Part shown: positions 1 through 64,000 of the stretch, piece after piece
Position numbering within the stretch: the first letter of the stretch is position 1
How the letters are laid out: every line of letters starts with the position of its first letter
From: Alkalimarinus alittae
GTDB taxonomy: Bacteria; Pseudomonadota; Gammaproteobacteria; Pseudomonadales; Oleiphilaceae
Length of the DNA stretch: 64,000 bases
Reading direction: 5' to 3'
Assembly: GCF_026016465.1 (NCBI RefSeq)
Contig: NZ_CP100390.1
Coordinates: 434,001 to 498,000 of the forward strand
The notes under the pieces: generated by a model
What the model saw: only the letters and a program-made list of their open reading frames with translations
Told to the model about the DNA's origin: nothing
Database searches by the model: none
Program-made: the position numbers and the translations under genes

Positions 1-328
1 GCTCTTTGCATCAACACTTCATGTGATTGATGACAACGAGAATACTACCCTCAATAATAGTAACTCTTAGTGCTCTTTTTCTTATCGGCCGAGAGCAGAC
101 GGTCTTGAGCCAAACGTTAGTGAATATTCAGACAACCGGTACCTTGTATTGCATATGGCTCATATTTGCCTGCAAATGATGTGCGGTTGGCGTTATGTGC
201 TTACGGCTAGTGTTTTACTGATTGTTGATAGTCAACCCCTTGAGGGTCGTCGGGATTTTCTGAGTTATGATTAAAGTTTAGACTGGGATTCTAAAAACGC
301 CTGCAAAAAATGAAAAAACGTTGTAATT
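1..328. other. Left-edge stretch with no recognisable gene
   Basis: No convincing coding region, RNA gene or repeat is visible here. One plus-strand frame is open from base 2 to a TAG near base 68 and could be the last 22 codons of a gene lying left of the window, but it is too short to identify. The rest is AT-rich and has stops in all frames I followed. It holds the downstream flank of the minus-strand hydroxylase gene; I see no strong terminator in it. Confidence 0.4.
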
Positions 329-1150
329 TTATACCGTTTTTTTTGAAGGGAGTGACTGATTACGGTGAGGGAGATGATATGAGTGGGTTTTTTTGTATGC
401 CAAATACTCTTTAATATACGTACCAAAATAGCGATCTACATAATGTAGCGCGCCTGCATAGTTGCCTTTAAATCGAGCGTGATGAAAATCGTGATAGACC
501 GGCCCATCATAGAGAGGTAAAAACCGTAATGGGTTCCAAGGAAAATCATAACCTGCATGACCATCAGCAGCCTCAAGATTTCGAATAATAATCCACGCAT
601 AAATTACATAAAGGTGGCTCCCTAGCGCTACAGGGCCTAGCATTGCTAATGAGCCAATCAATACAAACTCTACCCAGTGAAAGTAGTTGCCATCAAGTGC
701 ACAGGTGTTTTTGATCCGGTGATGCACTGAGTGAATATGCTTTAATACCCACTTGTTTTCATGCATATACCGATGCATCCAGTAGAACAGAAAATCATCT
801 ACAATTAAGAACAGCGTGATCTGGATGACCCATATATACCATGGCGGAACCTCACCGAGGTGGACATTGCTTAAGCGTAATAAGGGCCAAGCAATAATGA
901 GCACTAATAGCATCATGCTCGAATTAAGGGTGATACGCGCAAGGTTCGGTAAGAAATATTTGCCTACCTGAAACGGCTTTTGTTGGATTTTATAAGGTTT
1001 TGCCCATTTTGGATCAATCCACGCAAGCAGTGTCCATGGAAGAGCGAACAGCAAAAATGACCCAACGCTTAACGCTAGCGTCATCACTGGGAATAATAAA
1101 AACATTGGTGCTTGATAGAGTGCTATCCAACTATTTAATAACGCTTCCAT
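329..1150 (-). CDS. Sterol desaturase / fatty acid hydroxylase family membrane protein
   Basis: This 273-residue integral membrane protein belongs to the di-iron fatty acid hydroxylase superfamily, which oxidises lipid substrates at the membrane. The histidine clusters expected for iron binding are visible: HRYMH near residue 125, HSVHH near 140 and a C-terminal DFHHARFKGNYAG near 220. At least four hydrophobic segments surround them (about 15-45, 75-95, 103-122, 160-190). The start ATG at 1150 leads straight into the first membrane segment. It is transcribed divergently from an AraC-type regulator, which is the usual arrangement for regulator and target. The substrate cannot be told from sequence; sterol, fatty acid or carotenoid hydroxylation are all possible. 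Confidence 0.82.
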   Translation of the reverse strand: MEALLNSWIALYQAPMFLLFPVMTLALSVGSFLLFALPWTLLAWIDPKWAKPYKIQQKPFQVGKYFLPNLARITLNSSMMLLVLIIAWPLLRLSNVHLGEVPPWYIWVIQITLFLIVDDFLFYWMHRYMHENKWVLKHIHSVHHRIKNTCALDGNYFHWVEFVLIGSLAMLGPVALGSHLYVIYAWIIIRNLEAADGHAGYDFPWNPLRFLPLYDGPVYHDFHHARFKGNYAGALHYVDRYFGTYIKEYLAYKKTHSYHLPHRNQSLPSKKTV

Positions 1151-1170
1151 ATACTCATCTCTAAAACCAG

Positions 1171-1203
1171 CGGTATCACTAACGGTTGGCGGCTGTGATA
1201 CCG
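1171..1203. promoter_or_regulatory. Inverted repeat in the hydroxylase/AraC divergent promoter region
   Basis: CGGTATCAC (1171-1179) and GTGATACCG (1195-1203) form perfect 9-base arms 15 bases apart. An AACGGT inside the spacer pairs with the ACCGTT at 1201-1206. The repeat lies 21-53 bases upstream of the hydroxylase start and about 75 bases upstream of the regulator start. A place for the neighbouring AraC-type protein to bind is the natural reading, but this is inference. Confidence 0.45.
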
Positions 1204-1278
1204 TTGGTTTTTGTCGTATGCTTAAAATAATCTATGCTCTGAAGATAATGCATCTCATCTCAACTGGCTTGTGGAACT

Positions 1279-2367
1279 ATGACAGCAACTTGTTACTCAA
1301 CGACAGCAACGCCATATCATGGTGAAGTCGCACTGTCGTACTGGCAAACTTTAGTACGTGTGGCAGAGCGTGAAGGCGTTGACCCTGAGAAAATTAGACG
1401 CATCTTAGCGCGGGAAGAGGCTCATCTCTTGTCGTCTGAAGAGAAAGTGCCGCCAGAGGGGCCAAATGCAGCTATTTTGGTAGCGCAGTATATAGAAGTG
1501 ATGAAGTTAGGGTTAGCAGCTTGCGATGATTTTGGCTTAGAGGTTGGGCGGTCGGTGACACCTGGGTCATACCCGATACTAGGTATGACATTACTGAGTT
1601 GCCAAAGCCTTAAACAAGTGCTTGAGCAGGTTGTTCGATATGAAAGCCTCAATCATGACCTAGGTATTTCTCGCTTAGATATTAGGCGTGAAGAGAGTGC
1701 TTATTGTTGGGCCCCTAATCCACTTTATTTCCCTGACCCTAAAGGGGGGGTGAGTTTTAATGTGGTCGTAAGTGTATTTGCAGGTGTTCGAACGTTTGCG
1801 CCATGGCTTATTAACCAGCACTTTCCGATAAAGAAAATCTGTTTTATGGCTGCAGAGCCCAAAAACTCGCGTTTATATAAATCATTCTTTGGCGCGGAGA
1901 TTCAATACAATCAGCCGGCGAATGCCATGATTGTTAATAGCGATATATTGTCATGGCCTGTTTTAAACGGCGATGCCGCATCATTTGATGCGCTAACCGC
2001 TCATGCAGAAAAATTGCTTAACGGAAGAGAAGGGCAGCGAGATTTGATTTGGCAGCTAAAAAGCGCTCTTCCTGAAGCGCTGCGTAAACAAGCCTATCGA
2101 GTAGAAGAGATTGCTGGGGCGTTGAATATGAGCGCTCGAACACTGCAGCGTAAGTTAAAGGAAAGAGGTTGTAGTTATAAACAGTTATTGGATGATGTTA
2201 GAAAGCAGCTTGCAGAGTTTTATCTGACTGAGGCTCGCGTCTCTATGAGTGAAATTGCTTTTCTTGTTGGTTATCAAGAGCAAAGCTCTTTTAATCATGC
2301 ATTTAAAGTATGGAATGGGTTATCACCGACGGCCTATAGAGAGCAGAAAAGTAGGGCTACAGAGTAG
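1279..2367 (+). CDS. AraC family transcriptional regulator with arabinose-binding-like N-terminal domain
   Basis: This is a 362-residue regulator. Residues about 25-215 match the long N-terminal ligand domain (Arabinose_bd type) seen in OruR-like AraC proteins. Residues about 255-355 form the double helix-turn-helix, with the typical stretches VEEIAGALNMSARTLQRKL and MSEIAFLVGYQEQSSFNHAF followed by W-GLSPTAYR. Such proteins usually activate a neighbouring catabolic or lipid gene when they bind a small molecule. The divergent fatty acid/sterol hydroxylase is the obvious candidate target, and an inverted repeat lies between the two. The ligand is unknown. The ATG at 1279 gives the expected family length. 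Confidence 0.88.
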   Translation: MTATCYSTTATPYHGEVALSYWQTLVRVAEREGVDPEKIRRILAREEAHLLSSEEKVPPEGPNAAILVAQYIEVMKLGLAACDDFGLEVGRSVTPGSYPILGMTLLSCQSLKQVLEQVVRYESLNHDLGISRLDIRREESAYCWAPNPLYFPDPKGGVSFNVVVSVFAGVRTFAPWLINQHFPIKKICFMAAEPKNSRLYKSFFGAEIQYNQPANAMIVNSDILSWPVLNGDAASFDALTAHAEKLLNGREGQRDLIWQLKSALPEALRKQAYRVEEIAGALNMSARTLQRKLKERGCSYKQLLDDVRKQLAEFYLTEARVSMSEIAFLVGYQEQSSFNHAFKVWNGLSPTAYREQKSRATE

Positions 2368-2546
2368 GCTTTTTGGCGCTGATTCGGTGCAGCATACATA
2401 ATAAATGATTGGTGTTATCGCCTTAGTAAGCGATCTAGTATCTATTGCAAGTTGACCACGCAATAAACCTACCTAGAATGTAAGTGTTCGTTAAAATAGA
2501 CCTGTGGGGCAGTGACCCATAAATATTAATACTGGAGATAATAAAA

Positions 2547-2777
2547 ATGTCGGATACATGGCTCAACTCATTAGAGACAGACACCCCTCAAGAAGGTTAC
2601 GAGTTAGCGATTACATTAAGCCGCCGAGGTGTTAAGTACACCCAGCCAGACGTAGATGTATTGAAAAAACTTAGACCTGAATATGCTAATTCAGCAGATG
2701 GATTGACTGCAGCCTCGCACGTCATCGCGACTAATTTTCAGACAGTAGCGGCTGCAAACAATTATTGGCGTAAATAG
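2547..2777 (+). CDS. Hypothetical protein, 76 residues
   Basis: A short soluble protein that I do not recognise. It has no signal peptide, membrane segment or cysteine. The composition is mixed and mildly acidic, with tyrosines (YELAITLSRRGVKYTQPDV) and a C-terminus ending NNYWRK. It is likely to be expressed: a good ribosome-binding site (CTGGAGATAA) precedes the ATG, and a strong 12-base hairpin lies about 50 bases after the stop, so it looks like a monocistronic unit. The function is unknown and no context suggests one. Confidence 0.6.
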   Translation: MSDTWLNSLETDTPQEGYELAITLSRRGVKYTQPDVDVLKKLRPEYANSADGLTAASHVIATNFQTVAAANNYWRK

Positions 2778-2798
2778 GCTTGTGCCATATTGACCTTA

Positions 2799-2815
2799 AA
2801 GTGGTCAGACCACTT
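2799..2815. promoter_or_regulatory. FadR/GntR-type operator-like palindrome
   Basis: AAGTGGTCAGACCACTT is a perfect palindrome with 8-base arms around one central base. It closely resembles the FadR operator (core TGGTCNGACCA). The next plus-strand gene encodes a phospholipid acyltransferase, fitting a lipid regulon. It lies about 160 bases upstream of that gene, with a hairpin in between, so it could instead be part of the transcript end of the small upstream gene. Confidence 0.4.
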
Positions 2816-2828
2816 GTGGCTATCAACG

Positions 2829-2861
2829 GATAACTGTAGTGACGACTACAGTTATCTTTCT
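2829..2861 (+). terminator. Hairpin, probable terminator of the small upstream gene
   Basis: GATAACTGTAGT (2829-2840) and ACTACAGTTATC (2845-2856) form a perfect 12-base stem with a GACG loop, followed by a short TTTCT. The stem is strong but the U-tract is short, so termination may be partial. Confidence 0.6.
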
Positions 2862-2977
2862 GAGCGGTTAAATAAACTCGGCAAGCCCTTCCTAAGGATT
2901 AATAATTGAGATCTCTATTGTTGAAAAAATAATAATACAGGTGTACGCTGAACAGATTATTGGAGAATGAAATCTTT

Positions 2978-3700
2978 ATGTTGTCTTTTATTCGTATACT
3001 TCTTGCCTTATTTTATTTTGTCGCAGTCGCTGTTGTTGGTTGTTTTCTGTCACTCTTTCGCCCATTTGATCCTGACAATACGCGCATATTTGCTCGAATT
3101 TACTCTTGGGGTGGCACTCGAATTCTGGGGATAAAACTAAACATTAAGGGGGTGGAAGGTACTGTTGATATGCCCCCTTCAGTGGTAATAGCGAACCATC
3201 AGGATAACTTAGACCTGTATATTTGTGGTGGGGCGATACCTAAAAGAACCGTATCTGTTGGTAAAAAAAGTTTACTGTATATACCAGGGTTTGGTTTGTT
3301 GTATTGGCTAGCGGGTAATGTACTTATTGATCGCGGCAATAGCAAAAATTCAAAAGCTAAGCTAAATGTTACAACAGAGGCACTGACCAAAGGTAATCGC
3401 TCAATCTGGGTGTTTCCTGAAGGCACTCGAAACCAAGGGAAAAATATGCTTCCCTTCAAAAAGGGTGCGTTTCGTATGGCGATAGAAGCGGGTGTTCCTA
3501 TTGTGCCTATTTGCGTAAGTAGCTACTCGGGGCGCTTGAAATTTAACAAACTCGTCAGTGGTACCGTTAACATTCAGGTGCTTGACCCTATTAATACCAA
3601 CGGTATGACGGTTAAAGACACAGATCGCTTAATGGATGAGTGTTGGAATAAAATGAAGCAGACGATTGACCGCTTGGATGAAGAAACACCGTTGGTTTAA
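2978..3700 (+). CDS. plsC: Lysophospholipid acyltransferase (PlsC family)
   Basis: This 240-residue acyltransferase would transfer an acyl chain to the sn-2 position of 1-acyl-glycerol-3-phosphate at the inner membrane, the second acylation step of phospholipid synthesis. The catalytic motif NHQDNLD (HX4D) lies near residue 68 and the glycerophosphate-binding FPEGTRN near residue 146. An N-terminal hydrophobic segment anchors it. I chose the ATG at 2978, with GGAGA 11 bases upstream; a TTG at 2960 would add six residues. A FadR-like palindrome lies upstream. Its stop codon directly abuts the stop of the convergent sensor gene, with no terminator between them. Paralogues with specialised acyl substrates are possible. 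Confidence 0.85.
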   Translation: MLSFIRILLALFYFVAVAVVGCFLSLFRPFDPDNTRIFARIYSWGGTRILGIKLNIKGVEGTVDMPPSVVIANHQDNLDLYICGGAIPKRTVSVGKKSLLYIPGFGLLYWLAGNVLIDRGNSKNSKAKLNVTTEALTKGNRSIWVFPEGTRNQGKNMLPFKKGAFRMAIEAGVPIVPICVSSYSGRLKFNKLVSGTVNIQVLDPINTNGMTVKDTDRLMDECWNKMKQTIDRLDEETPLV

Positions 3701-5188
3701 TCAGTCTTGAATATCGAGTAAATGTCCCGTTCCACGAAACCCATCCCAACGACCCAACGCATCCGTTAAAGGGACTGCTCTGATCAGTTCTTTTGTTTTT
3801 TCACCAGAAGGGCTTAGAAAGTTTAATGCTAACTCAATATTAGACTGGTTTTTTTGCGATGATCGCAACGCCTCTTCCGCTTTAACGCGGTCTTCAGGGG
3901 CTAAGCAATCAAAAAAATTACTGCCTGCTAATTGCTTTGGTGGAACACCCTTGATTTGAGCTGCTTGAGGTGAAAGGAAGGTATATTCATTATTGATATC
4001 GGTCTCCCATGTGTAATCTCTTGATAGAGCGATTACATCTCGACAGCGTTTTTCACTGTCGCTTAAGGCTTGTGATAATACCTCTTTTTCAATCAGTTTA
4101 TTCTGTAGCGCTCGGCTTTCAATATCTTGTTTCTCTTCAAGTTTGGCTAGATTAGTGGCCAGTTTTAACCTAGCCCGATAACTCCAATGAAGGCAAATAT
4201 ACGCTAGCGCCGTCAATAATAGTCCGCTCAGTAATAGGTTTCGAGGAGCGTTTGATCGTTGGCTGTTGAGGAAGCGCTGAGTGGGCGTACTCATGACAAG
4301 CCACTGGCGATCGGCAAAAGGAATCGTTACTCGAGAGCGGCTGTTATGTGATGCGCTCAAGGTTAGCCCTGATTGCTCGCCGAACCAGGTATAAATGGGG
4401 TTTTTTGATTGCTGGTTGAGATCGAATAGTTCAGTACTGATAGTGCTAAGCCCATACCCATGAAGCGTATTTCGAATAAAAGAATCCAACTCGATTACCA
4501 TTGTAAGAAAGCCTTTTATTAAATGCTCATCATCAAAAACGGGATAAAAAATGCGGACACTTGTTTGCGTATTATTTTGTTGAACGAGAGTGGTAACCGC
4601 AGTTGCTACGGTAGTATTTTCATTTTGTGCTTTTTGTAGTTGATCACGCCAATGGACCACGCTGAATAGATCTAATCCAAGGGCTGCATCGCGCTCTGAG
4701 GCGGGCTCTACAAACTGAATAGGTAGGTAGTGCTGTCGTATGTCGCTGGGTTTAATGCCAGTCGCTGAGTGGTATTGACGTATTTGATACGGTTCTGCTC
4801 CTGTGGCTGGCATAGATCGCTCAAAGTCAGCACGTAAAGCGTCAGGGATACGAGGTGCCCATTCAATGGCAAGAATATCAGGGTAGTGATCGAGAAAGAG
4901 AGAGGCCTGTTGTGAAAAATCGTGTTCAGTAAATGTCTCTTTCGTTTGGATGTAGCTTCGTAGTGACCGTAGTACCACCATGCGATCGTTTGCATTCGAG
5001 GCAATGGCGAGTGCGCGTTGTTTATTTTGGCTTTCAATTTGATTAAGTGCTTTTTGACTATCAAGTTCTGTTAGGTAAAAAAAACAACTGACAGAGAGTA
5101 ATACACCAAAGGCTAATATAAAAAATCGAGGTGCCAGATACTGTAGTGACTTATGTATGCCTGAATCTTCTGAATAGACTGTTTCCAT
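3701..5188 (-). CDS. CHASE-PAS membrane sensor lacking an output domain
   Basis: This 495-residue protein has an N-terminal membrane segment (about 20-42), a periplasmic CHASE domain (about 70-290, with the typical DILAIEWAPRIP stretch), a second membrane segment (about 316-336), a short coiled coil (about 340-375) and a PAS domain (about 380-490). It ends there: no GGDEF, EAL, histidine kinase or methyl-accepting domain follows, although CHASE proteins normally carry one. The reading frame closes with a clean TGA that abuts the plsC stop. It may act by protein contact with a separate kinase or cyclase, or be a remnant that lost its C-terminus. The ligand is unknown. Confidence 0.78.
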   Translation of the reverse strand: METVYSEDSGIHKSLQYLAPRFFILAFGVLLSVSCFFYLTELDSQKALNQIESQNKQRALAIASNANDRMVVLRSLRSYIQTKETFTEHDFSQQASLFLDHYPDILAIEWAPRIPDALRADFERSMPATGAEPYQIRQYHSATGIKPSDIRQHYLPIQFVEPASERDAALGLDLFSVVHWRDQLQKAQNENTTVATAVTTLVQQNNTQTSVRIFYPVFDDEHLIKGFLTMVIELDSFIRNTLHGYGLSTISTELFDLNQQSKNPIYTWFGEQSGLTLSASHNSRSRVTIPFADRQWLVMSTPTQRFLNSQRSNAPRNLLLSGLLLTALAYICLHWSYRARLKLATNLAKLEEKQDIESRALQNKLIEKEVLSQALSDSEKRCRDVIALSRDYTWETDINNEYTFLSPQAAQIKGVPPKQLAGSNFFDCLAPEDRVKAEEALRSSQKNQSNIELALNFLSPSGEKTKELIRAVPLTDALGRWDGFRGTGHLLDIQD

Positions 5189-5288
5189 GGCTCGGATCCT
5201 GTTTGTGGCGACCTCTAAAATGCGTATTAGTCACACCAAAGCATAGCAGGATGCGCTTAAGTTGCGCAAAATTTAATCTACTCTTTGC

Positions 5289-6077
5289 TTAGCTTTTTTG
5301 CGGTCTAGCCAAATAAAAGAAAATAAATAATGAAAATGCGCTTACAACGACAGAAGGGCCTGCAGGTGTGTCAGAAAAATAAGACAGCGTAAGGCCAAGG
5401 GCGACAGATAGCATGCCTAACAGGCTTGCATTCAGTGCCATCGACTCGGGTGTATTGCTTATTCTTCTTGCTGTTGCAGCAGGAATTATCAACATGGCAG
5501 TAATTAGCAGTACGCCAACAATTTTCATGGCCACAGCGATAACGATAGAAAATAGTAGCATAAGAACAAGTCTAAGCCAGTCAACCGGTAAGCCTTCAAC
5601 TTTGGCTAACTCTTCATGAATTGTCATCATTAATAAGGGCTTCCAAAGTATCGCTAAGACAAGCCCTACGGCTATCGACCCACCGTAAATCCAGGCTAGA
5701 TCTGTCAGTGAGATGGCGAGTAAGTCGCCAAATAAGTAGCCGGTTAAATCGATTCTCACTTCTTCAATAAAGCTGACGACGACCAGCCCGATTGATAAGC
5801 TTGAGTGCGCGAGAATGCCGAGAAGCGTATCGGAAGCTAATTGTCGTTGCTTAAGTAATATGACCAGTGCGGTGGCGATAAAAATACACACTGCCGTAAT
5901 CGCAATGTTCAAATTGATATCAAGTAACAGCCCTAGCGCAATCCCCATGAGCGCTGAATGGGCCAGCGTATCACCAAAGTAAGCCATGCGGCGCCAGACC
6001 ACAAAGCACCCCAAAGGGCCAGATATTGCAGCGACGCCTAAACCACCTAGGAGCGCGTAAATCATAAAGTCAGGCAT
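5289..6077 (-). CDS. znuB: Zinc ABC transporter permease ZnuB
   Basis: This 262-residue membrane permease of the ABC-3 metal family carries zinc across the inner membrane. It shows about eight hydrophobic segments and conserved stretches of the family, such as FVVWRRMAYFGDTLAHSALM near residue 25 and GVLLITAMLIIPAATAR near residue 187. It follows znuC by 11 bases, so the two are translated from one message. The periplasmic zinc-binding protein ZnuA and the regulator Zur are not in this window. The closely related MntB/TroC manganese permeases are an alternative, but pairing with a histidine-tailed ATPase favours zinc. Confidence 0.88.
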   Translation of the reverse strand: MPDFMIYALLGGLGVAAISGPLGCFVVWRRMAYFGDTLAHSALMGIALGLLLDINLNIAITAVCIFIATALVILLKQRQLASDTLLGILAHSSLSIGLVVVSFIEEVRIDLTGYLFGDLLAISLTDLAWIYGGSIAVGLVLAILWKPLLMMTIHEELAKVEGLPVDWLRLVLMLLFSIVIAVAMKIVGVLLITAMLIIPAATARRISNTPESMALNASLLGMLSVALGLTLSYFSDTPAGPSVVVSAFSLFIFFYLARPQKS

Positions 6078-6088
6078 AACAGGCTCGT

Positions 6089-6868
6089 TTAATTACTCTC
6101 TTTGGGGTTGTTGGAAGGTATATCGTGGTCATGTTTACAGGCAACCACTTCACCATCAATCGTGTGTTCGTGGTTATGGTGGTGATGGTAAACGGCAATT
6201 TGTTCGGCACCGGTTCGGCCAAATAATTCTTGATAGGCTGGGTCATTGGACACGGTTTCAGGGTGACCTGAGCAGCATACATGCTGATTAAGGCATATCA
6301 CATTATCGGTGGCTGCCATCACAAGGTGGAGGTCGTGAGAGATCATTAAAACCCCGCACCCTAATTGATCACGAATTTGTTTTATAAGGGCATAGAGTTC
6401 GGTTTGCCCGGTAATATCAACGCCTTGTGCAGGCTCATCGAGCACTAACAGTTCTGGCTGGCGAAGAATCGCTCTAGCCAATAACACGCGCTGTAACTCA
6501 CCTCCAGAGATGGCTTGAATGGGCTTTTTGCTAAGGTGCGCAATACCAACCAGTGCTAATGCATCTTCAATATTGCTGCCATGCCGACTCGCTAATGCAA
6601 GAAACCGGTTAACGGTCACCGGGAGCGTGGAGTCAATCTGTAGCTTTTGGGGCATGTAACCAATCGATAGTGCTGGTTTTTTGGTTAATAGACCTGAGGA
6701 GATAGGCGCTAACCCTAGAATAGCACGCACCAAGGTGGTCTTACCTGCGCCGTTTGGCCCAATAAGCGTGACAATTTCACCTTTATTGATACTGAGTGAA
6801 ACATCATTTACGGCGGTATGATCATTGTATTGAACACAAATATGCTGAGCTTCTACCAGTAATGTCAT
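6089..6868 (-). CDS. znuC: Zinc ABC transporter ATP-binding protein ZnuC
   Basis: This 259-residue ATPase drives the ZnuB permease. Walker A is GPNGAGKTT (near residue 37), the signature is SGGELQR (near 120) and Walker B is LLVLDEPAQGVD (near 140), followed by the switch histidine in MISHDLH. The C-terminus is histidine-rich (VYHHHHNHEH and later CKHDHD), a feature of ZnuC that may sense or buffer zinc. The ATG at 6868 is preceded by AGGA at a good distance. A Zur-like half-site lies about 75 bases upstream. Confidence 0.9.
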   Translation of the reverse strand: MTLLVEAQHICVQYNDHTAVNDVSLSINKGEIVTLIGPNGAGKTTLVRAILGLAPISSGLLTKKPALSIGYMPQKLQIDSTLPVTVNRFLALASRHGSNIEDALALVGIAHLSKKPIQAISGGELQRVLLARAILRQPELLVLDEPAQGVDITGQTELYALIKQIRDQLGCGVLMISHDLHLVMAATDNVICLNQHVCCSGHPETVSNDPAYQELFGRTGAEQIAVYHHHHNHEHTIDGEVVACKHDHDIPSNNPKESN

Positions 6869-6941
6869 TGAATATCCTGCATCAAAATATTGCTCATCAT
6901 CATGTTTGGCCGCTATCGCCTGCTAAATGTCACGGTAGCAG

Positions 6942-6952
6942 ATTATAACATT
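6942..6952 (-). promoter_or_regulatory. Possible Zur box half-site upstream of znuC
   Basis: Read on the minus strand this is AATGTTATAAT, matching the left half of the gammaproteobacterial Zur consensus (GAAATGTTATANTATAACATTTC). The right half is poorly conserved (CTGCTACC). It sits where a Zur operator for znuCB would be expected. Confidence 0.35.
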
Positions 6953-7055
6953 AATATTAGATTCATTAACGTAATCGTTATATAGAGACGTAACTTGATG
7001 ATGATTAATCAATAATGGGCCTAATTCTTGTATAGTTTGATTTTGTTGCACAATT

Positions 7056-7075
7056 TTAAAGTGTGTTAAAGTGTG
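7056..7075 (+). repeat. Tandem 10-base repeat at the DUF3422 promoter
   Basis: TTAAAGTGTG occurs twice head to tail (7056-7065 and 7066-7075), one helical turn apart, just upstream of the ATG at 7104. It could be a tandem regulator site or simply the promoter -10 region; the sequence alone cannot decide. Confidence 0.5.
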
Positions 7076-7103
7076 CGCCTTTTTAGGCTGTAGGTATTTA
7101 GTT

Positions 7104-8450
7104 ATGACAGAGCAGGCTCCCAAAATTTCATCCATGGTCTTTAATTTCCATGATCAAAGAGATGAACTTTTTAATGAGCTTCATACCCGGCCTTTCCCGG
7201 TTATTGACTCACAATCCCGAATTTCACAGCTTGCCGTGTTGCATTTACCTGAAGAGGTTGGGCTGGCGGGTAATCGTCTTGAAGAGTTTCAGCATATAGG
7301 TGCTTTATGTGCACGGTATAGCGTAAACCCGCCTGCGCCAGAAGCATCTTGTTACTATCAAGACTTTGGTGGTTTTGAATTTAGATGGGAGCGCCATACT
7401 GAGTTTTCAACGTACACCTTTTTACATAAGCTTGAGTCAGGTGTCTTTCAGAGAACCGCGCTTTCGTTGCTCCCAGAAGAGTGGCTGAGTGCTATTCCTG
7501 GGAAGGTGATCAGTGGTTTGCACCTTGAAATAGAAAATATGCCAGAACAGCCTCCAACGGTCGAGTCTCAACGCGTTAATTTTGAAGGACATCGTTTATT
7601 GAGCTGTTATGCTAACGATAAAGGCGCTCAGATTTGGACGGCTTATCGCATTCATAGCGACAACATGGGGCGTTTTCTAGTCTACAATAATGGCCTTAAC
7701 CCTTGTCAGACAGGTCGATTGGTTAGGCGAATTCTTGAATTGGAAACGTATCGAATGGTCGCACTATTATCGTTTCCTATTGCGCGGCAGATAGCGCCTA
7801 ATGTTCGCGAAATGGATCAGCAACTAGCAACCATTATTCAGCAGATCACGGATATCGAAAGTCTTGATGATGAGCGACGTTTGTTAGGTGAACTGACTAC
7901 GCTATCAGCGAAGATCGAGCAAATCATCTCTGATACGAATTACCGCTTTTCTGCAACTGAAGCGTACTATCGGCTATCTATGAGTCGATTAGAGGAGCTG
8001 CGAGAAGAAGAAGTACAAGGCTTGCAGACGTTTAGTGAGTTTTTAGGACGTCGTCTAACGCCTGCTTATCGAACGTGTGAAACGATACGAGTAGACCTGG
8101 ATGATTTATCGGGCAGAATTGATCGAGCGAGCGAGTTGCTTCGAACACGCGTTAATTTAACGATAGAAGAGCAAAATCAGGATCTACTGCAGTCTATGGA
8201 TCGACGAAGTAAGTTGCAATTAAGAATGCAGCAAGCAGTAGAAGGGCTTTCGGTTGCGGCGATCAGTTACTACCTGGTTGGTCTATTTAAGTATGCTGCA
8301 GAAGGGGCTAAAACCATAGGTATGATCAGTAACAGTACCTTGGTAACCGGGCTTTTTGTGCCGGTTGCTGTAGGGATTGTCATGCTGGGTTTAATGCGAA
8401 TGAAAAAGAATCTAAAAACAGTGAACAAGAAGCTAAAAGCTAAACACTAA
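7104..8450 (+). CDS. DUF3422 family membrane-anchored protein
   Basis: This 448-residue protein matches the DUF3422 family, predicted membrane-anchored proteins of unknown function found in many proteobacteria. The N-terminus has the family signature (DELFNELHTRPF near residue 20). A soluble region up to about 330 includes coiled-coil-like helices with many Glu and Arg residues. Two hydrophobic segments close the C-terminus (about 385-405 and 415-437), followed by a lysine-rich tail. This suggests a large cytoplasmic domain held to the inner membrane. I chose the ATG at 7104; a GTG at 7071 would add 11 unlikely residues inside the promoter repeat. It is separated from chpC by a strong shared hairpin. 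Confidence 0.78.
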   Translation: MTEQAPKISSMVFNFHDQRDELFNELHTRPFPVIDSQSRISQLAVLHLPEEVGLAGNRLEEFQHIGALCARYSVNPPAPEASCYYQDFGGFEFRWERHTEFSTYTFLHKLESGVFQRTALSLLPEEWLSAIPGKVISGLHLEIENMPEQPPTVESQRVNFEGHRLLSCYANDKGAQIWTAYRIHSDNMGRFLVYNNGLNPCQTGRLVRRILELETYRMVALLSFPIARQIAPNVREMDQQLATIIQQITDIESLDDERRLLGELTTLSAKIEQIISDTNYRFSATEAYYRLSMSRLEELREEEVQGLQTFSEFLGRRLTPAYRTCETIRVDLDDLSGRIDRASELLRTRVNLTIEEQNQDLLQSMDRRSKLQLRMQQAVEGLSVAAISYYLVGLFKYAAEGAKTIGMISNSTLVTGLFVPVAVGIVMLGLMRMKKNLKTVNKKLKAKH

Positions 8451-8486
8451 ATCTACATCGACCTTAACTCAGGTTGATAGGAATAG

Positions 8487-8510
8487 GCTCGCGAAGCGTG
8501 CTTCGCGAGC
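8487..8510. terminator. GC-rich hairpin between DUF3422 gene and chpC
   Basis: GCTCGCGAAGC (8487-8497) and GCTTCGCGAGC (8500-8510) form a perfect 11-base inverted repeat between two convergent genes. It has no clear U-tract on either side, so it may act as a bidirectional stop or an mRNA-end stabiliser. Confidence 0.55.
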
Positions 8511-8517
8511 AAGTCAA

Positions 8518-8982
8518 TTAAGCTGGGTTGCTTTCAAGAACCATTTTCTCAATATATTCCAAGTTCGGGATAATAGCCTCATCACCCATCACGACCACCT
8601 TCATTAAGTCAGCAGGGCCTAGCGAGGCCTCTTCAACTTCTTTGATGTTTTCTTGGTCTATTTTAGTCTGACGCGGGATGCCTTGCGTGGTAATTGCAAA
8701 AAATGGCAATGCCTCATGTTTTGTACCGATGGTATTGATTACCGCAATCCTTGTATTACTCAAATGATCGGGCAGAGGGGTATCATTTAGCCGCTCATAA
8801 GAGATAACAGGCAGTGTTACCCCGCGCCATTTGATATTGCCAAGGAACCATTCTGGTGCATCTGATACAGCATCGGGTGATTGGTAATCGACGATTTCTG
8901 CGACTGAAACGTTAGGCAGCAATAAACTTCCGCCGACGACGGGTAGATAAAGACTGGATAAAATACTTATGGACTCTTCCAC
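8518..8982 (-). CDS. chpC: CheW-like coupling protein ChpC
   Basis: This 154-residue CheW-fold protein is the last gene of the Pil-Chp cluster. CheW proteins link chemoreceptors to the kinase; ChpC is the second coupler of the pathway that controls type IV pili in Pseudomonas, next to PilI. The sequence shows the CheW pattern of beta strands (LYLPVVGGSLLLPNVSVAEIV, WFLGNIKWRGVTLPVISYE). It starts with GTG at 8982, preceded by a strong GAGGAG. It follows chpB by 24 bases, so it is co-transcribed. A hairpin just after the stop probably ends the operon. Confidence 0.82.
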   Translation of the reverse strand: MEESISILSSLYLPVVGGSLLLPNVSVAEIVDYQSPDAVSDAPEWFLGNIKWRGVTLPVISYERLNDTPLPDHLSNTRIAVINTIGTKHEALPFFAITTQGIPRQTKIDQENIKEVEEASLGPADLMKVVVMGDEAIIPNLEYIEKMVLESNPA

Positions 8983-9006
8983 TTTTCAGCTCCTCAGCAT
9001 AAATTT

Positions 9007-10083
9007 CTAGTGTCCCGGCGCGGATCTTTTTCCTGAGCCTGACAAAATGGTTTCTTGTTCAATGGTTCTTATTAGGTTGGCGGCCAGTTGAGTGGGGCTA
9101 CCTATAAAAGAACTACAGCCGGTGGCTTCTACGGAATCAGGCATAGAACTATTTGCACAGCTATCTGCACTTTGAACCCATATTTTGCAGCCATAAGCCT
9201 TTAAGAGGGGAGCCGCAATTGCGCCATCGTTCCCCATGCCACTAAAGACCATTACGTTGCACTTAGCGCCGTAATGATTGGCCACATTTAACATGACTTG
9301 ATCTATCGATGGTCCGTAAGGGCCTGGCCAAGCCGTGTCTTTAAATTGGATTTTACCTTGTTCGTCGAGCACCATTTCACGTTCAACAGGTACCATTAAT
9401 ACCTGCCCATTAGCGAGAGTATCGCCTTCTTGAGCTTGCTTAAGCTCAAAGCTGGAGTGTCGAGCTAATACTTTTGATAATACTGACGAAAAATTTGCAT
9501 CAATGTGCTGCGCATAAATAAATGAAACGGGTAGGCCTGCGGGTAACTGGTCTAAGAATTCTTTGACGGCTGCAGGGCCGCCTAACGAGGCCGCAAGTAT
9601 CCAGATATGGTCAGCGACGCCATTGCCTGAGGTGTTAGATTGGATCGCATTAGAAAGAATGCTAGGTAGTGGTAACGGGCCTTTTTGTTGATCGGTTTCA
9701 CTATCGAGCTGATCTAAAGAGGCTTCTGAGTCTAGTAGTTCGAGAGTTCCAATCTCATCCCTTAGCTTTGAGAATAGCCTTCTTTCCCATCGGGGATATT
9801 CATCGCTTTGTCGCTCGGGTGCTTTTCCTAAACCAAACAGTACACCTGCTTCGGTGGAATCTAGTAGGCTATCGATTAAATCAGGAAATTCTTCTTCATT
9901 TTCCAACTCTAAAATCCAGCAGCCGATGCTCTCTAGCTCACTTTCTTGAGCTGACTCAAATCGCACTGGATCGCAACTAATGGCAATTTCAAGCCCACAG
10001 CTTGAAATTGCGTGTTGGAGCATGTGGCGTTGCAGTGGGCTGTCTGAAAGAATCCCTATCTTGGGGCGCTCATTTACGCTCAT
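9007..10083 (-). CDS. chpB: Protein-glutamate methylesterase ChpB (CheB-like)
   Basis: This 358-residue enzyme would remove methyl groups from the receptor PilJ, opposing PilK. The C-terminal half (about 155-345) is a CheB catalytic domain with the Ser of AASLGGP, the His of YAQHIDANFSS and the Asp of SGMGNDGA as likely triad. The N-terminal 120 residues look like a degraded receiver: the strand pattern is there (PKIGILSDSPLQRHML), but the acidic pocket and the phospho-acceptor Asp are not evident (CWILELENEE). The methylesterase is therefore probably not controlled by phosphorylation in the usual way. The ATG overlaps the chpA stop in an ATGA arrangement, implying translational coupling. Confidence 0.85.
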   Translation of the reverse strand: MSVNERPKIGILSDSPLQRHMLQHAISSCGLEIAISCDPVRFESAQESELESIGCWILELENEEEFPDLIDSLLDSTEAGVLFGLGKAPERQSDEYPRWERRLFSKLRDEIGTLELLDSEASLDQLDSETDQQKGPLPLPSILSNAIQSNTSGNGVADHIWILAASLGGPAAVKEFLDQLPAGLPVSFIYAQHIDANFSSVLSKVLARHSSFELKQAQEGDTLANGQVLMVPVEREMVLDEQGKIQFKDTAWPGPYGPSIDQVMLNVANHYGAKCNVMVFSGMGNDGAIAAPLLKAYGCKIWVQSADSCANSSMPDSVEATGCSSFIGSPTQLAANLIRTIEQETILSGSGKRSAPGH

Positions 10084-13000
10084 GAGAGGTTAATTAGCTT
10101 CTCAATGGTGCTGAGTAGTTCTTTCTCTTGGAAGGGCTTTCCAAGGTATTCGTTAACGCCGATGGACATTGCTCGCTCTCGGTGTTTCTGGCCTGTACGA
10201 GAGGTAATCATACAGATGGGAACATCTTTCAGATTTTCATCGTGGCGAACCAGACTGGCTACTTCAAAGCCATCCATTCGAGGCATTTCAATATCGAGCA
10301 GCATGACGTCAGGTTTATTGTCCTGCAGCTGAGCTATCGCATCGACACCGTCTTTGGCGGTGATGACATCCATTCCATTTCGCTCGAGTAAGCGAGTGGT
10401 TACCTTTCTTACGGTGACGGAGTCATCAACGACCATGACCAATGTTGGTCGCTGTTCAACGGCTGCTGGTGTTTCGACCTCATGTTCTATATTGCTTAGG
10501 GCACGACCATCATCGGCACGTATAAGCGCAGGTAAGTCAAGGATGACTACCACGCTACCATCACCGAGTATTGTGGCACCGGATACACCAGGAACCTTAC
10601 TAAATTGAGCGCCAAGACTCTTAACTACAATCTCACGGCTACCCATTAAGCTGTCAACTTGTAACGCGATAGGGTGGTCCGTTCCACGTACGAGTATGAC
10701 GGGAAGGGGTAACGGTTGCCCTTGTAGCTTAGGTTTGTGATCGCTGTGAAGTACGTTGCCAAGATACTGCAGGCGGTATTGTTGACCTGCATACTCATAG
10801 AGTGGCGCGTCAGGCTTGTAATATTCTTCAAGTTCGTATGGGCTTACTCTTACGATACCTTCAATCGTATTCAATGGTATCGCGTAAAAATCTTCACCAG
10901 TATTAACCATGAGGGCTCGGTTAACCGATACCGTAAACGGTAGCCTTACCGTAAATGTAGTACCTGCACCTTCTCTCGAGTCAATGCTGATGTTACCGCC
11001 TAGCATTTTGATTTCACTCGCGACAACATCCATGCCGACCCCACGGCCAGAAATTTGTGTCACTTGTTCAGCGGTACTAAAGCCTGCTTTCATGATGAAC
11101 TGTAAAATATCATGATTAGACAGTGGCGCGCCTTTTTTCATTAGGCCCTGTTTAATGGCTTTCTCGCGAATGACGTCTACGCTAATGCCGCCACCATCAT
11201 CTTTCATTCGTAGCACGATATCTCCGCCTTCTCGGTTTAGAGAGAGGCTAATATTACCGGCTTCGGGCTTTCCTGCTGCTTTACGTTTTTCGATAGATTC
11301 GATACCGTGATCCAGCGCGTTTCTGAGCATGTGCTCTAGCGGTGCAACCATTCTTTCGAGAACGGTACGATCCATTTCGCCTTCTGCATTTTGTACGTCG
11401 AACTCTGCTTTTTTGCCAAGTTCTCCACTGATCTGCCGAACGATTCTTCTCAATCTTGGAACCATTGAAGAGAACGGAATCATGCGGGTTTTCATCAGAC
11501 CTTCTTGCAGCTCTGTATGGATTCTGGACTGCTGAAGTAACAGTGTTTCTGCATCTCTTGCTTTATCTGCAAGGGTTTCTCTTAGATCCAATAGATCGAA
11601 GGTACTTTCTGTCAGTGCTCGTGATAACTGTTGTATGGATGAATATCGATCCATTTCCAGTGGATCAAAGTCAGCATAGTCTGGGCCCACACCTTCTTTT
11701 TCGGTGCGGAACAGTACTTGTGCTTCTGTTTCCATGTCCATTCTTCGAAGCTGTTCACGAAGACGCTCGATAGTAGATACCATCTCATCAAGGTTGAAAC
11801 TAAAGTCACTGATCTGCTGTTCTAGTCGACCACGTGTAATACTGGTTTCACCTGCAAGGTTTACGAGATCATCGATAAGAGAAGCCGATACTCGTACTGT
11901 TTCTTGTTGTGCGGGTCTAGCTTTCGCAGCTTGTTTAGCTTGGCTTGCAGGCTTCTTCGCGGTTGTTGTAACGCGATCTTGTTGATCGGTTGAAGGCGAA
12001 ACGGCTGTAGAAGGCACTGATGCTGCCTGTGTATCAGTAGCACCTTGCGCGGTTTCTGGTTGTTCTGCGTCGGTGCTGTTTTCAGATATTGGCTGCTCTA
12101 ATGCTGGCTTCTTGTGCTCATCAGGTGTTGCCTGTTCAGCAGAGAGTGCTATAAAGCGATGATTAACTTCGGTGACCAGTGAGTTTAGCTTGTCTTGATA
12201 CTGGTTAACCATGGTATGGAGGTCGTTGTTAAGTCCATCGCCTTTTTCAAGTGCTTCAATGAGCTTACTTTCGAGTTCATGACTGACATTGCCTAGCTCT
12301 TTCAGTCCTGCTAGACGAGCACCGCCTTTTAGCGTGTGCAGTAAGCGCTGTATCTCACGATTGAAGTCATCATTACTTGAATCGGTAGACCAGTCTGAGA
12401 GTTGCGTGTCGAGTTCTTCGAGTATTTCATTGGCTTCTTCAAGGAATATCTCGAGAATTTCTGCATCGTCAGCATCATCTCTTGCTGCTGCTTCTAGTTC
12501 AACGCTCTTATCTGCCTCAATAGTTATAGCGTTTATAGCGCTGATACAGTCGGTAGCAGAAGACGATTTACCGGTACTTTCAAGCTCATTAAGCATCGTG
12601 TTAAGCTGCTCTGTACTGCGGCTTGTGATCTTAATAAGTTCAGGGTTATTCGTTGCATTTTGGCCGATAGCAGCCTCAAGCTTATCGTATAAAGCGTCTG
12701 CTAAATCTCCGATATTATCTATATCAGCCAGACGCGCACCGCCTTTCAACGTGTGCAATTCACGTTGTAGTTCAACTACGCCGTTCAGGCTTTCAGGTGC
12801 TTCGCTCCAGTGATCTAAGCTATCAATAATAGCGTCACATATCTCACGGGCTTCATCTAGGAATATCGACATCAAGTCATCAGCAAAATCTTGCTCGCTA
12901 GTGTCGTCGGTCGATATTTCATAAGAGGGCACTTCATCTTCTACAGGCGTTTGCTCTGAAGACTGCGACTCCTCATCTAAGGTGGGGGCTTCTAGTTCAA

Positions 13001-16000
13001 GTGCACTTTCATCTTCTGGTTCAGTCGTCGTTTCTTCAGCTTCAACAACAGGTTGTTCTTCTGTTGCACTTGTTTCAGACTTTGAGGACGGTGTAGGTAC
13101 TGGGTCACCATTGGTTAATGCAACCACTGCCGCAATTAAGTCGAGAGCAGGGTAAATGGCTGAGCCGCTTCCTATTTGATCGACCATGGTCGCTAGTTTG
13201 TCATGACAGGCTAGCATGAGATCAGAGATTGAGCTGTCGACGACTAGGCCGTTATCAACAATACCTTCGAAAAGGGTTTCAAGCTCGTGGGCTAAGTCAC
13301 CTAACGGACCTATTTCGGCCATTCGAGCGCCACCTTTTAAGGTGTGAAGCTCGCGTTGCAGTTCTTTAACGTGACTGCTGTCATTAATATCTTCAAGCCA
13401 TGACTGGAGTAATTCGCCTGTGTTGTCGATAATTTCATTCGCTTCTTCAAGGAATATTTCGACTAACTCAGGGTCTAACGACTCAGACAGAATAGGTTCG
13501 ACGTCTAATGTTTCGGCTTCGAGCTCTGCTGGTGTATCTTCTTCGGTGGCTGCTTCAACGTCTGGTAGCGCTATTTCAAGTTCATTAGGTTCGTCTGTTT
13601 CATCCTCTTCTAGTTCCAGCGTCGGTAGCTGACTTAACGCGTCTTCTGCATCAACTTCTTCATTTACGGCGTCAATAAATTGCTCTGCCGTCTCTTCTGA
13701 GAGATCGGTTGACTCTTCCAACGATAATTCAGCTAGAGACTCATCTGCGGCAGTCGTAGAAGGTTCGCCGTCGATTATGGCGGTTATTTGTCCGATTAAC
13801 TCAGGGGCAGGCTGACTAATTCGTCCTGCTCCGATATCGTCGACCATCGTAGCCAAGCGATCATGAACGCTAAGTGATAAGTCAATAATATGATTGTCGG
13901 TGTTAATTTGACCATCAACAATTCTTTCGAAGAGGCTTTCAAGTTCATGAGCTAAATCACCGATGGCTGAAATTTCGGCCATACGAGCGCCGCCCTTAAG
14001 CGTATGGAGCTCTCGTTGAAGTTCATTAACTGTTTGATGTTGAGAAGGATCTTCTTGCCATTGTTGAATCAGGTTTCCTGAGTTTTCAATGATGTCATTG
14101 GCTTCTTCTAGGAATATCTCTATCAACTCTGGATCAAGGTCCATCGGCGCTTGCTGACTATCTTCAGCAGAAACTGTATCGTCAAGTGGCTCAGACTCTG
14201 CAGATGAAGTAGGCGTTGTGGCTTCCTGTTCATCGGTTGTTTCTTCAACTTGATTTGTTGCCACAGGCTCACCTGCGGTAGAAATAACTTGCTGAATTTG
14301 TTCAATCAAGTCGACAGCAGGTTTGCCGCTGTTGCCAGATGAAACGTCATCAATGATAGTCGCTAACCTATCATGACAACTAAATAGCAACGTGACTAAA
14401 GACGGGGCCGCTACAAGGCGCTGCTCAGTCAAGCCTTCGAATAGCGTTTCTAGTTCATGAGATAGGTCGCCTATCGATGAAATATCAGCTAAGCGTGCAC
14501 CGCCTTTTAAGGTATGAAGTTCACGCTGAAGCTCAATGAGGAGGTCAGGGTTTGTAGTATCTTCAGACCACTGCTGAAGTAACTCACCCGTGTTATTAAC
14601 AATGTCATTAGCTTCTTCGAGGAAAATTTCAACCAACTCAGGGTCTAGTAATGAGGCGCTGTCTTCTGCTGTCAATTGAGGTAGTGCAGATGCGGGTTCC
14701 TCAATATCTAATGTAGGAATTTCTTCATCGATTTCAAAGCCTGAAAGTGTTGGGATTTCAATTTCAAGTTCCTCATCCAGCTCTTTGAGTGCGTCTTGCT
14801 CTAGCTGGGTTTGCTCTTCTGCTGCCTCTGCTTCAGCTGCCGCTTTTTCTCTAGCTTCGTTTTCGGTTACGGCGTTGTCTGCTTGAATATTTAAAATAAG
14901 TTCTTTAATTTCAGCAATGAGCTTGTTGTTGGGTTGGGTAGCTAAGCCTGCGGCTACTTGATCCATCAGACTCAATAACGCTTCGTGTCCGTGTGCAATC
15001 GTGTCTAGGAATTTGTCATTAGCGACAACATCACCAGACTCAATTAACTCATAAGCACTTTCAAGTAGTTCTGCAAACTCACAAATATCTTCTAAACCGG
15101 CAACTTGAGCACCTTGGCTTAGGGTTTTTAGTTCGCCGACTAGTTTTTCGAGCTCTTCACCGGGTACAGGGTTATTGCGCCAGTTATCAAGAATTGATTC
15201 GGCGTCAAGCAGTATATCAACACCCTCAGTGAGGAAGATGCTGATGAGTTGTGGGTCGGTGGTTGTGCTTTGAGCTTGTTCAATATCGCTAACATCGGCA
15301 AAGGATAATTCACTTAGCTCATTTAAATGCGTGAGAAACTCTTCTGTACCGTCAATATGATGCTGAGGATCGTTGTATAATTGCTCTATCCCTTGCCTTA
15401 CATAAACAGCAGCTTGCCGTAACATATTCGAAACGGCTGGGTTGGCAGGAATATTAACGGCTCGGGCATCTTTAACAAACTTCTCTACCGGGACAATGAT
15501 AGCCGCTATTGGACTAATGCCTGCAGTGTTCGCACTGCCTTTTAATGTGTGAAGGGCTCGAGAAATAGCATCGGTAAATGGTATTTCACCTTCTGCTTCT
15601 GCGGCCTCTACAAACTCATTGATGGTCTCAAGGTGAGTGTCTGTTTCGCTGCGGAAAATATCTAACAGTACAGGGTCTACGCCGCTATCCGTGTCTAGTT
15701 CATTCTCGAGGCTTGAATCATTCGTAGTTGTGCTGCTTTCCGCAGCCAGTGCTGATTCGCCTTGAGCAAGTAAATTGGCGCGCTCAATAAGTGCTGTTAC
15801 ATCGTGTCTTGGCGCTTGTTGCAGCTTAAAGTCTTCGATTAAGTCAGGAAGCAGCTCTGTAGCATTACTTAATGTTTCACCGATTTCGTGGCTCATTACA
15901 ATCGAGCCATCGATGATTCGGTTCATCATGTCTTCAGCAGCCCAAGATAACTCACCTACAGTCGTTGCGTTGACCATTCTGCCACTGCCTTTTAGGGTGT

Positions 16001-18497
16001 GGAAAGCTCTTCGCAACTCAGTGAGTGCTTCACTGTTGTCATGTTGATTGATATAGGTTGGCAAGTACTCAGCAATCGTCTCAAGTACTTCTTCTGCTTC
16101 TTCTATGAAGATTTCAATGATCTCATCATCAATAAGGTCTTCTTCATCAAAACGAGGAGGTGCAGAAGGGCTACTGACTTCATTGGCAGTATTCGATTCT
16201 ACTGTGTCTTGTTCAGTTTCATCAGGGGCTTTGCCCTCATCAACGGCCTCAGTAGTGCTTGGCGCTTCAGATAGCTCAATTGCAGGTTCTGATTCTTCGG
16301 TATTCGCTACCTTGTTTGCACCTGAGCGCGGCACGCCTGCTAGTACATTAGCTTGATCTATTAAGTCGCTAACATCTTCTGACGGTTGTTTTTCTTTGAA
16401 ATCGTTAACCAATTGAGGAAGCTTTTGGTTAACCGCTTCGAGCAATGGGAATAATGATGCTGTAACCGAGATGGTATTATCAAGAACACGGTTGAGCATG
16501 TTCTCTATTGACCAAGCAAGTTCACCCAGTGTTGCTGCGCCAACTAAGCGACCACTTCCCTTAAGTGTGTGATATGCGCGTCTGAGCTCAACAATGGCAT
16601 CTTTGTGTTGATGATCTTTGACAAATTTAGGGTAAAACTCTGCAATGGTCGCGAGAACTTCTTCTGCTTCCTCGATGAAAATTTCAATTATTTCATCATC
16701 AATAAGTTCTGCATCAGACTCTTTGCTAGGCGCATCAGGTGATAAATCCGAAAGCGTTGTTTCAGCGGAGTCTTCTTTGTTCGAATGGGCTTCGTTGTAA
16801 GTCGGTATTTCGCCTGGCGGAAAGCCTAGCTCAGTTACGCTTTCTTCTGCGACTTGAAGAATAAGCTCATTATCTTGAGCGCCTTCAGTGAGTCGTTCGA
16901 TATAGTATTCAATGCTCGTGATAGCGTCAGCTAATGTGTCTAGCTGCTTCCAGTCAGGTACTGTTTTGTTAGAAAGTAGTGCTTGTTGTATATATTGATT
17001 ACAGGAGTTGATCAGCTCTGCTGCTTTAGTCAGCGGAATTATCTGTAAGCCGCCACGAAGTCCGTCAAGAATAGCAGGCACGTTTTCAATTTCAGCGTGG
17101 TCCCATTGCGAAGCAATAAAGTTAACGATACAGGTTTTCGCTTGTTCCAATCCGTTTCTGGTTTCTCTAAGCACAGCATCATGAGCATTACCGATTTGTT
17201 CTGCAGGTATATCTGACTCAGTATTGGCAGAAAAAGGCGAGGCATGCTCTTCGGTCATACCTGATAGCGTCGCTTCGACATAAAGTAGTGCGCCAGCAAT
17301 GTCCATTAAGGTGATATCTTCAGCTTCACCGCGCTCTTCTATTAATGTTTCAATAACGTCTACTTGTTCTAGAATAACCTTTCTCGGAATACCTAGGCCA
17401 AGTACTGCCATTGTATTGGCCACTTGCTTAAGGCCCGGTAATAGCTCCTCAAGGTCGGCGTTGTCTCTAAACTCACCGCGCACAAATAAATCTAACTGGT
17501 CTTTTATTCTTGCAAGCTCTTCATTCAGCGCTGCAACTACGGATGCAATTGCTTCTTTATCTGGCCCTTGCATTCGCTGACGTTCTTCGTCGACTTCTTT
17601 ATCTTTAGGAAGTGACTGGTTCAGGTGGAATCGCTCGCGAACCTTGTTGACGTGTTCAGTATCGGTACTTGATTTTGCAACATAGTAAAGAAGGTGCTTT
17701 AAAAGGTCTTCAGGCACGGGTTGCAACAGTACATCGACGCTTTCATCAATTAAGCGCTTAATCTGGTGATCTAAATCACGTAGCAGTGTTTTTGTGGCCG
17801 ACGTAAGTTCAAGTTCGTTGTCGTCAAATACATCAATAAATGCGATAGCAACAGACCATAATTGGCCTAGTGCTGTGTTTTGGCAGAGACGCTCCACTCG
17901 TGTTAATACTTTAACCATGTAGGCTGTATTAGCCTTAACTTCGTTGCCTCGAATAACGCCCGCCAAAGAAAACTGAAACATCTGGCGTAATTTACGAAGG
18001 CTGGCCACTACTTTTGGATCTTGTAAACGTTGTACTGCGCCTGCAGGTGTTGCTATACGTGCTGCGGATAGGTCAGGGGTGAATAGAGAGGTGTCAGAAA
18101 GCAGTGACTCGCCTCTAGATGCTCTGAGGTCATTGAGAATCGGAAGAATCACTAATGGCAAGTCTTTACGACCTGCATGTAAATGCTCTAAATAGCTAGG
18201 GAGCTGCAACACCGCTTGCATCAAGACTTCTACCGCTTCCTGAAGGTCAGGAACGGCTTGGTTAAGCAATGCTTGAGCGAGTTTTTCCATTTCTTCCGCA
18301 AGTAATGCGGCGCCATAGAACTCGACCATCTGCAATGTGCCATGCACTTGATGGATGTAGTTCAGGCAGAATCGCATACGAGAAGTGTCTTCTGTATTGT
18401 CGACGTAGGCTTCCAGTGCCTGTCTTGCCTGATTTAGTGTGTCATCTATTTCGCCTCGAACCCAGTCGAGTGCTACATAGTCATGGCTATTACCCAT
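10080..18497 (-). CDS. chpA: Giant hybrid chemotaxis kinase ChpA with eight canonical Hpt motifs
   Basis: This is the central kinase of the Pil-Chp pathway, about 2805 residues. After an N-terminal FimL-like degenerate Hpt (IHQVHGTLQ), eight canonical HTLKG phosphotransfer motifs follow near residues 642, 833, 981, 1326, 1496, 1716, 1912 and 2052. Another degenerate one lies near 1126, where LKTLSQGAQ replaces the histidine motif. Acidic linkers separate them. Then come the dimerisation helices (about 2195), a HATPase domain with N box MLRNALDHGIES and glycine boxes DDGGGIS and SGRGVGMD, a CheW domain, and a C-terminal receiver with LLDIEMPRMDG. P. aeruginosa ChpA has six Hpt plus two Ser/Thr variants in about 2470 residues. 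The start ATG at 18497 has GGAG six bases upstream; an ATG at 18545 would overlap pilK. Confidence 0.92.
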   Translation of the reverse strand: MGNSHDYVALDWVRGEIDDTLNQARQALEAYVDNTEDTSRMRFCLNYIHQVHGTLQMVEFYGAALLAEEMEKLAQALLNQAVPDLQEAVEVLMQAVLQLPSYLEHLHAGRKDLPLVILPILNDLRASRGESLLSDTSLFTPDLSAARIATPAGAVQRLQDPKVVASLRKLRQMFQFSLAGVIRGNEVKANTAYMVKVLTRVERLCQNTALGQLWSVAIAFIDVFDDNELELTSATKTLLRDLDHQIKRLIDESVDVLLQPVPEDLLKHLLYYVAKSSTDTEHVNKVRERFHLNQSLPKDKEVDEERQRMQGPDKEAIASVVAALNEELARIKDQLDLFVRGEFRDNADLEELLPGLKQVANTMAVLGLGIPRKVILEQVDVIETLIEERGEAEDITLMDIAGALLYVEATLSGMTEEHASPFSANTESDIPAEQIGNAHDAVLRETRNGLEQAKTCIVNFIASQWDHAEIENVPAILDGLRGGLQIIPLTKAAELINSCNQYIQQALLSNKTVPDWKQLDTLADAITSIEYYIERLTEGAQDNELILQVAEESVTELGFPPGEIPTYNEAHSNKEDSAETTLSDLSPDAPSKESDAELIDDEIIEIFIEEAEEVLATIAEFYPKFVKDHQHKDAIVELRRAYHTLKGSGRLVGAATLGELAWSIENMLNRVLDNTISVTASLFPLLEAVNQKLPQLVNDFKEKQPSEDVSDLIDQANVLAGVPRSGANKVANTEESEPAIELSEAPSTTEAVDEGKAPDETEQDTVESNTANEVSSPSAPPRFDEEDLIDDEIIEIFIEEAEEVLETIAEYLPTYINQHDNSEALTELRRAFHTLKGSGRMVNATTVGELSWAAEDMMNRIIDGSIVMSHEIGETLSNATELLPDLIEDFKLQQAPRHDVTALIERANLLAQGESALAAESSTTTNDSSLENELDTDSGVDPVLLDIFRSETDTHLETINEFVEAAEAEGEIPFTDAISRALHTLKGSANTAGISPIAAIIVPVEKFVKDARAVNIPANPAVSNMLRQAAVYVRQGIEQLYNDPQHHIDGTEEFLTHLNELSELSFADVSDIEQAQSTTTDPQLISIFLTEGVDILLDAESILDNWRNNPVPGEELEKLVGELKTLSQGAQVAGLEDICEFAELLESAYELIESGDVVANDKFLDTIAHGHEALLSLMDQVAAGLATQPNNKLIAEIKELILNIQADNAVTENEAREKAAAEAEAAEEQTQLEQDALKELDEELEIEIPTLSGFEIDEEIPTLDIEEPASALPQLTAEDSASLLDPELVEIFLEEANDIVNNTGELLQQWSEDTTNPDLLIELQRELHTLKGGARLADISSIGDLSHELETLFEGLTEQRLVAAPSLVTLLFSCHDRLATIIDDVSSGNSGKPAVDLIEQIQQVISTAGEPVATNQVEETTDEQEATTPTSSAESEPLDDTVSAEDSQQAPMDLDPELIEIFLEEANDIIENSGNLIQQWQEDPSQHQTVNELQRELHTLKGGARMAEISAIGDLAHELESLFERIVDGQINTDNHIIDLSLSVHDRLATMVDDIGAGRISQPAPELIGQITAIIDGEPSTTAADESLAELSLEESTDLSEETAEQFIDAVNEEVDAEDALSQLPTLELEEDETDEPNELEIALPDVEAATEEDTPAELEAETLDVEPILSESLDPELVEIFLEEANEIIDNTGELLQSWLEDINDSSHVKELQRELHTLKGGARMAEIGPLGDLAHELETLFEGIVDNGLVVDSSISDLMLACHDKLATMVDQIGSGSAIYPALDLIAAVVALTNGDPVPTPSSKSETSATEEQPVVEAEETTTEPEDESALELEAPTLDEESQSSEQTPVEDEVPSYEISTDDTSEQDFADDLMSIFLDEAREICDAIIDSLDHWSEAPESLNGVVELQRELHTLKGGARLADIDNIGDLADALYDKLEAAIGQNATNNPELIKITSRSTEQLNTMLNELESTGKSSSATDCISAINAITIEADKSVELEAAARDDADDAEILEIFLEEANEILEELDTQLSDWSTDSSNDDFNREIQRLLHTLKGGARLAGLKELGNVSHELESKLIEALEKGDGLNNDLHTMVNQYQDKLNSLVTEVNHRFIALSAEQATPDEHKKPALEQPISENSTDAEQPETAQGATDTQAASVPSTAVSPSTDQQDRVTTTAKKPASQAKQAAKARPAQQETVRVSASLIDDLVNLAGETSITRGRLEQQISDFSFNLDEMVSTIERLREQLRRMDMETEAQVLFRTEKEGVGPDYADFDPLEMDRYSSIQQLSRALTESTFDLLDLRETLADKARDAETLLLQQSRIHTELQEGLMKTRMIPFSSMVPRLRRIVRQISGELGKKAEFDVQNAEGEMDRTVLERMVAPLEHMLRNALDHGIESIEKRKAAGKPEAGNISLSLNREGGDIVLRMKDDGGGISVDVIREKAIKQGLMKKGAPLSNHDILQFIMKAGFSTAEQVTQISGRGVGMDVVASEIKMLGGNISIDSREGAGTTFTVRLPFTVSVNRALMVNTGEDFYAIPLNTIEGIVRVSPYELEEYYKPDAPLYEYAGQQYRLQYLGNVLHSDHKPKLQGQPLPLPVILVRGTDHPIALQVDSLMGSREIVVKSLGAQFSKVPGVSGATILGDGSVVVILDLPALIRADDGRALSNIEHEVETPAAVEQRPTLVMVVDDSVTVRKVTTRLLERNGMDVITAKDGVDAIAQLQDNKPDVMLLDIEMPRMDGFEVASLVRHDENLKDVPICMITSRTGQKHRERAMSIGVNEYLGKPFQEKELLSTIEKLINLS

Positions 18498-18513
18498 AAC
18501 TTCTCCAGTATTT

Positions 18514-19407
18514 CTAATTCTTTTCTGGGCGTCGGATGAACGCAAGAGTATTGTCGCTTGGAACCCGTTCTAAATCAGGGTGTTCCCAGTCGACCATTTC
18601 ACCTTGTCCTAGTACAAGTAATCCACCTGGTACCAGTCTTTCTACCAATCTGCTTAGAATTTCTTTACGTCTCCAACGACGAAAATAAATCAGTACATTT
18701 TGGCAAAAAATTATATTCATCCCATGCATGGGTGCGTTGCCGAGATCTAAAATGTTAACTCTTGCAAAACAAACACGATCTTTAATGGCTGGGATTACTT
18801 CATACCGGCCATCATTGTGTTTGTTGAAATATTTTTCCCGCTGCGTATCTGCAACTGTTACCAGTTTACGCTCGGTATATATCCCGGCTCGCGCTTTTTC
18901 TAGGGCTGGAGTGCTTATATCGGTACCAGTAACACCGTAATAATGCTTGAGCCCTAGCGTATTCATACTTTCACTGAGCAGCATTGCTAACGTATAAGGT
19001 TCTTCACCTGTTGAGCAGCCAACACTCCAAACTTCGAGTGTTGATTTTTTAAGGTTATCGATCGGTCGTGTAAGAACATAGTCTGTTACTAGGTTACAAG
19101 CGTCTATATCTCTATAGAAACGTGTCTCTTGCACCGTAAGCCGATCAACTAACGTAGTCCACTCGATGATTCCGGTTGGGCCGTTAATTACCTTTTCAAA
19201 ATACTCTTGATAACCACTGCAACCAATTTCACGCATTCGTGTGCCTAGGCTAGTTTGCAAAAAGACCTTTCGGCCTATTGGCAAGCTCATACCTGTTCGG
19301 CTCTCCAGTAGCTCTTGCCACTTTCGAAACTGGTCATTATCCATTTCTGGTAATGGTTTCAAGGCCCACCGAGTAGGTTGAGCCTTGTTATTGTAGTCAG
19401 TCATCAT
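18514..19407 (-). CDS. pilK: CheR-type methyltransferase PilK
   Basis: This protein of just under 300 residues is a CheR-family S-adenosylmethionine-dependent methyltransferase that would methylate glutamates of PilJ for adaptation. The SAM-binding motif VGCSTGEEPYTLAM lies near residue 130 and the CheR signature FCQNVLIYF near 235. An all-helical N-terminal CheR domain precedes them. It sits between pilJ and chpA, as in Pseudomonas, with 16 bases to the chpA start. The start is ambiguous (GTG at 19413, ATG at 19407 or 19404); none has a strong ribosome-binding site. Confidence 0.88.
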   Translation of the reverse strand: MMTDYNNKAQPTRWALKPLPEMDNDQFRKWQELLESRTGMSLPIGRKVFLQTSLGTRMREIGCSGYQEYFEKVINGPTGIIEWTTLVDRLTVQETRFYRDIDACNLVTDYVLTRPIDNLKKSTLEVWSVGCSTGEEPYTLAMLLSESMNTLGLKHYYGVTGTDISTPALEKARAGIYTERKLVTVADTQREKYFNKHNDGRYEVIPAIKDRVCFARVNILDLGNAPMHGMNIIFCQNVLIYFRRWRRKEILSRLVERLVPGGLLVLGQGEMVDWEHPDLERVPSDNTLAFIRRPEKN

Positions 19408-19442
19408 ATTCACAACAGAGAATTAAAACCTTACCAACTACG

Positions 19443-21488
19443 CTATGCTGCAGTCTCTGACTCGCCTTCTTCTGGTAGATTGAAGCCTGCTACAGAGCTT
19501 CGAAGTTGGTTTGCCATTTCTGCAAGATTACCGATCGATTTCGCAGTTGCGTTGGTACCTGCAGATGTCTGCGATGTGATCTCCTGGATAACGTTCATCG
19601 TGTTGGAGATGTGGCCAGCAGATGAAGACTGCTGACGTGCTGCGTTAGATATATTCTGGATCAAGTCTGCAAGGTTCATCGATACGTTCTCGATTTCTTC
19701 CAGTGCAACACCCGCATCTTGTGCCAATCGAGCTCCGCGAACCACTTCTGCAGTGGTGTGTTCCATCGATATAACGGCTTCGTTAGTATCGGTTTGGATT
19801 GTTTTAACCAGTGCTTCAATCTGTTTTGTTGCGGCAGATGAGCGTTCTGCAAGACGCTGTACTTCGTCGGCAACAACCGCGAAGCCTCGACCCGCATCAC
19901 CGGCCATCGATGCCTGGATTGCGGCGTTCAATGATAGGATGTTGGTTTGGTCGGCAATGTCGTTGATTAGAGATACGATATCACCGATTTCTTGTGAAGA
20001 TTCACCTAGTCGTTTGATACGCTTTGATGTTTCTTGAATCTGCTCTCGAATCGTGTCCATGCCTCGAATGGTGTTTTGTACCACTTCGGCACCTTTTTTC
20101 GCGATCGCAACCGATCGTTCCGCAACCGCTGATGATTCACCTGCGTTTGAAGATACTTGGTCGATAGAAACAGCCATTTCGTTTACAGCGGCTGATGCTC
20201 CTGCAATTTCTTGAGCCTGGTGCTCAGATGCGTCTGCAAGATGCATCGCTGTTGCTTGCGTTTCTTGTGCTGCAGAAGCAACCTGTACGGCGGTATCTCG
20301 AATAGCCTTAACAAGACCACGCATTTGGTCGATTGCGAAGTTGATAGAGTCAGCGATGGCGCCTGTGAAATCTTCTGTTACCGTGGCTTCTGTTGTCAAA
20401 TCACCATCAGCCAGGTCAGCTAGTTCATCAAGTAGTCGCAAGATTGCGTTTTGGTTTTGCTCATTTTGCTCTGTGGTTGTTTGAAGTCGAGCTTGGCTTT
20501 CACGGAATAGAGATAAACCAATTAGAACGATAACAAGTATTACACCACCCAAAATAATGTATGCAAGCGTAGGGCTGATAGATCGTGATTCTGCCTGTGT
20601 TTGAAACTGGGTAGATAGTGATGTTGTTTCTTTAAGTAGTGCCTGAGAATCTTGGAAGATGTTGTTTGCAGCGGTACGAACCTTAAATAGTTCTGGTGAT
20701 GTTTCTAGAATCGCATCTACGTTTTCGCTGACAAATTCAAACATTTCTGCGATAGCCTCTAGGCCATATATCGCATCTTCATCGTCAACTCGGCTAATGC
20801 CCATGACGTTGTTACCTTCAACCATGCCGTTAAGTACTCGACCAAACAGCTTTGCGTCACGGCCAAATCGGTCAGCGGCGATTACCGCATCTTCATCGCC
20901 CGAAAGTACGTTGTTAACACTTCGTACAATACGTTCTGCAAGCAGTGACTGGCGCTGTGCAACCGCGATCTGATCTGCCGGTGCGTCACCTTCTAATAGA
21001 ATTTGAACAACGTCATCATACTCAACCTGCAGCTGAGGAATGGTCTCGTTAAGTGTTTCGGCAACCAGATGCAAAGATAGTACCGTGTCTTGGTTCGCCA
21101 GGATTTGGTCGGTGTTGTTTTTTACTTCGTTCCAACGTTTTACCACGCCTGTTTCTGAGGCTAGGTCGTTAGGCGGAAGGTTTGTTTCGGCGTTACCTTG
21201 AACGAGTAGGTTTAGCTTGCGCTCAAAGTCATCACGAGACCGTTTAAGTTGATCAAATGCCTCAGCTTTACCACTCGATGCTTCCGATGCGTTTTTGGCT
21301 ATTTCCTGAGATAGTACTCGGAGGTCACCTGCATGGCCGGCATATTCTTTGTCGTGGTTACTATCTCTTACGATGACGAATGATACATACGCAAGAAAGA
21401 GTAGCAGGGCGACCAACACTCCACCTAATCCAAGGAGGAGCGAGTTGTTGCCCTGGCCTGAATTAAACTTTCCAGATTTACTTTTCAT
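19443..21488 (-). CDS. pilJ: Methyl-accepting chemoreceptor PilJ
   Basis: This 681-residue transmembrane receptor feeds the Pil-Chp pathway; in Pseudomonas PilJ contacts pilin and reports surface contact. Membrane segments lie near residues 18-38 and 308-328. The periplasmic part between them has the helical PilJ_N-type repeats typical of this receptor. A HAMP-like region follows, and then the signalling domain, whose hairpin tip contains DIADQTNILSLNAAIQAS with AGRGFAVVADEVQRLAE. The length matches Pseudomonas PilJ (about 682). A GGGAG ribosome-binding site precedes the ATG. The 126-base gap to pilI is longer than the other gaps in the cluster. Confidence 0.92.
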   Translation of the reverse strand: MKSKSGKFNSGQGNNSLLLGLGGVLVALLLFLAYVSFVIVRDSNHDKEYAGHAGDLRVLSQEIAKNASEASSGKAEAFDQLKRSRDDFERKLNLLVQGNAETNLPPNDLASETGVVKRWNEVKNNTDQILANQDTVLSLHLVAETLNETIPQLQVEYDDVVQILLEGDAPADQIAVAQRQSLLAERIVRSVNNVLSGDEDAVIAADRFGRDAKLFGRVLNGMVEGNNVMGISRVDDEDAIYGLEAIAEMFEFVSENVDAILETSPELFKVRTAANNIFQDSQALLKETTSLSTQFQTQAESRSISPTLAYIILGGVILVIVLIGLSLFRESQARLQTTTEQNEQNQNAILRLLDELADLADGDLTTEATVTEDFTGAIADSINFAIDQMRGLVKAIRDTAVQVASAAQETQATAMHLADASEHQAQEIAGASAAVNEMAVSIDQVSSNAGESSAVAERSVAIAKKGAEVVQNTIRGMDTIREQIQETSKRIKRLGESSQEIGDIVSLINDIADQTNILSLNAAIQASMAGDAGRGFAVVADEVQRLAERSSAATKQIEALVKTIQTDTNEAVISMEHTTAEVVRGARLAQDAGVALEEIENVSMNLADLIQNISNAARQQSSSAGHISNTMNVIQEITSQTSAGTNATAKSIGNLAEMANQLRSSVAGFNLPEEGESETAA

Positions 21489-21614
21489 TTTCTGGCTCCC
21501 GGCCTCTTATGTTCTAAGTTGTTGTTTTCGAGTGATGGTGAATTATTTTAATACACCGTTACCGCATTTAAATTCTAACTGCCTTTATACTGCTGGCAGT
21601 TGCGAATAAATCTT

Positions 21615-22160
21615 TTACCACTGTGACACGGTGAGAAATTTAGGGTCTTCAGTAAATGTAGACGCACTAAAAACCTTCCAAACCTCATCATTTTTCAAGT
21701 AAGCCCCGTTAATAAACGGCGCCATTGATCGTGTAACGTTTTCAACTGTGTCTTTAAATCCATCAACAGCAAAGTACTGCATCCCTAACACACTATCTAC
21801 GATAAGGCCGCTCAGTACTTCCCCGTGCTCAACGACAAGCACGCGCCTGTCTCTGCTCGAGATAGGTGTTTTGGGGAGCTCAAAGAAGTGACCTAAATCC
21901 ATGATAGGCAATAGCCGACCACGAACATTGGCTAAGCCTTGCATCCAGCTCTTTACGCCTGGGATTTGTGTATAACGAGGGATATGAAGAATCTCAGTGA
22001 CTTCACCCATGGGGGCAACAAAATGCTCCCCCCCGAGTGTAAATCCAATGCCACTCCAGAGTTCGACCGCTTCTTCCTGTGCAGGAAGACCTTCTGCGAA
22101 CGATTTACTTCTCGAAGCGATATCTGAGAGAGCGGCAAAAGGGGCTATCTTTGCAGACAT
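21615..22160 (-). CDS. pilI: CheW-like coupling protein PilI
   Basis: This 181-residue CheW-domain protein should couple PilJ to ChpA. The CheW fold is recognisable from WSGIGFTLGGEHFVAPMGEV, GVKSWMQGLANVRGRLLPIM and the later VDSVLGMQYF. It is positioned between pilH and pilJ as in Pseudomonas, 20 bases after the pilH stop. Length matches the family (about 178). Confidence 0.88.
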   Translation of the reverse strand: MSAKIAPFAALSDIASRSKSFAEGLPAQEEAVELWSGIGFTLGGEHFVAPMGEVTEILHIPRYTQIPGVKSWMQGLANVRGRLLPIMDLGHFFELPKTPISSRDRRVLVVEHGEVLSGLIVDSVLGMQYFAVDGFKDTVENVTRSMAPFINGAYLKNDEVWKVFSASTFTEDPKFLTVSQW

Positions 22161-22180
22161 GGTTAGCAGTACTCGATCAA

Positions 22181-22543
22181 TTATGAGAGAAGTTGATTAA
22201 TGGTGCTAATCAAGTCGTCCTCGTCAACTGGTTTAACAAGGTAGCCTTTTGCACCTTGTCTCGTACCCCAAACGCGATCGGTCTCTTGATCTTTAGTTGT
22301 CACGATAATAACTGGGATGTCTGCAGTTTCAGCCGCTCGAGTCAGTTGGCGTGTTGCCTGAAAACCGTTCAAACCTGGCATGACAACATCCATTAGAACT
22401 AAATCAGGCTTTTCTGCTCTGGCTGTTGCGACGCCGTCAGCGCCATTGTCTGCGGTAATAATTTCGTGCTTGTGCTTTTCTAATATAGTTGAAATTTTTC
22501 TGACTTCAGTTGGCGAGTCATCAACAATTAAAATGCGAGCCAT
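22181..22543 (-). CDS. pilH: Single-domain response regulator PilH
   Basis: This 120-residue stand-alone CheY-like receiver has acidic residues D8 and D9, phospho-acceptor D52 (LVLMDVVMPG), a Thr in VTTKD and a Lys in LVKPVDE. In Pseudomonas PilH tunes the pathway, acting as a phosphate sink or promoting pilus retraction. A very strong GGGGGAA ribosome-binding site precedes the ATG, so it may be made in excess over PilG. It lies about 120 bases downstream of pilG. Confidence 0.9.
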   Translation of the reverse strand: MARILIVDDSPTEVRKISTILEKHKHEIITADNGADGVATARAEKPDLVLMDVVMPGLNGFQATRQLTRAAETADIPVIIVTTKDQETDRVWGTRQGAKGYLVKPVDEDDLISTINQLLS

Positions 22544-22662
22544 AATTCCCCCGGGTGAATCTCCTGGCTACAAATAAAATATTTTTAAGCAATGTTAAGC
22601 TCAAAAAACTGTTCAATCAATCTCTTAGCTATTGTCTGTAAATCTAAGCAGGCAATAGCTAA

Positions 22663-23049
22663 TTAACTGGCAGGTATGTATGTCCGTATGGTACCTAGCA
22701 ATTCATCCTTACTAAACGGCTTGGTCAAATATTGATCCGAACCGACTATGCGTCCTTTTGCCTTGTCAAAAAGGCCGTCTTTACTTGACAGCATGATGAC
22801 GGGCGTAGATTTAAACGCACTGTTGTTTTTAATCAGAGCACAGGTTTGATAGCCATCTAACCGAGGCATCATAATATCTACGAAAATGATGTCTGGGTGT
22901 GTGTCCGCTATTTTTGCGAGGGCATCAAAGCCATCGGTCGCGGTTATTACTGTGCATCCAACCTTCTTTAATAGTGTTTCTGCAGTACGACGAATTGTCT
23001 TACTGTCATCAATCACCATGATTTTCAGGTTCTCAAAATTGTCTTCCAT
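22663..23049 (-). CDS. pilG: Single-domain response regulator PilG
   Basis: This 128-residue CheY-like receiver is the output regulator that promotes pilus extension and, in Pseudomonas, cAMP signalling. D14, D15, phospho-acceptor D58 (IIFVDIMMPRLDG) and the Lys of YLTKPF are in place. It is the first gene of the pil-chp operon and is divergent from gshB, as in Pseudomonas. It ends about 120 bases before pilH. Confidence 0.9.
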   Translation of the reverse strand: MEDNFENLKIMVIDDSKTIRRTAETLLKKVGCTVITATDGFDALAKIADTHPDIIFVDIMMPRLDGYQTCALIKNNSAFKSTPVIMLSSKDGLFDKAKGRIVGSDQYLTKPFSKDELLGTIRTYIPAS

Positions 23050-23380
23050 TATCCAACTGCCCTAAGCGTTTAGAAGGTCGTATTATATTTTTTTGTGGCC
23101 TGTGGGGCGGCCTGCTAAAGTCTGTGACGGCCAATATGTTAACGTGCATTTTTAACACAGAATTCTAAAGCATTCTATAAACATTTATTATTTATAGTTT
23201 ATTTGAGAATCTTTATAAAGAAATTGTTTGTATATTATTGTCACAAATCATTAACCGAATGATAAGTAGCTCCATATTCAGTACTTTGATAAAGTCTACA
23301 GCTCGGTGCAAACCCTTTCATTTCGGTTCTGATTTAAGGTTAGTACAAAATAAATAACTTGGTAGGTTAATAGGTATTTT
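23050..23380. other. Divergent promoter region between pilG and gshB
   Basis: This 331-base AT-rich gap lies between two outward-facing genes and must hold the promoters for the Pil-Chp operon and for gshB. The stretch around 23160-23240 is especially AT-rich. I could not pick out a specific operator, and no small gene or RNA gene is visible. Confidence 0.5.
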
Positions 23381-24337
23381 ATGACGATAAAGCTCGGAAT
23401 TGTGATGGACCCTATTGGCGACATTAACATTGTTAAAGACAGTTCATTCGCCATGTTGCTTGCGGCGCAGAAGCGGGGGTGGGAACTTTACTATATGGAG
23501 CTTAAGGATCTTTACCTTGAGCAAGGCACGGCTAAAGCTTCATTAAGGCGGTTAACGGTAAAAGAAGACCCTGCTGGGTGGTATGAGCTATCTTCAAGAG
23601 AAGACCAGACATTGAGCATGCTAGATACAATATTAATGCGTAAGGATCCTCCGTTTGATAGTGAGTTCTTGTACGCGACCTTAATCTTGAGTCGAGCTGA
23701 AGAGAGTGGCGTGTTGATGGTGAATAATCAGCAGGGACTTCGAGATTGCAATGAAAAATTATTTGCTACGCAGTTTCCTCAGTGCTGTCCCGATGTGTTG
23801 GTATCTAGGGACCCTGCACGACTAAAAACATTTTTTACCGAGCATAAAGATGTTATTTTTAAGCCTCTTGACGGCATGGGTGGGGCCAATATATTTAGAG
23901 TGAAAGAAGGTGATGCTAACATCGGCGTAATCATCGAGACGCTTACTCAGCATGGAACGCAGCAAGCGATGGCTCAGAAGTTTATACCCGCCATTACAGA
24001 GGGCGACAAGCGTATTTTATTAATTGACGGTGAACCGGTGCCCTATGGGTTAGCTCGAATACCTGCTAAGGGTGAGAATCGTGGCAATTTAGCGGCTGGT
24101 GGACGAGGTGAAGGAAGGCCCTTAACCGATCGAGATCGCTGGATTTGTGAGCAGGTTGGACCCACATTAAAAGCTAAAGGGTTGTTGTTTGTAGGGATTG
24201 ATGTAATTGGTGATTATCTTACCGAGATTAATGTTACCAGTCCGACCTGTATTCGTGAGCTTGATCGCGATTTCGGATTAGATATCGCAGGCCAGTTAAT
24301 GGACAAGGTCGAAGAGAAGCTAAACGCGAAGCATTAA
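23381..24337 (+). CDS. gshB: Glutathione synthetase
   Basis: This 318-residue ATP-grasp enzyme joins glycine to gamma-glutamylcysteine, the last step of glutathione synthesis, in the cytosol. The N-terminal domain starts with the family hallmark GIVMDPIGDINIVKDSSFAM. The ATP-grasp part contains KPLDGMGGANIFR near residue 165 and the C-terminal INVTSPTCIRELDRDFG. Length matches E. coli GshB (316). Its position next to pilG and before a tonB gene is the arrangement seen in Pseudomonas. Confidence 0.95.
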   Translation: MTIKLGIVMDPIGDINIVKDSSFAMLLAAQKRGWELYYMELKDLYLEQGTAKASLRRLTVKEDPAGWYELSSREDQTLSMLDTILMRKDPPFDSEFLYATLILSRAEESGVLMVNNQQGLRDCNEKLFATQFPQCCPDVLVSRDPARLKTFFTEHKDVIFKPLDGMGGANIFRVKEGDANIGVIIETLTQHGTQQAMAQKFIPAITEGDKRILLIDGEPVPYGLARIPAKGENRGNLAAGGRGEGRPLTDRDRWICEQVGPTLKAKGLLFVGIDVIGDYLTEINVTSPTCIRELDRDFGLDIAGQLMDKVEEKLNAKH

Positions 24338-24471
24338 TGTGTTCGCAGGCATTAACATGCTGGACAAAATAAAGGCGTGCGGTCAGACTATTCCGCACAT
24401 CGACGTTAGTTTTTGAACGCGGTAAATTTGTGATTTAATTGAAGGTTTTTACTAATGGGCGCATATAGTTA

Positions 24472-25332
24472 ATGTCAGCAGCAGTGGTAGCCGCAGGTGC
24501 GGTCGATAGGTTAAGTTTTACAATTTTTTTAGCGTTGGCGCTTCATGCCATTATTGTGTTGGGTGTAACGTTTGGCCTAGAAGACCCTAAACCTGCGCCG
24601 CATACAATGGAGATTACGCTCGCTCAGTATGATGATGGTGAAAAGCCAGAAGATGCTGACTTCTTAGCGCAAGCTAACCAACAGGGTAGTGGGACGGTAG
24701 AAGAGGTGTCAAAAATAAGTACACCGGTTAAGGCTAAACAAAATGATAAGGTTATTAGGGAAGTAGAAGAGATTCAGCAAGAAGCGGCTAGTCGACCTGA
24801 ACCTATTGTTAAGAAGAAAACGCTGGTGGCGACGGAGTCAAATGCCAAGAAAAAAGCCCCCGTTGTAGAAAATAAGAAAACTGAAAAAACAGACCCTACA
24901 AAGCAACCCAAAAAGTCTTTATTGGCTAGAAGTCTAGAGATTGCGAGCTTGGAGGCTGAATTACAGCGGCAGCAGAAAGAGTATTCAAAGCGACCTAAGG
25001 TTACGCGCTTTAATGCAGCTTCAGCTATGAAGGCTGTCGATGCTCAGTATATGGCGCTCGTTAAAAATAAAATCGAGCGGATTGGTGCGTTAAATTTTCC
25101 TGAAGAGGCTCGATCGAAGCTTTATGGTCGGCCACGGTTGTTAATTGCGATACGGTCAGACGGAACCCTTAGGGATATTAATGTATTGGAGTCTTCTGGG
25201 AATAATGTTTTGGATGATAAGGCGTTAAAAATAGTTAGAATGGCCGCGCCGTTTCCCCCTTTTCCAGAGGAAGTTCGAAAAGAACGCGATGAGTTAGAAA
25301 TTATTCGAACACTGCAATTCAAAGGCGGGTAA
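24472..25332 (+). CDS. TonB family energy transducer (TonB3-like)
   Basis: This 286-residue protein has one N-terminal membrane segment (about 14-36), a long Lys/Glu/Pro-rich periplasmic spacer (about 45-165) and a C-terminal TonB domain (about 190-285) with the strands RPRLLIAIRSDGTLRDINVL and a FPPFPEEVRKE turn. TonB proteins pass proton-motive energy from ExbB/ExbD to outer-membrane receptors. No exbB or exbD is nearby. In P. aeruginosa the gene in this position is tonB3, which is needed for twitching motility and pilus assembly, so a link with the neighbouring Pil-Chp genes is plausible but inferred from synteny. Confidence 0.85.
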   Translation: MSAAVVAAGAVDRLSFTIFLALALHAIIVLGVTFGLEDPKPAPHTMEITLAQYDDGEKPEDADFLAQANQQGSGTVEEVSKISTPVKAKQNDKVIREVEEIQQEAASRPEPIVKKKTLVATESNAKKKAPVVENKKTEKTDPTKQPKKSLLARSLEIASLEAELQRQQKEYSKRPKVTRFNAASAMKAVDAQYMALVKNKIERIGALNFPEEARSKLYGRPRLLIAIRSDGTLRDINVLESSGNNVLDDKALKIVRMAAPFPPFPEEVRKERDELEIIRTLQFKGG

Positions 25333-25401
25333 GCGTTGCTGTTGCAAATAACTCAAGCCTTAATTCTTGTTAAATCAGTCAGTGGGGCAGATACTTAACG
25401 T

Positions 25402-25959
25402 ATGAGCGAACAAATGACATCACTGCGCGATCATTTTTTGATTGCTATGCCACGAATGAAAGACCCTAATTTTGATGGGGCGGTGACCTATATTTGCGAT
25501 CACAATGAGCATGGTGCAATGGGTATTGTGATTAATCGCCCAATGGATATGACATTAGGTGAGGTTCTAGCGCAACTTGATTTTGGTGGCGAGGATATAG
25601 ACAGTCTTATATATGCTGGCGGCCCTGTTCAAATGGAGCGCGGGTTTGTTTTGCATACCCCTCAAGGGGAGTGGCAGTCATCGTTAAAAATATCTGAAGG
25701 TATATGCTTAACCACGTCTAGGGATATATTAGAAGCGTTAGCGACAGACCAAGGGCCTGCTGAAAACTTAGTAGCGCTTGGTTATGCGGGCTGGGGCGCA
25801 GGGCAGTTAGAGCAAGAAATTGCAGAAAACTGCTGGCTGACTTGCCCTTCAGATGCGGCTATTCTTTTTAGAACCGCTCACGATAAAAAATTTGAGGCCG
25901 CCATTTCGCTGTTAGGCTTCGACCCAAGCCAGTTAAGCGATCAAACAGGACATGCCTAG
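25402..25959 (+). CDS. yqgE: YqgE/AlgH family protein (UPF0301)
   Basis: This 185-residue cytosolic protein of the YqgE/AlgH family is recognisable by HFLIAMPRMKDPNFDGAVTY, CDHNEHGAMGIVINRP and the later GYAGWGAGQLEQEI. The molecular role is unknown. The gene is almost always next to ruvX/yqgF, as here. It was called AlgH in Pseudomonas because of a link with alginate expression. It starts 70 bases after the tonB stop and appears to be part of a gshB-tonB-yqgE-ruvX-pyrR run. Confidence 0.92.
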   Translation: MSEQMTSLRDHFLIAMPRMKDPNFDGAVTYICDHNEHGAMGIVINRPMDMTLGEVLAQLDFGGEDIDSLIYAGGPVQMERGFVLHTPQGEWQSSLKISEGICLTTSRDILEALATDQGPAENLVALGYAGWGAGQLEQEIAENCWLTCPSDAAILFRTAHDKKFEAAISLLGFDPSQLSDQTGHA

Positions 25960-26031
25960 CGTCTGGGGCGGAAAGTGCGTCCAAAGACATTCAGGCTAAG
26001 ATTTTTTGACAAATTATTCAGGAATACCTCG

Positions 26032-26466
26032 TTGTCTACAGATGTAAATACATGCCTTGGTTTTGATTTTGGTACTCGCCGAATAGGTGTTGCTGTCGGT
26101 CGCAGTTTATTAGGGACGGCGTCTCCACTTGAACCTTTAGCGGCTCGTGATGGTATTCCTGATTGGGCTGAGATTGAAAGAATAGTATCAGAGTGGAAGC
26201 CTGATGGTTTCGTAGTGGGTCTACCATTAAATATGGATGGCACCGATAGTGAAATGTCTCGCCGAGCTACTAAGTTCGGTAAACGGCTTCAGGGGCGGTT
26301 TAATAAACCCTACTTTATGATGGATGAACGGCTCTCTAGCCATGAAGCTAAAGGGTATGTCATTGAGCGAGGCGGCGACCGTGATTTTGGTCGAAATTCA
26401 GTAGATGGCATTGCTGCCGTACTGATTTTAGAGAGTTGGTTTGCACAAAACCTAAATAGTGCCTAG
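26032..26466 (+). CDS. ruvX: Putative Holliday junction resolvase RuvX (YqgF)
   Basis: This RNase H-fold nuclease family is implicated in 16S rRNA 5' end maturation and proposed as a Holliday junction resolvase. The fold's first strand LGFDFGTRRIGVAVG carries the catalytic Asp; further acidic residues lie in MMDERLSSHEA and near FGRNSVDGIAAVLILE. I chose a TTG at 26032 because AGGA lies 8 bases upstream and the resulting 144 residues match the family. A GTG at 25975 would add a basic 19-residue extension with a less well spaced ribosome-binding site. Confidence 0.85.
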   Translation: MSTDVNTCLGFDFGTRRIGVAVGRSLLGTASPLEPLAARDGIPDWAEIERIVSEWKPDGFVVGLPLNMDGTDSEMSRRATKFGKRLQGRFNKPYFMMDERLSSHEAKGYVIERGGDRDFGRNSVDGIAAVLILESWFAQNLNSA

Positions 26467-26526
26467 CAGAGGCCATGATGTATAATCACTGTTGGGTGTA
26501 GATAATAAATTATCCGAGATAATACT

Positions 26527-27030
26527 ATGACTGCGTTACTAGATGTTGAGAGCCTGCTAGTCAATATTTGTGCTGATTTAAGCGAGCATCTGGCCCTTAA
26601 TCATATTGATTCCCCATGTGTTATCGGCATACGCACTGGCGGCGTTTGGCTCGCAGATCATATCCACAAAAAGCTCGGCTTGAGTGAGCCTTTTGGTGAA
26701 CTAGATATTTCATTTTATCGTGATGATTTTACTCGTATCGGTTTGAACCCAACGGTTAAACCTTCTAGCTTACCTTTTGAAACGGAAGGGCGAGATATTG
26801 TCTTGATTGATGATGTTGTTATGTCTGGGCGAACCATAAGGGCGGCAATGAATGAGCTTTTTGATTATGGCCGCCCAGCGAGTATTACGTTGGTTTCATT
26901 GATTGATTTAAATGGGCGAGAGCTACCGATACAGCCTGATATTGTTGGACAGAAAATGACGCTCAATGACAATCAGCAGATTAAGTTAAAAGGCCCCGAA
27001 AAATTAGAGTTAGAGGTGACAGAAAAATAG
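26527..27030 (+). CDS. pyrR: PyrR-type regulator / uracil phosphoribosyltransferase
   Basis: This 167-residue type I phosphoribosyltransferase shows the PRPP-binding loop DIVLIDDVVMSGRTIRAAM near residue 95. PyrR proteins bind pyr mRNA to control pyrimidine genes in Gram-positives and keep a weak uracil phosphoribosyltransferase activity. In Pseudomonas the gene precedes pyrB and has a regulatory role. The same pyrR-pyrB-pyrC' order occurs here. I see no convincing attenuator hairpin in the 86-base gap before pyrB, so the mode of regulation is open. Confidence 0.9.
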   Translation: MTALLDVESLLVNICADLSEHLALNHIDSPCVIGIRTGGVWLADHIHKKLGLSEPFGELDISFYRDDFTRIGLNPTVKPSSLPFETEGRDIVLIDDVVMSGRTIRAAMNELFDYGRPASITLVSLIDLNGRELPIQPDIVGQKMTLNDNQQIKLKGPEKLELEVTEK

Positions 27031-27116
27031 TCTCTGTTTAGGGGCGTTTTTTTGGAATTATAGAACTATTGATTTTAGTACGTTCAGAAATTTGATTTTA
27101 GACTGGAAAATACGTT

Positions 27117-28115
27117 ATGACGCAATCAAAAGAGCCTGACCACCTTCAGTTGAACAGTCAGGGGCGATTGAGGCATTTTTTAACCTTAGACGGTTTGGAT
27201 AGGGCGACATTGACTGAGATTCTGGATACCGCAGATTCTTTTATAGAAGTGGGAAAAAGATCGATCAAGAATGTGCCGCTCCTGCGAGGCAAAACGGTCG
27301 TAAATCTTTTTTTCGAAGCCAGTACGCGAACAAGAAGCACTTTTGAATTAGCCGCAAAACGATTGTCGGCAGATGTCTTAAATTTAAATATCAGTACCTC
27401 CGCAACATCTAAAGGTGAATCGCTTTCTGATACCTTGCAAAACCTTGAGGCGATGGCCAGCGACATGTTTGTTGTGAGGCATTCCCAGAGCGGCGCGCCT
27501 CATTTTATTGCCGAGTCGGTCACACCTAATGTCTCAATAATTAATGCCGGTGACGGTCGGCATGCACACCCCACTCAAGCGATGTTAGATATGCTGACTA
27601 TACGCCAACATAAAGGCTCTTTTGAAGGCCTTAAGGTCGCGATTGTTGGTGATATTCTTCACTCTCGGGTTGCCAGATCACAGATTAGAGCACTAAACAC
27701 GTTAGGGGTTTCAGAGGTTCGAGTAATCGCGCCTAACACCTTGTTACCGGTAGATATTGAAAGCCTTGGCGCGACCGTTTATAGCACGATGAAGCAAGGT
27801 CTTGACGGGGTTGATGTGGTGATTATGCTGCGACTTCAAAAGGAGCGTATGGAAGGTGCCCTGTTGCCGAGTGAACATGAATTTTACGAGTTGTATGGGC
27901 TGACAACTGAAAAGCTAAAATATGCAAAACCAGATGCGATCGTGATGCACCCTGGCCCAATTAATCGAGGGGTAGAAATTGAGTCTGCCGTTGCTGATGG
28001 TCCTCAGTCAGTGATTCTGAATCAGGTCACTAATGGTATTGCTGTCCGCATGGCTGTTATGTCTATGGCGATGAGTGGGCAGACAGCGGCTATTTCTGCT
28101 GCAGCTTCTGAATAA
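27117..28115 (+). CDS. pyrB: Aspartate carbamoyltransferase catalytic subunit
   Basis: This 332-residue enzyme condenses aspartate and carbamoyl phosphate, the first committed step of pyrimidine synthesis. The carbamoyl-phosphate motif [18 protein letters not shown] lies near residue 68, with [11 protein letters not shown] near 150 and [11 protein letters not shown] near 280. It has an extended N-terminus before [10 protein letters not shown], as in the class A enzymes of Pseudomonas, which assemble as dodecamers with a non-catalytic PyrC'. That partner follows 28 bases downstream; no pyrI gene is present. Confidence 0.95.
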
Positions 28116-28143
28116 CGAGTACTGATTGAGTGTTGGTGGGTAA

Positions 28144-29415
28144 ATGAACATAGAAATAAAGTCGGGCCGGATTGTAGATCCCGTTAATGGAAAAGACGAA
28201 ATTCAGTCTTTATATGTATCAGAAGGAAAAATAGTCGCGATTGGCAAAGCGCCTGAGGGATTTTTAGCTGATCAGGTTGTCGATGCTTCCGGTTGTGTTG
28301 TATCGCCCGGTTTTATAGATTTATGCGCGTACTTACGTGAACCTGGGTATGAGTACAAAGGCACCGTTGCTTCTGAGACGTTTGCTGCGGCTAAAGGTGG
28401 GTTTACCGCCGTTTGTTGTCCTCCACAAACATTGCCGGTCAATGATTCGGAAGCTGTGACGCATCTGATACTTGATTTAGCACGAAGGGCTGGGTTTTCA
28501 AAAGTGTATCCGATTGGTGCGCTAACTAAAGGGCTAAAGGGGCAGCAGCTCAGTGAAGTCTACTCGTTGAAGCGAGCCGGTTGTGTCGGTGTGGGCAATA
28601 GCGGGCGTCCTGTGGCTGACCTGAATGTCATGAAACGATGCTGTGAGTATGCCAAAACACATGATATGAGTGTGTTTGTTCGACCTGAAGATGTTTCCCT
28701 AGCGTCTGATGGTTGTGTGCATGAAGGTGCCGTTGCGACTCGGTTGGGGTTGCCAGGTATACCTGCGTTAGCTGAAACTGTTGCAGTATCTCAGCTTATC
28801 TTGCTTGCAGAAGAGACGGGGGCACATCTTCATATGTCGCAACTAACGGCTGCAAAATCAGTTGAGTTAGTGGCGGATGCCAAAAAGCGCGGGATCCGCA
28901 TTACTGCAGATGTTTCAGCGCAGCACCTATTACTAACAGATGTATCGGTTAGTGGATTTGATAGCCGGTTTCATTGTTTGCCACCCTTTCGAACTGAAGC
29001 GGATAGACTGGCTTTGATTGAGGGGGTGAACAGTGGCGTTATAGATGCAATTTGCAGCCAACACCAACCTCACGAAGCCGCCGCTAAGCAGGCGCCATTT
29101 GCTGAGTCTGAGCCAGGTATCTCATCAATAGAAACTGTTTTGCCGTTATTATTAGGGTTAGAGCGAGCGGCTACTCTGTCAATGGATGTACTTATTCGCA
29201 GCCTTTCAGTCGGTGCTGCGAATGTGCTGGGGGTGCAGGGAGGCTCTTTGGCGGAAGGACAAAATGCGGATATCTGCATTTTTGACCCGAATAAGCAATG
29301 GGTGGTGAATGATGAAACCATTAAATCATCCGGTAAAAGCACGCCTTGGAAGGGTGAAGAGCTGCAAGGGCTTGTGAAGGCAACATTGGTTGACGGCTGT
29401 ATTGTCTATGCATGA
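28144..29415 (+). CDS. pyrX: Non-catalytic dihydroorotase homologue (PyrC', PyrX)
   Basis: This 423-residue dihydroorotase-like protein lacks the active site. The metal-binding HxH is replaced in SPGFIDLCAYLREPGYEYKG, where LCAYLR stands for the usual xHxHxR. The conserved TDHAPH is changed to SQHQPH, losing the catalytic Asp. The amidohydrolase fold is otherwise intact. In Pseudomonas the equivalent protein is a structural partner needed for aspartate carbamoyltransferase assembly, and linkage to pyrB here supports that role. A functional dihydroorotase must be encoded elsewhere. The end overlaps the marC start by a few bases. Confidence 0.88.
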   Translation: MNIEIKSGRIVDPVNGKDEIQSLYVSEGKIVAIGKAPEGFLADQVVDASGCVVSPGFIDLCAYLREPGYEYKGTVASETFAAAKGGFTAVCCPPQTLPVNDSEAVTHLILDLARRAGFSKVYPIGALTKGLKGQQLSEVYSLKRAGCVGVGNSGRPVADLNVMKRCCEYAKTHDMSVFVRPEDVSLASDGCVHEGAVATRLGLPGIPALAETVAVSQLILLAEETGAHLHMSQLTAAKSVELVADAKKRGIRITADVSAQHLLLTDVSVSGFDSRFHCLPPFRTEADRLALIEGVNSGVIDAICSQHQPHEAAAKQAPFAESEPGISSIETVLPLLLGLERAATLSMDVLIRSLSVGAANVLGVQGGSLAEGQNADICIFDPNKQWVVNDETIKSSGKSTPWKGEELQGLVKATLVDGCIVYA

Positions 29416-30055
29416 GTTGTCTGAGTTTGCATTGCTCTGTTTCACTTCGCTATTTGCCATGATTAATCCATTTGGTGTAGCACCGGTGTTTCAGCCAATG
29501 ACGACTCATATGACACATCAGCAGTCTCGGCAAGTTGCTCTTAAAGCATCGTTGACGGCGTTTGTGATACTGGTTATTTTTGCTTTAGTCGGCAAGTTTA
29601 TCTTCGACTTTTTCTCAGTGTCGGTAAATAGCTTACGTATTGTGGGCGGCGTCATTTTCTTTTTGCTTGGCTACGAGTTGTTGCAAGCGAAGTTGTCTCG
29701 CATGAAAACCGATCAGATTGATGACATAGAGGGTTATAGTAATGATATTGCGATAACGCCGCTGGCTATTCCTATTCTCTGTGGTCCAGGGGCCATCGCT
29801 AATGTCATTATTTTTATGCATGATGGTGAGACATTGCTACACAAGCTGATCCTTTTGGGAGCTATTGCGGCTGTTATTGCGATCAATTATCTTGGCTTGA
29901 TCGGCGCAAGTCGTTTGTTAGGCTTTTTGGGTGATAGCGGGAATAAGGTCATGATGAGAATTATGGGGCTTATTGTGATGGTTATTGCTGTTGAGTTCTT
30001 CTTTAGTGGCTTAACACCGATTGTGCAGGAGATGCTACACCCACAAGGGATATAG
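29408..30055 (+). CDS. MarC family integral membrane protein
   Basis: This protein of about 215 residues has six predicted membrane helices and the MarC family features: FAMINPFGVAPVF near residue 13, the polar loop ITPLAIPILCGPGAI near 118 and MRIMGLIVMVIAVEFFFSG near the end. The function of MarC proteins is not settled; the old link to multiple antibiotic resistance was not confirmed, though some members are proposed to be amino acid exporters. It starts inside the end of pyrX, so translation is probably coupled. A TTG at 29390 is an alternative start. Confidence 0.85.
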   Translation: MHELSEFALLCFTSLFAMINPFGVAPVFQPMTTHMTHQQSRQVALKASLTAFVILVIFALVGKFIFDFFSVSVNSLRIVGGVIFFLLGYELLQAKLSRMKTDQIDDIEGYSNDIAITPLAIPILCGPGAIANVIIFMHDGETLLHKLILLGAIAAVIAINYLGLIGASRLLGFLGDSGNKVMMRIMGLIVMVIAVEFFFSGLTPIVQEMLHPQGI

Positions 30056-30149
30056 AATCTGGTTTGCACCTGCGCATATATGATCTATGTTTACTGTAGG
30101 TTATCGTTAATAGGTCGCTGCGAATGGATTTTACCTTGAGGAGTCAAAT

Positions 30150-30524
30150 ATGCTTTTTCTAATGTTTCTTTTAATGTGTGCTGCCGTTTGGTTGTTGTGG
30201 AATATTTGTAAGAATACGGGAGATGTACTCGATAAACAGACGGCTATTCAGTATGAGTTGGTGTCGTTAGAAAAAAAGTTAGAGGTCTTAGCGGATAAAC
30301 TAACGGCGGCTCCGGCTGTTTCTAATGCGGTCGCTCAGTCATCCCTTGTGAATATAAATAATGCCAGTTTAAAAGACATAATGCAGCTACCTCGTATTGG
30401 TAAAGCGTTGGCGCAACGTATTATTGATAGTCGTCCTTATGACTCTGTGGATGATGTAAAGCAGGTCCAAGGGGTCTCAGACGATATGTTTAACGAGCTA
30501 AAGCCCCTTATCGCAACAGGCTAA
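30150..30524 (+). CDS. Membrane-anchored ComEA-like helix-hairpin-helix protein
   Basis: This 124-residue protein has one N-terminal membrane segment (about 2-22), a short helical linker and a C-terminal helix-hairpin-helix pair (about 68-124) with VNINNASLKDIMQLPRIGKA and a second hairpin VQGVSDDMFNELKPL. The domain resembles the DNA-binding part of ComEA, which pulls incoming DNA across the periplasm, but here the anchor is longer than a signal peptide. GAGGAG precedes the ATG and a strong terminator follows. DNA uptake, or a general DNA- or protein-binding role, are both possible. Confidence 0.75.
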   Translation: MLFLMFLLMCAAVWLLWNICKNTGDVLDKQTAIQYELVSLEKKLEVLADKLTAAPAVSNAVAQSSLVNINNASLKDIMQLPRIGKALAQRIIDSRPYDSVDDVKQVQGVSDDMFNELKPLIATG

Positions 30525-30560
30525 GATATATGCGGGTTAGGTATGCGTGTGTTTAGGCAT

Positions 30561-30591
30561 AAAAAAGGAGGTCGCAATGACCTCCTTTTTT
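30561..30591. terminator. Bidirectional intrinsic terminator
   Basis: AAAAAAGGAGGTC (30561-30573) pairs with GACCTCCTTTTTT across a GCAAT loop. A-tract and U-tract on both sides let it serve the helix-hairpin-helix gene and the convergent HU gene. Confidence 0.9.
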
Positions 30592-30631
30592 ATGTGCTTT
30601 ACTTATGTTTTAGTATAAGTAGTTACCAGTA

Positions 30632-30907
30632 TTACTGGTTGACGGAATCTTTAAGTGACTTGCCTGGCTTAAAACCAACTGATTTGCTAGCGGCTATTTG
30701 AATGGTGGCGCCAGTTTGAGGGTTCTTTCCCGTTCTTGCGCTTCTTTCCCTTTGGCTGAAGGTGCCAAAGCCAATTAATGTGACGGCTTCATTGCGGGAT
30801 AATGCGTTAGTAATTTCGTCAGTAATGGCATTAATTACTTCGTTGGCTTTGTCCTTGGTTAATTCTGCTTGTTCTGCAATTGCAGCAGCCAATTCGGGTT
30901 TACGCAT
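30632..30907 (-). CDS. hup: HU family DNA-binding protein
   Basis: This 91-residue nucleoid protein bends and compacts DNA as a dimer. It starts MRKPELAAAIAE and carries the conserved arm GFGTFSQRERSARTGKNPQTG with the proline that intercalates into DNA, and ends GFKPGKSLKDSV. An AGGAG site precedes the ATG. It is transcribed alone, convergent with the preceding gene and divergent from the TRAP-like cluster. IHF subunits are longer and have a different arm tip, so HU is the better call. Confidence 0.92.
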   Translation of the reverse strand: MRKPELAAAIAEQAELTKDKANEVINAITDEITNALSRNEAVTLIGFGTFSQRERSARTGKNPQTGATIQIAASKSVGFKPGKSLKDSVNQ

Positions 30908-31256
30908 AAAACTCTCCTGATTTTATTAAAATTGTGTCGAGCTAATAATACTCTCACTATATGTATAGCGAGTTTCTGGCAACTGTCAAAGCGATTTGAC
31001 GAATTGAATGCTGATTTTCAAAATAATACGAAATATTCGCTAGATTGGTGATTTGAAAGGGTTTAAGTGGCTTATCTTTAAGCATTATTTAACAGAAGTT
31101 GAACATTTGTTCCTGTTTTTTTTCTGCTTTGTGTAATTGATCTCACAATTGCTTTTGTATCTCGTTCATAATCTGCTAGCTCAAAATTCACGACCTTAAA
31201 ATATAAGCCGATAAAAATAAAACAACAGAAACTAAGTGTTGTAACAGGAGATACAG
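30908..31256. other. Divergent promoter region between hup and the TRAP-like cluster
   Basis: This 349-base AT-rich gap has no gene. It contains a palindrome GAACATTTGTTC (31101-31112) and, 19 bases further, a CRP-type site (31132-31147). A strong ribosome-binding site CAGGAG (31245-31250) belongs to the lipoprotein gene. Confidence 0.55.
31132..31147. promoter_or_regulatory. Candidate CRP/Vfr binding site
   Basis: TGTAA-TTGATC-TCACA matches the CRP consensus TGTGA-N6-TCACA with one mismatch in the arms. It lies about 110 bases upstream of the first gene of the TRAP-like cluster, a usual activating distance, and would fit catabolite control of a solute transporter. Confidence 0.4.
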
Positions 31257-32303
31257 GTGAAAAACTTCGGGGAAATAAAAAGCTTACTTAAAAATAGCTT
31301 ACTGCTAGCAGTTGTTTCAGTTCAGCTCGTTGGGTGCCAAACGTTTAAAGATAAAGTGGTTTATGCCCCGGCTGGAGACATTATGCAAAGCCTAGCAAAA
31401 GAGCATACCGTACCGTATATGCTTGGAACCGAAGACGTGGCGGTTAGCTGCGCTATGAGTGAAGCATTGTCGCCACTGTTAATGGCATTTGGTCGAGTGA
31501 CATCAAACCCTGATCAACTCGGTGTAATGTTAGGTCTTTCTGCCGGTGCATGTGAAGAGCAAAGAGCATGGGATAACGAATTACGCTACTTAAGAGCGAT
31601 GCGTGATTTACGGCCAGATGAGGCTGAAGATGCATTGATTACTCAAAAACGACATTTAGTGAGCGCGTCTAAGCGTCAGTTTACGGCTTATAACCATCTT
31701 GTGAGCTACTACGGAGAGCCTGGTGGAGAATGTCCAGATTTAGATGATGACTTTGATCAGTTTATTTGGATGGCGGGTATGTTGTCTGGGTTACAAGCGC
31801 TGAATAACGAACTTCAATCAACATCGAGCATTGGCGTGCCTAAGAATATAGCGTCAAAAGTGGAGCGTGGAACAAGCTGTATTGACGATGATCAGTGGTG
31901 GGGCGTACCTATGGCAATGAAGGCTGCAGTATGGGCAATGCTGCCTGGGGCGTTACCGCATGGCGAGAATGCATGGGAGCGACTAGAGACAGCGCAAGCT
32001 AAAGGTGAAGCGGCTCGCGTTAGATTGCCAAATGTATTGTATGCGATGGCAGCATTTACCAACGGAAAAGACGAGTTAGTAAAAGATATTATTCGCCGTC
32101 ATGCCGATCAAGTTAAAAGACACCCAGCGAACCCTGATTATGCGCTTATCGATACTACAGCGACAATACAGCTACAAGCATTGTCAGATAGATTGTGGAC
32201 AGAAAATACAGGACATAGAACACCTATGGGTGGTCTAGGTACTTTTTGGGATGACAAGAAAGAGTCTAATGTAGAAGTAATGGATCTGGATGACCTCTTA
32301 TAA
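31257..32303 (+). CDS. Lipoprotein associated with a TRAP-like transporter
   Basis: This 348-residue exported lipoprotein has a signal peptide whose lipobox LVGC places the lipidated Cys near residue 27. The mature protein is soluble and helix-rich, with scattered cysteines (VSC, GACEE, GECPD, TSCID). I do not recognise a catalytic domain; the repeated helical segments could be a TPR-like scaffold. It begins with GTG at 31257, after a very good CAGGAG. It is the first gene of a cluster with two solute-binding proteins and a large permease and is separated from the next gene by 67 bases, so it is likely a component or accessory of that transporter. No specific function can be assigned. Confidence 0.72.
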   Translation: MKNFGEIKSLLKNSLLLAVVSVQLVGCQTFKDKVVYAPAGDIMQSLAKEHTVPYMLGTEDVAVSCAMSEALSPLLMAFGRVTSNPDQLGVMLGLSAGACEEQRAWDNELRYLRAMRDLRPDEAEDALITQKRHLVSASKRQFTAYNHLVSYYGEPGGECPDLDDDFDQFIWMAGMLSGLQALNNELQSTSSIGVPKNIASKVERGTSCIDDDQWWGVPMAMKAAVWAMLPGALPHGENAWERLETAQAKGEAARVRLPNVLYAMAAFTNGKDELVKDIIRRHADQVKRHPANPDYALIDTTATIQLQALSDRLWTENTGHRTPMGGLGTFWDDKKESNVEVMDLDDLL

Positions 32304-32370
32304 CAACGGGGATCAGACAATAATTAGCACTCCAGATTATATATAAATAACAGAAAATAAGGGCAAGTTA

Positions 32371-33390
32371 GTGAAGCTATTAAAAAACATCAAGGCGTTA
32401 TCTGTTGCAGCAGTAGTATCCACAACCGCTATGAGTGGAGTCGTTCAGGCAGAAATGATAGAAAGGTCGTTTTGTGTTTGGGATCCCATAGGTGCTAACG
32501 GGCCATTATTTAATGTTATGAAGTCTGCTAAGCCTAGCGCAATGAAGTGGGGCATTAATCTTGAGCTGAAAGCGTATACCGACGAGAAGATTGCCGCTGA
32601 AGATTTTAAGGCTGGGCAATGTGACTCGGTACTTTTGACCGGTACTCGGGCTAGAGAATTTAATAAATTCACCGGCTCATTAGAGGCTATGGGAGCGATT
32701 CCTAGTAGCGAAGAAATGAAAATGATTCTGCAAACGCTTACTCAGCCTAAGGCTGCGCAGTTAATGGTAAACGGTGAGTATGAGGTAGCGGGTATTCTAC
32801 CTGCTGGTGCCATTTACCTTTATACCCGTGATCGAGCGATCAATACGGTTGAAGAACTTCAGGGTAAGAAAGTAGCGACGCTAGATTATGATCAGGCTTC
32901 TATGACGATGGTGCGTCATGTGGGGGCTTCTGTCGTGGGGGCAAGTACTGCAAATTTTGCCGGTAAGTTTAATAACGGTAGTGTTGATGTTGCATATGCG
33001 CCTGCGGTTGCTTATACCCCGTTGGAATTATACAAGGGCTTAGGGGAAAACGGCGGGGTCTTTGACTTTGCGTTAGCTCAGATGAACTTCCAGATCATTG
33101 CTCGAACAGATCGCTTTCCAGAAGGTTATGGTCAAAAAGTACGAGATTACACGTCAACTCGATACGAAGAAGCCTACAAAATAGTTGAGACTGCAGAGGC
33201 TGAAATCAAGAAAGAGTATTGGATGAGGCCTACGGCTGAGCAGCTAGAAGGTTACTCTAAGATGCTACGAGAAGTGCGTATCTCCTTACGTGACGAAGGC
33301 GTTTATGACGCAAAAGCACTACGTTTGATGAGAAAGGTTCGATGCAAAAATAACCCAACAAACTCTGAGTGCTCAGAAAAAAGAGAGTGA
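32371..33390 (+). CDS. Periplasmic solute-binding protein, TRAP-associated (copy 1)
   Basis: This 339-residue exported protein has a signal peptide ending SGVVQA before EMIERSF. The mature protein has features of DctP-like binding proteins (EELQGKKVATLDYD, STANFAGKFNNGSVDVAYAP) and resembles the putative solute-binding proteins grouped as DUF6091. It opens with FCVWDPIGANGP and has four cysteines (CVWD, GQCD, KVRC, SEC) also present in the downstream paralogue, suggesting two disulphides. It starts with GTG. The substrate is unknown. It lies between the lipoprotein and the large permease. A paralogue follows the permease. Confidence 0.8.
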   Translation: MKLLKNIKALSVAAVVSTTAMSGVVQAEMIERSFCVWDPIGANGPLFNVMKSAKPSAMKWGINLELKAYTDEKIAAEDFKAGQCDSVLLTGTRAREFNKFTGSLEAMGAIPSSEEMKMILQTLTQPKAAQLMVNGEYEVAGILPAGAIYLYTRDRAINTVEELQGKKVATLDYDQASMTMVRHVGASVVGASTANFAGKFNNGSVDVAYAPAVAYTPLELYKGLGENGGVFDFALAQMNFQIIARTDRFPEGYGQKVRDYTSTRYEEAYKIVETAEAEIKKEYWMRPTAEQLEGYSKMLREVRISLRDEGVYDAKALRLMRKVRCKNNPTNSECSEKRE

Positions 33391-33440
33391 TGGGTTAGGG
33401 CGTTAATATTGATCATGGCATAAAGGGTATTTAAATAAGG

Positions 33441-33468
33441 ATCGCCTACATTGGCGATTCTTGTTTTT
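33441..33468 (+). terminator. Weak hairpin between binding protein and permease genes
   Basis: ATCGCC (33441-33446) and GGCGAT (33453-33458) form a 6-base stem followed by TCTTGTTTTT. It could lower expression of the permease relative to the abundant binding protein, a common arrangement in transporter operons. Confidence 0.4.
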
Positions 33469-33561
33469 CTGATTGCTAATACTTGCTTGGGTTTCTGTAA
33501 CTCATTGAAATAATTAAACATGACTAGAATATTTATTATAAGCTTTGGAGGCTGTTAATCC

Positions 33562-35628
33562 ATGGAAACGCGTGGAATCGCTAATCGTTCTGTCAGGGAG
33601 TGGGTTTCCTCATTTCCTGCCTGTATTTTGTTGTTAGCCGTTGTTATTTTTAGCACGGGCAGTGATATCCACAACCAAATGCTTAAAATGGGTGAGCAGG
33701 TATGGGGAGGCTACTATAAGCTTCGCATGGATCCTCAGCTTCCAACTTGTGACGCCAACTTCAATGTTGAGCAGCGGGTGCAGGAACAGTTGCTGGCAGA
33801 GAAAAATAAGCCAGATGATGATATGGATCTATTTGCAGATGATCCTATTGATCCTGCTATTTTGCGTAGTTCGTTAGAAAATGCCAAAGCTGACTGCTCT
33901 GCTAAGTATACAGAGTTTGAGCAATTAAAAGATCGCATCACCCCAGGGGTAAAGGCATTTCGAGCGGTTGAGTTGTTTGTGTCAGACCTTGTTGCCTTTG
34001 GCCTGACATCACAGCGTTTTATTTTAGCACTCTTGGTTCTACTTTGTGCCGCCACGGCTACGATGACGCGTCATCATATTGCTATGAGATCGATGCAGAC
34101 TCAACTTGATCATACGGTTTCATTTACGTTGCAGTTTGTTGCAAACAGCATGTTACTTGTTTCGACCTTATCGTTTAGAGCGTTATCCCACTCAGGTGGA
34201 GCAGAGGTAGAGCTTTCAAAAGAAATTCTACATGACCTGTGGATCGCTGGTTTTGGATTATTAACTATTATAAGTGCCGTTAAGTTATTCCGGGTTCCAG
34301 CAGATATTAAACCTGGCGGAAAGTTAAGTCATGCACTGCTTTCGGTTCCGCTCTACACCACTATGTGTCTCATTGCAGGTACATACTTTGCCTTGGCTGG
34401 GCATGTTGCAGGCATAGGCATTTACCTGGATAAAATGATGGACCTATCTGACATGTTCTTGAATGTTGGTCTGTATGTATGGGTGGGGATGATGCTAAAA
34501 GAAACCCGCCTAGCCTCTCTTGTTTTTAATGTCTTTAAGCCTTGGAAAATGCCCCCAGAAATGCTGGCTGTTGTTGCGGTAATAGCGGCAGCGGTTCCTA
34601 CTGCATATACGGGGGCTTCAGGTATCTTTGTAATTGCAGCAGGTGCAGTTATCTATCATGAGCTTAGAAATGCAGGTGCTAGACGGCAGCTTGCTTTAGC
34701 GGCAACCGCTATGTCGGGTAGTTTGGGTGTGGTCTTAAGGCCATGCTTATTAGTTGTGGTTATTGCTTACCTCAATAGAGAAGTCACTACAGATCAGCTG
34801 TTTGGCTGGGGTATTTGGGTGTTCTTGTTGACGGCTGGTTTGTTTATGGTTGTTAGTATGAGTGTCAATCGCCAGAGCAAGATTCAGCTAGCCCCTGCAG
34901 GCGAGGCTTTTCCGGCTATGATCAGAGAGTTCAAGCATCTTGTGCCTTACATTCTTGTTGTGGCGGGTATTGTTCTTTTTTATCGGTTTGCACTCGAAGT
35001 TCGTATGGATGAGTTTTCAGCGCCAAGGGTATTACCTGTTTTACTTCTCGGTATTCTGCTTTATGAGCACATTACACTGAAAGGTGGTAAGAAAAGTGTT
35101 TCAGGTGAAATCAATCATCAAGGGTTAGAAAAAAGTATCCGTACTGCTACCAATGAAACGACCTCTGAGATTGGTGCATTGCTACTGCTAATAGGTTGCT
35201 CTGTGAGTATCGGAGGCGTTATTGAGCGTTCGGGTATGATGGAAATGTTCCCACATTCATTTGATAGTCCTTGGGGGGCTATGGCTCTACTGGTTATTGT
35301 GCTTGTAATACTAGGTATGATTATGGACGCCTTTGGTGCGGTTATCTTGGTCAGTGCGACGATTGCGACGATTGCGTATCAAAGTGGAATAGATCCTGTT
35401 CACTTCTGGATGGTGACGCTAGTGGCCTTTGAATTAGGTTATCTAAGTCCACCTGTTGCTTTGAACCATTTGTTGACTCGGCAGGTGGTTGGGCAAGAAG
35501 AGGTTGAGCTAGCATTGCAGGAAGGAGATACTTTCTATCAACGTCATGAACGTATCATCATGCCTCTTATTGTAATGGGTATTGCGTTAGTGCTTGTCGC
35601 GTTCGTACCTCTAGCGGTTGGTTATTAA
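33562..35628 (+). CDS. Large TRAP-type permease with extended N-terminal region
   Basis: This 688-residue polytopic membrane protein has many hydrophobic helices. The C-terminal half (about 325-685) matches the DctM large subunit of TRAP transporters (TAYTGASGIFVIAAGAVIYHE, and near the end GMIMDAFGAVILVSATIA and ELGYLSPPVALNHLL). The N-terminal 320 residues contain one membrane helix, a periplasmic loop of about 100 residues rich in Asp and Lys with two cysteines, and then several helices, probably standing in for the small DctQ subunit. No separate dctQ gene is present. It would be a sodium-driven importer fed by the flanking binding proteins. GGAGG precedes the ATG and a strong terminator follows the stop. 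Confidence 0.82.
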   Translation: METRGIANRSVREWVSSFPACILLLAVVIFSTGSDIHNQMLKMGEQVWGGYYKLRMDPQLPTCDANFNVEQRVQEQLLAEKNKPDDDMDLFADDPIDPAILRSSLENAKADCSAKYTEFEQLKDRITPGVKAFRAVELFVSDLVAFGLTSQRFILALLVLLCAATATMTRHHIAMRSMQTQLDHTVSFTLQFVANSMLLVSTLSFRALSHSGGAEVELSKEILHDLWIAGFGLLTIISAVKLFRVPADIKPGGKLSHALLSVPLYTTMCLIAGTYFALAGHVAGIGIYLDKMMDLSDMFLNVGLYVWVGMMLKETRLASLVFNVFKPWKMPPEMLAVVAVIAAAVPTAYTGASGIFVIAAGAVIYHELRNAGARRQLALAATAMSGSLGVVLRPCLLVVVIAYLNREVTTDQLFGWGIWVFLLTAGLFMVVSMSVNRQSKIQLAPAGEAFPAMIREFKHLVPYILVVAGIVLFYRFALEVRMDEFSAPRVLPVLLLGILLYEHITLKGGKKSVSGEINHQGLEKSIRTATNETTSEIGALLLLIGCSVSIGGVIERSGMMEMFPHSFDSPWGAMALLVIVLVILGMIMDAFGAVILVSATIATIAYQSGIDPVHFWMVTLVAFELGYLSPPVALNHLLTRQVVGQEEVELALQEGDTFYQRHERIIMPLIVMGIALVLVAFVPLAVGY

Positions 35629-35654
35629 TACTAATTAAATATTATTTATTTATG

Positions 35655-35687
35655 AAAAAGGGTGAGCGAAAGCTTGCCCTTTTTTTA
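35655..35687 (+). terminator. Intrinsic terminator after the TRAP-type permease
   Basis: AAAAAGGGTGAGC (35655-35667), a GAAA tetraloop and GCTTGCCCTTTTT (35672-35684) pair fully with two G-U wobbles, followed by more U. It separates the second binding-protein gene as its own transcript. Confidence 0.9.
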
Positions 35688-35891
35688 TATCTATAAGAAA
35701 GGGGGATATGTCAAAATATTAGAATGTAACATTGCGTAATCAAGTAGGTGTTCACAGTATTGTTTTATCGATTCTGTAATGATTGCTTGGTGGGGAGTGC
35801 GGTCAAAATGAGGCGATAACTGGCGCACGTAACAACTTAGATAAACGCTTGAATCTAGCGCTTAAAACAATAAACGTCGAATGGAGTTTTC

Positions 35892-36929
35892 ATGGAAACA
35901 ATTAAAAATAAATTCAAATCTATTGGTCCGGTTAAAGCTGCCGTAGCATTGGCGGCTGGCATAATGATTTCATCTGCACCTGTACAGGCAGAAATGGTTA
36001 AGCGTTCATTTTGTGTATGGGATGCAGTTGGAGCAAATGGACCGCTTTATAACTTGATGAAATCGTCTAAAACCGCCGCCATGAAATGGGGTGTTGACCT
36101 CGAGTTGCGCGCTTATACTGACGAGAAAATAGCATCAGAAGACTTTAAAGCAGGGCAGTGTGACGCCGTGCTGATTACTGATGTAAGGGTGCGAGACTAC
36201 AATACTTTCTCAGGATCTATTGGTGCATTGGGTGCGATTCAAAGTAAGAAAGAAATGCGAATGGTTCTTGATACGTTGAGCCAACCTAAAGCGGCCAAGT
36301 TACTTAAGAATGGTAAGTATGAGATTGCGGGAATTTTACCTGCAGGTGCAGTTTATCTTTTTGCGCGTGACCGCACAATTGATACTGTTGGAGAGCTACA
36401 AGGTAAAAAAATAGCGACATTTGATTACGATTCAGCTGCTATGCATATGGTTCGCCATGTGGGTGCGTCAATCGTCGGGTCAAGCACGGCTAACTTTGCG
36501 GGTAAGTTTAATAATGGCAGCGTAGATATTGCTTATGCTCCAGCAGTTGCGTATGAGCCCCTTGAGCTCTATAAAGGTATTGGTGAAAACGGAGGGGTCT
36601 TTAGTTATAAGGTTGCTCAGCTTACCTTCCAAGTTGTCATTGATTCTGAGAAGTTCCCAGAAGGCTTTGGGCAAAACTTTAGAACGTATGCTGCATCAAA
36701 GTACGATGAAGCATTTAAGATGATTGCTGATGCTGAAGCCACTATCAATAGTGATCTTTGGGTTTCTCCAAAGGCATCAGAAGTTGCCGGCTATGGTGAA
36801 ATGTTTAGAAATGTACGTATTGGTCTGAGAAACGAGGGTGTTTATAGCCCTAAAATGCTAACACTTATGCGTAAAGTTCGTTGCTCACAGGCGCCGTCAA
36901 ATGCTGAATGTGTTGAAAAAACTGAGTGA
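35892..36929 (+). CDS. Periplasmic solute-binding protein, TRAP-associated (copy 2)
   Basis: This 345-residue paralogue of the upstream binding protein is about two-thirds identical by eye. It shares FCVWD-x-GANGPL, DEKIA-EDFKAGQCD, STANFAGKFNNGSVD and the same four cysteines. A signal peptide ends APVQA before EMVKRSF. GGAG precedes the ATG. A terminator stands between the permease and this gene, so it has its own promoter within 35690-35890. Two binding proteins for one permease may widen substrate range or give different affinities; alternatively one may act as a sensor. The gene ends in a strong bidirectional terminator. Confidence 0.8.
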   Translation: METIKNKFKSIGPVKAAVALAAGIMISSAPVQAEMVKRSFCVWDAVGANGPLYNLMKSSKTAAMKWGVDLELRAYTDEKIASEDFKAGQCDAVLITDVRVRDYNTFSGSIGALGAIQSKKEMRMVLDTLSQPKAAKLLKNGKYEIAGILPAGAVYLFARDRTIDTVGELQGKKIATFDYDSAAMHMVRHVGASIVGSSTANFAGKFNNGSVDIAYAPAVAYEPLELYKGIGENGGVFSYKVAQLTFQVVIDSEKFPEGFGQNFRTYAASKYDEAFKMIADAEATINSDLWVSPKASEVAGYGEMFRNVRIGLRNEGVYSPKMLTLMRKVRCSQAPSNAECVEKTE

Positions 36930-37020
36930 TTTTTTGCTCTTGTCGCCTTGATCCCGCTTTGCTTCATCACGGTTACAAGAGCAGGTCTAGTTTTGAAATG
37001 AAGATATAGATTTATCACGC

Positions 37021-37062
37021 AATAAAAAGCCCCGGCTGATAAATCAGTCGGGGCTTTTTATT
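37021..37062. terminator. Strong bidirectional terminator between binding protein and pckA
   Basis: AATAAAAAGCCCCGGCTGA pairs with TCAGTCGGGGCTTTTTATT around a short TAAA loop. A-tract and U-tract on both sides make it work on either strand, ending the plus-strand binding-protein gene and the minus-strand pckA. Confidence 0.93.
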
Positions 37063-37063
37063 T

Positions 37064-37095
37064 TTTGTAGCGCGCCTTAATAGGCGCGCTACAAA
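37064..37095. repeat. GC-rich inverted repeat downstream of pckA
   Basis: TTTGTAGCGCGCC (37064-37076) and GGCGCGCTACAAA (37083-37095) form a perfect 13-base stem with a TTAATA loop, 10 bases after the pckA stop on the minus strand. Together with the adjacent terminator it gives pckA two stacked 3' hairpins, which may stabilise its mRNA end. Confidence 0.8.
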
Positions 37096-37104
37096 GCTAA
37101 TCGC

Positions 37105-38640
37105 TTAACCCAGCTTAGGGCCGGCGTTAACAATTACATCAGACACGTCAAACTTCTTGAAGTTTTCAACAAACTGGCTGATCAAGTCTTGCTCTTTTGC
37201 ATCATAAGCTGCTTTATCATCCCATGTGTTTCTTGGGTTAAGTAACCCAGAATCAACACCAGGGATTTGCTTAGGTACTTCAAGATTAAGATTGTCGAGG
37301 TGTTCAGTTTCAGTATCGCTAATCTCGCCGTTCTGGATAGCGCTAATGATTGCACGAGTAGTTGGAATGCTAAAGCGAGTTCCAACGCCGTGTGAACCAC
37401 CTGTCCAGCCGGTGTTAACAAGATATACGCGACTACCAAACTCTTCCATACGCTTCATTAACAGTTCAGCATATTCGCCCGCAGGACGAGGGAAGAAAGG
37501 TGCACCGAAGCAAGTAGAGAAGGTAGACTTAAGTTTTGAGTCTGATCCCATTTCAGTTGAGCCAACAAGCGCTGTGTAGCCACTTAAGAAGTGATAGGCT
37601 GCTGCTTCTTTTGACAAGATAGATACAGGAGGTAAAACGCCTGTCATATCACAAGTCAAAAATACGATTGCTTTAGGTTCGCCTGCTAGGTTTTCAATAA
37701 CACGCTTTTCAACGTGCTCTAATGGATAGGCGCAACGGGTATTTTCAGTGAGTGATACGTCGTTATAGTCTGGAACACGAGTTTCAGGGTCAACCACTAC
37801 GTTTTCAACGATAGCACCAAAACGGATTGCATCCCAAATAATAGGCTCATTTTTCTGGCTTAGGTCGATACATTTTGCGTAGCAACCGCCTTCGATATTA
37901 AATACGGTACCTTTACCCCAACCATGCTCATCGTCGCCAATTAGAAAGCGTGATTCGTCTGCAGACAGGGTGGTTTTTCCAGTGCCTGAAAGGCCAAAGA
38001 ATAGACAGGTCTCACCGTCGTCGCCTACGTTTGCAGAGCAGTGCATTGGTAGTACGTCTTTTTCTGGAAGCAGGAAGTTTTGAACAGAGAACATGGCTTT
38101 TTTCATTTCGCCAGCGTAACTCATGCCTGCAAGTAATACTTTGCGTTGAGCAAAGTTAATCATTACCGTGCCATCGCTGTTTGTGCCATCTCTTTCTGGG
38201 TCGCATACAAAGCTAGCAACGTTTAGTATTTGCCATTCTTGCTTATCTGCAGGGTTATACTCGGTAGGGCGAATAAATAGGTTGCGCCCAAATAGGTTCT
38301 GCCAAGCCGTTTCAGTAGACACTTTTACGGCAAGATAATGATCAGGATCTGCGCCAACATGCAGGTGAGAAACAAAGCTATCTTTCTCTGCAAGGTACGC
38401 TTCGACACGATCCCAAAGAGCGTCGAATTTATCGGCGTCGAAAGGACGGTTAATCGGTCCCCAATGGATCAGATCTGAAGTGCTCGGCTCTTCAATGATA
38501 AATCGATCTAGTGGCGAGCGCCCTGTTCTTTTTCCGGTATTAATAACCAGAGATCCGTTATCGGCCAGTTGGCCTTCCTTACGTTCAAGCGCTTGCTCAA
38601 CAAGTTGAGCGGTGCTTAGATCAATATAAGTGTTACTCAC
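37105..38640 (-). CDS. pckA: Phosphoenolpyruvate carboxykinase (ATP)
   Basis: This 511-residue enzyme turns oxaloacetate into phosphoenolpyruvate with ATP, the entry step of gluconeogenesis. The kinase loop [16 protein letters not shown] lies near residue 215. Further conserved stretches are [11 protein letters not shown] near the start, MHCSANVG before the kinase loop and [12 protein letters not shown] near 415. It starts with GTG at 38640 after a GAGG site. Downstream of hslO as in E. coli, but with a 248-base gap, it probably has its own promoter. Confidence 0.96.
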
Positions 38641-38888
38641 TTGTACCTCACCCTTTGCTGGTGTTTTATCACTATTTAGGCGCTTAAAACGGCGTATAAA
38701 TAGTGACCTAATAAATTCTGGGGCGCCATTATGCCAAAATGTGGAATAAAAAACGACTATTTGTGATTTTGATTGACGCTTTTGGTGATTATGTTAACGC
38801 AAAAAATTAGTAATTCTTTGATAAATCAAGATAAAACTGAATTCACTAATGCCGTTATTAAGACCTGTTATAGTCTGTAATAATCGTA

Positions 38889-39746
38889 TTAATGAAAACT
38901 ATTATTGCCAAATAATTGGTCAATCTCTGATTTTTCGTATCGGTATAATTCGTTGCAGAACTGGCAGCTGATTTCTATTGCCTTTTGCTCCGCTAAAATG
39001 TCATATATTTCATCTTGTCCAAGAGAAATGATGGTGCTTGCCGTGCGTTGTTTGCTACAGCTGCATTCAAACTGCACAGGCTCTTCAGGATAAATTGTTA
39101 CTTCCTCTTCATGATACAACCGCTTGAGGAGAGACTCGCCATCTAGTTTATGAATTTCATCAGCAGTTAGAGTGCTCGCTAATTGAGTGAGTCTATTCCA
39201 GGCGTCACTATCTTTTGCTTCGTTGTTTCGTGCAGGGAGTTGCTGTAAAAATAGCCCCGATGCAGACTCCTGGTCGCAAAAAAGCAGGATAAGGGTGCTC
39301 AGCTGCTCAGATTGTTCAAAGTATTGTATTAAACAGTCTGCGAGGGTGTTTTTTTCAAGTGGGACGATTCCTTGATAGCGCTGACCCTTGGTGGGGTCAA
39401 TTGTAATGGCAATTTGTGCAGCCCCTAGTTGGGCGGTTAATGACTCACTCGGTATATCGCCTTCCCATTGACCGATGGCTCTAACCTTTTTGTCATGGGT
39501 GCATTCAGCCATTAATAGCTTTACTGCACCGTCTCCTCTAGCTTGAACTGAAAGTATGCCTTCAAATTTTAACGTGCCACTCATGAGTACCGATGCTGCT
39601 AGGGCTTCACCTATTAATGTCTGTAATGGCGCAGGGTACTCTTTGCGCTGTTTAACGTCCTTGAAGCTTTTATTGAGTCGAACCAGCTCTCCTCTTATTT
39701 GGTGGTTGTCAAATAAAAAACGTTGGAAGGTATCGCTATGTTTCAT
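38889..39746 (-). CDS. hslO: Redox-regulated chaperone Hsp33
   Basis: This protein of about 285 residues is a holdase chaperone switched on by oxidation and unfolding. The zinc-binding redox switch at the C-terminus has the expected four cysteines, CSC near residue 228 and CQFC near 262. I chose the ATG at 39746 (MKHSDTFQRFLF), which matches the family start; a TTG at 39773 would add nine residues. It follows hslR closely and is part of the conserved yrfG-hslR-hslO group. Confidence 0.93.
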   Translation of the reverse strand: MKHSDTFQRFLFDNHQIRGELVRLNKSFKDVKQRKEYPAPLQTLIGEALAASVLMSGTLKFEGILSVQARGDGAVKLLMAECTHDKKVRAIGQWEGDIPSESLTAQLGAAQIAITIDPTKGQRYQGIVPLEKNTLADCLIQYFEQSEQLSTLILLFCDQESASGLFLQQLPARNNEAKDSDAWNRLTQLASTLTADEIHKLDGESLLKRLYHEEEVTIYPEEPVQFECSCSKQRTASTIISLGQDEIYDILAEQKAIEISCQFCNELYRYEKSEIDQLFGNNSFH

Positions 39747-39831
39747 GCTTTTAAGCCTATTTCTGGATATCAATGCTGTGTGTGCACGTTAAATGTGCTG
39801 AGTTCTTTTTATAACGGGTGGTGGTTCGGTG

Positions 39832-40245
39832 TTAGCTTTCATCAACGTTATTAATGTTCTCGAATCGATGTATTTGACGTCTCTGCTTTTTGTTGGGTCG
39901 CCTTGCTGGAGGTAGTTGACCTGCCATCATATGTTTACGGTCTGACGCAGCTTTTTCGCGTTTGGCTACGCTTTCGGTTGTTTCAGCATAGAGTAATACG
40001 GCTTCGGGGGCGCCTCGACGTTTGTCCGTTATAGCAAGCACCACGACCTCTTTTTCAACAAAACCTTGGCGTATGTTGAGGTGGGCGTCTAGTTCTATGG
40101 CTTTACCTGGTTTTGCTCGTGCGCCATTGTAGTGAACCTTGCCGCCCTCTACTGCGTCTTTAGCAATAGCCCGAGTTTTATAAAAACGAGCAGCCCAGAG
40201 CCACTTATCTAACCTAACTTTTGTAGATTCTTCGTTTTTTGCCAT
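39832..40245 (-). CDS. hslR: Ribosome-associated heat shock protein Hsp15
   Basis: This S4-domain RNA-binding protein of about 137 residues binds 50S subunits that still carry a nascent chain and helps recycle them. The S4 motif is VRLDKWLWAARFYKTRAIAK near the start, followed by GGKVHYNGARAKPG. The C-terminus is basic (RRPNKKQRRQIHRF). The family start MAKNEESTKV at 40245 is preferred over an upstream ATG at 40290 that would add a hydrophobic 15-residue extension not typical of Hsp15. Confidence 0.9.
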   Translation of the reverse strand: MAKNEESTKVRLDKWLWAARFYKTRAIAKDAVEGGKVHYNGARAKPGKAIELDAHLNIRQGFVEKEVVVLAITDKRRGAPEAVLLYAETTESVAKREKAASDRKHMMAGQLPPARRPNKKQRRQIHRFENINNVDES

Positions 40246-40350
40246 GTTAATGTTTACGGTCAGTGAAAAGAGGTAAATGATTATTATCAATAAGACGTAT
40301 TGTAGCAGTTTTCATTGATGAAAATCGAAGCCAGTTTGTAGGTAAATGTG

Positions 40351-41010
40351 CTAACTATTTTTAGCTGAGTGACGGTCAAAGCGATCGATTGAAGGGAATT
40401 CTTCATTATGTCTAGGTGGTTTCTGGCTGTCGGGCTGCGCAATCGAGTATATATGCTGAATTCCATATGTTTGTGCCGATTTTAGTACGGCTAAGCTGTC
40501 ATCGATGAGCATAGTGCGCCGCTTGTCAAAAGCCTCTATCGATTGAAGCTTGTCCCAGAACTCAGGGTTCTCTTTAGGCAGTTTAAGGTCGTGGGAACAA
40601 ACAATAGCGTCTACGTAATGGTCTAATCCTGTAATGCTAAGCTTTAGGTTTAAACTGTGATTATGCGCATTCGTTACCAATACAACGCGGTGATGAGTAT
40701 CTTGCAGTTCTTGTAGGAAGGTTTTGACGTGTGGTCTGAATGCAATTAAGTGCTGTATTTCTTGTTTTAATTGCATGATATTGACACCTAAATTGTCTGA
40801 CCAGAAATCAAGGCAGTACCAGTTCAATGTGCCTTCTTCTTTTTTGATGAGTTGTAGCAAGGTTTCACTAGCCTCAGCGGGTGCTACACCTTTGATATCC
40901 GCGTACCTTTCAGGTAAATGGGTCAACCAGAAGTAAGTATCAAAATGCAGATCAAGTAACGTGCCGTCCATGTCGAGAAATACGGAGTCAATGTCGTTCC
41001 ATTTGATCAT
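40351..41010 (-). CDS. yrfG: HAD-family GMP/IMP nucleotidase YrfG
   Basis: This 219-residue HAD phosphatase dephosphorylates purine monophosphates in E. coli. Motif I is DMDGTLLDL near residue 13 and motif II is VLVTNAHN near 110. Motif III is the Lys of LPKENPEF near 147, with motif IV MLIDDSLAVL near 167. The position before hslR and hslO is conserved from E. coli. It is divergent from cysQ. Confidence 0.9.
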   Translation of the reverse strand: MIKWNDIDSVFLDMDGTLLDLHFDTYFWLTHLPERYADIKGVAPAEASETLLQLIKKEEGTLNWYCLDFWSDNLGVNIMQLKQEIQHLIAFRPHVKTFLQELQDTHHRVVLVTNAHNHSLNLKLSITGLDHYVDAIVCSHDLKLPKENPEFWDKLQSIEAFDKRRTMLIDDSLAVLKSAQTYGIQHIYSIAQPDSQKPPRHNEEFPSIDRFDRHSAKNS

Positions 41011-41152
41011 GTGAAGGCTACCTAATGTGTATGTGAGGGAGTGAGCTTATTTTACGTTAGTTTTAATCAATAGTCAGTGTTGTGACTGATGCTAACTAGG
41101 CTGTTATATTAATGGATAATTTTTGAGGGGATGGACCTGTGGGACGTATATC

Positions 41153-42016
41153 ATGAATAAAGACAATCGGCACTTGATGGCTATGTTGCCTAAGCTTTTA
41201 AGCATTGCAGAGGAGGCGGGCGAAGCAATATTGAAAGTCTACAATGTTTCTGAAGATGAATCATCAGAAGGCGCGGATGTTGCGTTTTCAATAAAAGACG
41301 ATGACTCCCCAGTGACTAAAGCTGATTATGCTGCACATAAGGTTATAGCGACAGGCTTGAGACGCTTGGCGCCTGAAATACCGCTGCTCTCTGAGGAGGG
41401 CGATATTCCCCCTTTTGAAGAACGCGCTAGTTGGGAGCGGTATTGGCTCATTGATCCTTTGGATGGGACTAAAGAGTTTATTAGTCGAAATGGCGAGTAC
41501 ACCGTTAATATTGCATTAATAGATAACCATCAGCCGGTATTGGGGGTGGTTTATGTCCCTGTGAAAAATATTTTTTACTATGGCGTGAAAGGGCAGGGAA
41601 GTTGGAAAAAAACGCCTACAGGGGAATCATTGATTGCTGCCCGTAGTGTTAGCGCCGCTGACACTATTAAAATCGTGGCAAGTCGGAGACATGGCGCAGA
41701 AGCTGCTGAAAAAATGATGTCTGAAGCAGAGCGTGTTTTTGGCGGCGTTGAGCGAGTGAGTATGGGAAGCTCATTAAAAATTTGCATGCTAGCCGACGGG
41801 AGTGCTGACTGGTATCCAAGGCTAGCACTAACGTCTGAGTGGGATACTGCAGCTGCTCAGGCGGTATTAGAAGCTGCAGGTGGCGTTATGTATGATGATC
41901 AATTTAATAAATTAGAGTGTAATCGTAAAGATTCGTTGCTAAACCCGTATTTCCATGCGGTAGCAGATGGATCATATGACTGGAAGGCGTTAGTAGAAGG
42001 GGCGTTGCTACGTTAA
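41153..42016 (+). CDS. cysQ: 3'(2'),5'-bisphosphate nucleotidase CysQ
   Basis: This protein of about 287 residues is in the inositol monophosphatase family and hydrolyses PAP, the by-product of sulphate assimilation, to AMP. The lithium-sensitive phosphatase motifs are all present: PVTKADYAAH near residue 50, LLSEEGD near 80, WLIDPLDGTKEF near 100 and EWDTAAAQAVLEAAGG near 235. I chose the ATG at 41153; a TTG at 41123 would add ten residues. It is transcribed away from yrfG, as in Pseudomonas. Confidence 0.92.
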   Translation: MNKDNRHLMAMLPKLLSIAEEAGEAILKVYNVSEDESSEGADVAFSIKDDDSPVTKADYAAHKVIATGLRRLAPEIPLLSEEGDIPPFEERASWERYWLIDPLDGTKEFISRNGEYTVNIALIDNHQPVLGVVYVPVKNIFYYGVKGQGSWKKTPTGESLIAARSVSAADTIKIVASRRHGAEAAEKMMSEAERVFGGVERVSMGSSLKICMLADGSADWYPRLALTSEWDTAAAQAVLEAAGGVMYDDQFNKLECNRKDSLLNPYFHAVADGSYDWKALVEGALLR

Positions 42017-42034
42017 TAAACGGTGGTTTGCTAC

Positions 42035-42062
42035 TGTCACCCTCGCATCAGCAAGGGTGACA
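42035..42062. terminator. Hairpin between cysQ and the convergent small gene
   Basis: TGTCACCCT (42035-42043) and AGGGTGACA (42054-42062) form a perfect 9-base stem with a 10-base loop, 19 bases after the cysQ stop. It lacks a U-tract, so the terminator call is moderate. Confidence 0.5.
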
Positions 42063-42101
42063 TAAATATAGGCCGTGATGGCTTAGCACCTGAGAATTAG
42101 T

Positions 42102-42431
42102 TTATTGCTCAGACACTTTTTCTAACTTTCGGCCGCTCATGCTACAGCCAAGGCAGCGAACAAACGTTGCTTTGGCAGGACCAACAACCATAACTTCTGC
42201 TGCTTCCCCTGCATTACCGCCCAGAGCCGAAAATGGAAGTGATACAACATAAATAACGGTGCTTACAGCGGTCATTGCTAACAAAACGGGTCTTGCCACG
42301 AGTGCATCGCCCGTCATAGCCAGTGCAGATGGTGTTTCTTGAATGGTGTTTGCTGAGCTTACAGCAGGCAATGTTAGGCTTAATGTCGCAACTATGGCTA
42401 ACAAAGTGCGTACGAGTTTGGATCGCATCAA
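42102..42431 (-). CDS. Small exported protein of unknown function
   Basis: This 109-residue protein has a signal peptide (residues 1-27, ending VSSA) and a second hydrophobic stretch around 48-65. The conserved core LPFSALGGNAGEAAEVMVVG and the ending FVRCLGCSMSGRKLE resemble a family of small exported Pseudomonas proteins loosely labelled multidrug transporter, a label with no functional basis that I know of. Two cysteines near the C-terminus may be oxidised or bind metal. It sits alone between cysQ and mutM. Confidence 0.65.
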   Translation of the reverse strand: MMRSKLVRTLLAIVATLSLTLPAVSSANTIQETPSALAMTGDALVARPVLLAMTAVSTVIYVVSLPFSALGGNAGEAAEVMVVGPAKATFVRCLGCSMSGRKLEKVSEQ

Positions 42432-42661
42432 AACTTCTCCCGAAATGAGGTTGAACGCAGTTTAAAGTTGTAATTGTCTTAACTATAACAGGTATATTCC
42501 AACTGTCTAAAAAAATAGTTGAGAATTATCTTGCTATTGCCTGTTTTAAGAGCAGTTTTTACGAATCTCTAACATAAGATTACGGAACGTATTACTTTCT
42601 TGTTGAATGTGTTGTTTGATTGTGTAGGACGACGTTTCAGTCTGCGGGCGTTTTGATGACT

Positions 42662-43471
42662 TCAATGCTGACACTTAGGGCAATAAACGGTTGACCGTTG
42701 CCCTAGGCGAATTTCTTTTAATGTGGTCTTGCACTCAGTGCAAGGCTGACCGCCTCTACCATAAACCTTTAATTGCTGCTGAAAATACCCTGGCTTACCA
42801 TCACCACCTACGAAGTCCTTTAATGTCGTCCCTCCTTGGGTGATCGCAGTCTCAAGGGTTTTCTTTATATGATCGACAAACTTCGATATGCGTTTTTTGG
42901 ATAGTTTACCCGCAGGGCGTTTGGGGTGGATACCGCTGAGAAATAAAGCCTCATTAGCATAGATATTACCGACGCCGACCACGTTTTTGTTATCCATAAT
43001 AAATTGCTTTATCCCGGTTGTTTTATCCTTTGCTTGTTTATGTAAATAGTCGGCATTAAATGATGCCTCTAGTGGCTCGGGCCCTAGTTTTGAAAATAGA
43101 GAATGACTTTCCCAGTCCTTGACCCACAGCACAGACCCAAAGCGCCTAGGGTCGTTATATCTGATGATTTTGCCATCATTCATGTTTAGGTCAACATGAT
43201 CATGCTTGCCAATAGGGGTGTTATTCTCAACCACTCGAAGGTTTCCCGACATCCCTAAATGAATGATGATGTATCCCTTAGGTAGGTGCAGTATCAAGTA
43301 TTTGGCACGCCGTTCTAGTTTATGAACTAATGCCATTGATAGGGTGGTTAGTTCGTCAGATACAGGCCAGCGTAAGCGGCGCTCTCTAATGGTAACCGAA
43401 CGGATAGTGTTATGTTCGACGTAAGGGTGTATGCCTCGTCGGGTGGTTTCAACTTCTGGTAGTTCTGGCAA
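42662..43471 (-). CDS. mutM: Formamidopyrimidine-DNA glycosylase (Fpg)
   Basis: This 269-residue base-excision repair enzyme removes 8-oxoguanine and cuts the abasic strand. The N-terminus is the invariant MPELPEVETTRRG, where Pro2 is the nucleophile, so the start is fixed even though it is a TTG codon (43471). The H2TH region contains GVGNIYANEALF near residue 170, and a C-terminal zinc finger has CTEC and CPKC. AAGG lies 8 bases upstream. It follows rsmD by about 36 bases and may be co-transcribed with it. Confidence 0.95.
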   Translation of the reverse strand: MPELPEVETTRRGIHPYVEHNTIRSVTIRERRLRWPVSDELTTLSMALVHKLERRAKYLILHLPKGYIIIHLGMSGNLRVVENNTPIGKHDHVDLNMNDGKIIRYNDPRRFGSVLWVKDWESHSLFSKLGPEPLEASFNADYLHKQAKDKTTGIKQFIMDNKNVVGVGNIYANEALFLSGIHPKRPAGKLSKKRISKFVDHIKKTLETAITQGGTTLKDFVGGDGKPGYFQQQLKVYGRGGQPCTECKTTLKEIRLGQRSTVYCPKCQH

Positions 43472-43507
43472 GGTTTAACCTTTTTGTACTGTCTATGGGG
43501 TGTCTAT

Positions 43508-44119
43508 TTATTCGCAAATAAATAGCATGTAACGAACCTGACCTGCTTCTTTCTCTCTATGGAGTCGCCAATGAGTCGGAGTTTGGGGGCGCGCCGCTTC
43601 TTTTTCTATCTCAATATAAATATAAGCCCCTGTTGTGACAAATGGCTTGGATTTGAGTTGTTCAAGGCAGTCATATACTAGCCCGCAACGAAAAGGCGGG
43701 TCGACAAAAACGATATTGTATGGCGTGTCCGGTGTTGTGTTTTTAAGCCATTTAACCGCGTCCGTTGTTAAAACATCGGCATTGGTTGCTTGTAGCAGCT
43801 GAAGATTTTGCTTTAGCGAGCGGGTTGCAACAGGCGACTGATCAATGAATGTGACAGATGAGGCTTCTCTTGATAAGGCTTCAAGGCCAAGAGCGCCGCT
43901 CCCTGTAAATAGGTCAAGACAGCGTGCGCCGGGGATAATGGGTGAAACCCAATTAAACAGCGTCTCTCTTACTCTATCCGTGGTGGGTCTAAGTCCTTCG
44001 ATAGCTGAAAAAGAAAGGCGACGACTTCTCCATTGTCCCCCAATAATTCTGAGAGTGCTTTGAACTTCGCTGTTTTTGCGACCTTTGGCATTGTGTTTGT
44101 TGGGTTTTCGGTTGGCCAT
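43508..44119 (-). CDS. rsmD: 16S rRNA (guanine966-N2)-methyltransferase RsmD
   Basis: This 203-residue SAM-dependent enzyme methylates G966 of 16S rRNA during 30S assembly. The SAM site is CLDLFTGSGALGLEALSR near residue 67 and the catalytic motif is VFVDPPF near 140. The N-terminus is basic with the family stretch LRIIGGQWRSRRL and GLRPTTDRVRETLFNW. It is divergent from ftsY, the usual arrangement. Confidence 0.94.
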   Translation of the reverse strand: MANRKPNKHNAKGRKNSEVQSTLRIIGGQWRSRRLSFSAIEGLRPTTDRVRETLFNWVSPIIPGARCLDLFTGSGALGLEALSREASSVTFIDQSPVATRSLKQNLQLLQATNADVLTTDAVKWLKNTTPDTPYNIVFVDPPFRCGLVYDCLEQLKSKPFVTTGAYIYIEIEKEAARPQTPTHWRLHREKEAGQVRYMLFICE

Positions 44120-44366
44120 AATAGCAAGTAAGCGTATCCAGGTTAGAGTTTTTGTTGCGTTTTTTGAGGTCTAAGTTGTGGAGCATGTTAAAAGGGATTT
44201 GGCCTCGTTACAAATCAATAATAGAATAGGCGGCGCGATAAGGTTTGAATAATTGAAAGTATAAGGTTTAAGTGGCGGCTTCTCACTGGTTTAGTGTGTT
44301 TCGAAAGGGTAAGCTGAACATAATTCCTGTAACATTGATTGTAAATAAGCGAATAATGGTAATTAA

Positions 44367-45533
44367 GTGAATATGGATACAGTAAATTTCATTGCATTAG
44401 CTGTTTTGGCAGTTCTGGTTTTATTTTGGGTTATTGATTTTTACACGCTTAAAAGCCGTCGTCCTACCCCTAAAAAGGTCGAGCAGCGTCCAAGCGCCAA
44501 CGTTACTCAAACCGCCACCGCTATTGATTTAACTGCAGCGGCTCAAGATGCGGCAAAAAGAACCACAGCCGAGCCTGTTGCTCATACTGCAGGTGATGCA
44601 GCGGTAGATGAACCGGTTAACTTTTTCTCTCGTATTAAGTCAGGTCTAAGTCGAACAAGATCGACGCTTTCTGGCGGTATGGCAAGCTTGTTTTTAGGTC
44701 AGAAGACGATCGATGACGATTTACTAGAAGATATTGAAACATTGCTGTTATCTGCTGATGTCGGTGTTGAGGCGACGACACAAATCATAACGTCGCTCAC
44801 AGAAAAGGTTGAAAGAAACCAACTTTCTGACCCTGCAGCGCTAAACGAGTTGCTGCAGCAAGAGCTTACGGCGCTATTAGAAAACAGTAGCCAGCCATTG
44901 TCTATTGAAAACAATGGCCAACCTTTTGTTATTTTGATGGTGGGCGTTAATGGTGTAGGTAAAACCACCACTATCGGTAAGTTGGCGAAACGATTCCAGC
45001 AAGAAGGCAAGTCTGTGATGTTGGCAGCGGGTGATACATTCCGTGCTGCAGCTGTTGAGCAGTTACAAGTTTGGGGCGAAAGAAATAATGTACCGGTAGT
45101 TGCACAGCATACCGGTGCAGATAGTGCGTCTGTTATTTTTGATGCGGTGCAGTCAGCCCAAGCAAAAGGCGTTGATGTTGTTATAGCGGATACCGCAGGA
45201 AGGCTTCAAAACAAAGATAATCTAATGGCAGAACTAGAAAAAGTCGTGAGAGTTATGCAGAAATTAGACGGCGCAGCGCCTCATGAGGTCATGTTGGTTC
45301 TAGATGCAGGAACGGGGCAGAATGCGCTGAGTCAGGCCCAACTATTTAAGCAGGTCGTTGGGGTTTCGGGGATCACGCTCACCAAGCTAGATGGAACCGC
45401 CAAAGGCGGCATTATTTTTGCGATTGGTAAACAGTTAGGGTTACCTATTCGTTTTATTGGGGTGGGAGAACAGATTGATGACTTACGCCCATTTGATTCC
45501 GAAGAGTTTGTAAAAGCTCTATTTGATAAGTAG
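44367..45533 (+). CDS. ftsY: Signal recognition particle receptor FtsY with N-terminal membrane anchor
   Basis: This 388-residue SRP receptor GTPase docks ribosome-SRP complexes at the membrane. The NG domain (about 95-388) has G1 GVNGVGKTTTIGK, the insertion-box stretch AGDTFRAAAVEQL, G3 DTAGR and G4 TKLD. The usual acidic, Lys-rich amphipathic N-terminus is replaced by a hydrophobic segment FIALAVLAVLVLFWVIDFY (about 8-26), which looks like a true membrane anchor, followed by a basic stretch. The start is GTG at 44367 or ATG at 44373. It heads the conserved ftsY-ftsE-ftsX-rpoH run. Confidence 0.93.
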   Translation: MNMDTVNFIALAVLAVLVLFWVIDFYTLKSRRPTPKKVEQRPSANVTQTATAIDLTAAAQDAAKRTTAEPVAHTAGDAAVDEPVNFFSRIKSGLSRTRSTLSGGMASLFLGQKTIDDDLLEDIETLLLSADVGVEATTQIITSLTEKVERNQLSDPAALNELLQQELTALLENSSQPLSIENNGQPFVILMVGVNGVGKTTTIGKLAKRFQQEGKSVMLAAGDTFRAAAVEQLQVWGERNNVPVVAQHTGADSASVIFDAVQSAQAKGVDVVIADTAGRLQNKDNLMAELEKVVRVMQKLDGAAPHEVMLVLDAGTGQNALSQAQLFKQVVGVSGITLTKLDGTAKGGIIFAIGKQLGLPIRFIGVGEQIDDLRPFDSEEFVKALFDK

Positions 45534-45549
45534 TTGATTAAGCCTGCCG

Positions 45550-46296
45550 ATGATTAAGTTTGATAATATTTGTAAGCGTTATGAAGGCGGGCATGAAGCA
45601 CTGTCGCAGGTTAGTTTCCACCTGAAGCGTGGCGATATGGCGTTTTTGACCGGACATTCCGGGGCCGGTAAAAGTACGCTATTGAAGCTGATAATGCTAA
45701 TGGAGCGTCCGACCCGTGGTCAATTGATTGTGGGTGGGCAGAATGTAAACCGGATCCCGCGAAGACAAATTCCATATTTTAGGCGTCATATCGGCGTTGT
45801 TTTTCAAAACCATCACCTGCTTTTTGACCGAAGTGTATATGATAATGTGGCCTTGCCGCTTGAGATCACAGGGATGCCGCATCGCGAAATTGGTCGTCGA
45901 GTACGGGCAGCACTCGATAAAGTGGGTTTACTCAGTAAAGAGAAGCTAAACCCTATCCAACTTTCAGGCGGGGAGCAGCAACGTGTAGGTATTGCGCGTG
46001 CAGTTGTTAATAAACCTTCGTTATTATTGGCTGATGAGCCGACTGGTAACCTTGACCCTGATCTTTCATCCGACATCATGAACTTGTTTGAGCAGTTTAA
46101 CCAAGTAGGGGTTTCCGTATTGATTGCGAGTCATGATCTTGCCTTGATCGCCAACCTTAAATATCGGGTGCTTGAGTTAAGCGAGGGTCAATTAATAGAG
46201 AACCCTCGCAGTAACGCTGGGATCAGGTCGGCAAATACATCGGGTCATGATGACGTCTCGAATGACGAGTTTGGAGAAAACGATGGAGCCTGGTAA
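45550..46296 (+). CDS. ftsE: Cell division ATP-binding protein FtsE
   Basis: This 248-residue ABC ATPase pairs with FtsX at the septum to activate peptidoglycan hydrolases through the FtsX periplasmic loop. Walker A is [13 protein letters not shown] near residue 36, the signature is [14 protein letters not shown] near 140 and Walker B is [13 protein letters not shown] near 160. A hydrophilic tail of about 25 residues after LIENP is longer than in E. coli FtsE (222 residues). It starts 16 bases after ftsY and its end overlaps the ftsX start. Confidence 0.95.
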
Positions 46297-47383
46297 AAAA
46301 AGCAAAGGGGCTAGCCCTATGCGGGCTACTCCACCGAAAGCAGCCACTGCTCCTTCGAAAGGTGGTGCAACGTTAAAGGCGAAAACGAGTAACAAAGATA
46401 GAAAGAAGCCTAAAGAATCCCCTAAATCAGAAAGCTCAGGCGCGAGAACCAGCAGAAAAGAAGGGTCGTTTGATAGTTACCTAGCAAACCACCGTAAAAT
46501 TGCAAAAGAGAGCTTTCGACGGTTAATAAAGCAGCCTGTTTCTAGCTTGATGACCTGGGCCGTTATTGGTATTGCATTATCTCTGCCCGTAGGACTCTCT
46601 GTTTTATTGGCTAACGTTCAGCAGTTAAGTAGTGGTTGGGATGGGTCTGCGCAAATTACACTGTTTTTAAAAATGGATGTAAGTGATAAAGATGCGTCTA
46701 ATTTAGCATTGGAGTTGTCTACTCGTGCTACGGTCGCTCAAGCGGATTTTATTAGTCGGGATAGCGCGTTGGACGAATTTAAAACGCTGTCCGGCTTTGG
46801 TGAGGTGTTGAATTATTTAGATGAAAACCCTTTGCCTCACGTTATTGTTGTTAAACCTGCTAAAAATCTAGCGACGGTTGAGCAGACAGACTCACTCCAA
46901 AAACGTCTTTCAGACTTAAAGCTGGTAGAGAAGGCACAGTTAGATCTGCAGTGGGTTCAGCGTTTACACAGCATGACCGAACTTATTCAACGAGGTGTTT
47001 GGGCGTTAGCGTTATTGTTGGCACTCGCAGTATTGCTGGTGATTGGTAACACTATCAGGCTGGCAATAGAAAATCGTCGTGATGAGATTGTCGTTGTTAA
47101 GTTGGTAGGGGCTACCGATGGGTTTGTACGTCGGCCTTTTCTTTACACCGGCTTATGGTATGGCTTAGGAGGCGGGCTAATAGCGTTTTGCTTAGTCCAA
47201 ATAACGTTGTTTTGGTTAAATACGCCCATTAGCGAGTTGGCACAGCTTTATTACAGTTCGTTTAGTTTGTCTGGGCTCGATCTGGAGGCGACCTTTTTTC
47301 TGCTTAGTATGAGTATGCTGTTAGGCTGGCTCGGAGCATGGGTTGCAGTGCGTCGGCATTTGGGGGCCATAGAACCCAGTTAG
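46283..47383 (+). CDS. ftsX: Cell division protein FtsX
   Basis: This 366-residue membrane partner of FtsE has a basic, disordered cytoplasmic N-terminus of about 80 residues rich in Lys, Ser and Pro. Then come membrane helix 1 (about 85-107), a periplasmic loop (about 108-235) and three further helices in the last 130 residues. The family feature ENRRDEIVVVKLVGATDGFVRRPF lies between helices 2 and 3. I chose the ATG at 46283 because GGAGAA sits at ideal spacing; an ATG at 46247 would lengthen the overlap with ftsE. The 14-base overlap implies coupled translation. Confidence 0.94.
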   Translation: MEPGKKSKGASPMRATPPKAATAPSKGGATLKAKTSNKDRKKPKESPKSESSGARTSRKEGSFDSYLANHRKIAKESFRRLIKQPVSSLMTWAVIGIALSLPVGLSVLLANVQQLSSGWDGSAQITLFLKMDVSDKDASNLALELSTRATVAQADFISRDSALDEFKTLSGFGEVLNYLDENPLPHVIVVKPAKNLATVEQTDSLQKRLSDLKLVEKAQLDLQWVQRLHSMTELIQRGVWALALLLALAVLLVIGNTIRLAIENRRDEIVVVKLVGATDGFVRRPFLYTGLWYGLGGGLIAFCLVQITLFWLNTPISELAQLYYSSFSLSGLDLEATFFLLSMSMLLGWLGAWVAVRRHLGAIEPS

Positions 47384-47590
47384 ACGGCTAAAGCTATAGT
47401 TTTTCTATGGATAAACGCCTTGTGAGGGGAAATACCTATTGGGTTTATTTGAATATCGACTAGACTCAATAACATCAATATAACATATAAAAAATAGACA
47501 TTAATGTATGCAAAAAGGAACTTTTTGCGCCACTAGAAGTCATATACCAAAGATGATATATTCGGCGTCTAGTTAATTTTGGAGGTTTAA

Positions 47591-48445
47591 ATGGGTACTA
47601 GCTTACAGCCAGTAGATATGCTTTCACCAGGGGGTAACCTTGAGTCGTATATGCAGGCCGTTAACAGCATCCCCGTACTGTCAGTTGAAGAAGAACGTAA
47701 ACTGACCAGTAGCTTGCATAATGAAGAAGACCTTGAGGCCGCTCGCCACTTGGTTATGTCGCATCTTCGTTTTGTTGTGTATATCGCAAAGAGCTATTCA
47801 GGCTACGGCTTGGCTCAGGCAGACTTAATACAAGAAGGCAATGTTGGCCTGATGAAAGCGGTAAAACGCTTTAACCCTGAGTTTGGTGTACGCTTGGTCT
47901 CTTTTGCCGTGCACTGGATCAAAGCAGAGATACATGAATTTATTTTGCGAAATTGGAGAATCGTGAAAGTTGCGACGACCAAGGCGCAACGAAAACTATT
48001 TTTTAACCTTCGAAGTGCCAAAAAACGCTTAGCGTGGTTTAGTCATGAAGAAGTAAAAGCTGTTGCTGCAGACCTAGGCGTTGAGCCGAAGGTCGTTCGT
48101 GAAATGGAAGGTCGCTTGAGTTCTCATGATGCTGCATTTGATGGCGGTATGGATGATGACGATGAGTCGGCTTACCAGTCGCCTGCAAACTACCTTGAAG
48201 ATCATCGCTATGATCCTGCTACACGTGTAGAGCAAGAGGACTGGACTGAAGAATCGAATACTCGTCTGAGCACTGCGATGAGTACGCTTGATGAACGAAG
48301 CCAGGATATCTTAACTCAGCGTTGGTTGTCGGAAGGTAAGGCGACATTGCATGATTTAGCCGATAAATATGGCGTCTCAGCAGAGCGCATTCGTCAACTC
48401 GAAAAGAATGCCATGAAAAAAGTTAGAGCGCTAATGGAAAGTTAA
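47591..48445 (+). CDS. rpoH: RNA polymerase heat-shock sigma factor RpoH (sigma-32)
   Basis: This 284-residue sigma factor directs transcription of heat-shock genes. The region 2 core is [20 protein letters not shown] with [14 protein letters not shown] and [21 protein letters not shown], the RpoH box QRKLFFNLR lies near 138, and a C-terminal helix-turn-helix contains [17 protein letters not shown] perfect GGAGGTTT precedes the ATG. It follows ftsX by about 200 bases, so it probably has its own promoter. In relatives, 5' mRNA structure senses temperature; I did not fold it here. Confidence 0.96.
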
Positions 48446-48458
48446 GGTTAGCGCCCCA

Positions 48459-48496
48459 TAAAAAACCGCCACTCAACTGTAGGCGGTTTTTTTTTG
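48459..48496 (+). terminator. Intrinsic terminator of rpoH
   Basis: AAAAAACCGCC and GGCGGTTTTTTTTT flank an 11-base loop just after the rpoH stop, giving a textbook stem and long U-tract. Confidence 0.93.
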
Positions 48497-48704
48497 TCCT
48501 GTTGTTAGCGTTGATATCGAATAAAACTAAACGTGACATACAGGTTACAAACAATTAATTATGCCTTTGGTGGCACGTCCCTTAAGCTACATTATTATAT
48601 TTCGACGTTTTAAGTTCACACTTGATTATTTAGTGGGTAGTTAAGCTCGTGGCCCGTTTTGAGAAAGGGATTTTAAATGAGGTTACATAAATGAGAGCGA
48701 CACA

Positions 48705-49517
48705 ATGAGTTGGTGGGGAAAAGTAATTGGCGGAGCATTTGGTTTTATGCTCGGAGGGCCGTTAGGCGCATTATTAGGCGCTACTGTAGGGCATGGCTTT
48801 GATAAGGGGCTTACAGGAGTAGAATTAGGTACGGGTGAAACTTGGCAAGGGGGCTCGCAAGAGCGTGTACAGGCTGCATTTTTTACAGCGACCTTTTCCG
48901 TTATGGGGCACCTTGCAAAAGCCGATGGCAGAGTAACAGAAGACGAAATTGAACTTGCTCGCCAAACAATGGACAACATGCAGCTCGATGAAGAGCAGCG
49001 TCGAGCGGCAATTGAGTTGTTCAATAGCGGTAAGCAAGATGACTTTCCTCTTGCTGATGTGCTGGAGCAATTAAAGCGAGAGTGCCATCGCCGAGTTAAC
49101 TTGATTCAGATGTTTTTACAGATTCAAATTGCGACGGCGCTGGCAGATGGTGATTTGCACCCTTCAGAACAGGCGGTTTTACTGACTGTCGCTGAGCACT
49201 TAGGGATTTCCAGGGGCCAGTTTGAGCGGCTCTTGGCCATGGTCGTGGCACAGCAGCGGTTCTCAAGACGGGAGAGTGGTAGCGATGCCCCGGTTGAACG
49301 CGAGTCGATCACAGAGGCGTATCAACTATTAGGTGTTACGCCCAATGCAACAGAGGCTGAAGTTAAGAAATCATATAGGCGTCTGATGAGCCAGCACCAC
49401 CCTGATAAGCTAGTTTCAAAAGGCTTACCAGAAGAAATGATGAAAATAGCCACAGAAAAAACCAGAGAAATTAAAGCGGCTTACGAGGTTATAAAGGCCT
49501 CCCGGAAAAAGGCATAG
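48705..49517 (+). CDS. djlA: DjlA-type DnaJ co-chaperone
   Basis: This 270-residue protein has a glycine-rich N-terminal membrane segment (about 5-28, with GLY-zipper spacing as in DjlA), a TerB-like helical domain (about 55-170, with GHLAKADGRVTEDEIELAR and ALADGDLHPSEQAVL) and a C-terminal J domain (about 203-268) with the HPD tripeptide in QHHPDKLV. J-proteins stimulate the DnaK ATPase; DjlA acts at the inner membrane and affects capsule stress signalling in E. coli. It stands alone after the rpoH terminator. Confidence 0.92.
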   Translation: MSWWGKVIGGAFGFMLGGPLGALLGATVGHGFDKGLTGVELGTGETWQGGSQERVQAAFFTATFSVMGHLAKADGRVTEDEIELARQTMDNMQLDEEQRRAAIELFNSGKQDDFPLADVLEQLKRECHRRVNLIQMFLQIQIATALADGDLHPSEQAVLLTVAEHLGISRGQFERLLAMVVAQQRFSRRESGSDAPVERESITEAYQLLGVTPNATEAEVKKSYRRLMSQHHPDKLVSKGLPEEMMKIATEKTREIKAAYEVIKASRKKA

Positions 49518-49569
49518 TACACGTCTACCGAGAGTGGTTTAGTTGTTGATTGGATAGGTTGGAAGATTA

Positions 49570-50247
49570 ATGCGCGTATTAGTAATTGAAGACGACAAAG
49601 ATGTTGCAGCATATTTAGTGAAAGGCCTGCAGGAGTGTGATCATGTTGTTGATCATACTTTGGACGGTAAAGATGGTTTGTTGCTAGCGGCGAGTGAACA
49701 GTATGACATCATGATCATTGATCGAATGCTGCCGGGTATGGATGGGCTTTCGATTATTAAAACGGTTAGAGCGACGGGAAACCGAACGCCTATCTTAATC
49801 TTGAGTGCACTGGGTGATGTGGATGACCGCGTCGAGGGGCTTAGGGGAGGCGGAGATGACTACCTGACTAAACCGTTTTCGTTTACAGAGCTTTTAGCCC
49901 GAATGGATGCTTTACTGCGACGCGGAAGTTCGCAAGCAGAGCAAGTGACGAGTTTAAATTTGGCAGACCTAGAGATGGACTTGTTATCTCGTGTGGTTAA
50001 GCGAGGAGGGCAAAAAATAGACCTTCAGCCGCGAGAGTTTCGTTTACTCGAGTATTTAATGCGTCATGCTGAGCAAGTCGTTACCCGCACGATGCTGCTA
50101 GAGCAGGTTTGGGATTATCACTTTGACCCACAAACTAATGTTATTGACGTGCATATCAGCCGCCTCAGATCGAAAATAGATAAAGAATTTGATAAGCCAT
50201 TACTGCAGACAGTTCGTGGTGCTGGGTATATTTTGAGTGAAAAATAA
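49570..50247 (+). CDS. OmpR-family response regulator
   Basis: This 225-residue DNA-binding response regulator has a receiver (1-115) with D8, D9, phospho-acceptor D51 (IMIIDRMLPGMDG) and a Lys in YLTKPFSF, and a winged-helix domain (about 128-222) with LQPREFRLLEYLMRH and the recognition helix NVIDVHISRLRSKI. It is of the QseB/TctD/CusR type. The kinase gene starts directly at its stop codon, so the two form one unit. The regulon and signal are unknown. GGAAG precedes the ATG. Confidence 0.92.
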   Translation: MRVLVIEDDKDVAAYLVKGLQECDHVVDHTLDGKDGLLLAASEQYDIMIIDRMLPGMDGLSIIKTVRATGNRTPILILSALGDVDDRVEGLRGGGDDYLTKPFSFTELLARMDALLRRGSSQAEQVTSLNLADLEMDLLSRVVKRGGQKIDLQPREFRLLEYLMRHAEQVVTRTMLLEQVWDYHFDPQTNVIDVHISRLRSKIDKEFDKPLLQTVRGAGYILSEK

Positions 50248-51624
50248 GTGAGATTTTTGAGTCTTCTCCGTACTTCTTCTTTTCAGCTGGCGCTGGTTTA
50301 TATGGTGCTATTTGCTACCTCTGTTTTTATTTTGCTCGGGTTTATATATTGGGCGACAGCAGGTTATATGGCGGACCAAACCGATGAAACCATTGAAGCT
50401 GAAATCGTTGGTTTGGCAGAGCAGTATAGTCGCCAAGGCGTAAATGGGCTGATAAGTGTTATACGGGAGCGGGTCGCAAGAGACCCTAATGGGAAGTCTC
50501 TTTATCTGTTTACCGCTCGAGACTACATTAAGTTGGCAGGTAATCTCGATGAGTGGCCTGACAGCGCACAAGTACAAGATGGTTGGGTTAACTTTCAGCT
50601 AGACGAGCAGGTCGGTTGGGAGGGCAATGATCACGTTGCTCGTGCGCGTATCTTTGTTGTACAGGGCGGCTTAGGTCTTCTAGTAGGGCGAGATGTTCAT
50701 GACTTAATGGTGGTGAAGCGGTTGATTGAGCGAGCCATTAATTGGGGGATGGGTATCACGCTTGCCCTCGCATTGATTGGCGGCATTATGATGAGCCGCA
50801 GTACAGCCAAACGCATTGAGGTTATTAACCAAATTAGTCGAAAGATTATGGATGGTAACCTGGCATTAAGAATTCCGGGTCGAGGCACGGGGGATGACTT
50901 TGATCAGTTGGCAGAAAACTTAAATCAGATGCTAGATCGGATTGTGCAATTGATGGATGGTATTCGGCATGTATCCGATAATATTGCGCACGACCTAAGA
51001 ACGCCTTTAACTAGATTAAGAAACCAGCTGGAAAGCGCACTTATTTCTGCCGAAAAAGAAGAAGATAGAGAGCAAATATCAACGGCGGTTGCGGAAGCGG
51101 ACAAACTACTATCGACGTTTAATGCACTACTAAGGATCGCACGCCTTGAAACGGGCGGTAAAGTTGCCAAGCCTGAAGCGCTAGATTTGTCTCAATTGAT
51201 GTGCGATGCCGTCGAGTTGTATGAGGCTTTAGCGGAAGACAAAAACCAGACAATGACCATGAACATTCAGTCAGGGGTGACCACGCTTGGCGATAAGGAT
51301 TTACTGTTTCAGGTGATGAGTAACTTAATTGACAATGCGATCAAATATACGCCGGAGGGCGGTAAGATTTCGTTACAGTTAATTGAGAGTGAAGAGGGTG
51401 TGTGCTTTGAGGTTGCAGACTCAGGTATTGGCATCCCTGAAGATGAAAAAGATAAAGTATTCCAGCGTTTTTACAGGGTAGCAAAAAGCCGTTCGTTACC
51501 CGGTAATGGCTTAGGTCTCAGTTTAGTGTTGGCGGTGATTGCGATGCATAAAGGTGAGATTAACTTGGCAAATGCAAACCCAGGATTAAAAGTCTCTGTT
51601 AAGCTGCCTAAAAGCGAACTGTAA
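50248..51624 (+). CDS. Membrane histidine kinase partner of the OmpR-type regulator
   Basis: This 458-residue sensor kinase has membrane helices near 13-35 and 158-178 enclosing a periplasmic sensor of about 120 residues with no recognised fold. HAMP follows (about 180-232), then HisKA with the phospho-acceptor His near 247 in SDNIAHDLRTPLTRLR. The HATPase domain has VMSNLIDNAIKYTPEGG, ADSGIGIPEDEKDKVFQRF and GNGLGLSLV. This HDLRTPLTRLR type pairs with QseB- or CusR-like regulators. It begins with GTG directly after the regulator's stop codon. Confidence 0.92.
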   Translation: MRFLSLLRTSSFQLALVYMVLFATSVFILLGFIYWATAGYMADQTDETIEAEIVGLAEQYSRQGVNGLISVIRERVARDPNGKSLYLFTARDYIKLAGNLDEWPDSAQVQDGWVNFQLDEQVGWEGNDHVARARIFVVQGGLGLLVGRDVHDLMVVKRLIERAINWGMGITLALALIGGIMMSRSTAKRIEVINQISRKIMDGNLALRIPGRGTGDDFDQLAENLNQMLDRIVQLMDGIRHVSDNIAHDLRTPLTRLRNQLESALISAEKEEDREQISTAVAEADKLLSTFNALLRIARLETGGKVAKPEALDLSQLMCDAVELYEALAEDKNQTMTMNIQSGVTTLGDKDLLFQVMSNLIDNAIKYTPEGGKISLQLIESEEGVCFEVADSGIGIPEDEKDKVFQRFYRVAKSRSLPGNGLGLSLVLAVIAMHKGEINLANANPGLKVSVKLPKSEL

Positions 51625-51664
51625 TTAAGCTGGTTATGCACTAGTGATCAAAAACCAGCTTAAT
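51624..51664. terminator. Long inverted repeat between kinase gene and convergent small gene
   Basis: ATTAAGCTGGTT (51624-51635) and AACCAGCTTAAT (51653-51664) form a perfect 12-base stem with a 17-base loop that starts at the last base of the kinase stop codon. It lacks a U-tract, so it may be a bidirectional pause or stabiliser between convergent genes. Confidence 0.5.
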
Positions 51665-51682
51665 CTTGCAGTATTGGAAAAA

Positions 51683-51994
51683 TTACTTACCAATAAAGCC
51701 TTTTAATGCACTCGCTACAGACTTCGCAGGCTTAAGGGCTACATCTACGCTATTGCTTACAAGTGCCTCAACGCTGCTGATCGTGCGTTCAACTTTAACC
51801 TGTGCCGATACTGCGCGTGCTTTAATGCTATCAAGCTCACCTTCAAGATGCTTTTGTTCAGCCATAACATAGCCAATTAGCGTGTGGCGGTTAACCTGGC
51901 TAGTAATGCCCATAGCATCTAACTGGAAACCAAGGTTGTCTAAACCGCTAAGTGCTGTTTCAATCAAGTTGTTGATGTTCTGACTTGCTTTCAT
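51683..51994 (-). CDS. Small helical protein, possibly phasin-like
   Basis: This 103-residue protein is predicted to be nearly all helical, without cysteines, signal peptide or membrane helix. Its amphipathic pattern (HLEGELDSIKARAVSAQVKVE, then VEALVSNSVDVALKPAKSVA) resembles phasins or other surface-coating helical proteins, but I cannot make a family match. AGAGGG precedes the ATG, so it is likely expressed. If phasin-like it would coat storage granules, but no polyhydroxyalkanoate genes are nearby; treat as unknown. Confidence 0.55.
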   Translation of the reverse strand: MKASQNINNLIETALSGLDNLGFQLDAMGITSQVNRHTLIGYVMAEQKHLEGELDSIKARAVSAQVKVERTISSVEALVSNSVDVALKPAKSVASALKGFIGK

Positions 51995-52280
51995 AAGGTT
52001 ACCCTCTCAAATACCGTGTTCTTGCTACTCTCATTTTTTGCTTAGTGTAAGAAGCGTTTAAAATAAGCGTTATTGTAAATAATTATGCTGAAGGTTATCG
52101 ATATAAAATAGGGGAAACAACCTAATTATGAAAATCATTAATAGCGTTTAAGTGTCGCGGCTGTAACAGGCTAAATTTTTCGTAATATTCAGGAAAGCTT
52201 GGTGCAACGATGTATTGGTTACTCTAACAATAAGCAGATATGAAGTGCTCTCTCCATACACTGTTTATCGTTATTAGAAT

Positions 52281-52310
52281 GCATAGTTAGGAATAGTTAG
52301 GAATAGTTAG
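52281..52310. repeat. Three tandem 10-base repeats
   Basis: GCATAGTTAG, GAATAGTTAG and GAATAGTTAG follow each other directly. The 10-base period equals one helical turn, so a regulator could bind all copies on one face; in RNA, the repeated AGGA is the core of CsrA/RsmA sites. Confidence 0.8.
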
Positions 52311-52374
52311 ACTTAAGTTTTGTCAGAACTTAGTTGTTTATTGTGATTGCTCCCTTCGAAGAAACGAATACTTC

Positions 52375-52405
52375 AGCTCCGCCCTAAAAAGGTGGAGCTT
52401 TTTTA
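52375..52405 (+). terminator. Orphan intrinsic terminator (candidate sRNA 3' end)
   Basis: AGCTCCGCC (52375-52383) pairs with GGTGGAGCT (52391-52399) with one G-U pair, followed by TTTTTTAT. The nearest plus-strand gene upstream ended more than 700 bases earlier and a minus-strand gene lies between, so an unannotated transcript must end here. Confidence 0.75.
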
Positions 52406-52504
52406 TGTTTGTCTTGGCTGAATTCTGTTAGCCTCTCGGTTTTAAAAACTAATCTATGCTTGTTGTTATATAGTTAGCTGAACAAGGGTCTTACGGTCAT
52501 CATT

Positions 52505-52915
52505 ATGAAGCTTAAATGGAGCGCCATTATCTTTGGCACCTTAATTGACATAGCGCTATCAATTGCGCTGAGTTTTTTTGTGCTAATTGTTTATGCTTCA
52601 TCTCTGGCGGCAAAAGGCATGGCTGAAGCGGATATTCAGTTACAGTTAAGCGACCCGTTAAGCTCGTCTTACTTTGCATTAATATTGATGGCCGTTGGCG
52701 CTTTAACTGATGGTGTGGCAGGTTATTTAACGGCAAAATTCGCAGGGTTCCTTGAATATTGGCACGCTTTATTTATGATTGCGACTGTAATGCTTGTACA
52801 TGCGATCCTTAGGGGGGAGTCAATGATACCGCTCTGGTACGAAATTGTTGCTCAAATACTGGGTGTCATGGCCGCGCTGTATGGTGCTAGGCGCTATAAA
52901 AAAAGACCGCGTTAG
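52505..52915 (+). CDS. Small membrane protein with four predicted helices
   Basis: This 136-residue hydrophobic protein has helices near 5-30, 52-80, 85-105 and 108-128. A Gly-Ala rich stretch ALTDGVAGYLTAKFAGFLEY sits in the middle and the C-terminus is basic (YGARRYKKRPR), so the tail is probably cytoplasmic. I recognise no family. There is no strong ribosome-binding site before the ATG. It stands alone between the gene-free stretch and the convergent greB. Confidence 0.6.
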   Translation: MKLKWSAIIFGTLIDIALSIALSFFVLIVYASSLAAKGMAEADIQLQLSDPLSSSYFALILMAVGALTDGVAGYLTAKFAGFLEYWHALFMIATVMLVHAILRGESMIPLWYEIVAQILGVMAALYGARRYKKRPR

Positions 52916-52951
52916 CTTTTATATATCGTCGTTTAGTTCGGTATTGATATA

Positions 52952-53425
52952 TTAATTTGCATACGAAATGCTAACGATAGCCCAGTAGGCTTTTGCGGTA
53001 GGAGTCTCGACGACGACCTCATCATCGACTTCTTTTTTGAGTAGAGCTCGAGCCATCGGGGAGTCAATCGATATATAGTCTTGCCGCCCGTATATTTCAT
53101 CAACACCGACGATGCGAAATCGTTTTGTCTCGCCTTCGTCATTTTCAATTTCAACCCAAGCACCAAAAAACGCGCGGCCATCTTGTTCTGGGGAGTAGTC
53201 TATGACACGAAGGTCGTCTAAACGTTTTTGCAAGTACCTGATGCGACGATCGATTTCGCGTAGGCGTTTTTTGTTATATTGATAATCTGCGTTTTCACTT
53301 CTGTCTCCTAAGCTAGCGGCCCAAGTTACTTTTTTGGTTGTTTCTGGGCGTTCTTCGCGCCAAAGGTGGTCAAGCTCGGCTCTTAATGCATCGTACCCTT
53401 CACGGGTAATTAGATTTGTTTTCAT
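52952..53425 (-). CDS. greB: Transcription elongation factor GreB
   Basis: This 157-residue factor rescues backtracked RNA polymerase by stimulating transcript cleavage. The coiled-coil tip LGDRSENADYQYNKKRLREI carries the acidic pair that reaches the active site. The C-terminal FKBP-like domain contains FGAWVEIENDEGE and ISIDSPMARALLKK. YxYNKKRLREIDRRI and the basic patch favour GreB over GreA. Confidence 0.93.
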   Translation of the reverse strand: MKTNLITREGYDALRAELDHLWREERPETTKKVTWAASLGDRSENADYQYNKKRLREIDRRIRYLQKRLDDLRVIDYSPEQDGRAFFGAWVEIENDEGETKRFRIVGVDEIYGRQDYISIDSPMARALLKKEVDDEVVVETPTAKAYWAIVSISYAN

Positions 53426-53598
53426 GGCGGTATATCAGTGGGTTGTTGTTTCAAAAAATTGTATTAATAATTGCGTATATGAACATGATTGTTAAGGGGC
53501 TGTAAAGCTCACTGTAATGTGCCATTAATAGCCGCTACAAAGTTGCTGTGGTAAAGGCCTTTTCGCATATACTGTGGTATTTAAACTATAAAGCCGAT

Positions 53599-54579
53599 AT
53601 GGAACATGCTGTGATAGAGCCTGGTCAGAAACCCCCGTCTATAAATATTCCATTATGGATGCTGGTAGGGTGCTTGGTGTTGGCAGGGCCTCTACTTTTT
53701 ATTGGAGGACCTGATCATTACTCCGCTCGCCCGGTTAAACTATTGTGGGACCTTGGTCATATACCGCTAATGTTTTGTTTAGGGTTAATATTGATAAAGC
53801 TATTATCAATATTGAGGTTAACGTCCTATTGGTTATTTTTTAGTATTTATCTTTGTGTGATCTTGGTGGTTGCGGTGACAACTGAGTTTATACAAGGCAA
53901 GATTGGTCGCATAGCGAGTATTTCTGATGTCGCGTCTGATATTTGGGGGGCGTTACTGGCTTGGCTTTTTATTGGTCACTACCCACTCGTTAGGCGCTTT
54001 GCTTGGAGGTGTGTTTTTACTGGCGTAGCGATAGGGCTCGGCGCTGTTGTTCTCTCTAGACCTGCAATGGTGTTATACGATGAAGTGTTGGCGCGTGTGC
54101 AATTTCCGCTATTAGCTGGTTTTGAAAGTACTTCTGAGCTGAGTCGTTGGAAGGTTAAGAGCGGTTTAGTGCGTTCGACCGATAGAGCAACCGAAGGGCG
54201 TTATTCTTTAAAGGTGCTATTATTACCAACAGGGTATAGTGGTGTGTCGTTTAGAGATTTCCCTGTTGATTGGCGAGCGTTCGATGTACTACGGTTTGAT
54301 GTGTGGAGCCCTATGATGTCATTACCGATTACAGTGAGAGTGCATGATAAAACTCACCAAGAAGGCGCGCAGGTATATGATGATCGCTTTAACCGGCGCT
54401 ACAGACTGGATAAGGGTTGGAATCGCATTACGATAGACCTACATGAAATCTCACAAGCCCCAAAAGGGCGAACGCTTAAATTGAGTGAGGTCGAAGGGTT
54501 TGGTTTTTTTGGCTATAATCTAGGTTTTAGTGAAACAATTTACCTAGACCAAGTGTTGTTGCTACGTAAAGACAGCTGA
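53599..54579 (+). CDS. VanZ-like membrane domain fused to a carbohydrate-binding-like domain
   Basis: This protein of about 326 residues has a VanZ-like membrane half (about 15-165) with the family features KLLWDLGHIPLMFCLGL and TEFIQGKIGRIASISDVASD. Residues about 185-326 form a soluble domain rich in beta strands (LAGFESTSELSRWKVKSGL, SLKVLLLPTGYSGVSFRDF, ITIDLHEI) that resembles CBM11 or CIA30-type sugar-binding modules. The soluble part is likely periplasmic. I chose the ATG at 53599; a GTG at 53548 would add 17 residues. Neither has a clear ribosome-binding site. The role is unknown; a part in envelope polysaccharide handling is a guess. Confidence 0.68.
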   Translation: MEHAVIEPGQKPPSINIPLWMLVGCLVLAGPLLFIGGPDHYSARPVKLLWDLGHIPLMFCLGLILIKLLSILRLTSYWLFFSIYLCVILVVAVTTEFIQGKIGRIASISDVASDIWGALLAWLFIGHYPLVRRFAWRCVFTGVAIGLGAVVLSRPAMVLYDEVLARVQFPLLAGFESTSELSRWKVKSGLVRSTDRATEGRYSLKVLLLPTGYSGVSFRDFPVDWRAFDVLRFDVWSPMMSLPITVRVHDKTHQEGAQVYDDRFNRRYRLDKGWNRITIDLHEISQAPKGRTLKLSEVEGFGFFGYNLGFSETIYLDQVLLLRKDS

Positions 54580-54680
54580 ATAAATATGGCTGCATGTCAC
54601 ATTTTTTATGTTTACTTTTTCTTTTGTTATGAATTGTCTATAAAATAACCAAAGGAAGCTGGTAGTAGGGAGGTGCTAAT

Positions 54681-55124
54681 ATGATAATAAATATGTTAAT
54701 GAAAAATAAAATATGTATGGTAGCCATAATGGCTGCAGCTTGTGCAACTGTACCTGGTCTTTCACAGGCTGATGAGTCGAAATCAATCGATCAACTTGAG
54801 CATAAAGAAAAATCAACACTTCAGACATTTCACTTGAAAGAAATTGATGCGGAAGAGTTGTCAGAAGCGGTTATAGCGGGTGGACTAGAGCCAACGAGCT
54901 CAGGTGGTCAGGCTAATCAGCCCGTCACAGTCTATGAAGATGGAACGCTACTTGAGCCGAGAGACAGACAGACAGACTTAGGTCGGTATGAAATTCCTGT
55001 CACAGTGAATTATTCTGAGGCTCGGCGAGTACCCGGTGTTACGTTTGGCAACAACTACGCTATAACCCCAGGACCGGGCAATAGAGTGTATGAAACGTTC
55101 AACGCTAATGTAACAGAACGATAG
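54681..55124 (+). CDS. Exported protein of unknown function, 147 residues
   Basis: This protein has an N-terminal signal peptide (about 1-30, ending LSQA before DESKS). The mature part is acidic and polar, with no cysteine and no recognised domain. It contains YEDGTLLEPRDRQTDLGRYE and a C-terminal Gly/Asn/Pro-rich stretch. A very strong GGGAGGTG precedes the ATG and an intrinsic terminator follows, so it is likely well expressed as a single gene. Location is probably periplasmic. Confidence 0.6.
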   Translation: MIINMLMKNKICMVAIMAAACATVPGLSQADESKSIDQLEHKEKSTLQTFHLKEIDAEELSEAVIAGGLEPTSSGGQANQPVTVYEDGTLLEPRDRQTDLGRYEIPVTVNYSEARRVPGVTFGNNYAITPGPGNRVYETFNANVTER

Positions 55125-55154
55125 TCGTTGTAAAGCGAGCAAGTGCGAACCGTT

Positions 55155-55181
55155 AAAGGAGGCTATAATGCCTCCTTTTTT
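55155..55181 (+). terminator. Intrinsic terminator
   Basis: AAAGGAGGC and GCCTCCTTTTTT flank a TATAAT loop about 30 bases after the stop of the exported-protein gene. The minus-strand integrase-domain gene ends just beyond it and may share it. Confidence 0.9.
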
Positions 55182-55208
55182 GTGCGTGAATTACTCGTTA
55201 TATTCTAA

Positions 55209-55520
55209 TTAGGCTCGCTCAGAAGCGAAATTAAGCGGTTGGTTTAGTACTTTTTCATATAGAAAGGTTAGTGCTTCTTTGGCTTGGTTTATTTTTGCTC
55301 TCGAAAGGCCTATTTGGTTAGCGAGATAACCTAGAAACTCTTTAACGTTGTTCTCTGGTAATGATGCAGGGTTCTTCAAATCATTAAAGAATATATATTG
55401 AGTAATCCAGTGCTGATAAGTTTGTTCGGTGCGGATATTGAATTGTTGCTTTCTAACGATCTTTCGAACTTGCTGTAACAACCCTGATTGGCTCTGATCT
55501 AATGCCTCTGCATTATCCAT
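55209..55520 (-). CDS. Stand-alone phage integrase N-terminal SAM-like domain protein
   Basis: This 103-residue protein consists of the N-terminal core-binding (SAM-like) domain of integron or phage tyrosine recombinases: LLQQVRKIVRKQQFNIRTEQ, YQHWITQYIFFND and VKEFLGYLANQ. Then it ends; no catalytic domain with the Arg-His-Arg-Tyr residues follows on either strand. AAGGA precedes the ATG, so it is probably translated. It may be a remnant of an integrase gene or a repurposed DNA-binding domain. No attachment sites or integron repeats were seen around it. Confidence 0.78.
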   Translation of the reverse strand: MDNAEALDQSQSGLLQQVRKIVRKQQFNIRTEQTYQHWITQYIFFNDLKNPASLPENNVKEFLGYLANQIGLSRAKINQAKEALTFLYEKVLNQPLNFASERA

Positions 55521-55702
55521 GACGAGTAATCCTTTTTGAGTTTTTATTCTAATTATTCAGATTTTGCGCGGATTCTATTACAAAGCTATGACAGTTGCAA
55601 AAAATCTAGGTGGGATTATTGGCGAGTGTTAGGTACGAGAAAATGTTGGCGCCAGAAAGCCTTCTTTTTGCATAAAATGTGAGCGCTGGCGCCGTAGCAG
55701 TA

Positions 55703-55975
55703 TTAGCCGTTTTTAGACTTTAGCTCTTCAATACGGTTAATGTAGTTCTGCATTGCTTCTTCAGATGACTGGCCCTTACACGCTTCCCAAGCGGTATATT
55801 TTGCACGATTAACAAAGTCCATCATCCCCGGCTTTTTGCCGCTTACATCACCTTCAGATGCTTGCTTAAAAAGTGCATACATCTCTAGCTTAAGTTCATT
55901 TGAAGGTTTGAAATCACCTTCAGCGTTTTGAACATAGTTTACGCACTCTTCGAACTGTTGTTTTAAGTCGCTCAT
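55703..55975 (-). CDS. Acyl-CoA-binding protein (ACBP)
   Basis: This 90-residue four-helix protein of the ACBP family, common in eukaryotes and found in some bacteria, binds long-chain acyl-CoA esters in the cytosol and protects or ferries them. The family core is visible: the Tyr and Lys of MYALFKQASEGDV, the Pro and Gly of KKPGMMDFVNRAKY and AWEACKG. AGGGAA precedes the ATG. It stands alone. A role in lipid handling would fit the nearby hotdog-fold protein, though they face opposite directions. Confidence 0.92.
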   Translation of the reverse strand: MSDLKQQFEECVNYVQNAEGDFKPSNELKLEMYALFKQASEGDVSGKKPGMMDFVNRAKYTAWEACKGQSSEEAMQNYINRIEELKSKNG

Positions 55976-56231
55976 TATTATTCCCTACGGTCTATGGATG
56001 TATTTGAAACGTGTATAAGTAAACGCAGCATAATTATAACCTGATAGTCTGACCTGCGACAGTGGCATTGTTTGCCGAAGGCTAGCGTTGATCTGGTCAA
56101 TGAGAACGGTTCAGATCAACGTCTTCGATTGCCGCTAATAATTGCAGTAACCATGTTCTTTTTGTGATTGGTTAAAAATGGGTTACCCTAGCGCCCGAAT
56201 TTTTAGATAACGATACGGTAGGGTATTTAGT

Positions 56232-56723
56232 ATGAGTAAGAAAAATAAACTTAATGGGATTGTGACCAAAATTAATGCGCTACCTGAATTCGTAAGAGTT
56301 AAGGCGTTAACAACGTTTTTTGGCAAAGTGGTTAAGTACACGGGTACAACGGGCATTAAAGTTGAAGAATTAACTGAAACGCGTGCGGTGGTGACACAGA
56401 AAAATAAGAAGTCTGTGCAGAATCATATTGGTTCAGTTCATGCTGTTGCGTGTATCTTGATCGCTGAGTCTGCGACGGGTTATTTAGCGGGTATGAATGT
56501 GCCAGATTCATCTATTGTGGTAATAAAGACCATTAAGGCTGATTACGTTAAGCGTGCCAAAGGCGATATGAAAGCGGTTGCTACCATAACGGATGAGCAG
56601 GTTAAATTGATGCAATCTCAGGAAAAAGGGGAAACCACCGTTAAAGTGACGGTAACAGATGCAGATGGCAAAGAACCTGTATTGATGGAAATGGTTTGGG
56701 CCTGGACACCCAAGAAGCGTTAG
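56232..56723 (+). CDS. DUF4442 hotdog-fold protein
   Basis: This 163-residue protein matches the DUF4442/YiiD-like hotdog-fold family, relatives of acyl-CoA thioesterases. Typical features are NHIGSVHAVACILIAESATG near residue 68, where the helix of the hotdog starts, and the strands KTIKADYVKRAKGDMKAVATI. A thioesterase activity is plausible but the catalytic residues of this family are not established. It lies divergent from the ACBP gene and convergent with the sortase-system kinase. Confidence 0.75.
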   Translation: MSKKNKLNGIVTKINALPEFVRVKALTTFFGKVVKYTGTTGIKVEELTETRAVVTQKNKKSVQNHIGSVHAVACILIAESATGYLAGMNVPDSSIVVIKTIKADYVKRAKGDMKAVATITDEQVKLMQSQEKGETTVKVTVTDADGKEPVLMEMVWAWTPKKR

Positions 56724-56743
56724 TCACCTCGATGCAACAAAGC

Positions 56744-56786
56744 GGAATCAGGGGCCATCGGCAATATAGATGACCTTCCTGATTCC
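56744..56786. terminator. Inverted repeat between hotdog gene and pdsS
   Basis: GGAATCAGG (56744-56752) and CCTGATTCC (56778-56786) are perfect 9-base arms separated by 25 bases, between two convergent genes. No U-tract is present, so this is a modest terminator call. Confidence 0.4.
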
Positions 56787-56840
56787 CGACGTTCTCCTTT
56801 CGTCACGGTTACGGGGATTAACGCCCACTATTCTATATCG

Positions 56841-58958
56841 TTAGTGAATCGGCAGGCGAACCTCAAAACAAACGCCACTTTTATCGTCAAGATTATAGGC
56901 TTCGACGTTGCCGCCATGATAATCGGTAATGAGCTTAACGATTACTAATCCTTGTCCCATATGACCTTCTTCTTTTTGGTCGCCTCTCACTGAAATAAAT
57001 GAACTGAAAATCTCACGCTGCATTTTTTCTGGAAGTAATGGCCCTTCATTGCTCACCGATAACGAGTAGTAACGAGGGTGAGAGTTGAGGCTGATCGAAA
57101 TCTTGCCACCCTTCGGGGTAAAATCTTTGGCGTTATCGACGAGCTTGTCCATTAACTGGGCAATTAATTCGGGGGCGCCAGATAAGGGTCTGGCTTCTGG
57201 GCTTACTTGGATTTCAATTAGGTGGTGAGTGAGCAAGCATTTAAATGCTTCTCCAGTGCTTTGCACGACATCTGTTAGGTTAAATGTTTCTTGTTCAGTA
57301 TTCACAATACTTTTTTCGAGTCTTGAGGCTTCACTCATTGACTGGATGATGAGGCTAAGTCGCTTAGTGCCTTCATCTGCTCTTTGTAAGTAGGTGCTCA
57401 CTTCGTCTAAATGATCCGCCACAAAAAGCTGCTCGTTAATTGATAGGTTCTCTATTGAGGAACGAACGATCGCAAGAGGGGTTTTGAGCTCGTGAGAGAG
57501 CTTGCGTGAGAAATTTTCAAGGTATTCTGTGTAGTTGGTCACCTCTTGGTGCATCGCTGCAAAGCTACGTGAAAGGTCGCCTAATTCGTCTTGCGTGCGT
57601 GAGGGTAAGAATGCCTGCTTGATACGGCCATCATCACTGATCGAGGTATCAATTTGGTTACGCAGCCGAGTGACTCGCCATGATAGTAGTGATGAAAAGC
57701 CTAACAACACCAACACAATTAATAGGACGACCGAAAAACTGATCGCAATTAATTTAACCATTGCGCTATCTGAGAGTGAGGCAATCGCATCAGTGGTTTG
57801 CTCTACCAGAATGACGCCCTGAGCGGTTGAGGCTATAGGGTTTGAGGTTGTGGGGTTTGAGGCTGACACGTTGAGCGTAATAGGGTATGCGGCCGCAATA
57901 ATCGCCTGATGATTAATGGGGTCATGAAACCAGTCGGTGGTAGCCTGATTCTTTAATGCTGTCCGTATGGCCTGGTTATTACGCTGACCTGAACGAGTTT
58001 GAGGCTCGGCATCTGCTGGCTTTTGCTGGCCTAAGACGGCTTTAAACAATGAGAGTAATATTTCGCGCGCGAGCGAGTCGAACTCACCTTGCTGCCAAGG
58101 CGCGCTATAGGTCTCTTCGTTTGTTTGCCCAACTTGCGCGATGATCCAGTGATTTTTGTCTACAAAGCTGATGCGGGTGAACGCTCGTTGATAGGGCTCA
58201 ATAAGAGATTCTAATTCGTTGAGGCGGTGGATCACGATAGGTAGCCTCCTGTGTTCTTCTGGAGGTGTAACGCCAGACCAAATTGGCTGAGTTGATAAGT
58301 CTGAGGCCTTGGCTATGGTAAAACCAAACCCTTCTTTAATGCGGGATAACGGCATCTCAAGCTCGATTTGATAGCCTTTGTGAGTATCCTGCCAATATCC
58401 TCGTAACGCATTATCTTTAATAAAGTCTCTGCTCCCGCTGCGCGTGAGTAAATCAACGGGCCCTGGTGCAATGGGGCTAGTAAGGGTGTCGATTACTTGG
58501 CCTTCAGATGTCGAGAATTTTAGTATTAAGTGATCGCTATTCTGCATATCCCGTTTGCCGGGATTTCTGTAACGAGTGTTCGCGGTATCGACCTTAATAA
58601 ATAGATAAAAGCGCTGTCCGTGAACACCTGCTTGATAGCTGACCGATAGGTCCTGATTGGTGCTGTTAAGGTGATTTAGATCTTCAGCAGCGGCTCTCCA
58701 GTCGTCGAAATACCCGTCTAAAATAATCGGCGCAGGTAACTTGAAGGCATAAATAGGTTGGTAGCCTTTTACCGGGTGGTCGGGCACGTCAATAGTAGTT
58801 GTCGATAACTGTCTGGCAATCAGTTTTGCATGTTGGCTTAGGTTTGTTAGCTGGTTTTGCCGTAAAGTTTGCTCCAACTCCTGTATGAACAGATAGCCGG
58901 CCCAAGGGATAAGCAGGGTGAGTAAGCTAATCAAAAATAGTTGATGGCGTAATCTCAA
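56841..58958 (-). CDS. pdsS: Proteobacterial dedicated sortase system histidine kinase PdsS
   Basis: This 705-residue kinase matches the architecture of the kinases found only beside class GN sortases. It has a membrane helix at about 7-25, a large periplasmic part (about 26-400), a second helix at about 405-428, HAMP, HisKA with the His near residue 489 in SRKLSHELKTPLAI, and a HATPase domain with LMDKLVDNAKDFTPKGG. The periplasmic region contains APIILDGYFDDW, the opening motif of CBM9-like sugar-binding folds, so it may sense a glycan. It starts with TTG at 58958 after AAGGGGG. It follows the regulator gene and is divergent from the sortase genes. Confidence 0.9.
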   Translation of the reverse strand: MRLRHQLFLISLLTLLIPWAGYLFIQELEQTLRQNQLTNLSQHAKLIARQLSTTTIDVPDHPVKGYQPIYAFKLPAPIILDGYFDDWRAAAEDLNHLNSTNQDLSVSYQAGVHGQRFYLFIKVDTANTRYRNPGKRDMQNSDHLILKFSTSEGQVIDTLTSPIAPGPVDLLTRSGSRDFIKDNALRGYWQDTHKGYQIELEMPLSRIKEGFGFTIAKASDLSTQPIWSGVTPPEEHRRLPIVIHRLNELESLIEPYQRAFTRISFVDKNHWIIAQVGQTNEETYSAPWQQGEFDSLAREILLSLFKAVLGQQKPADAEPQTRSGQRNNQAIRTALKNQATTDWFHDPINHQAIIAAAYPITLNVSASNPTTSNPIASTAQGVILVEQTTDAIASLSDSAMVKLIAISFSVVLLIVLVLLGFSSLLSWRVTRLRNQIDTSISDDGRIKQAFLPSRTQDELGDLSRSFAAMHQEVTNYTEYLENFSRKLSHELKTPLAIVRSSIENLSINEQLFVADHLDEVSTYLQRADEGTKRLSLIIQSMSEASRLEKSIVNTEQETFNLTDVVQSTGEAFKCLLTHHLIEIQVSPEARPLSGAPELIAQLMDKLVDNAKDFTPKGGKISISLNSHPRYYSLSVSNEGPLLPEKMQREIFSSFISVRGDQKEEGHMGQGLVIVKLITDYHGGNVEAYNLDDKSGVCFEVRLPIH

Positions 58959-59024
58959 GATGAAGCCCCCTTAATCATGGGGGGCGTGTCGGCGTCTACA
59001 ATGGCGCTAATGATGATAGAACAA

Positions 59025-59726
59025 TTAAGCTTCATCGAGTTTCCAGCGATAACCCATGCCGTAGGCTGTTTGAATACTATCAAAGGAATTATCAATTGCT
59101 GTAAATTTTTTACGAATGCGTTTGATATGTGAGGTAATGGTATTGTCATCTAATACCGTGTTGGCAGCATCCATCAATTGAGTCCGATTTTTTACGTGCC
59201 CTGGGTGCTTTATTAACGCGTGAAGCATCCAAAACTCTGTAACGGTTAGGTCAATGAGGTGAGATTTCCAGGTAACGTTCATGCGGTCAACATTAACCGC
59301 TAATGAGCCTCGAGAAAGCTGTTCTTCATGCTTTTGTACCTTGCTTTGCATGGCTTCTACGCGCCTAAAAAGCGCGACAATTCGCGCCATCATATGAGGT
59401 AACGTAATATCTTTAGTGAGATAGTCATCGGCGCCTAGTTTAAGGCCGAGAATTTGATCAAGTTCGCTATCCCTTGCTGTCAGAAAAATCATCGGTAGTT
59501 CTGGCGACTTAACTCTGAGCTGGCGACATATCTCAAAACCACCCTCAACGTCATCACCGAGCCCAACGTCAATAATAACAAGATCTGGCAGGGCATTTTC
59601 AAAGTGTGCTAGCGCATCAAATCGATTGTCAAAGTCCACCACGTCATAACCGTACTTTGTTAAGGCATCACAATAGTTGGCGCGTATCGCGGGTTCGTCT
59701 TCTATGATGGCTATTTTTCGTTTCAT
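59025..59726 (-). CDS. pdsR: Proteobacterial dedicated sortase system response regulator PdsR
   Basis: This 233-residue OmpR-type regulator has a receiver with E9, D10, phospho-acceptor D53 (LVIIDVGLGDD) and the Lys of YLTKDITL, and a winged-helix domain (about 140-230) with LTVTEFWMLHALIKH and the recognition helix TITSHIKRIRKKF. Its place between the kinase and the divergent sortase target identifies it as the dedicated regulator of this system. It presumably binds the 299-base gap to control the target and sortase. The kinase starts 66 bases downstream. Confidence 0.9.
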   Translation of the reverse strand: MKRKIAIIEDEPAIRANYCDALTKYGYDVVDFDNRFDALAHFENALPDLVIIDVGLGDDVEGGFEICRQLRVKSPELPMIFLTARDSELDQILGLKLGADDYLTKDITLPHMMARIVALFRRVEAMQSKVQKHEEQLSRGSLAVNVDRMNVTWKSHLIDLTVTEFWMLHALIKHPGHVKNRTQLMDAANTVLDDNTITSHIKRIRKKFTAIDNSFDSIQTAYGMGYRWKLDEA

Positions 59727-60025
59727 TGTTTATTGGGCTCTTGGTTTCAAGTGCGGCTTAATCTAAAAAATTGCTTGCTAAGGTGATGATTATTAAAGCA
59801 TGACTGAGCCTGTTCGACTATCCCCGAGAGAAGGTTTGCCATAATTCATCACATTTCACCTTAACATCTTCACTTTTCATCCGCTGAATCGACGTTTTTG
59901 ATTGCTGTAATGAGTCCTAAGAATACAAATCAAAATATGAAGCGGTTTGTCACGCCCGTCTTCGGGGCAATGACAAACGTTTCTGAATGGATACTAGCAA
60001 AACGTCATAATAAGAGGGCTGGAAA
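59727..60025. other. Divergent promoter region of the sortase system
   Basis: This gap separates pdsR from the target gene. It contains ATTTCACC (59853-59860) and a second TTCAC (59869-59873) with a 14-base period, a possible tandem site for the OmpR-type regulator, but the match is short. A plus-strand reading frame inside it overlaps the target gene in another frame and is not supported. Confidence 0.4.
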
Positions 60026-62416
60026 ATGGGACTTATCGTTACGGGTGATCAATTCGGAGTTGAGCGTAGCAAAGATGACGCTATTCAGGCGAATGTTGTA
60101 GCAAATTGGCGGAATGCTAGGTTGCAAGACATGCTTATGGTTGTCGCTTTATTACTGTTGCTATTGGGCTATAGTCTTTCGGCGCAAGCATTTACCGCGA
60201 GGGATACGGGGAATGAGGTAACCCTAGATCAAGTGGAAAGCGGCCGTCTGCTATGGAAGCCGCTAGTGCAAGACTTACACGCGGGCGCTACGAATACGGC
60301 AACGAACGTCATGCGATATAAGCCCGCGACGCTGCTAGAAGAAGATGTGACGATTAATGTGTCGGGTTTAATCTTAACGGCTACGCTAAAGCAGCGTTTT
60401 AAGAATGATAGCAATGAGTGGCTTGAAGCCGTTTATGTCTTTCCATTACCTGAAAATGCAGCCCTTTATCAGATGGAAATGAGGGTGGGCGACCGGCTAA
60501 TCAAAGGCCAAGTGAAGGAAAAATCCCAAGCTAAAAAAATCTATCAGAACGCAAAAGCAGAAGGAAAAAAAGCCGCATTAGTGGAGCAGCACCGGCCCAA
60601 CTTATTTACCAATAACATAGCCAATATTCCGCCTGGAGAAACCATCGAAGTGATGCTCGAATACAATCAGGTGATTCGTTATGACCAAGGTGAATTTGAA
60701 TTGCGCTTTCCCTTGACGACTACGCCTCGTTATTTCCCTGGGGTGGCGGTTTCCGAAAATGGCCAGCGTGAAAACGTATCAATGGATGAAGCGTCGGCTG
60801 AAACCATTGCCCACCATATCAACCTGCAAAACCCTTCAACGGCTATTGATACATCGACAGGGTGGGCGTTACCGACGACTCAGGTGGCAGATGCTCATCA
60901 GGTCTCACCGTTTACTATTCCTCTAGCGTCGATGCCTGTTGATACGCATAAAGTCACACTAACCGCAGAAATAGATGCCGGCTTTCCTATCGACGGTGTG
61001 AGTAGTTTAAGCCATCAGGTTGAGGTTCTGCCAGCAAAGAGCGGATATCAGATTGCACTCAAGGATGGAAAGAGCCCTATGGATCGTGATTTTGTGTTGA
61101 CTTGGAAACCTCAGGTTGGCGCAGAACCCAAAGCCGCGTTGTTTACTGAAGAGTGGCAAGGCGAGCGCTATTCGTTATTAATGGTGGTGCCGCCGCAACA
61201 ACTACCAGAAGAAATGGTGTTGCCGCGTGAGCAAGTATTTGTCATTGATACCTCTGGCTCTATGGGCGGCGAATCTATTCGACAAGCAAAAGCATCGCTA
61301 GAAAAGGCATTAATGAATCTTAGATCAAGCGACCGCTTTAATGTGATTGAGTTTAATAGCTATACCCATTCATTGTTTCAACATTCGGTGCCTGCGAGCC
61401 AAAGCAACATAAATGAGGCGCGTAATTACGTTAAAAACTTACAAGCCGACGGGGGAACTGAAATGGCCTCGGCTTTAACTGCAGGGTTCTCCGGTTCTAT
61501 TTATCCTGGCTATCTTCGTCAGGTAATTTTTATGACAGATGGTAGTGTTGGCAATGAACGTGCGCTTTTTAATCAAATTGAGCGCGAACTGGGTGACTCA
61601 AGGTTGTTCACGATTGGCATTGGCTCAGCACCGAACAGCTACTTTATGAGGAAGGCCGCTGAGTTTGGTCGAGGTAGCTTTACCTATATCAGTAACCTAA
61701 ATGAAGTCGAGGTTAAGTTAAAAAAACTATTTGATAAATTAAGGGCGCCTGTATTGAGTAATTTGGCGATGAACCTTGTTGATGATCGTGGGGGAGTGGC
61801 GACGACGGGCAAAACAAACCCAGCGGAAAGCTACCCAAATAGAATCAGTGACCTTTATTTGGGCGAACCACTGATACAGGTGATTAAGCATACTAAAAAC
61901 GGATCAATGATTAATTTGTCGGCTAACAGTGTAGGGATGTATCAAAGCCAAACGCCACTTTGGACGCAGTCTATTAATCTGCAGGGCGCTAAGCAAGCAA
62001 AAGGTATCGCAACTTATTGGGGGCGGCAAAAAATTGAATCATTAATGGATTCAGGTTCTCTTGTCAGTGATGCTGATAATCAAGCGCAAGCTAAAGTGCG
62101 TCTGCGAGATCAGGTGATTGAAGTTGCTCTAAAGCACCACTTAGTCAGTCCTTATACTAGCTTAGTCGCTGTTGAAGAGGTTATTTCACGTCCAGAGGGG
62201 GCAGGGCTAAACAAAGCGGCTGTTCCACAATTGTTACCTAAAGGAAGCACGCAGAAAATGGCCCGCTTTCCTCAAACCGCGACCTCATCTCAACTGTATA
62301 TGTTGGTTGGCTTTTTAACCTTGATGCTGGGGATGGGAATGATTTTCCTGAATAGCGCTAGAGCGCCTTTTAGTAAGCAAATGATGGGTGCTCAATCCAG
62401 TGCGATGAGCCAGTAG
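60026..62416 (+). CDS. Marine proteobacterial sortase target protein (VIT-VWA)
   Basis: This 796-residue exported protein is the substrate of the adjacent sortase. After a signal-anchor (about 36-54, ending SAQA) comes a VIT domain (about 75-200, like inter-alpha-trypsin inhibitor heavy chains) and a VWA domain with the metal site DTSGSMGG starting at residue 408 and MTDGSVGNE downstream. The C-terminal sorting signal has FPQTA at residues 748-752 (62267-62281), a hydrophobic helix of about 18 residues and a basic tail beginning NSARAPFSK. The motif differs from LPxTG but fits the LPxTA-like signals of this system. The tail is unusually long. GAGGG and GGAAA lie upstream of the ATG. Confidence 0.93.
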   Translation: MGLIVTGDQFGVERSKDDAIQANVVANWRNARLQDMLMVVALLLLLLGYSLSAQAFTARDTGNEVTLDQVESGRLLWKPLVQDLHAGATNTATNVMRYKPATLLEEDVTINVSGLILTATLKQRFKNDSNEWLEAVYVFPLPENAALYQMEMRVGDRLIKGQVKEKSQAKKIYQNAKAEGKKAALVEQHRPNLFTNNIANIPPGETIEVMLEYNQVIRYDQGEFELRFPLTTTPRYFPGVAVSENGQRENVSMDEASAETIAHHINLQNPSTAIDTSTGWALPTTQVADAHQVSPFTIPLASMPVDTHKVTLTAEIDAGFPIDGVSSLSHQVEVLPAKSGYQIALKDGKSPMDRDFVLTWKPQVGAEPKAALFTEEWQGERYSLLMVVPPQQLPEEMVLPREQVFVIDTSGSMGGESIRQAKASLEKALMNLRSSDRFNVIEFNSYTHSLFQHSVPASQSNINEARNYVKNLQADGGTEMASALTAGFSGSIYPGYLRQVIFMTDGSVGNERALFNQIERELGDSRLFTIGIGSAPNSYFMRKAAEFGRGSFTYISNLNEVEVKLKKLFDKLRAPVLSNLAMNLVDDRGGVATTGKTNPAESYPNRISDLYLGEPLIQVIKHTKNGSMINLSANSVGMYQSQTPLWTQSINLQGAKQAKGIATYWGRQKIESLMDSGSLVSDADNQAQAKVRLRDQVIEVALKHHLVSPYTSLVAVEEVISRPEGAGLNKAAVPQLLPKGSTQKMARFPQTATSSQLYMLVGFLTLMLGMGMIFLNSARAPFSKQMMGAQSSAMSQ

Positions 62417-62427
62417 GGGGAGTGAAG

Positions 62428-62988
62428 ATGAAAAAGTGGATTCTGTTGATGACTGTGGGTGGGCTTTTATTTGGGATGGGAGGCGCTATTCAACTTAAAG
62501 CGGTTGCCGCACAATGGATGCTTGAATATGCTTGGCAAAATACGCTTGATCACCATCAACGACAGAAACCATGGCCTTGGGCTGATATATGGCCTGTTGG
62601 TAAGTTACAGCTAGGCTCCGCTGACTCGATGATAGTCCTTGATAGTGTGAGTGGGCAGGCATTGGCATTTGGACCAGGCCGAGTGCCAGGCACAGGGGGA
62701 ACAGAGCACAAAGGCTTGACGGTCTTGGCTGGACATCGAGATACACATTTTAGTTCGCTTAAAACACTAAAAATAGGTGATGAAATATCTGTGCAAGACA
62801 CCAATGGTGTGTGGCGCGTTTATACGGTCTCTGAGATCGACATTATAAATACTGAAACACACATGATCGATCTCACAGAGGATACACAAGCCTCGCCACA
62901 GTTGATGCTTGTGACCTGCTACCCGTTTGATGCGATTCAAGCGGGAGGGCCGTTGCGCTATGTGGTCACGGCTAATGAAGCTGTCTAG
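62428..62988 (+). CDS. Class GN sortase
   Basis: This 186-residue cysteine transpeptidase would cut the target at its FPQTA signal and join it to an amine acceptor in the envelope. The N-terminal membrane helix (about 4-24) is followed by the sortase barrel with His103 in LAGHRDTHFSSL, Cys164 in LVTCYPFD and Arg177 in PLRYVV, the complete catalytic set. I chose the ATG at 62428 because GGGGGAG lies at ideal spacing; a GTG at 62422 is too close to it. It starts 12 bases after the target gene, so the two are co-transcribed. No other sortase or target is present. Confidence 0.94.
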   Translation: MKKWILLMTVGGLLFGMGGAIQLKAVAAQWMLEYAWQNTLDHHQRQKPWPWADIWPVGKLQLGSADSMIVLDSVSGQALAFGPGRVPGTGGTEHKGLTVLAGHRDTHFSSLKTLKIGDEISVQDTNGVWRVYTVSEIDIINTETHMIDLTEDTQASPQLMLVTCYPFDAIQAGGPLRYVVTANEAV

Positions 62989-63000
62989 CGTAGGGGGATA

Positions 63001-64000
63001 TTAGGGCGAGCTCATCGTTATCTGCTGTTTTGCCAACTGCCCTAGGGTTTGAATCGCATCTTCTCGCTCAGTTGTCCAACTGTTGGCATAACTGATCCGG
63101 ATAGAATGAGGGTATTTTTTCGGGTCCGATGAAAATATTTCACCCGGCGCGATTAAGATGTGATGCTCACGCGCTTGCTTGTAGAGTTTGGTGGATGCGA
63201 TACCTTTTGGGAGTTGGATCCAGGCGACAAACCCCCCTTGAGGCGATGACATGCGAGTCCCCTCAGGGAAGTGAAGCGAAATGAGGTCTGCGAGTCGATC
63301 ACGCCGCTGGCGGTAAGCTTCTCGCGCTAACCTAAGGTGGCGATCATATCCGCCGCCGGCCAAAAATTCTGCGACAGCCATTTGAGGTAAACGGAAACTG
63401 CCGGTGCTGCTGAGGAATTTCTGATACTCAATGAGTTTGAAGTATTTCCCCGGCATGACCCAGCCAATGCCTAGTTGCGGCTCCAAGGTTTTAGACACAG
63501 ACGAACAGAGCAATACTTGGCCTTTAGAGTCGAATGCTTTAAGTGCTTTTGGGCGTTGCGAGCCATAACCAAGATCGCCATAAATATCATCTTCTATGAG
63601 GGGTACATCATATTGGTAGATGAGATCGAGTAACGCTTGTTTGTTTTCGTCGGGCATCAGCGCGCCAACCGGATTACTAAAGCAGGGGATACTCAGCACA
63701 ATGTTAATCGGCCATTGTTCAAAGGCTAGCTTTAGTGCCTCAATGCTCATCCCATGCTCGGCGTTAGAAGGAATCTCAATGGCTTTAAGTCCTAGCGCCT
63801 CTATGAGTTGCAGCAAACCATAGTAGCTCGGCGTCTCAACGGCCACTATATCGCCTGGTTTGCTAAGCGCCCTTAGGCAAAGCCCTACTGCTGCCTGACA
63901 CCCTTCAGATATCACAATGTCTTCGGGTGACACTAATATGCCTGCATCAATAGCTCGTCTGGCTAATTGACGCCTTAAAGGATCACTTCCTTTGCCTGAG
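63001..64000 (-). CDS. PLP-dependent aminotransferase / MocR-type regulator, 5' part beyond the window
   Basis: The reading frame is open from 63001 to the window edge, so the start lies outside. The visible 333 residues are a fold-type I aminotransferase domain: DIVISEGCQAAVGLCLRAL, SIPCFSNPVGALMPDENK, PLIEDDIYGDLGY and the PLP-lysine in SSVSKTLEPQLGIGWVMPG. The upstream codons (GSDPLRRQLARRAIDAGILV) match MocR/PdxR proteins just before this domain, which have a GntR-type DNA-binding N-terminus. That part cannot be seen, so a plain aminotransferase remains possible. It converges on the sortase gene with a 12-base gap and no terminator. Confidence 0.82.
   Translation of the reverse strand, partial: SGKGSDPLRRQLARRAIDAGILVSPEDIVISEGCQAAVGLCLRALSKPGDIVAVETPSYYGLLQLIEALGLKAIEIPSNAEHGMSIEALKLAFEQWPINIVLSIPCFSNPVGALMPDENKQALLDLIYQYDVPLIEDDIYGDLGYGSQRPKALKAFDSKGQVLLCSSVSKTLEPQLGIGWVMPGKYFKLIEYQKFLSSTGSFRLPQMAVAEFLAGGGYDRHLRLAREAYRQRRDRLADLISLHFPEGTRMSSPQGGFVAWIQLPKGIASTKLYKQAREHHILIAPGEIFSSDPKKYPHSIRISYANSWTTEREDAIQTLGQLAKQQITMSSP

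Follow-up and report, generated by a model that had tools for sequence, protein, structure and literature searches.

The proteobacterial dedicated sortase system (TIGR03784, TIGR03785, TIGR03787, TIGR03788 and TIGR03789) is represented by models in NCBIfam, and its sortase-target pair is described in passages of Haft et al. 2011 (PMC3237569). The function of class GN sortases in Gram-negative bacteria is still called unknown in a passage of a 2023 paper (PMC10581121); among the papers listed by our searches of open-licence PMC full texts, none described experimental work on such a sortase or the CBM9-like sensor. For the question of what a sortase does in cells lacking the thick Gram-positive wall, a system of one enzyme and one substrate offers the cleanest case. 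Here, we analysed a window of 64,000 nucleotides from Alkalimarinus alittae (positions 434,001 to 498,000 of contig NZ_CP100390.1), in which positions 56841-62988 hold four open genes in the place and orientation proposed by the initial annotation, with PdsS and PdsR (sensor kinase and response regulator) divergent from a VIT/VWA target and its class GN sortase. This four-gene kit is of an already known kind, to which our analysis adds a likely architecture for the kinase sensor, the precise sorting signal and a relative in which comparable cargo is paired with a different enzyme. The locus is probably a dedicated cassette of one sortase and one substrate, controlled by its own two-component system.

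The curated NCBIfam cut-offs are passed by the sortase, the target and the regulator, so the TIGR03784, TIGR03788 and TIGR03787 identities given in the initial annotation stand, whereas the kinase, at 600.2 bits against 612.2, falls 12 bits under TIGR03785. The same annotation took the whole proteobacterial dedicated system to be present, which is right for kinase, regulator, target and sortase but not for PdsO (TIGR03789), absent at the locus. Its label "proteobacterial" fits the Proteobacteria hosts but is too narrow for the named loci (the best 80 of at least 545 confirmed, which therefore lean to close relatives of the query), since Nitrospirota are among them, as are two loci placed in Myxococcota. 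All five genomes examined in the genus, that of the window included, have the four genes in this order, which is therefore not a product of chance.

The sortase (62422..62988, plus strand, 188 aa) may start at GTG 62422 or at ATG 62428, the proposed start, which is equally good. Its assignment to class GN was borne out by profile search, with 197.5 bits for TIGR03784 (cut-off 158.25), compared with scores of 71.9, 67.9 and 40.5 for the SrtD, class D and class E models, respectively. A hydrophobic stretch read from the sequence forms a putative N-terminal membrane anchor (62437..62484), followed by the class-GN motif KPWPWADxWPV (62566..62598), whose W46, W48, A49 and D50 are invariant in an alignment of 30 sortases that includes the window's own. 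The complete catalytic triad expected by the initial annotation, namely His105 (62734..62736), Cys166 (62917..62919) and Arg179 (62956..62958), is likewise invariant in 30/30. In the sortase tree of the 80 named loci (the best of at least 545, from which records near the window may be left out), the window's sortase groups only with L032, on a long branch; L032 and relative G372 are the same record and are therefore not independent.

Five bases upstream of the sortase ends the gene for the target, a VIT/VWA protein of 796 aa (60026..62416, plus strand, as are all of its features; TIGR03788 772.1 bits, cut-off 551.65). It begins with a predicted signal peptide with a long N-region (60026..60190, AQA|FTA, read by eye), followed by a VIT domain (60344..60664; PF08487, residues 107-213, E 5e-37) and a VWA domain (61235..61705; PF13768, residues 404-551, and PF00092, 404-560). 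The latter carries the MIDAS metal-site motif DxSxS (61247..61261), with alignment positions D349, S351 and S353, together with T419 and D446, invariant in 48/48. The C-terminus bears a three-part signal consisting of the motif FPQTAT (62267..62284), a hydrophobic membrane stretch (62285..62350; a helix in the AF2 model) and a weakly basic end, supported by an alignment of 35 tails. Cleavage is predicted between T (62276-62278) and A (62279-62281), a position that we take from sortases in general. Among the 77 targets at named loci (best 80 of at least 545), 76 define the consensus (aromatic/Leu)-P-x-T-A-T, in which frequencies at positions 2, 4, 5 and 6 lean upward because the pattern itself restricts those letters; L056 does not fit it, and a looser pattern takes all 77. 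Marinobacter (17) and Microbulbifer (8) are over-represented in the tail set, and with each lineage counted once, 38 rows remain, of which 32 have P and 31 have TAT.

Among 3,883 ORFs of at least 100 aa at the 80 named loci (best of at least 545), the strict motif plus a hydrophobic stretch near the C-terminus occurs in 51, every one a sortase-adjacent target (the strict pattern recovers 51 of the 77 targets); the bare motif adds a single non-target ORF. Genome-wide, a profile of the 35 tails, which includes the window's own and whose reach was gauged without a planted second tail, gave four matches at E<=10, with the target's signal at E 3e-12 and no second tail better than E 0.5. TIGR01167 gave eight matches at E<=10, the target alone being over the cut-off (E 0.09), which is weak support because this model also passes its cut-off in 9/14 control genomes. 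PF04203 matches one protein in the whole genome at E<=0.001, this sortase. The claim of a single target thus agrees with one PF04203 sortase and one convincing signal, and a reading with many targets was not supported. Another genomic VIT/VWA gene (match C1:1330060-1331712), preceded by a MerR-like gene, was discarded as a second target, its ORF having by eye neither export signal nor sorting tail, and a third VWA match (264439-265014) has no sorting tail by eye. Overall, the interpretation given in the initial annotation is supported: another sortase class and many targets were both looked for, and neither was found.

Sortase and target also keep together among relatives. A GN sortase match (E<=0.001) was present in 30 of 58 related genomes (the window's own included), with a target adjacent in all 30, at HMM-edge gaps of 36-168 bases; 29 of these targets exceed the model cut-off and the other (G377) is a contig-edge fragment. 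Three named loci appeared to lack a target: in L086 and L109 the contig piece starts at the sortase, and L111 was rejected as a case of a sortase alone, as an LPKTGT tail adjoins and part of the remainder is masked N.

In the proposed mechanism, the target would be a Sec substrate that stays anchored in the inner membrane through its tail. The sortase Cys would then attack the T|A bond in FPQT|ATS, as expected from the family and from the catalytic residues present, and the Thr carboxyl would be passed to an envelope amine, a step that would release the target from its anchor and leave it attached in the envelope or at the surface as an adhesin-like protein. The acceptor is quite plausibly an amine-bearing lipid such as phosphatidylethanolamine; peptidoglycan diaminopimelate is a tentative candidate, and release by water or another acceptor takes the remaining share. 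A fuller version of the wall-linked scheme, in which the diaminopimelate amine is the attachment point of the target and the complex is kept at the wall by OmpA-domain partners, for example PdsO, appears somewhat unlikely. It is favoured by SrtD and class D being the nearest sortase profiles and by the presence, in several lineages, of an OmpA-domain gene just upstream of the target. PdsO itself adjoins the target in Shewanella L067 (288.6 bits) and in L099 (157.4; cut-off 152.2), L042 scores just below (148.0), and two Nitrospirota loci (L036 and L087) encode a different OmpA-domain protein, which has a membrane stretch at its N-terminus. Sub-cut-off PdsO-like genes (107-128 bits) take the same place in four genomes from the family to which the window belongs (G375, G394, G399 and G404). 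Against it, the window's operon has no such gene, and none of the 58 relatives' genomes has PdsO over the cut-off of 152.2. An OmpA lipoprotein 4.2 kb downstream (C1:501206-502051) was considered in place of PdsO and rejected, scoring 52.3 bits against that cut-off of 152.2. Its homologues (E<=1e-20), found in 19/58 relatives, lie about 6 kb or less from the sortase in congeners and several others, and elsewhere far from it or in genomes without a sortase, and the lipoprotein was therefore left out of the system.

Less probable still is that the sortase acts as a protease only, cutting the membrane anchor and letting water resolve the acyl-enzyme so that the VIT/VWA protein is freed to the periplasm or medium. 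Such a role would suit the gene neighbourhoods, where no third gene accompanies target and sortase at every one of the 80 named loci (best of at least 545), the widest other cluster (neighbours within 9 kb grouped by blastp with single linkage, many contigs being short) reaching 39 loci, and where the presence of PdsSR varies. However, known Gram-positive sortases are transpeptidases. The product of the related rhombosortase pathway, moreover, carries an amine-linked group according to a passage in PMC6219818, which leaves open whether rhombosortase itself makes the bond.

Returning to the cassette with transfer to an envelope amine, its regulation would come from the divergent pair. PdsR (59025..59726, minus strand) is an OmpR/PhoB-type response regulator with 379.3 bits for TIGR03787 (cut-off 335.7), the next best being CreB at 189.1. 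The region between PdsR and the target (59727..60025) contains a block, AATTCATCACATTTCA (59843..59858, plus strand), identical in all five congeneric intergenic regions and matched once in the window at up to two mismatches, which is a candidate regulator site. Promoter-like sites in a scan showed no excess over shuffles (7 vs 8.9), terminator-like sites numbered 11 vs 6.1, and neither kind was used. Under fixed score and distance limits with the minus strand demanded, PdsSR is divergent upstream in 38 of 77 target loci and missing in 30 of the 68 that could be judged, leaving 9 (named loci, best 80 of at least 545); of the 30, L102 has the regulator only, and in L084 the opposite strand carries a weakly similar pair. 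On the sortase tree this trait needs 11 changes, at least four forced by well-supported branches. PdsSR is therefore a module outside the system core. That the pair does not control the target operon at all but is a neighbouring two-component system with another regulon, as those absences and changes might suggest, is improbable given its divergent position in 38/77 target loci, its retention in 5/5 genomes of the genus and the conserved block between PdsR and the target.

The kinase (56841..58958, minus strand, 705 aa, TTG start) matches HisKA and HATPase_c of Pfam and spans TIGR03785 throughout (1-703/703); although formally sub-threshold, it is called PdsS by position and length, the next-best family reaching 148.9 bits. 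The predicted phospho-acceptor is His489 in SHELKTP (57492..57494, HisKA match). Its periplasmic sensor appears to comprise a CBM9-like part (58272..58754; AF2 model with a mean pLDDT of 85.1, from whose strands the bounds are taken) and a less surely modelled Cache-like part (57795..58220; Foldseek match to WalK model 9a5d, 1.8e-5), both with approximate bounds. A profile of 37 PdsS homologues matches CBM9 7nwn (E 1.6e-4), and Foldseek matches for the CBM9-like part include 4jpq (3.5e-7), 7nwn (3.1e-6) and 1i82 (4.8e-6), a remote likeness of 10-12% identity; the same list contains NxrC of nitrite oxidoreductase (7b04, 1.9e-4), a haem-binding protein. At E<=1, Pfam CBM9_1 matches 7/37 homologues (best 9.8e-5), Cache_WalK 9/37 and dCache_1 4/37; Cache_WalK and dCache_1 do not match the window's own PdsS at that threshold, nor did CBM9_1 match it. 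PdsS likely senses through these two domains. Its CBM9-like domain would bind a ligand in the periplasm, most likely a saccharide or a compound resembling one, and the signal would pass through the Cache-like domain, a HAMP-like part and the kinase core to PdsR, which, being of CreB/PhoB type, may act on the divergent promoter to raise the target-sortase operon.

The window may be compared with several known systems. With the proteobacterial dedicated sortase system it shares the class GN sortase, the adjacent VIT/VWA target with a C-terminal signal, the divergent kinase and regulator and one target per genome, but it differs in having no PdsO at the locus, a kinase 12 bits below cut-off and the motif FPQTAT. 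Class D sortases and the LPxTATN signal (NF058671, NF033746 and NF058670) are next best (71.9 and 67.9 bits, with a weak tail match of 19.6), far under cut-offs of 140, 165 and 32, and the window's host is Gram-negative. CreB/CreC supplies the second-best profiles for the regulator (189.1 bits) and kinase (148.9), under the Cre cut-offs (273 and 356), and the CreC match spans kinase residues 374-704, excluding the sensor. The AF2 model of the target best matches the solved structure of inter-alpha-inhibitor heavy chain 1 (6fpy, E 9.1e-36, TM-score 0.68 normalised by the solved chain), sharing the fold and VIT plus VWA with MIDAS, although identity is about 15% and that chain is a human plasma protein, which is joined by its C-terminus in an ester link to chondroitin sulfate without a sortase. 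It is conceivable, if doubtful, that the target is a bacterial counterpart of these heavy chains, its C-terminal carboxyl being transferred by an enzyme to an envelope molecule that bears sugar or amine groups, be it a glycolipid, lipopolysaccharide or exopolymer, with PdsS sensing the same kind of saccharide via the CBM9-like domain; if so, glycan supply would switch on glycan-linked adhesin display.

Finally, rhombosortase with GlyGly-CTERM (TIGR03902/TIGR03501) also uses a three-part C-terminal signal, with an unrelated, rhomboid-type enzyme and a different motif. In G381, a genome of the same family with no GN sortase match, a true rhombosortase (104.7 bits, cut-off 84) has as its neighbour a related VIT/VWA protein whose tail matches GlyGly-CTERM (16.7 bits, cut-off 15.5), an arrangement that hints at equivalent jobs for both enzymes; at 243.6 bits against the target-model cut-off of 551.65, the VIT/VWA protein belongs to a sister family and is not the same cargo. 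A rhombosortase is also encoded elsewhere in the window's genome (C1:3455635-3456081, 124.2 bits, cut-off 84), and a rhomboid neighbouring the locus was rejected as one (33 vs 84 bits). The secretin GspD (E<=1e-100, a threshold that may miss divergent GspD, with genome size as a confounder) was detected in 45/56 sortase-positive vs 178/313 sortase-negative genomes of the class (Fisher p 0.001). The type II secretion system was nevertheless rejected as a general partner, and a route through it like that of VesB may not be general, because 11/56 GN-sortase genomes lack GspD at this threshold. The results yield concrete handles, namely an exact peptide, a sensor of sugar-binding type and a relative with related cargo beside rhombosortase, the product chemistry of whose pathway has already been measured in another bacterium.

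The four-gene sortase locus (window positions 56841-62988; the host genome is 4.25 Mb in a single contig, C1, of which the window is C1:434001-498000) comprises two divergent gene pairs, a histidine kinase with an OmpR-type regulator (minus strand) and a VIT/VWA target with a sortase (plus strand). All four genes were named by NCBIfam, and their Pfam domains are consistent with these names, confirming that the sortase system reported in the initial annotation is real and rightly named. The sortase (188 residues) matched TIGR03784 with 197.5 bits (cut-off 158.25) and the profiles assigned it to no other sortase class, which upholds its placement in class GN; the target (796 residues) reached 772.1 bits for TIGR03788 (cut-off 551.65) and the regulator 379.3 bits for TIGR03787 (cut-off 335.7). 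The kinase, PdsS, is the only one of the four that lies formally just below its threshold (TIGR03785, 600.2 vs 612.2 bits), although its alignment spans the entire model and the next family reaches 148.9 bits. A MocR-like regulator gene (63001-63933, minus strand) is truncated by the window edge, its full ORF having 478 residues.

Genome-wide searches bear out the further claim of a single target. PF04203 gave one match in the whole genome at E<=0.001. A six-frame search limited to E 10, with a profile built from 35 tails of targets (one of them from the window itself), recovered the target at 3.0e-12; the three remaining matches had E values of 0.52, 2.6, and 2.9. The general LPXTG model gave eight matches at E<=10, of which the target alone exceeded the cut-off (16.3 vs 15.9 bits, E 0.09); since 9 of 14 control genomes likewise yield matches over that cut-off, this result adds little. 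The genome's second VIT/VWA protein (G000:C1:1329964-1332258, plus strand; positions 3965-6259 of sequence piece L127), encoded downstream of a MerR-like gene, showed by eye neither export signal nor tail and is apparently cytosolic.

Of the 369 genomes from the class, 56 have a TIGR03784 match at E<=0.001 (48 over cut-off), each a single one. Among 58 relatives, a number that counts the window's own genome, a GN sortase match is present in 30 and a target over cut-off in 29; in the thirtieth sortase genome (G377), the target is a fragment at a contig edge. Target and sortase are adjacent in all 30, with 36-168 bases between HMM edges. Besides its adjacent pair, relative G407 has an extra weak sortase match (C6:23976-24338, 70 bits to TIGR03784). 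The named loci are the 80 best among 545 confirmed, and in 77 of them a target ORF lies beside the sortase; two of the other three pieces start at the sortase, and L111 keeps the target tail by a masked stretch. The kinase-regulator pair is divergent at 38 of these 77 target loci and absent in 30 (two of which have a partial or otherwise placed two-component set), and upstream sequence is too short in nine. On a tree of 81 sortases, presence of the pair needs 11 changes, at least four of them forced by well-supported branches. Therefore, the core consists of target and sortase, to which regulation is added as a module. The intergenic region of the window contains a 16-base block identical across five congeners, a candidate regulator site whose TTCAY repeats resemble the CreB site, TTCACN6TTCAC.

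Position 1 of the sorting motif in 76 tails is Y (31), L (16), F (11), W (9), or M (4), and the later positions are P (68), T (67), A (72), and T (73), counts to which the tail search pattern contributes, since it allows only certain residues at positions 2 and 4-6. Our reading of the putative signal is (aromatic or Leu)-P-x-T-A-T; among known signals, the LPxTATN model comes nearest (19.6 bits vs cut-off 32). When ORFs 100 residues or longer from the same best 80 of 545 loci were taken as a control, the strict motif with a hydrophobic stretch at the ORF end was found in 51 of 3,883, all of them targets; without the stretch requirement, 52 ORFs were found, 51 of which were targets. G replaces T at position 4 in nine of the 76 tails (L052, L073, L074, L077, L080, L081, L105, L106, and L110), which would put a different residue at the presumed cleavage position.

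The AlphaFold2 model of the target (pLDDT 85.9, pTM 0.85) has inter-alpha-inhibitor heavy chain 1 as its nearest structural match (6fpy, E 9.1e-36), and PARP4, ITIH4, and ITIH1 were on top by sequence profile. The MIDAS residues do not vary among the 48 aligned targets; thus, metal-dependent binding in the fashion of an adhesin is likely. For the kinase, a profile of 37 sensor regions hit PDB entries of CBM9 type (7nwn, E 1.6e-4; 1i82, 0.012). At E<=1, Pfam CBM9_1 was found in seven of the 37 homologues and two Cache models in nine and four, and none of the three matched the window's own kinase. The AlphaFold2 sensor model (mean pLDDT 85.1, pTM 0.75, the Cache-like half being weaker) retrieved CBM9-type structures first (4jpq, 3.5e-7; 7nwn, 3.1e-6; 1i82, 4.8e-6), followed by a WalK model (1.8e-5). 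We conclude that the kinase has a CBM9-like domain linked to a Cache-like one between its two membrane helices. A saccharide would be the natural guess for the ligand; NxrC of nitrite oxidoreductase was likewise among the structural matches.

PdsO, an OmpA-like protein, was over cut-off in none of the 58 relatives (own genome included). A PdsO-like gene (107-128 bits) lies directly upstream of the target in four same-family genomes (G375, G394, G399, and G404), and PdsO over cut-off adjoins the target in Shewanella loci L067 and L099. In Nitrospirota, a different OmpA-domain gene occupies its place directly upstream of the target (L033, L036, L037, L043, L078, L087, L090, and L110); those of the encoded proteins that were read carry a membrane stretch at the N-terminus, and the two scored (L036 and L087) are by score unlike PdsO. 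Downstream of the window's sortase, genes for an OmpA lipoprotein and a rhomboid protease (G000:C1:501203-503729; L129:5204-7730) stay near the sortase in congeners and Marinobacter loci. Elsewhere in the window, a 103-residue ORF (55209-55520, minus strand) matching integron integrase positions 1-86 of 315 (66.6 bits vs cut-off 265) is probably a remnant or lone N-terminal domain, and a VanZ-like part is fused to a weak CBM_11-like part (53548-54579, plus strand). A chemotaxis-type hybrid kinase of 2821 residues with ten Hpt stretches (9007-21488, minus strand) adjoins CheB-, CheR-, and PilJ-type genes, an arrangement like that of type IV pilus control.

According to Haft et al. 2011 (PMC3237569), bacterial VIT/VWA proteins have GlyGly-CTERM, PEP-CTERM, or LPXTG tails, those with LPXTG adjoining the strictly Gram-negative sortase TIGR03784. 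We find that such a swap of sorting enzyme occurs within the window's own family: genome G381 has no GN sortase match, and a related VIT/VWA protein there (L159:520-3420; G381:C1:2618019-2620919; 243.6 bits to TIGR03788, below that model's cut-off) ends in GlyGly-CTERM (16.7 bits vs cut-off 15.5) beside a rhombosortase gene (104.7 bits vs cut-off 84). Homologues in G410, G376, and G390 have Gly-rich C-terminal tails by eye, for which the GlyGly model gave no match. VesB is described in PMC6219818 as cut by rhombosortase, carrying a glycerophosphoethanolamine-type modification, and reaching the surface. By analogy, the acceptor onto which the GN sortase transfers its target may be a lipid amine of similar kind; GspD was not found at E<=1e-100 in 11 of 56 GN-sortase genomes, which counts against a full analogy. 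The questions of acceptor and ligand are now cast as testable predictions. The window system is a further example of a type already present in NCBIfam and in publications. Class GN sortases are assigned to 'halotolerant proteobacteria' in PMC10581121, whereas the range of the named loci (best 80 of 545) is broader, comprising Pseudomonadota, Nitrospirota, and two loci in Myxococcota.
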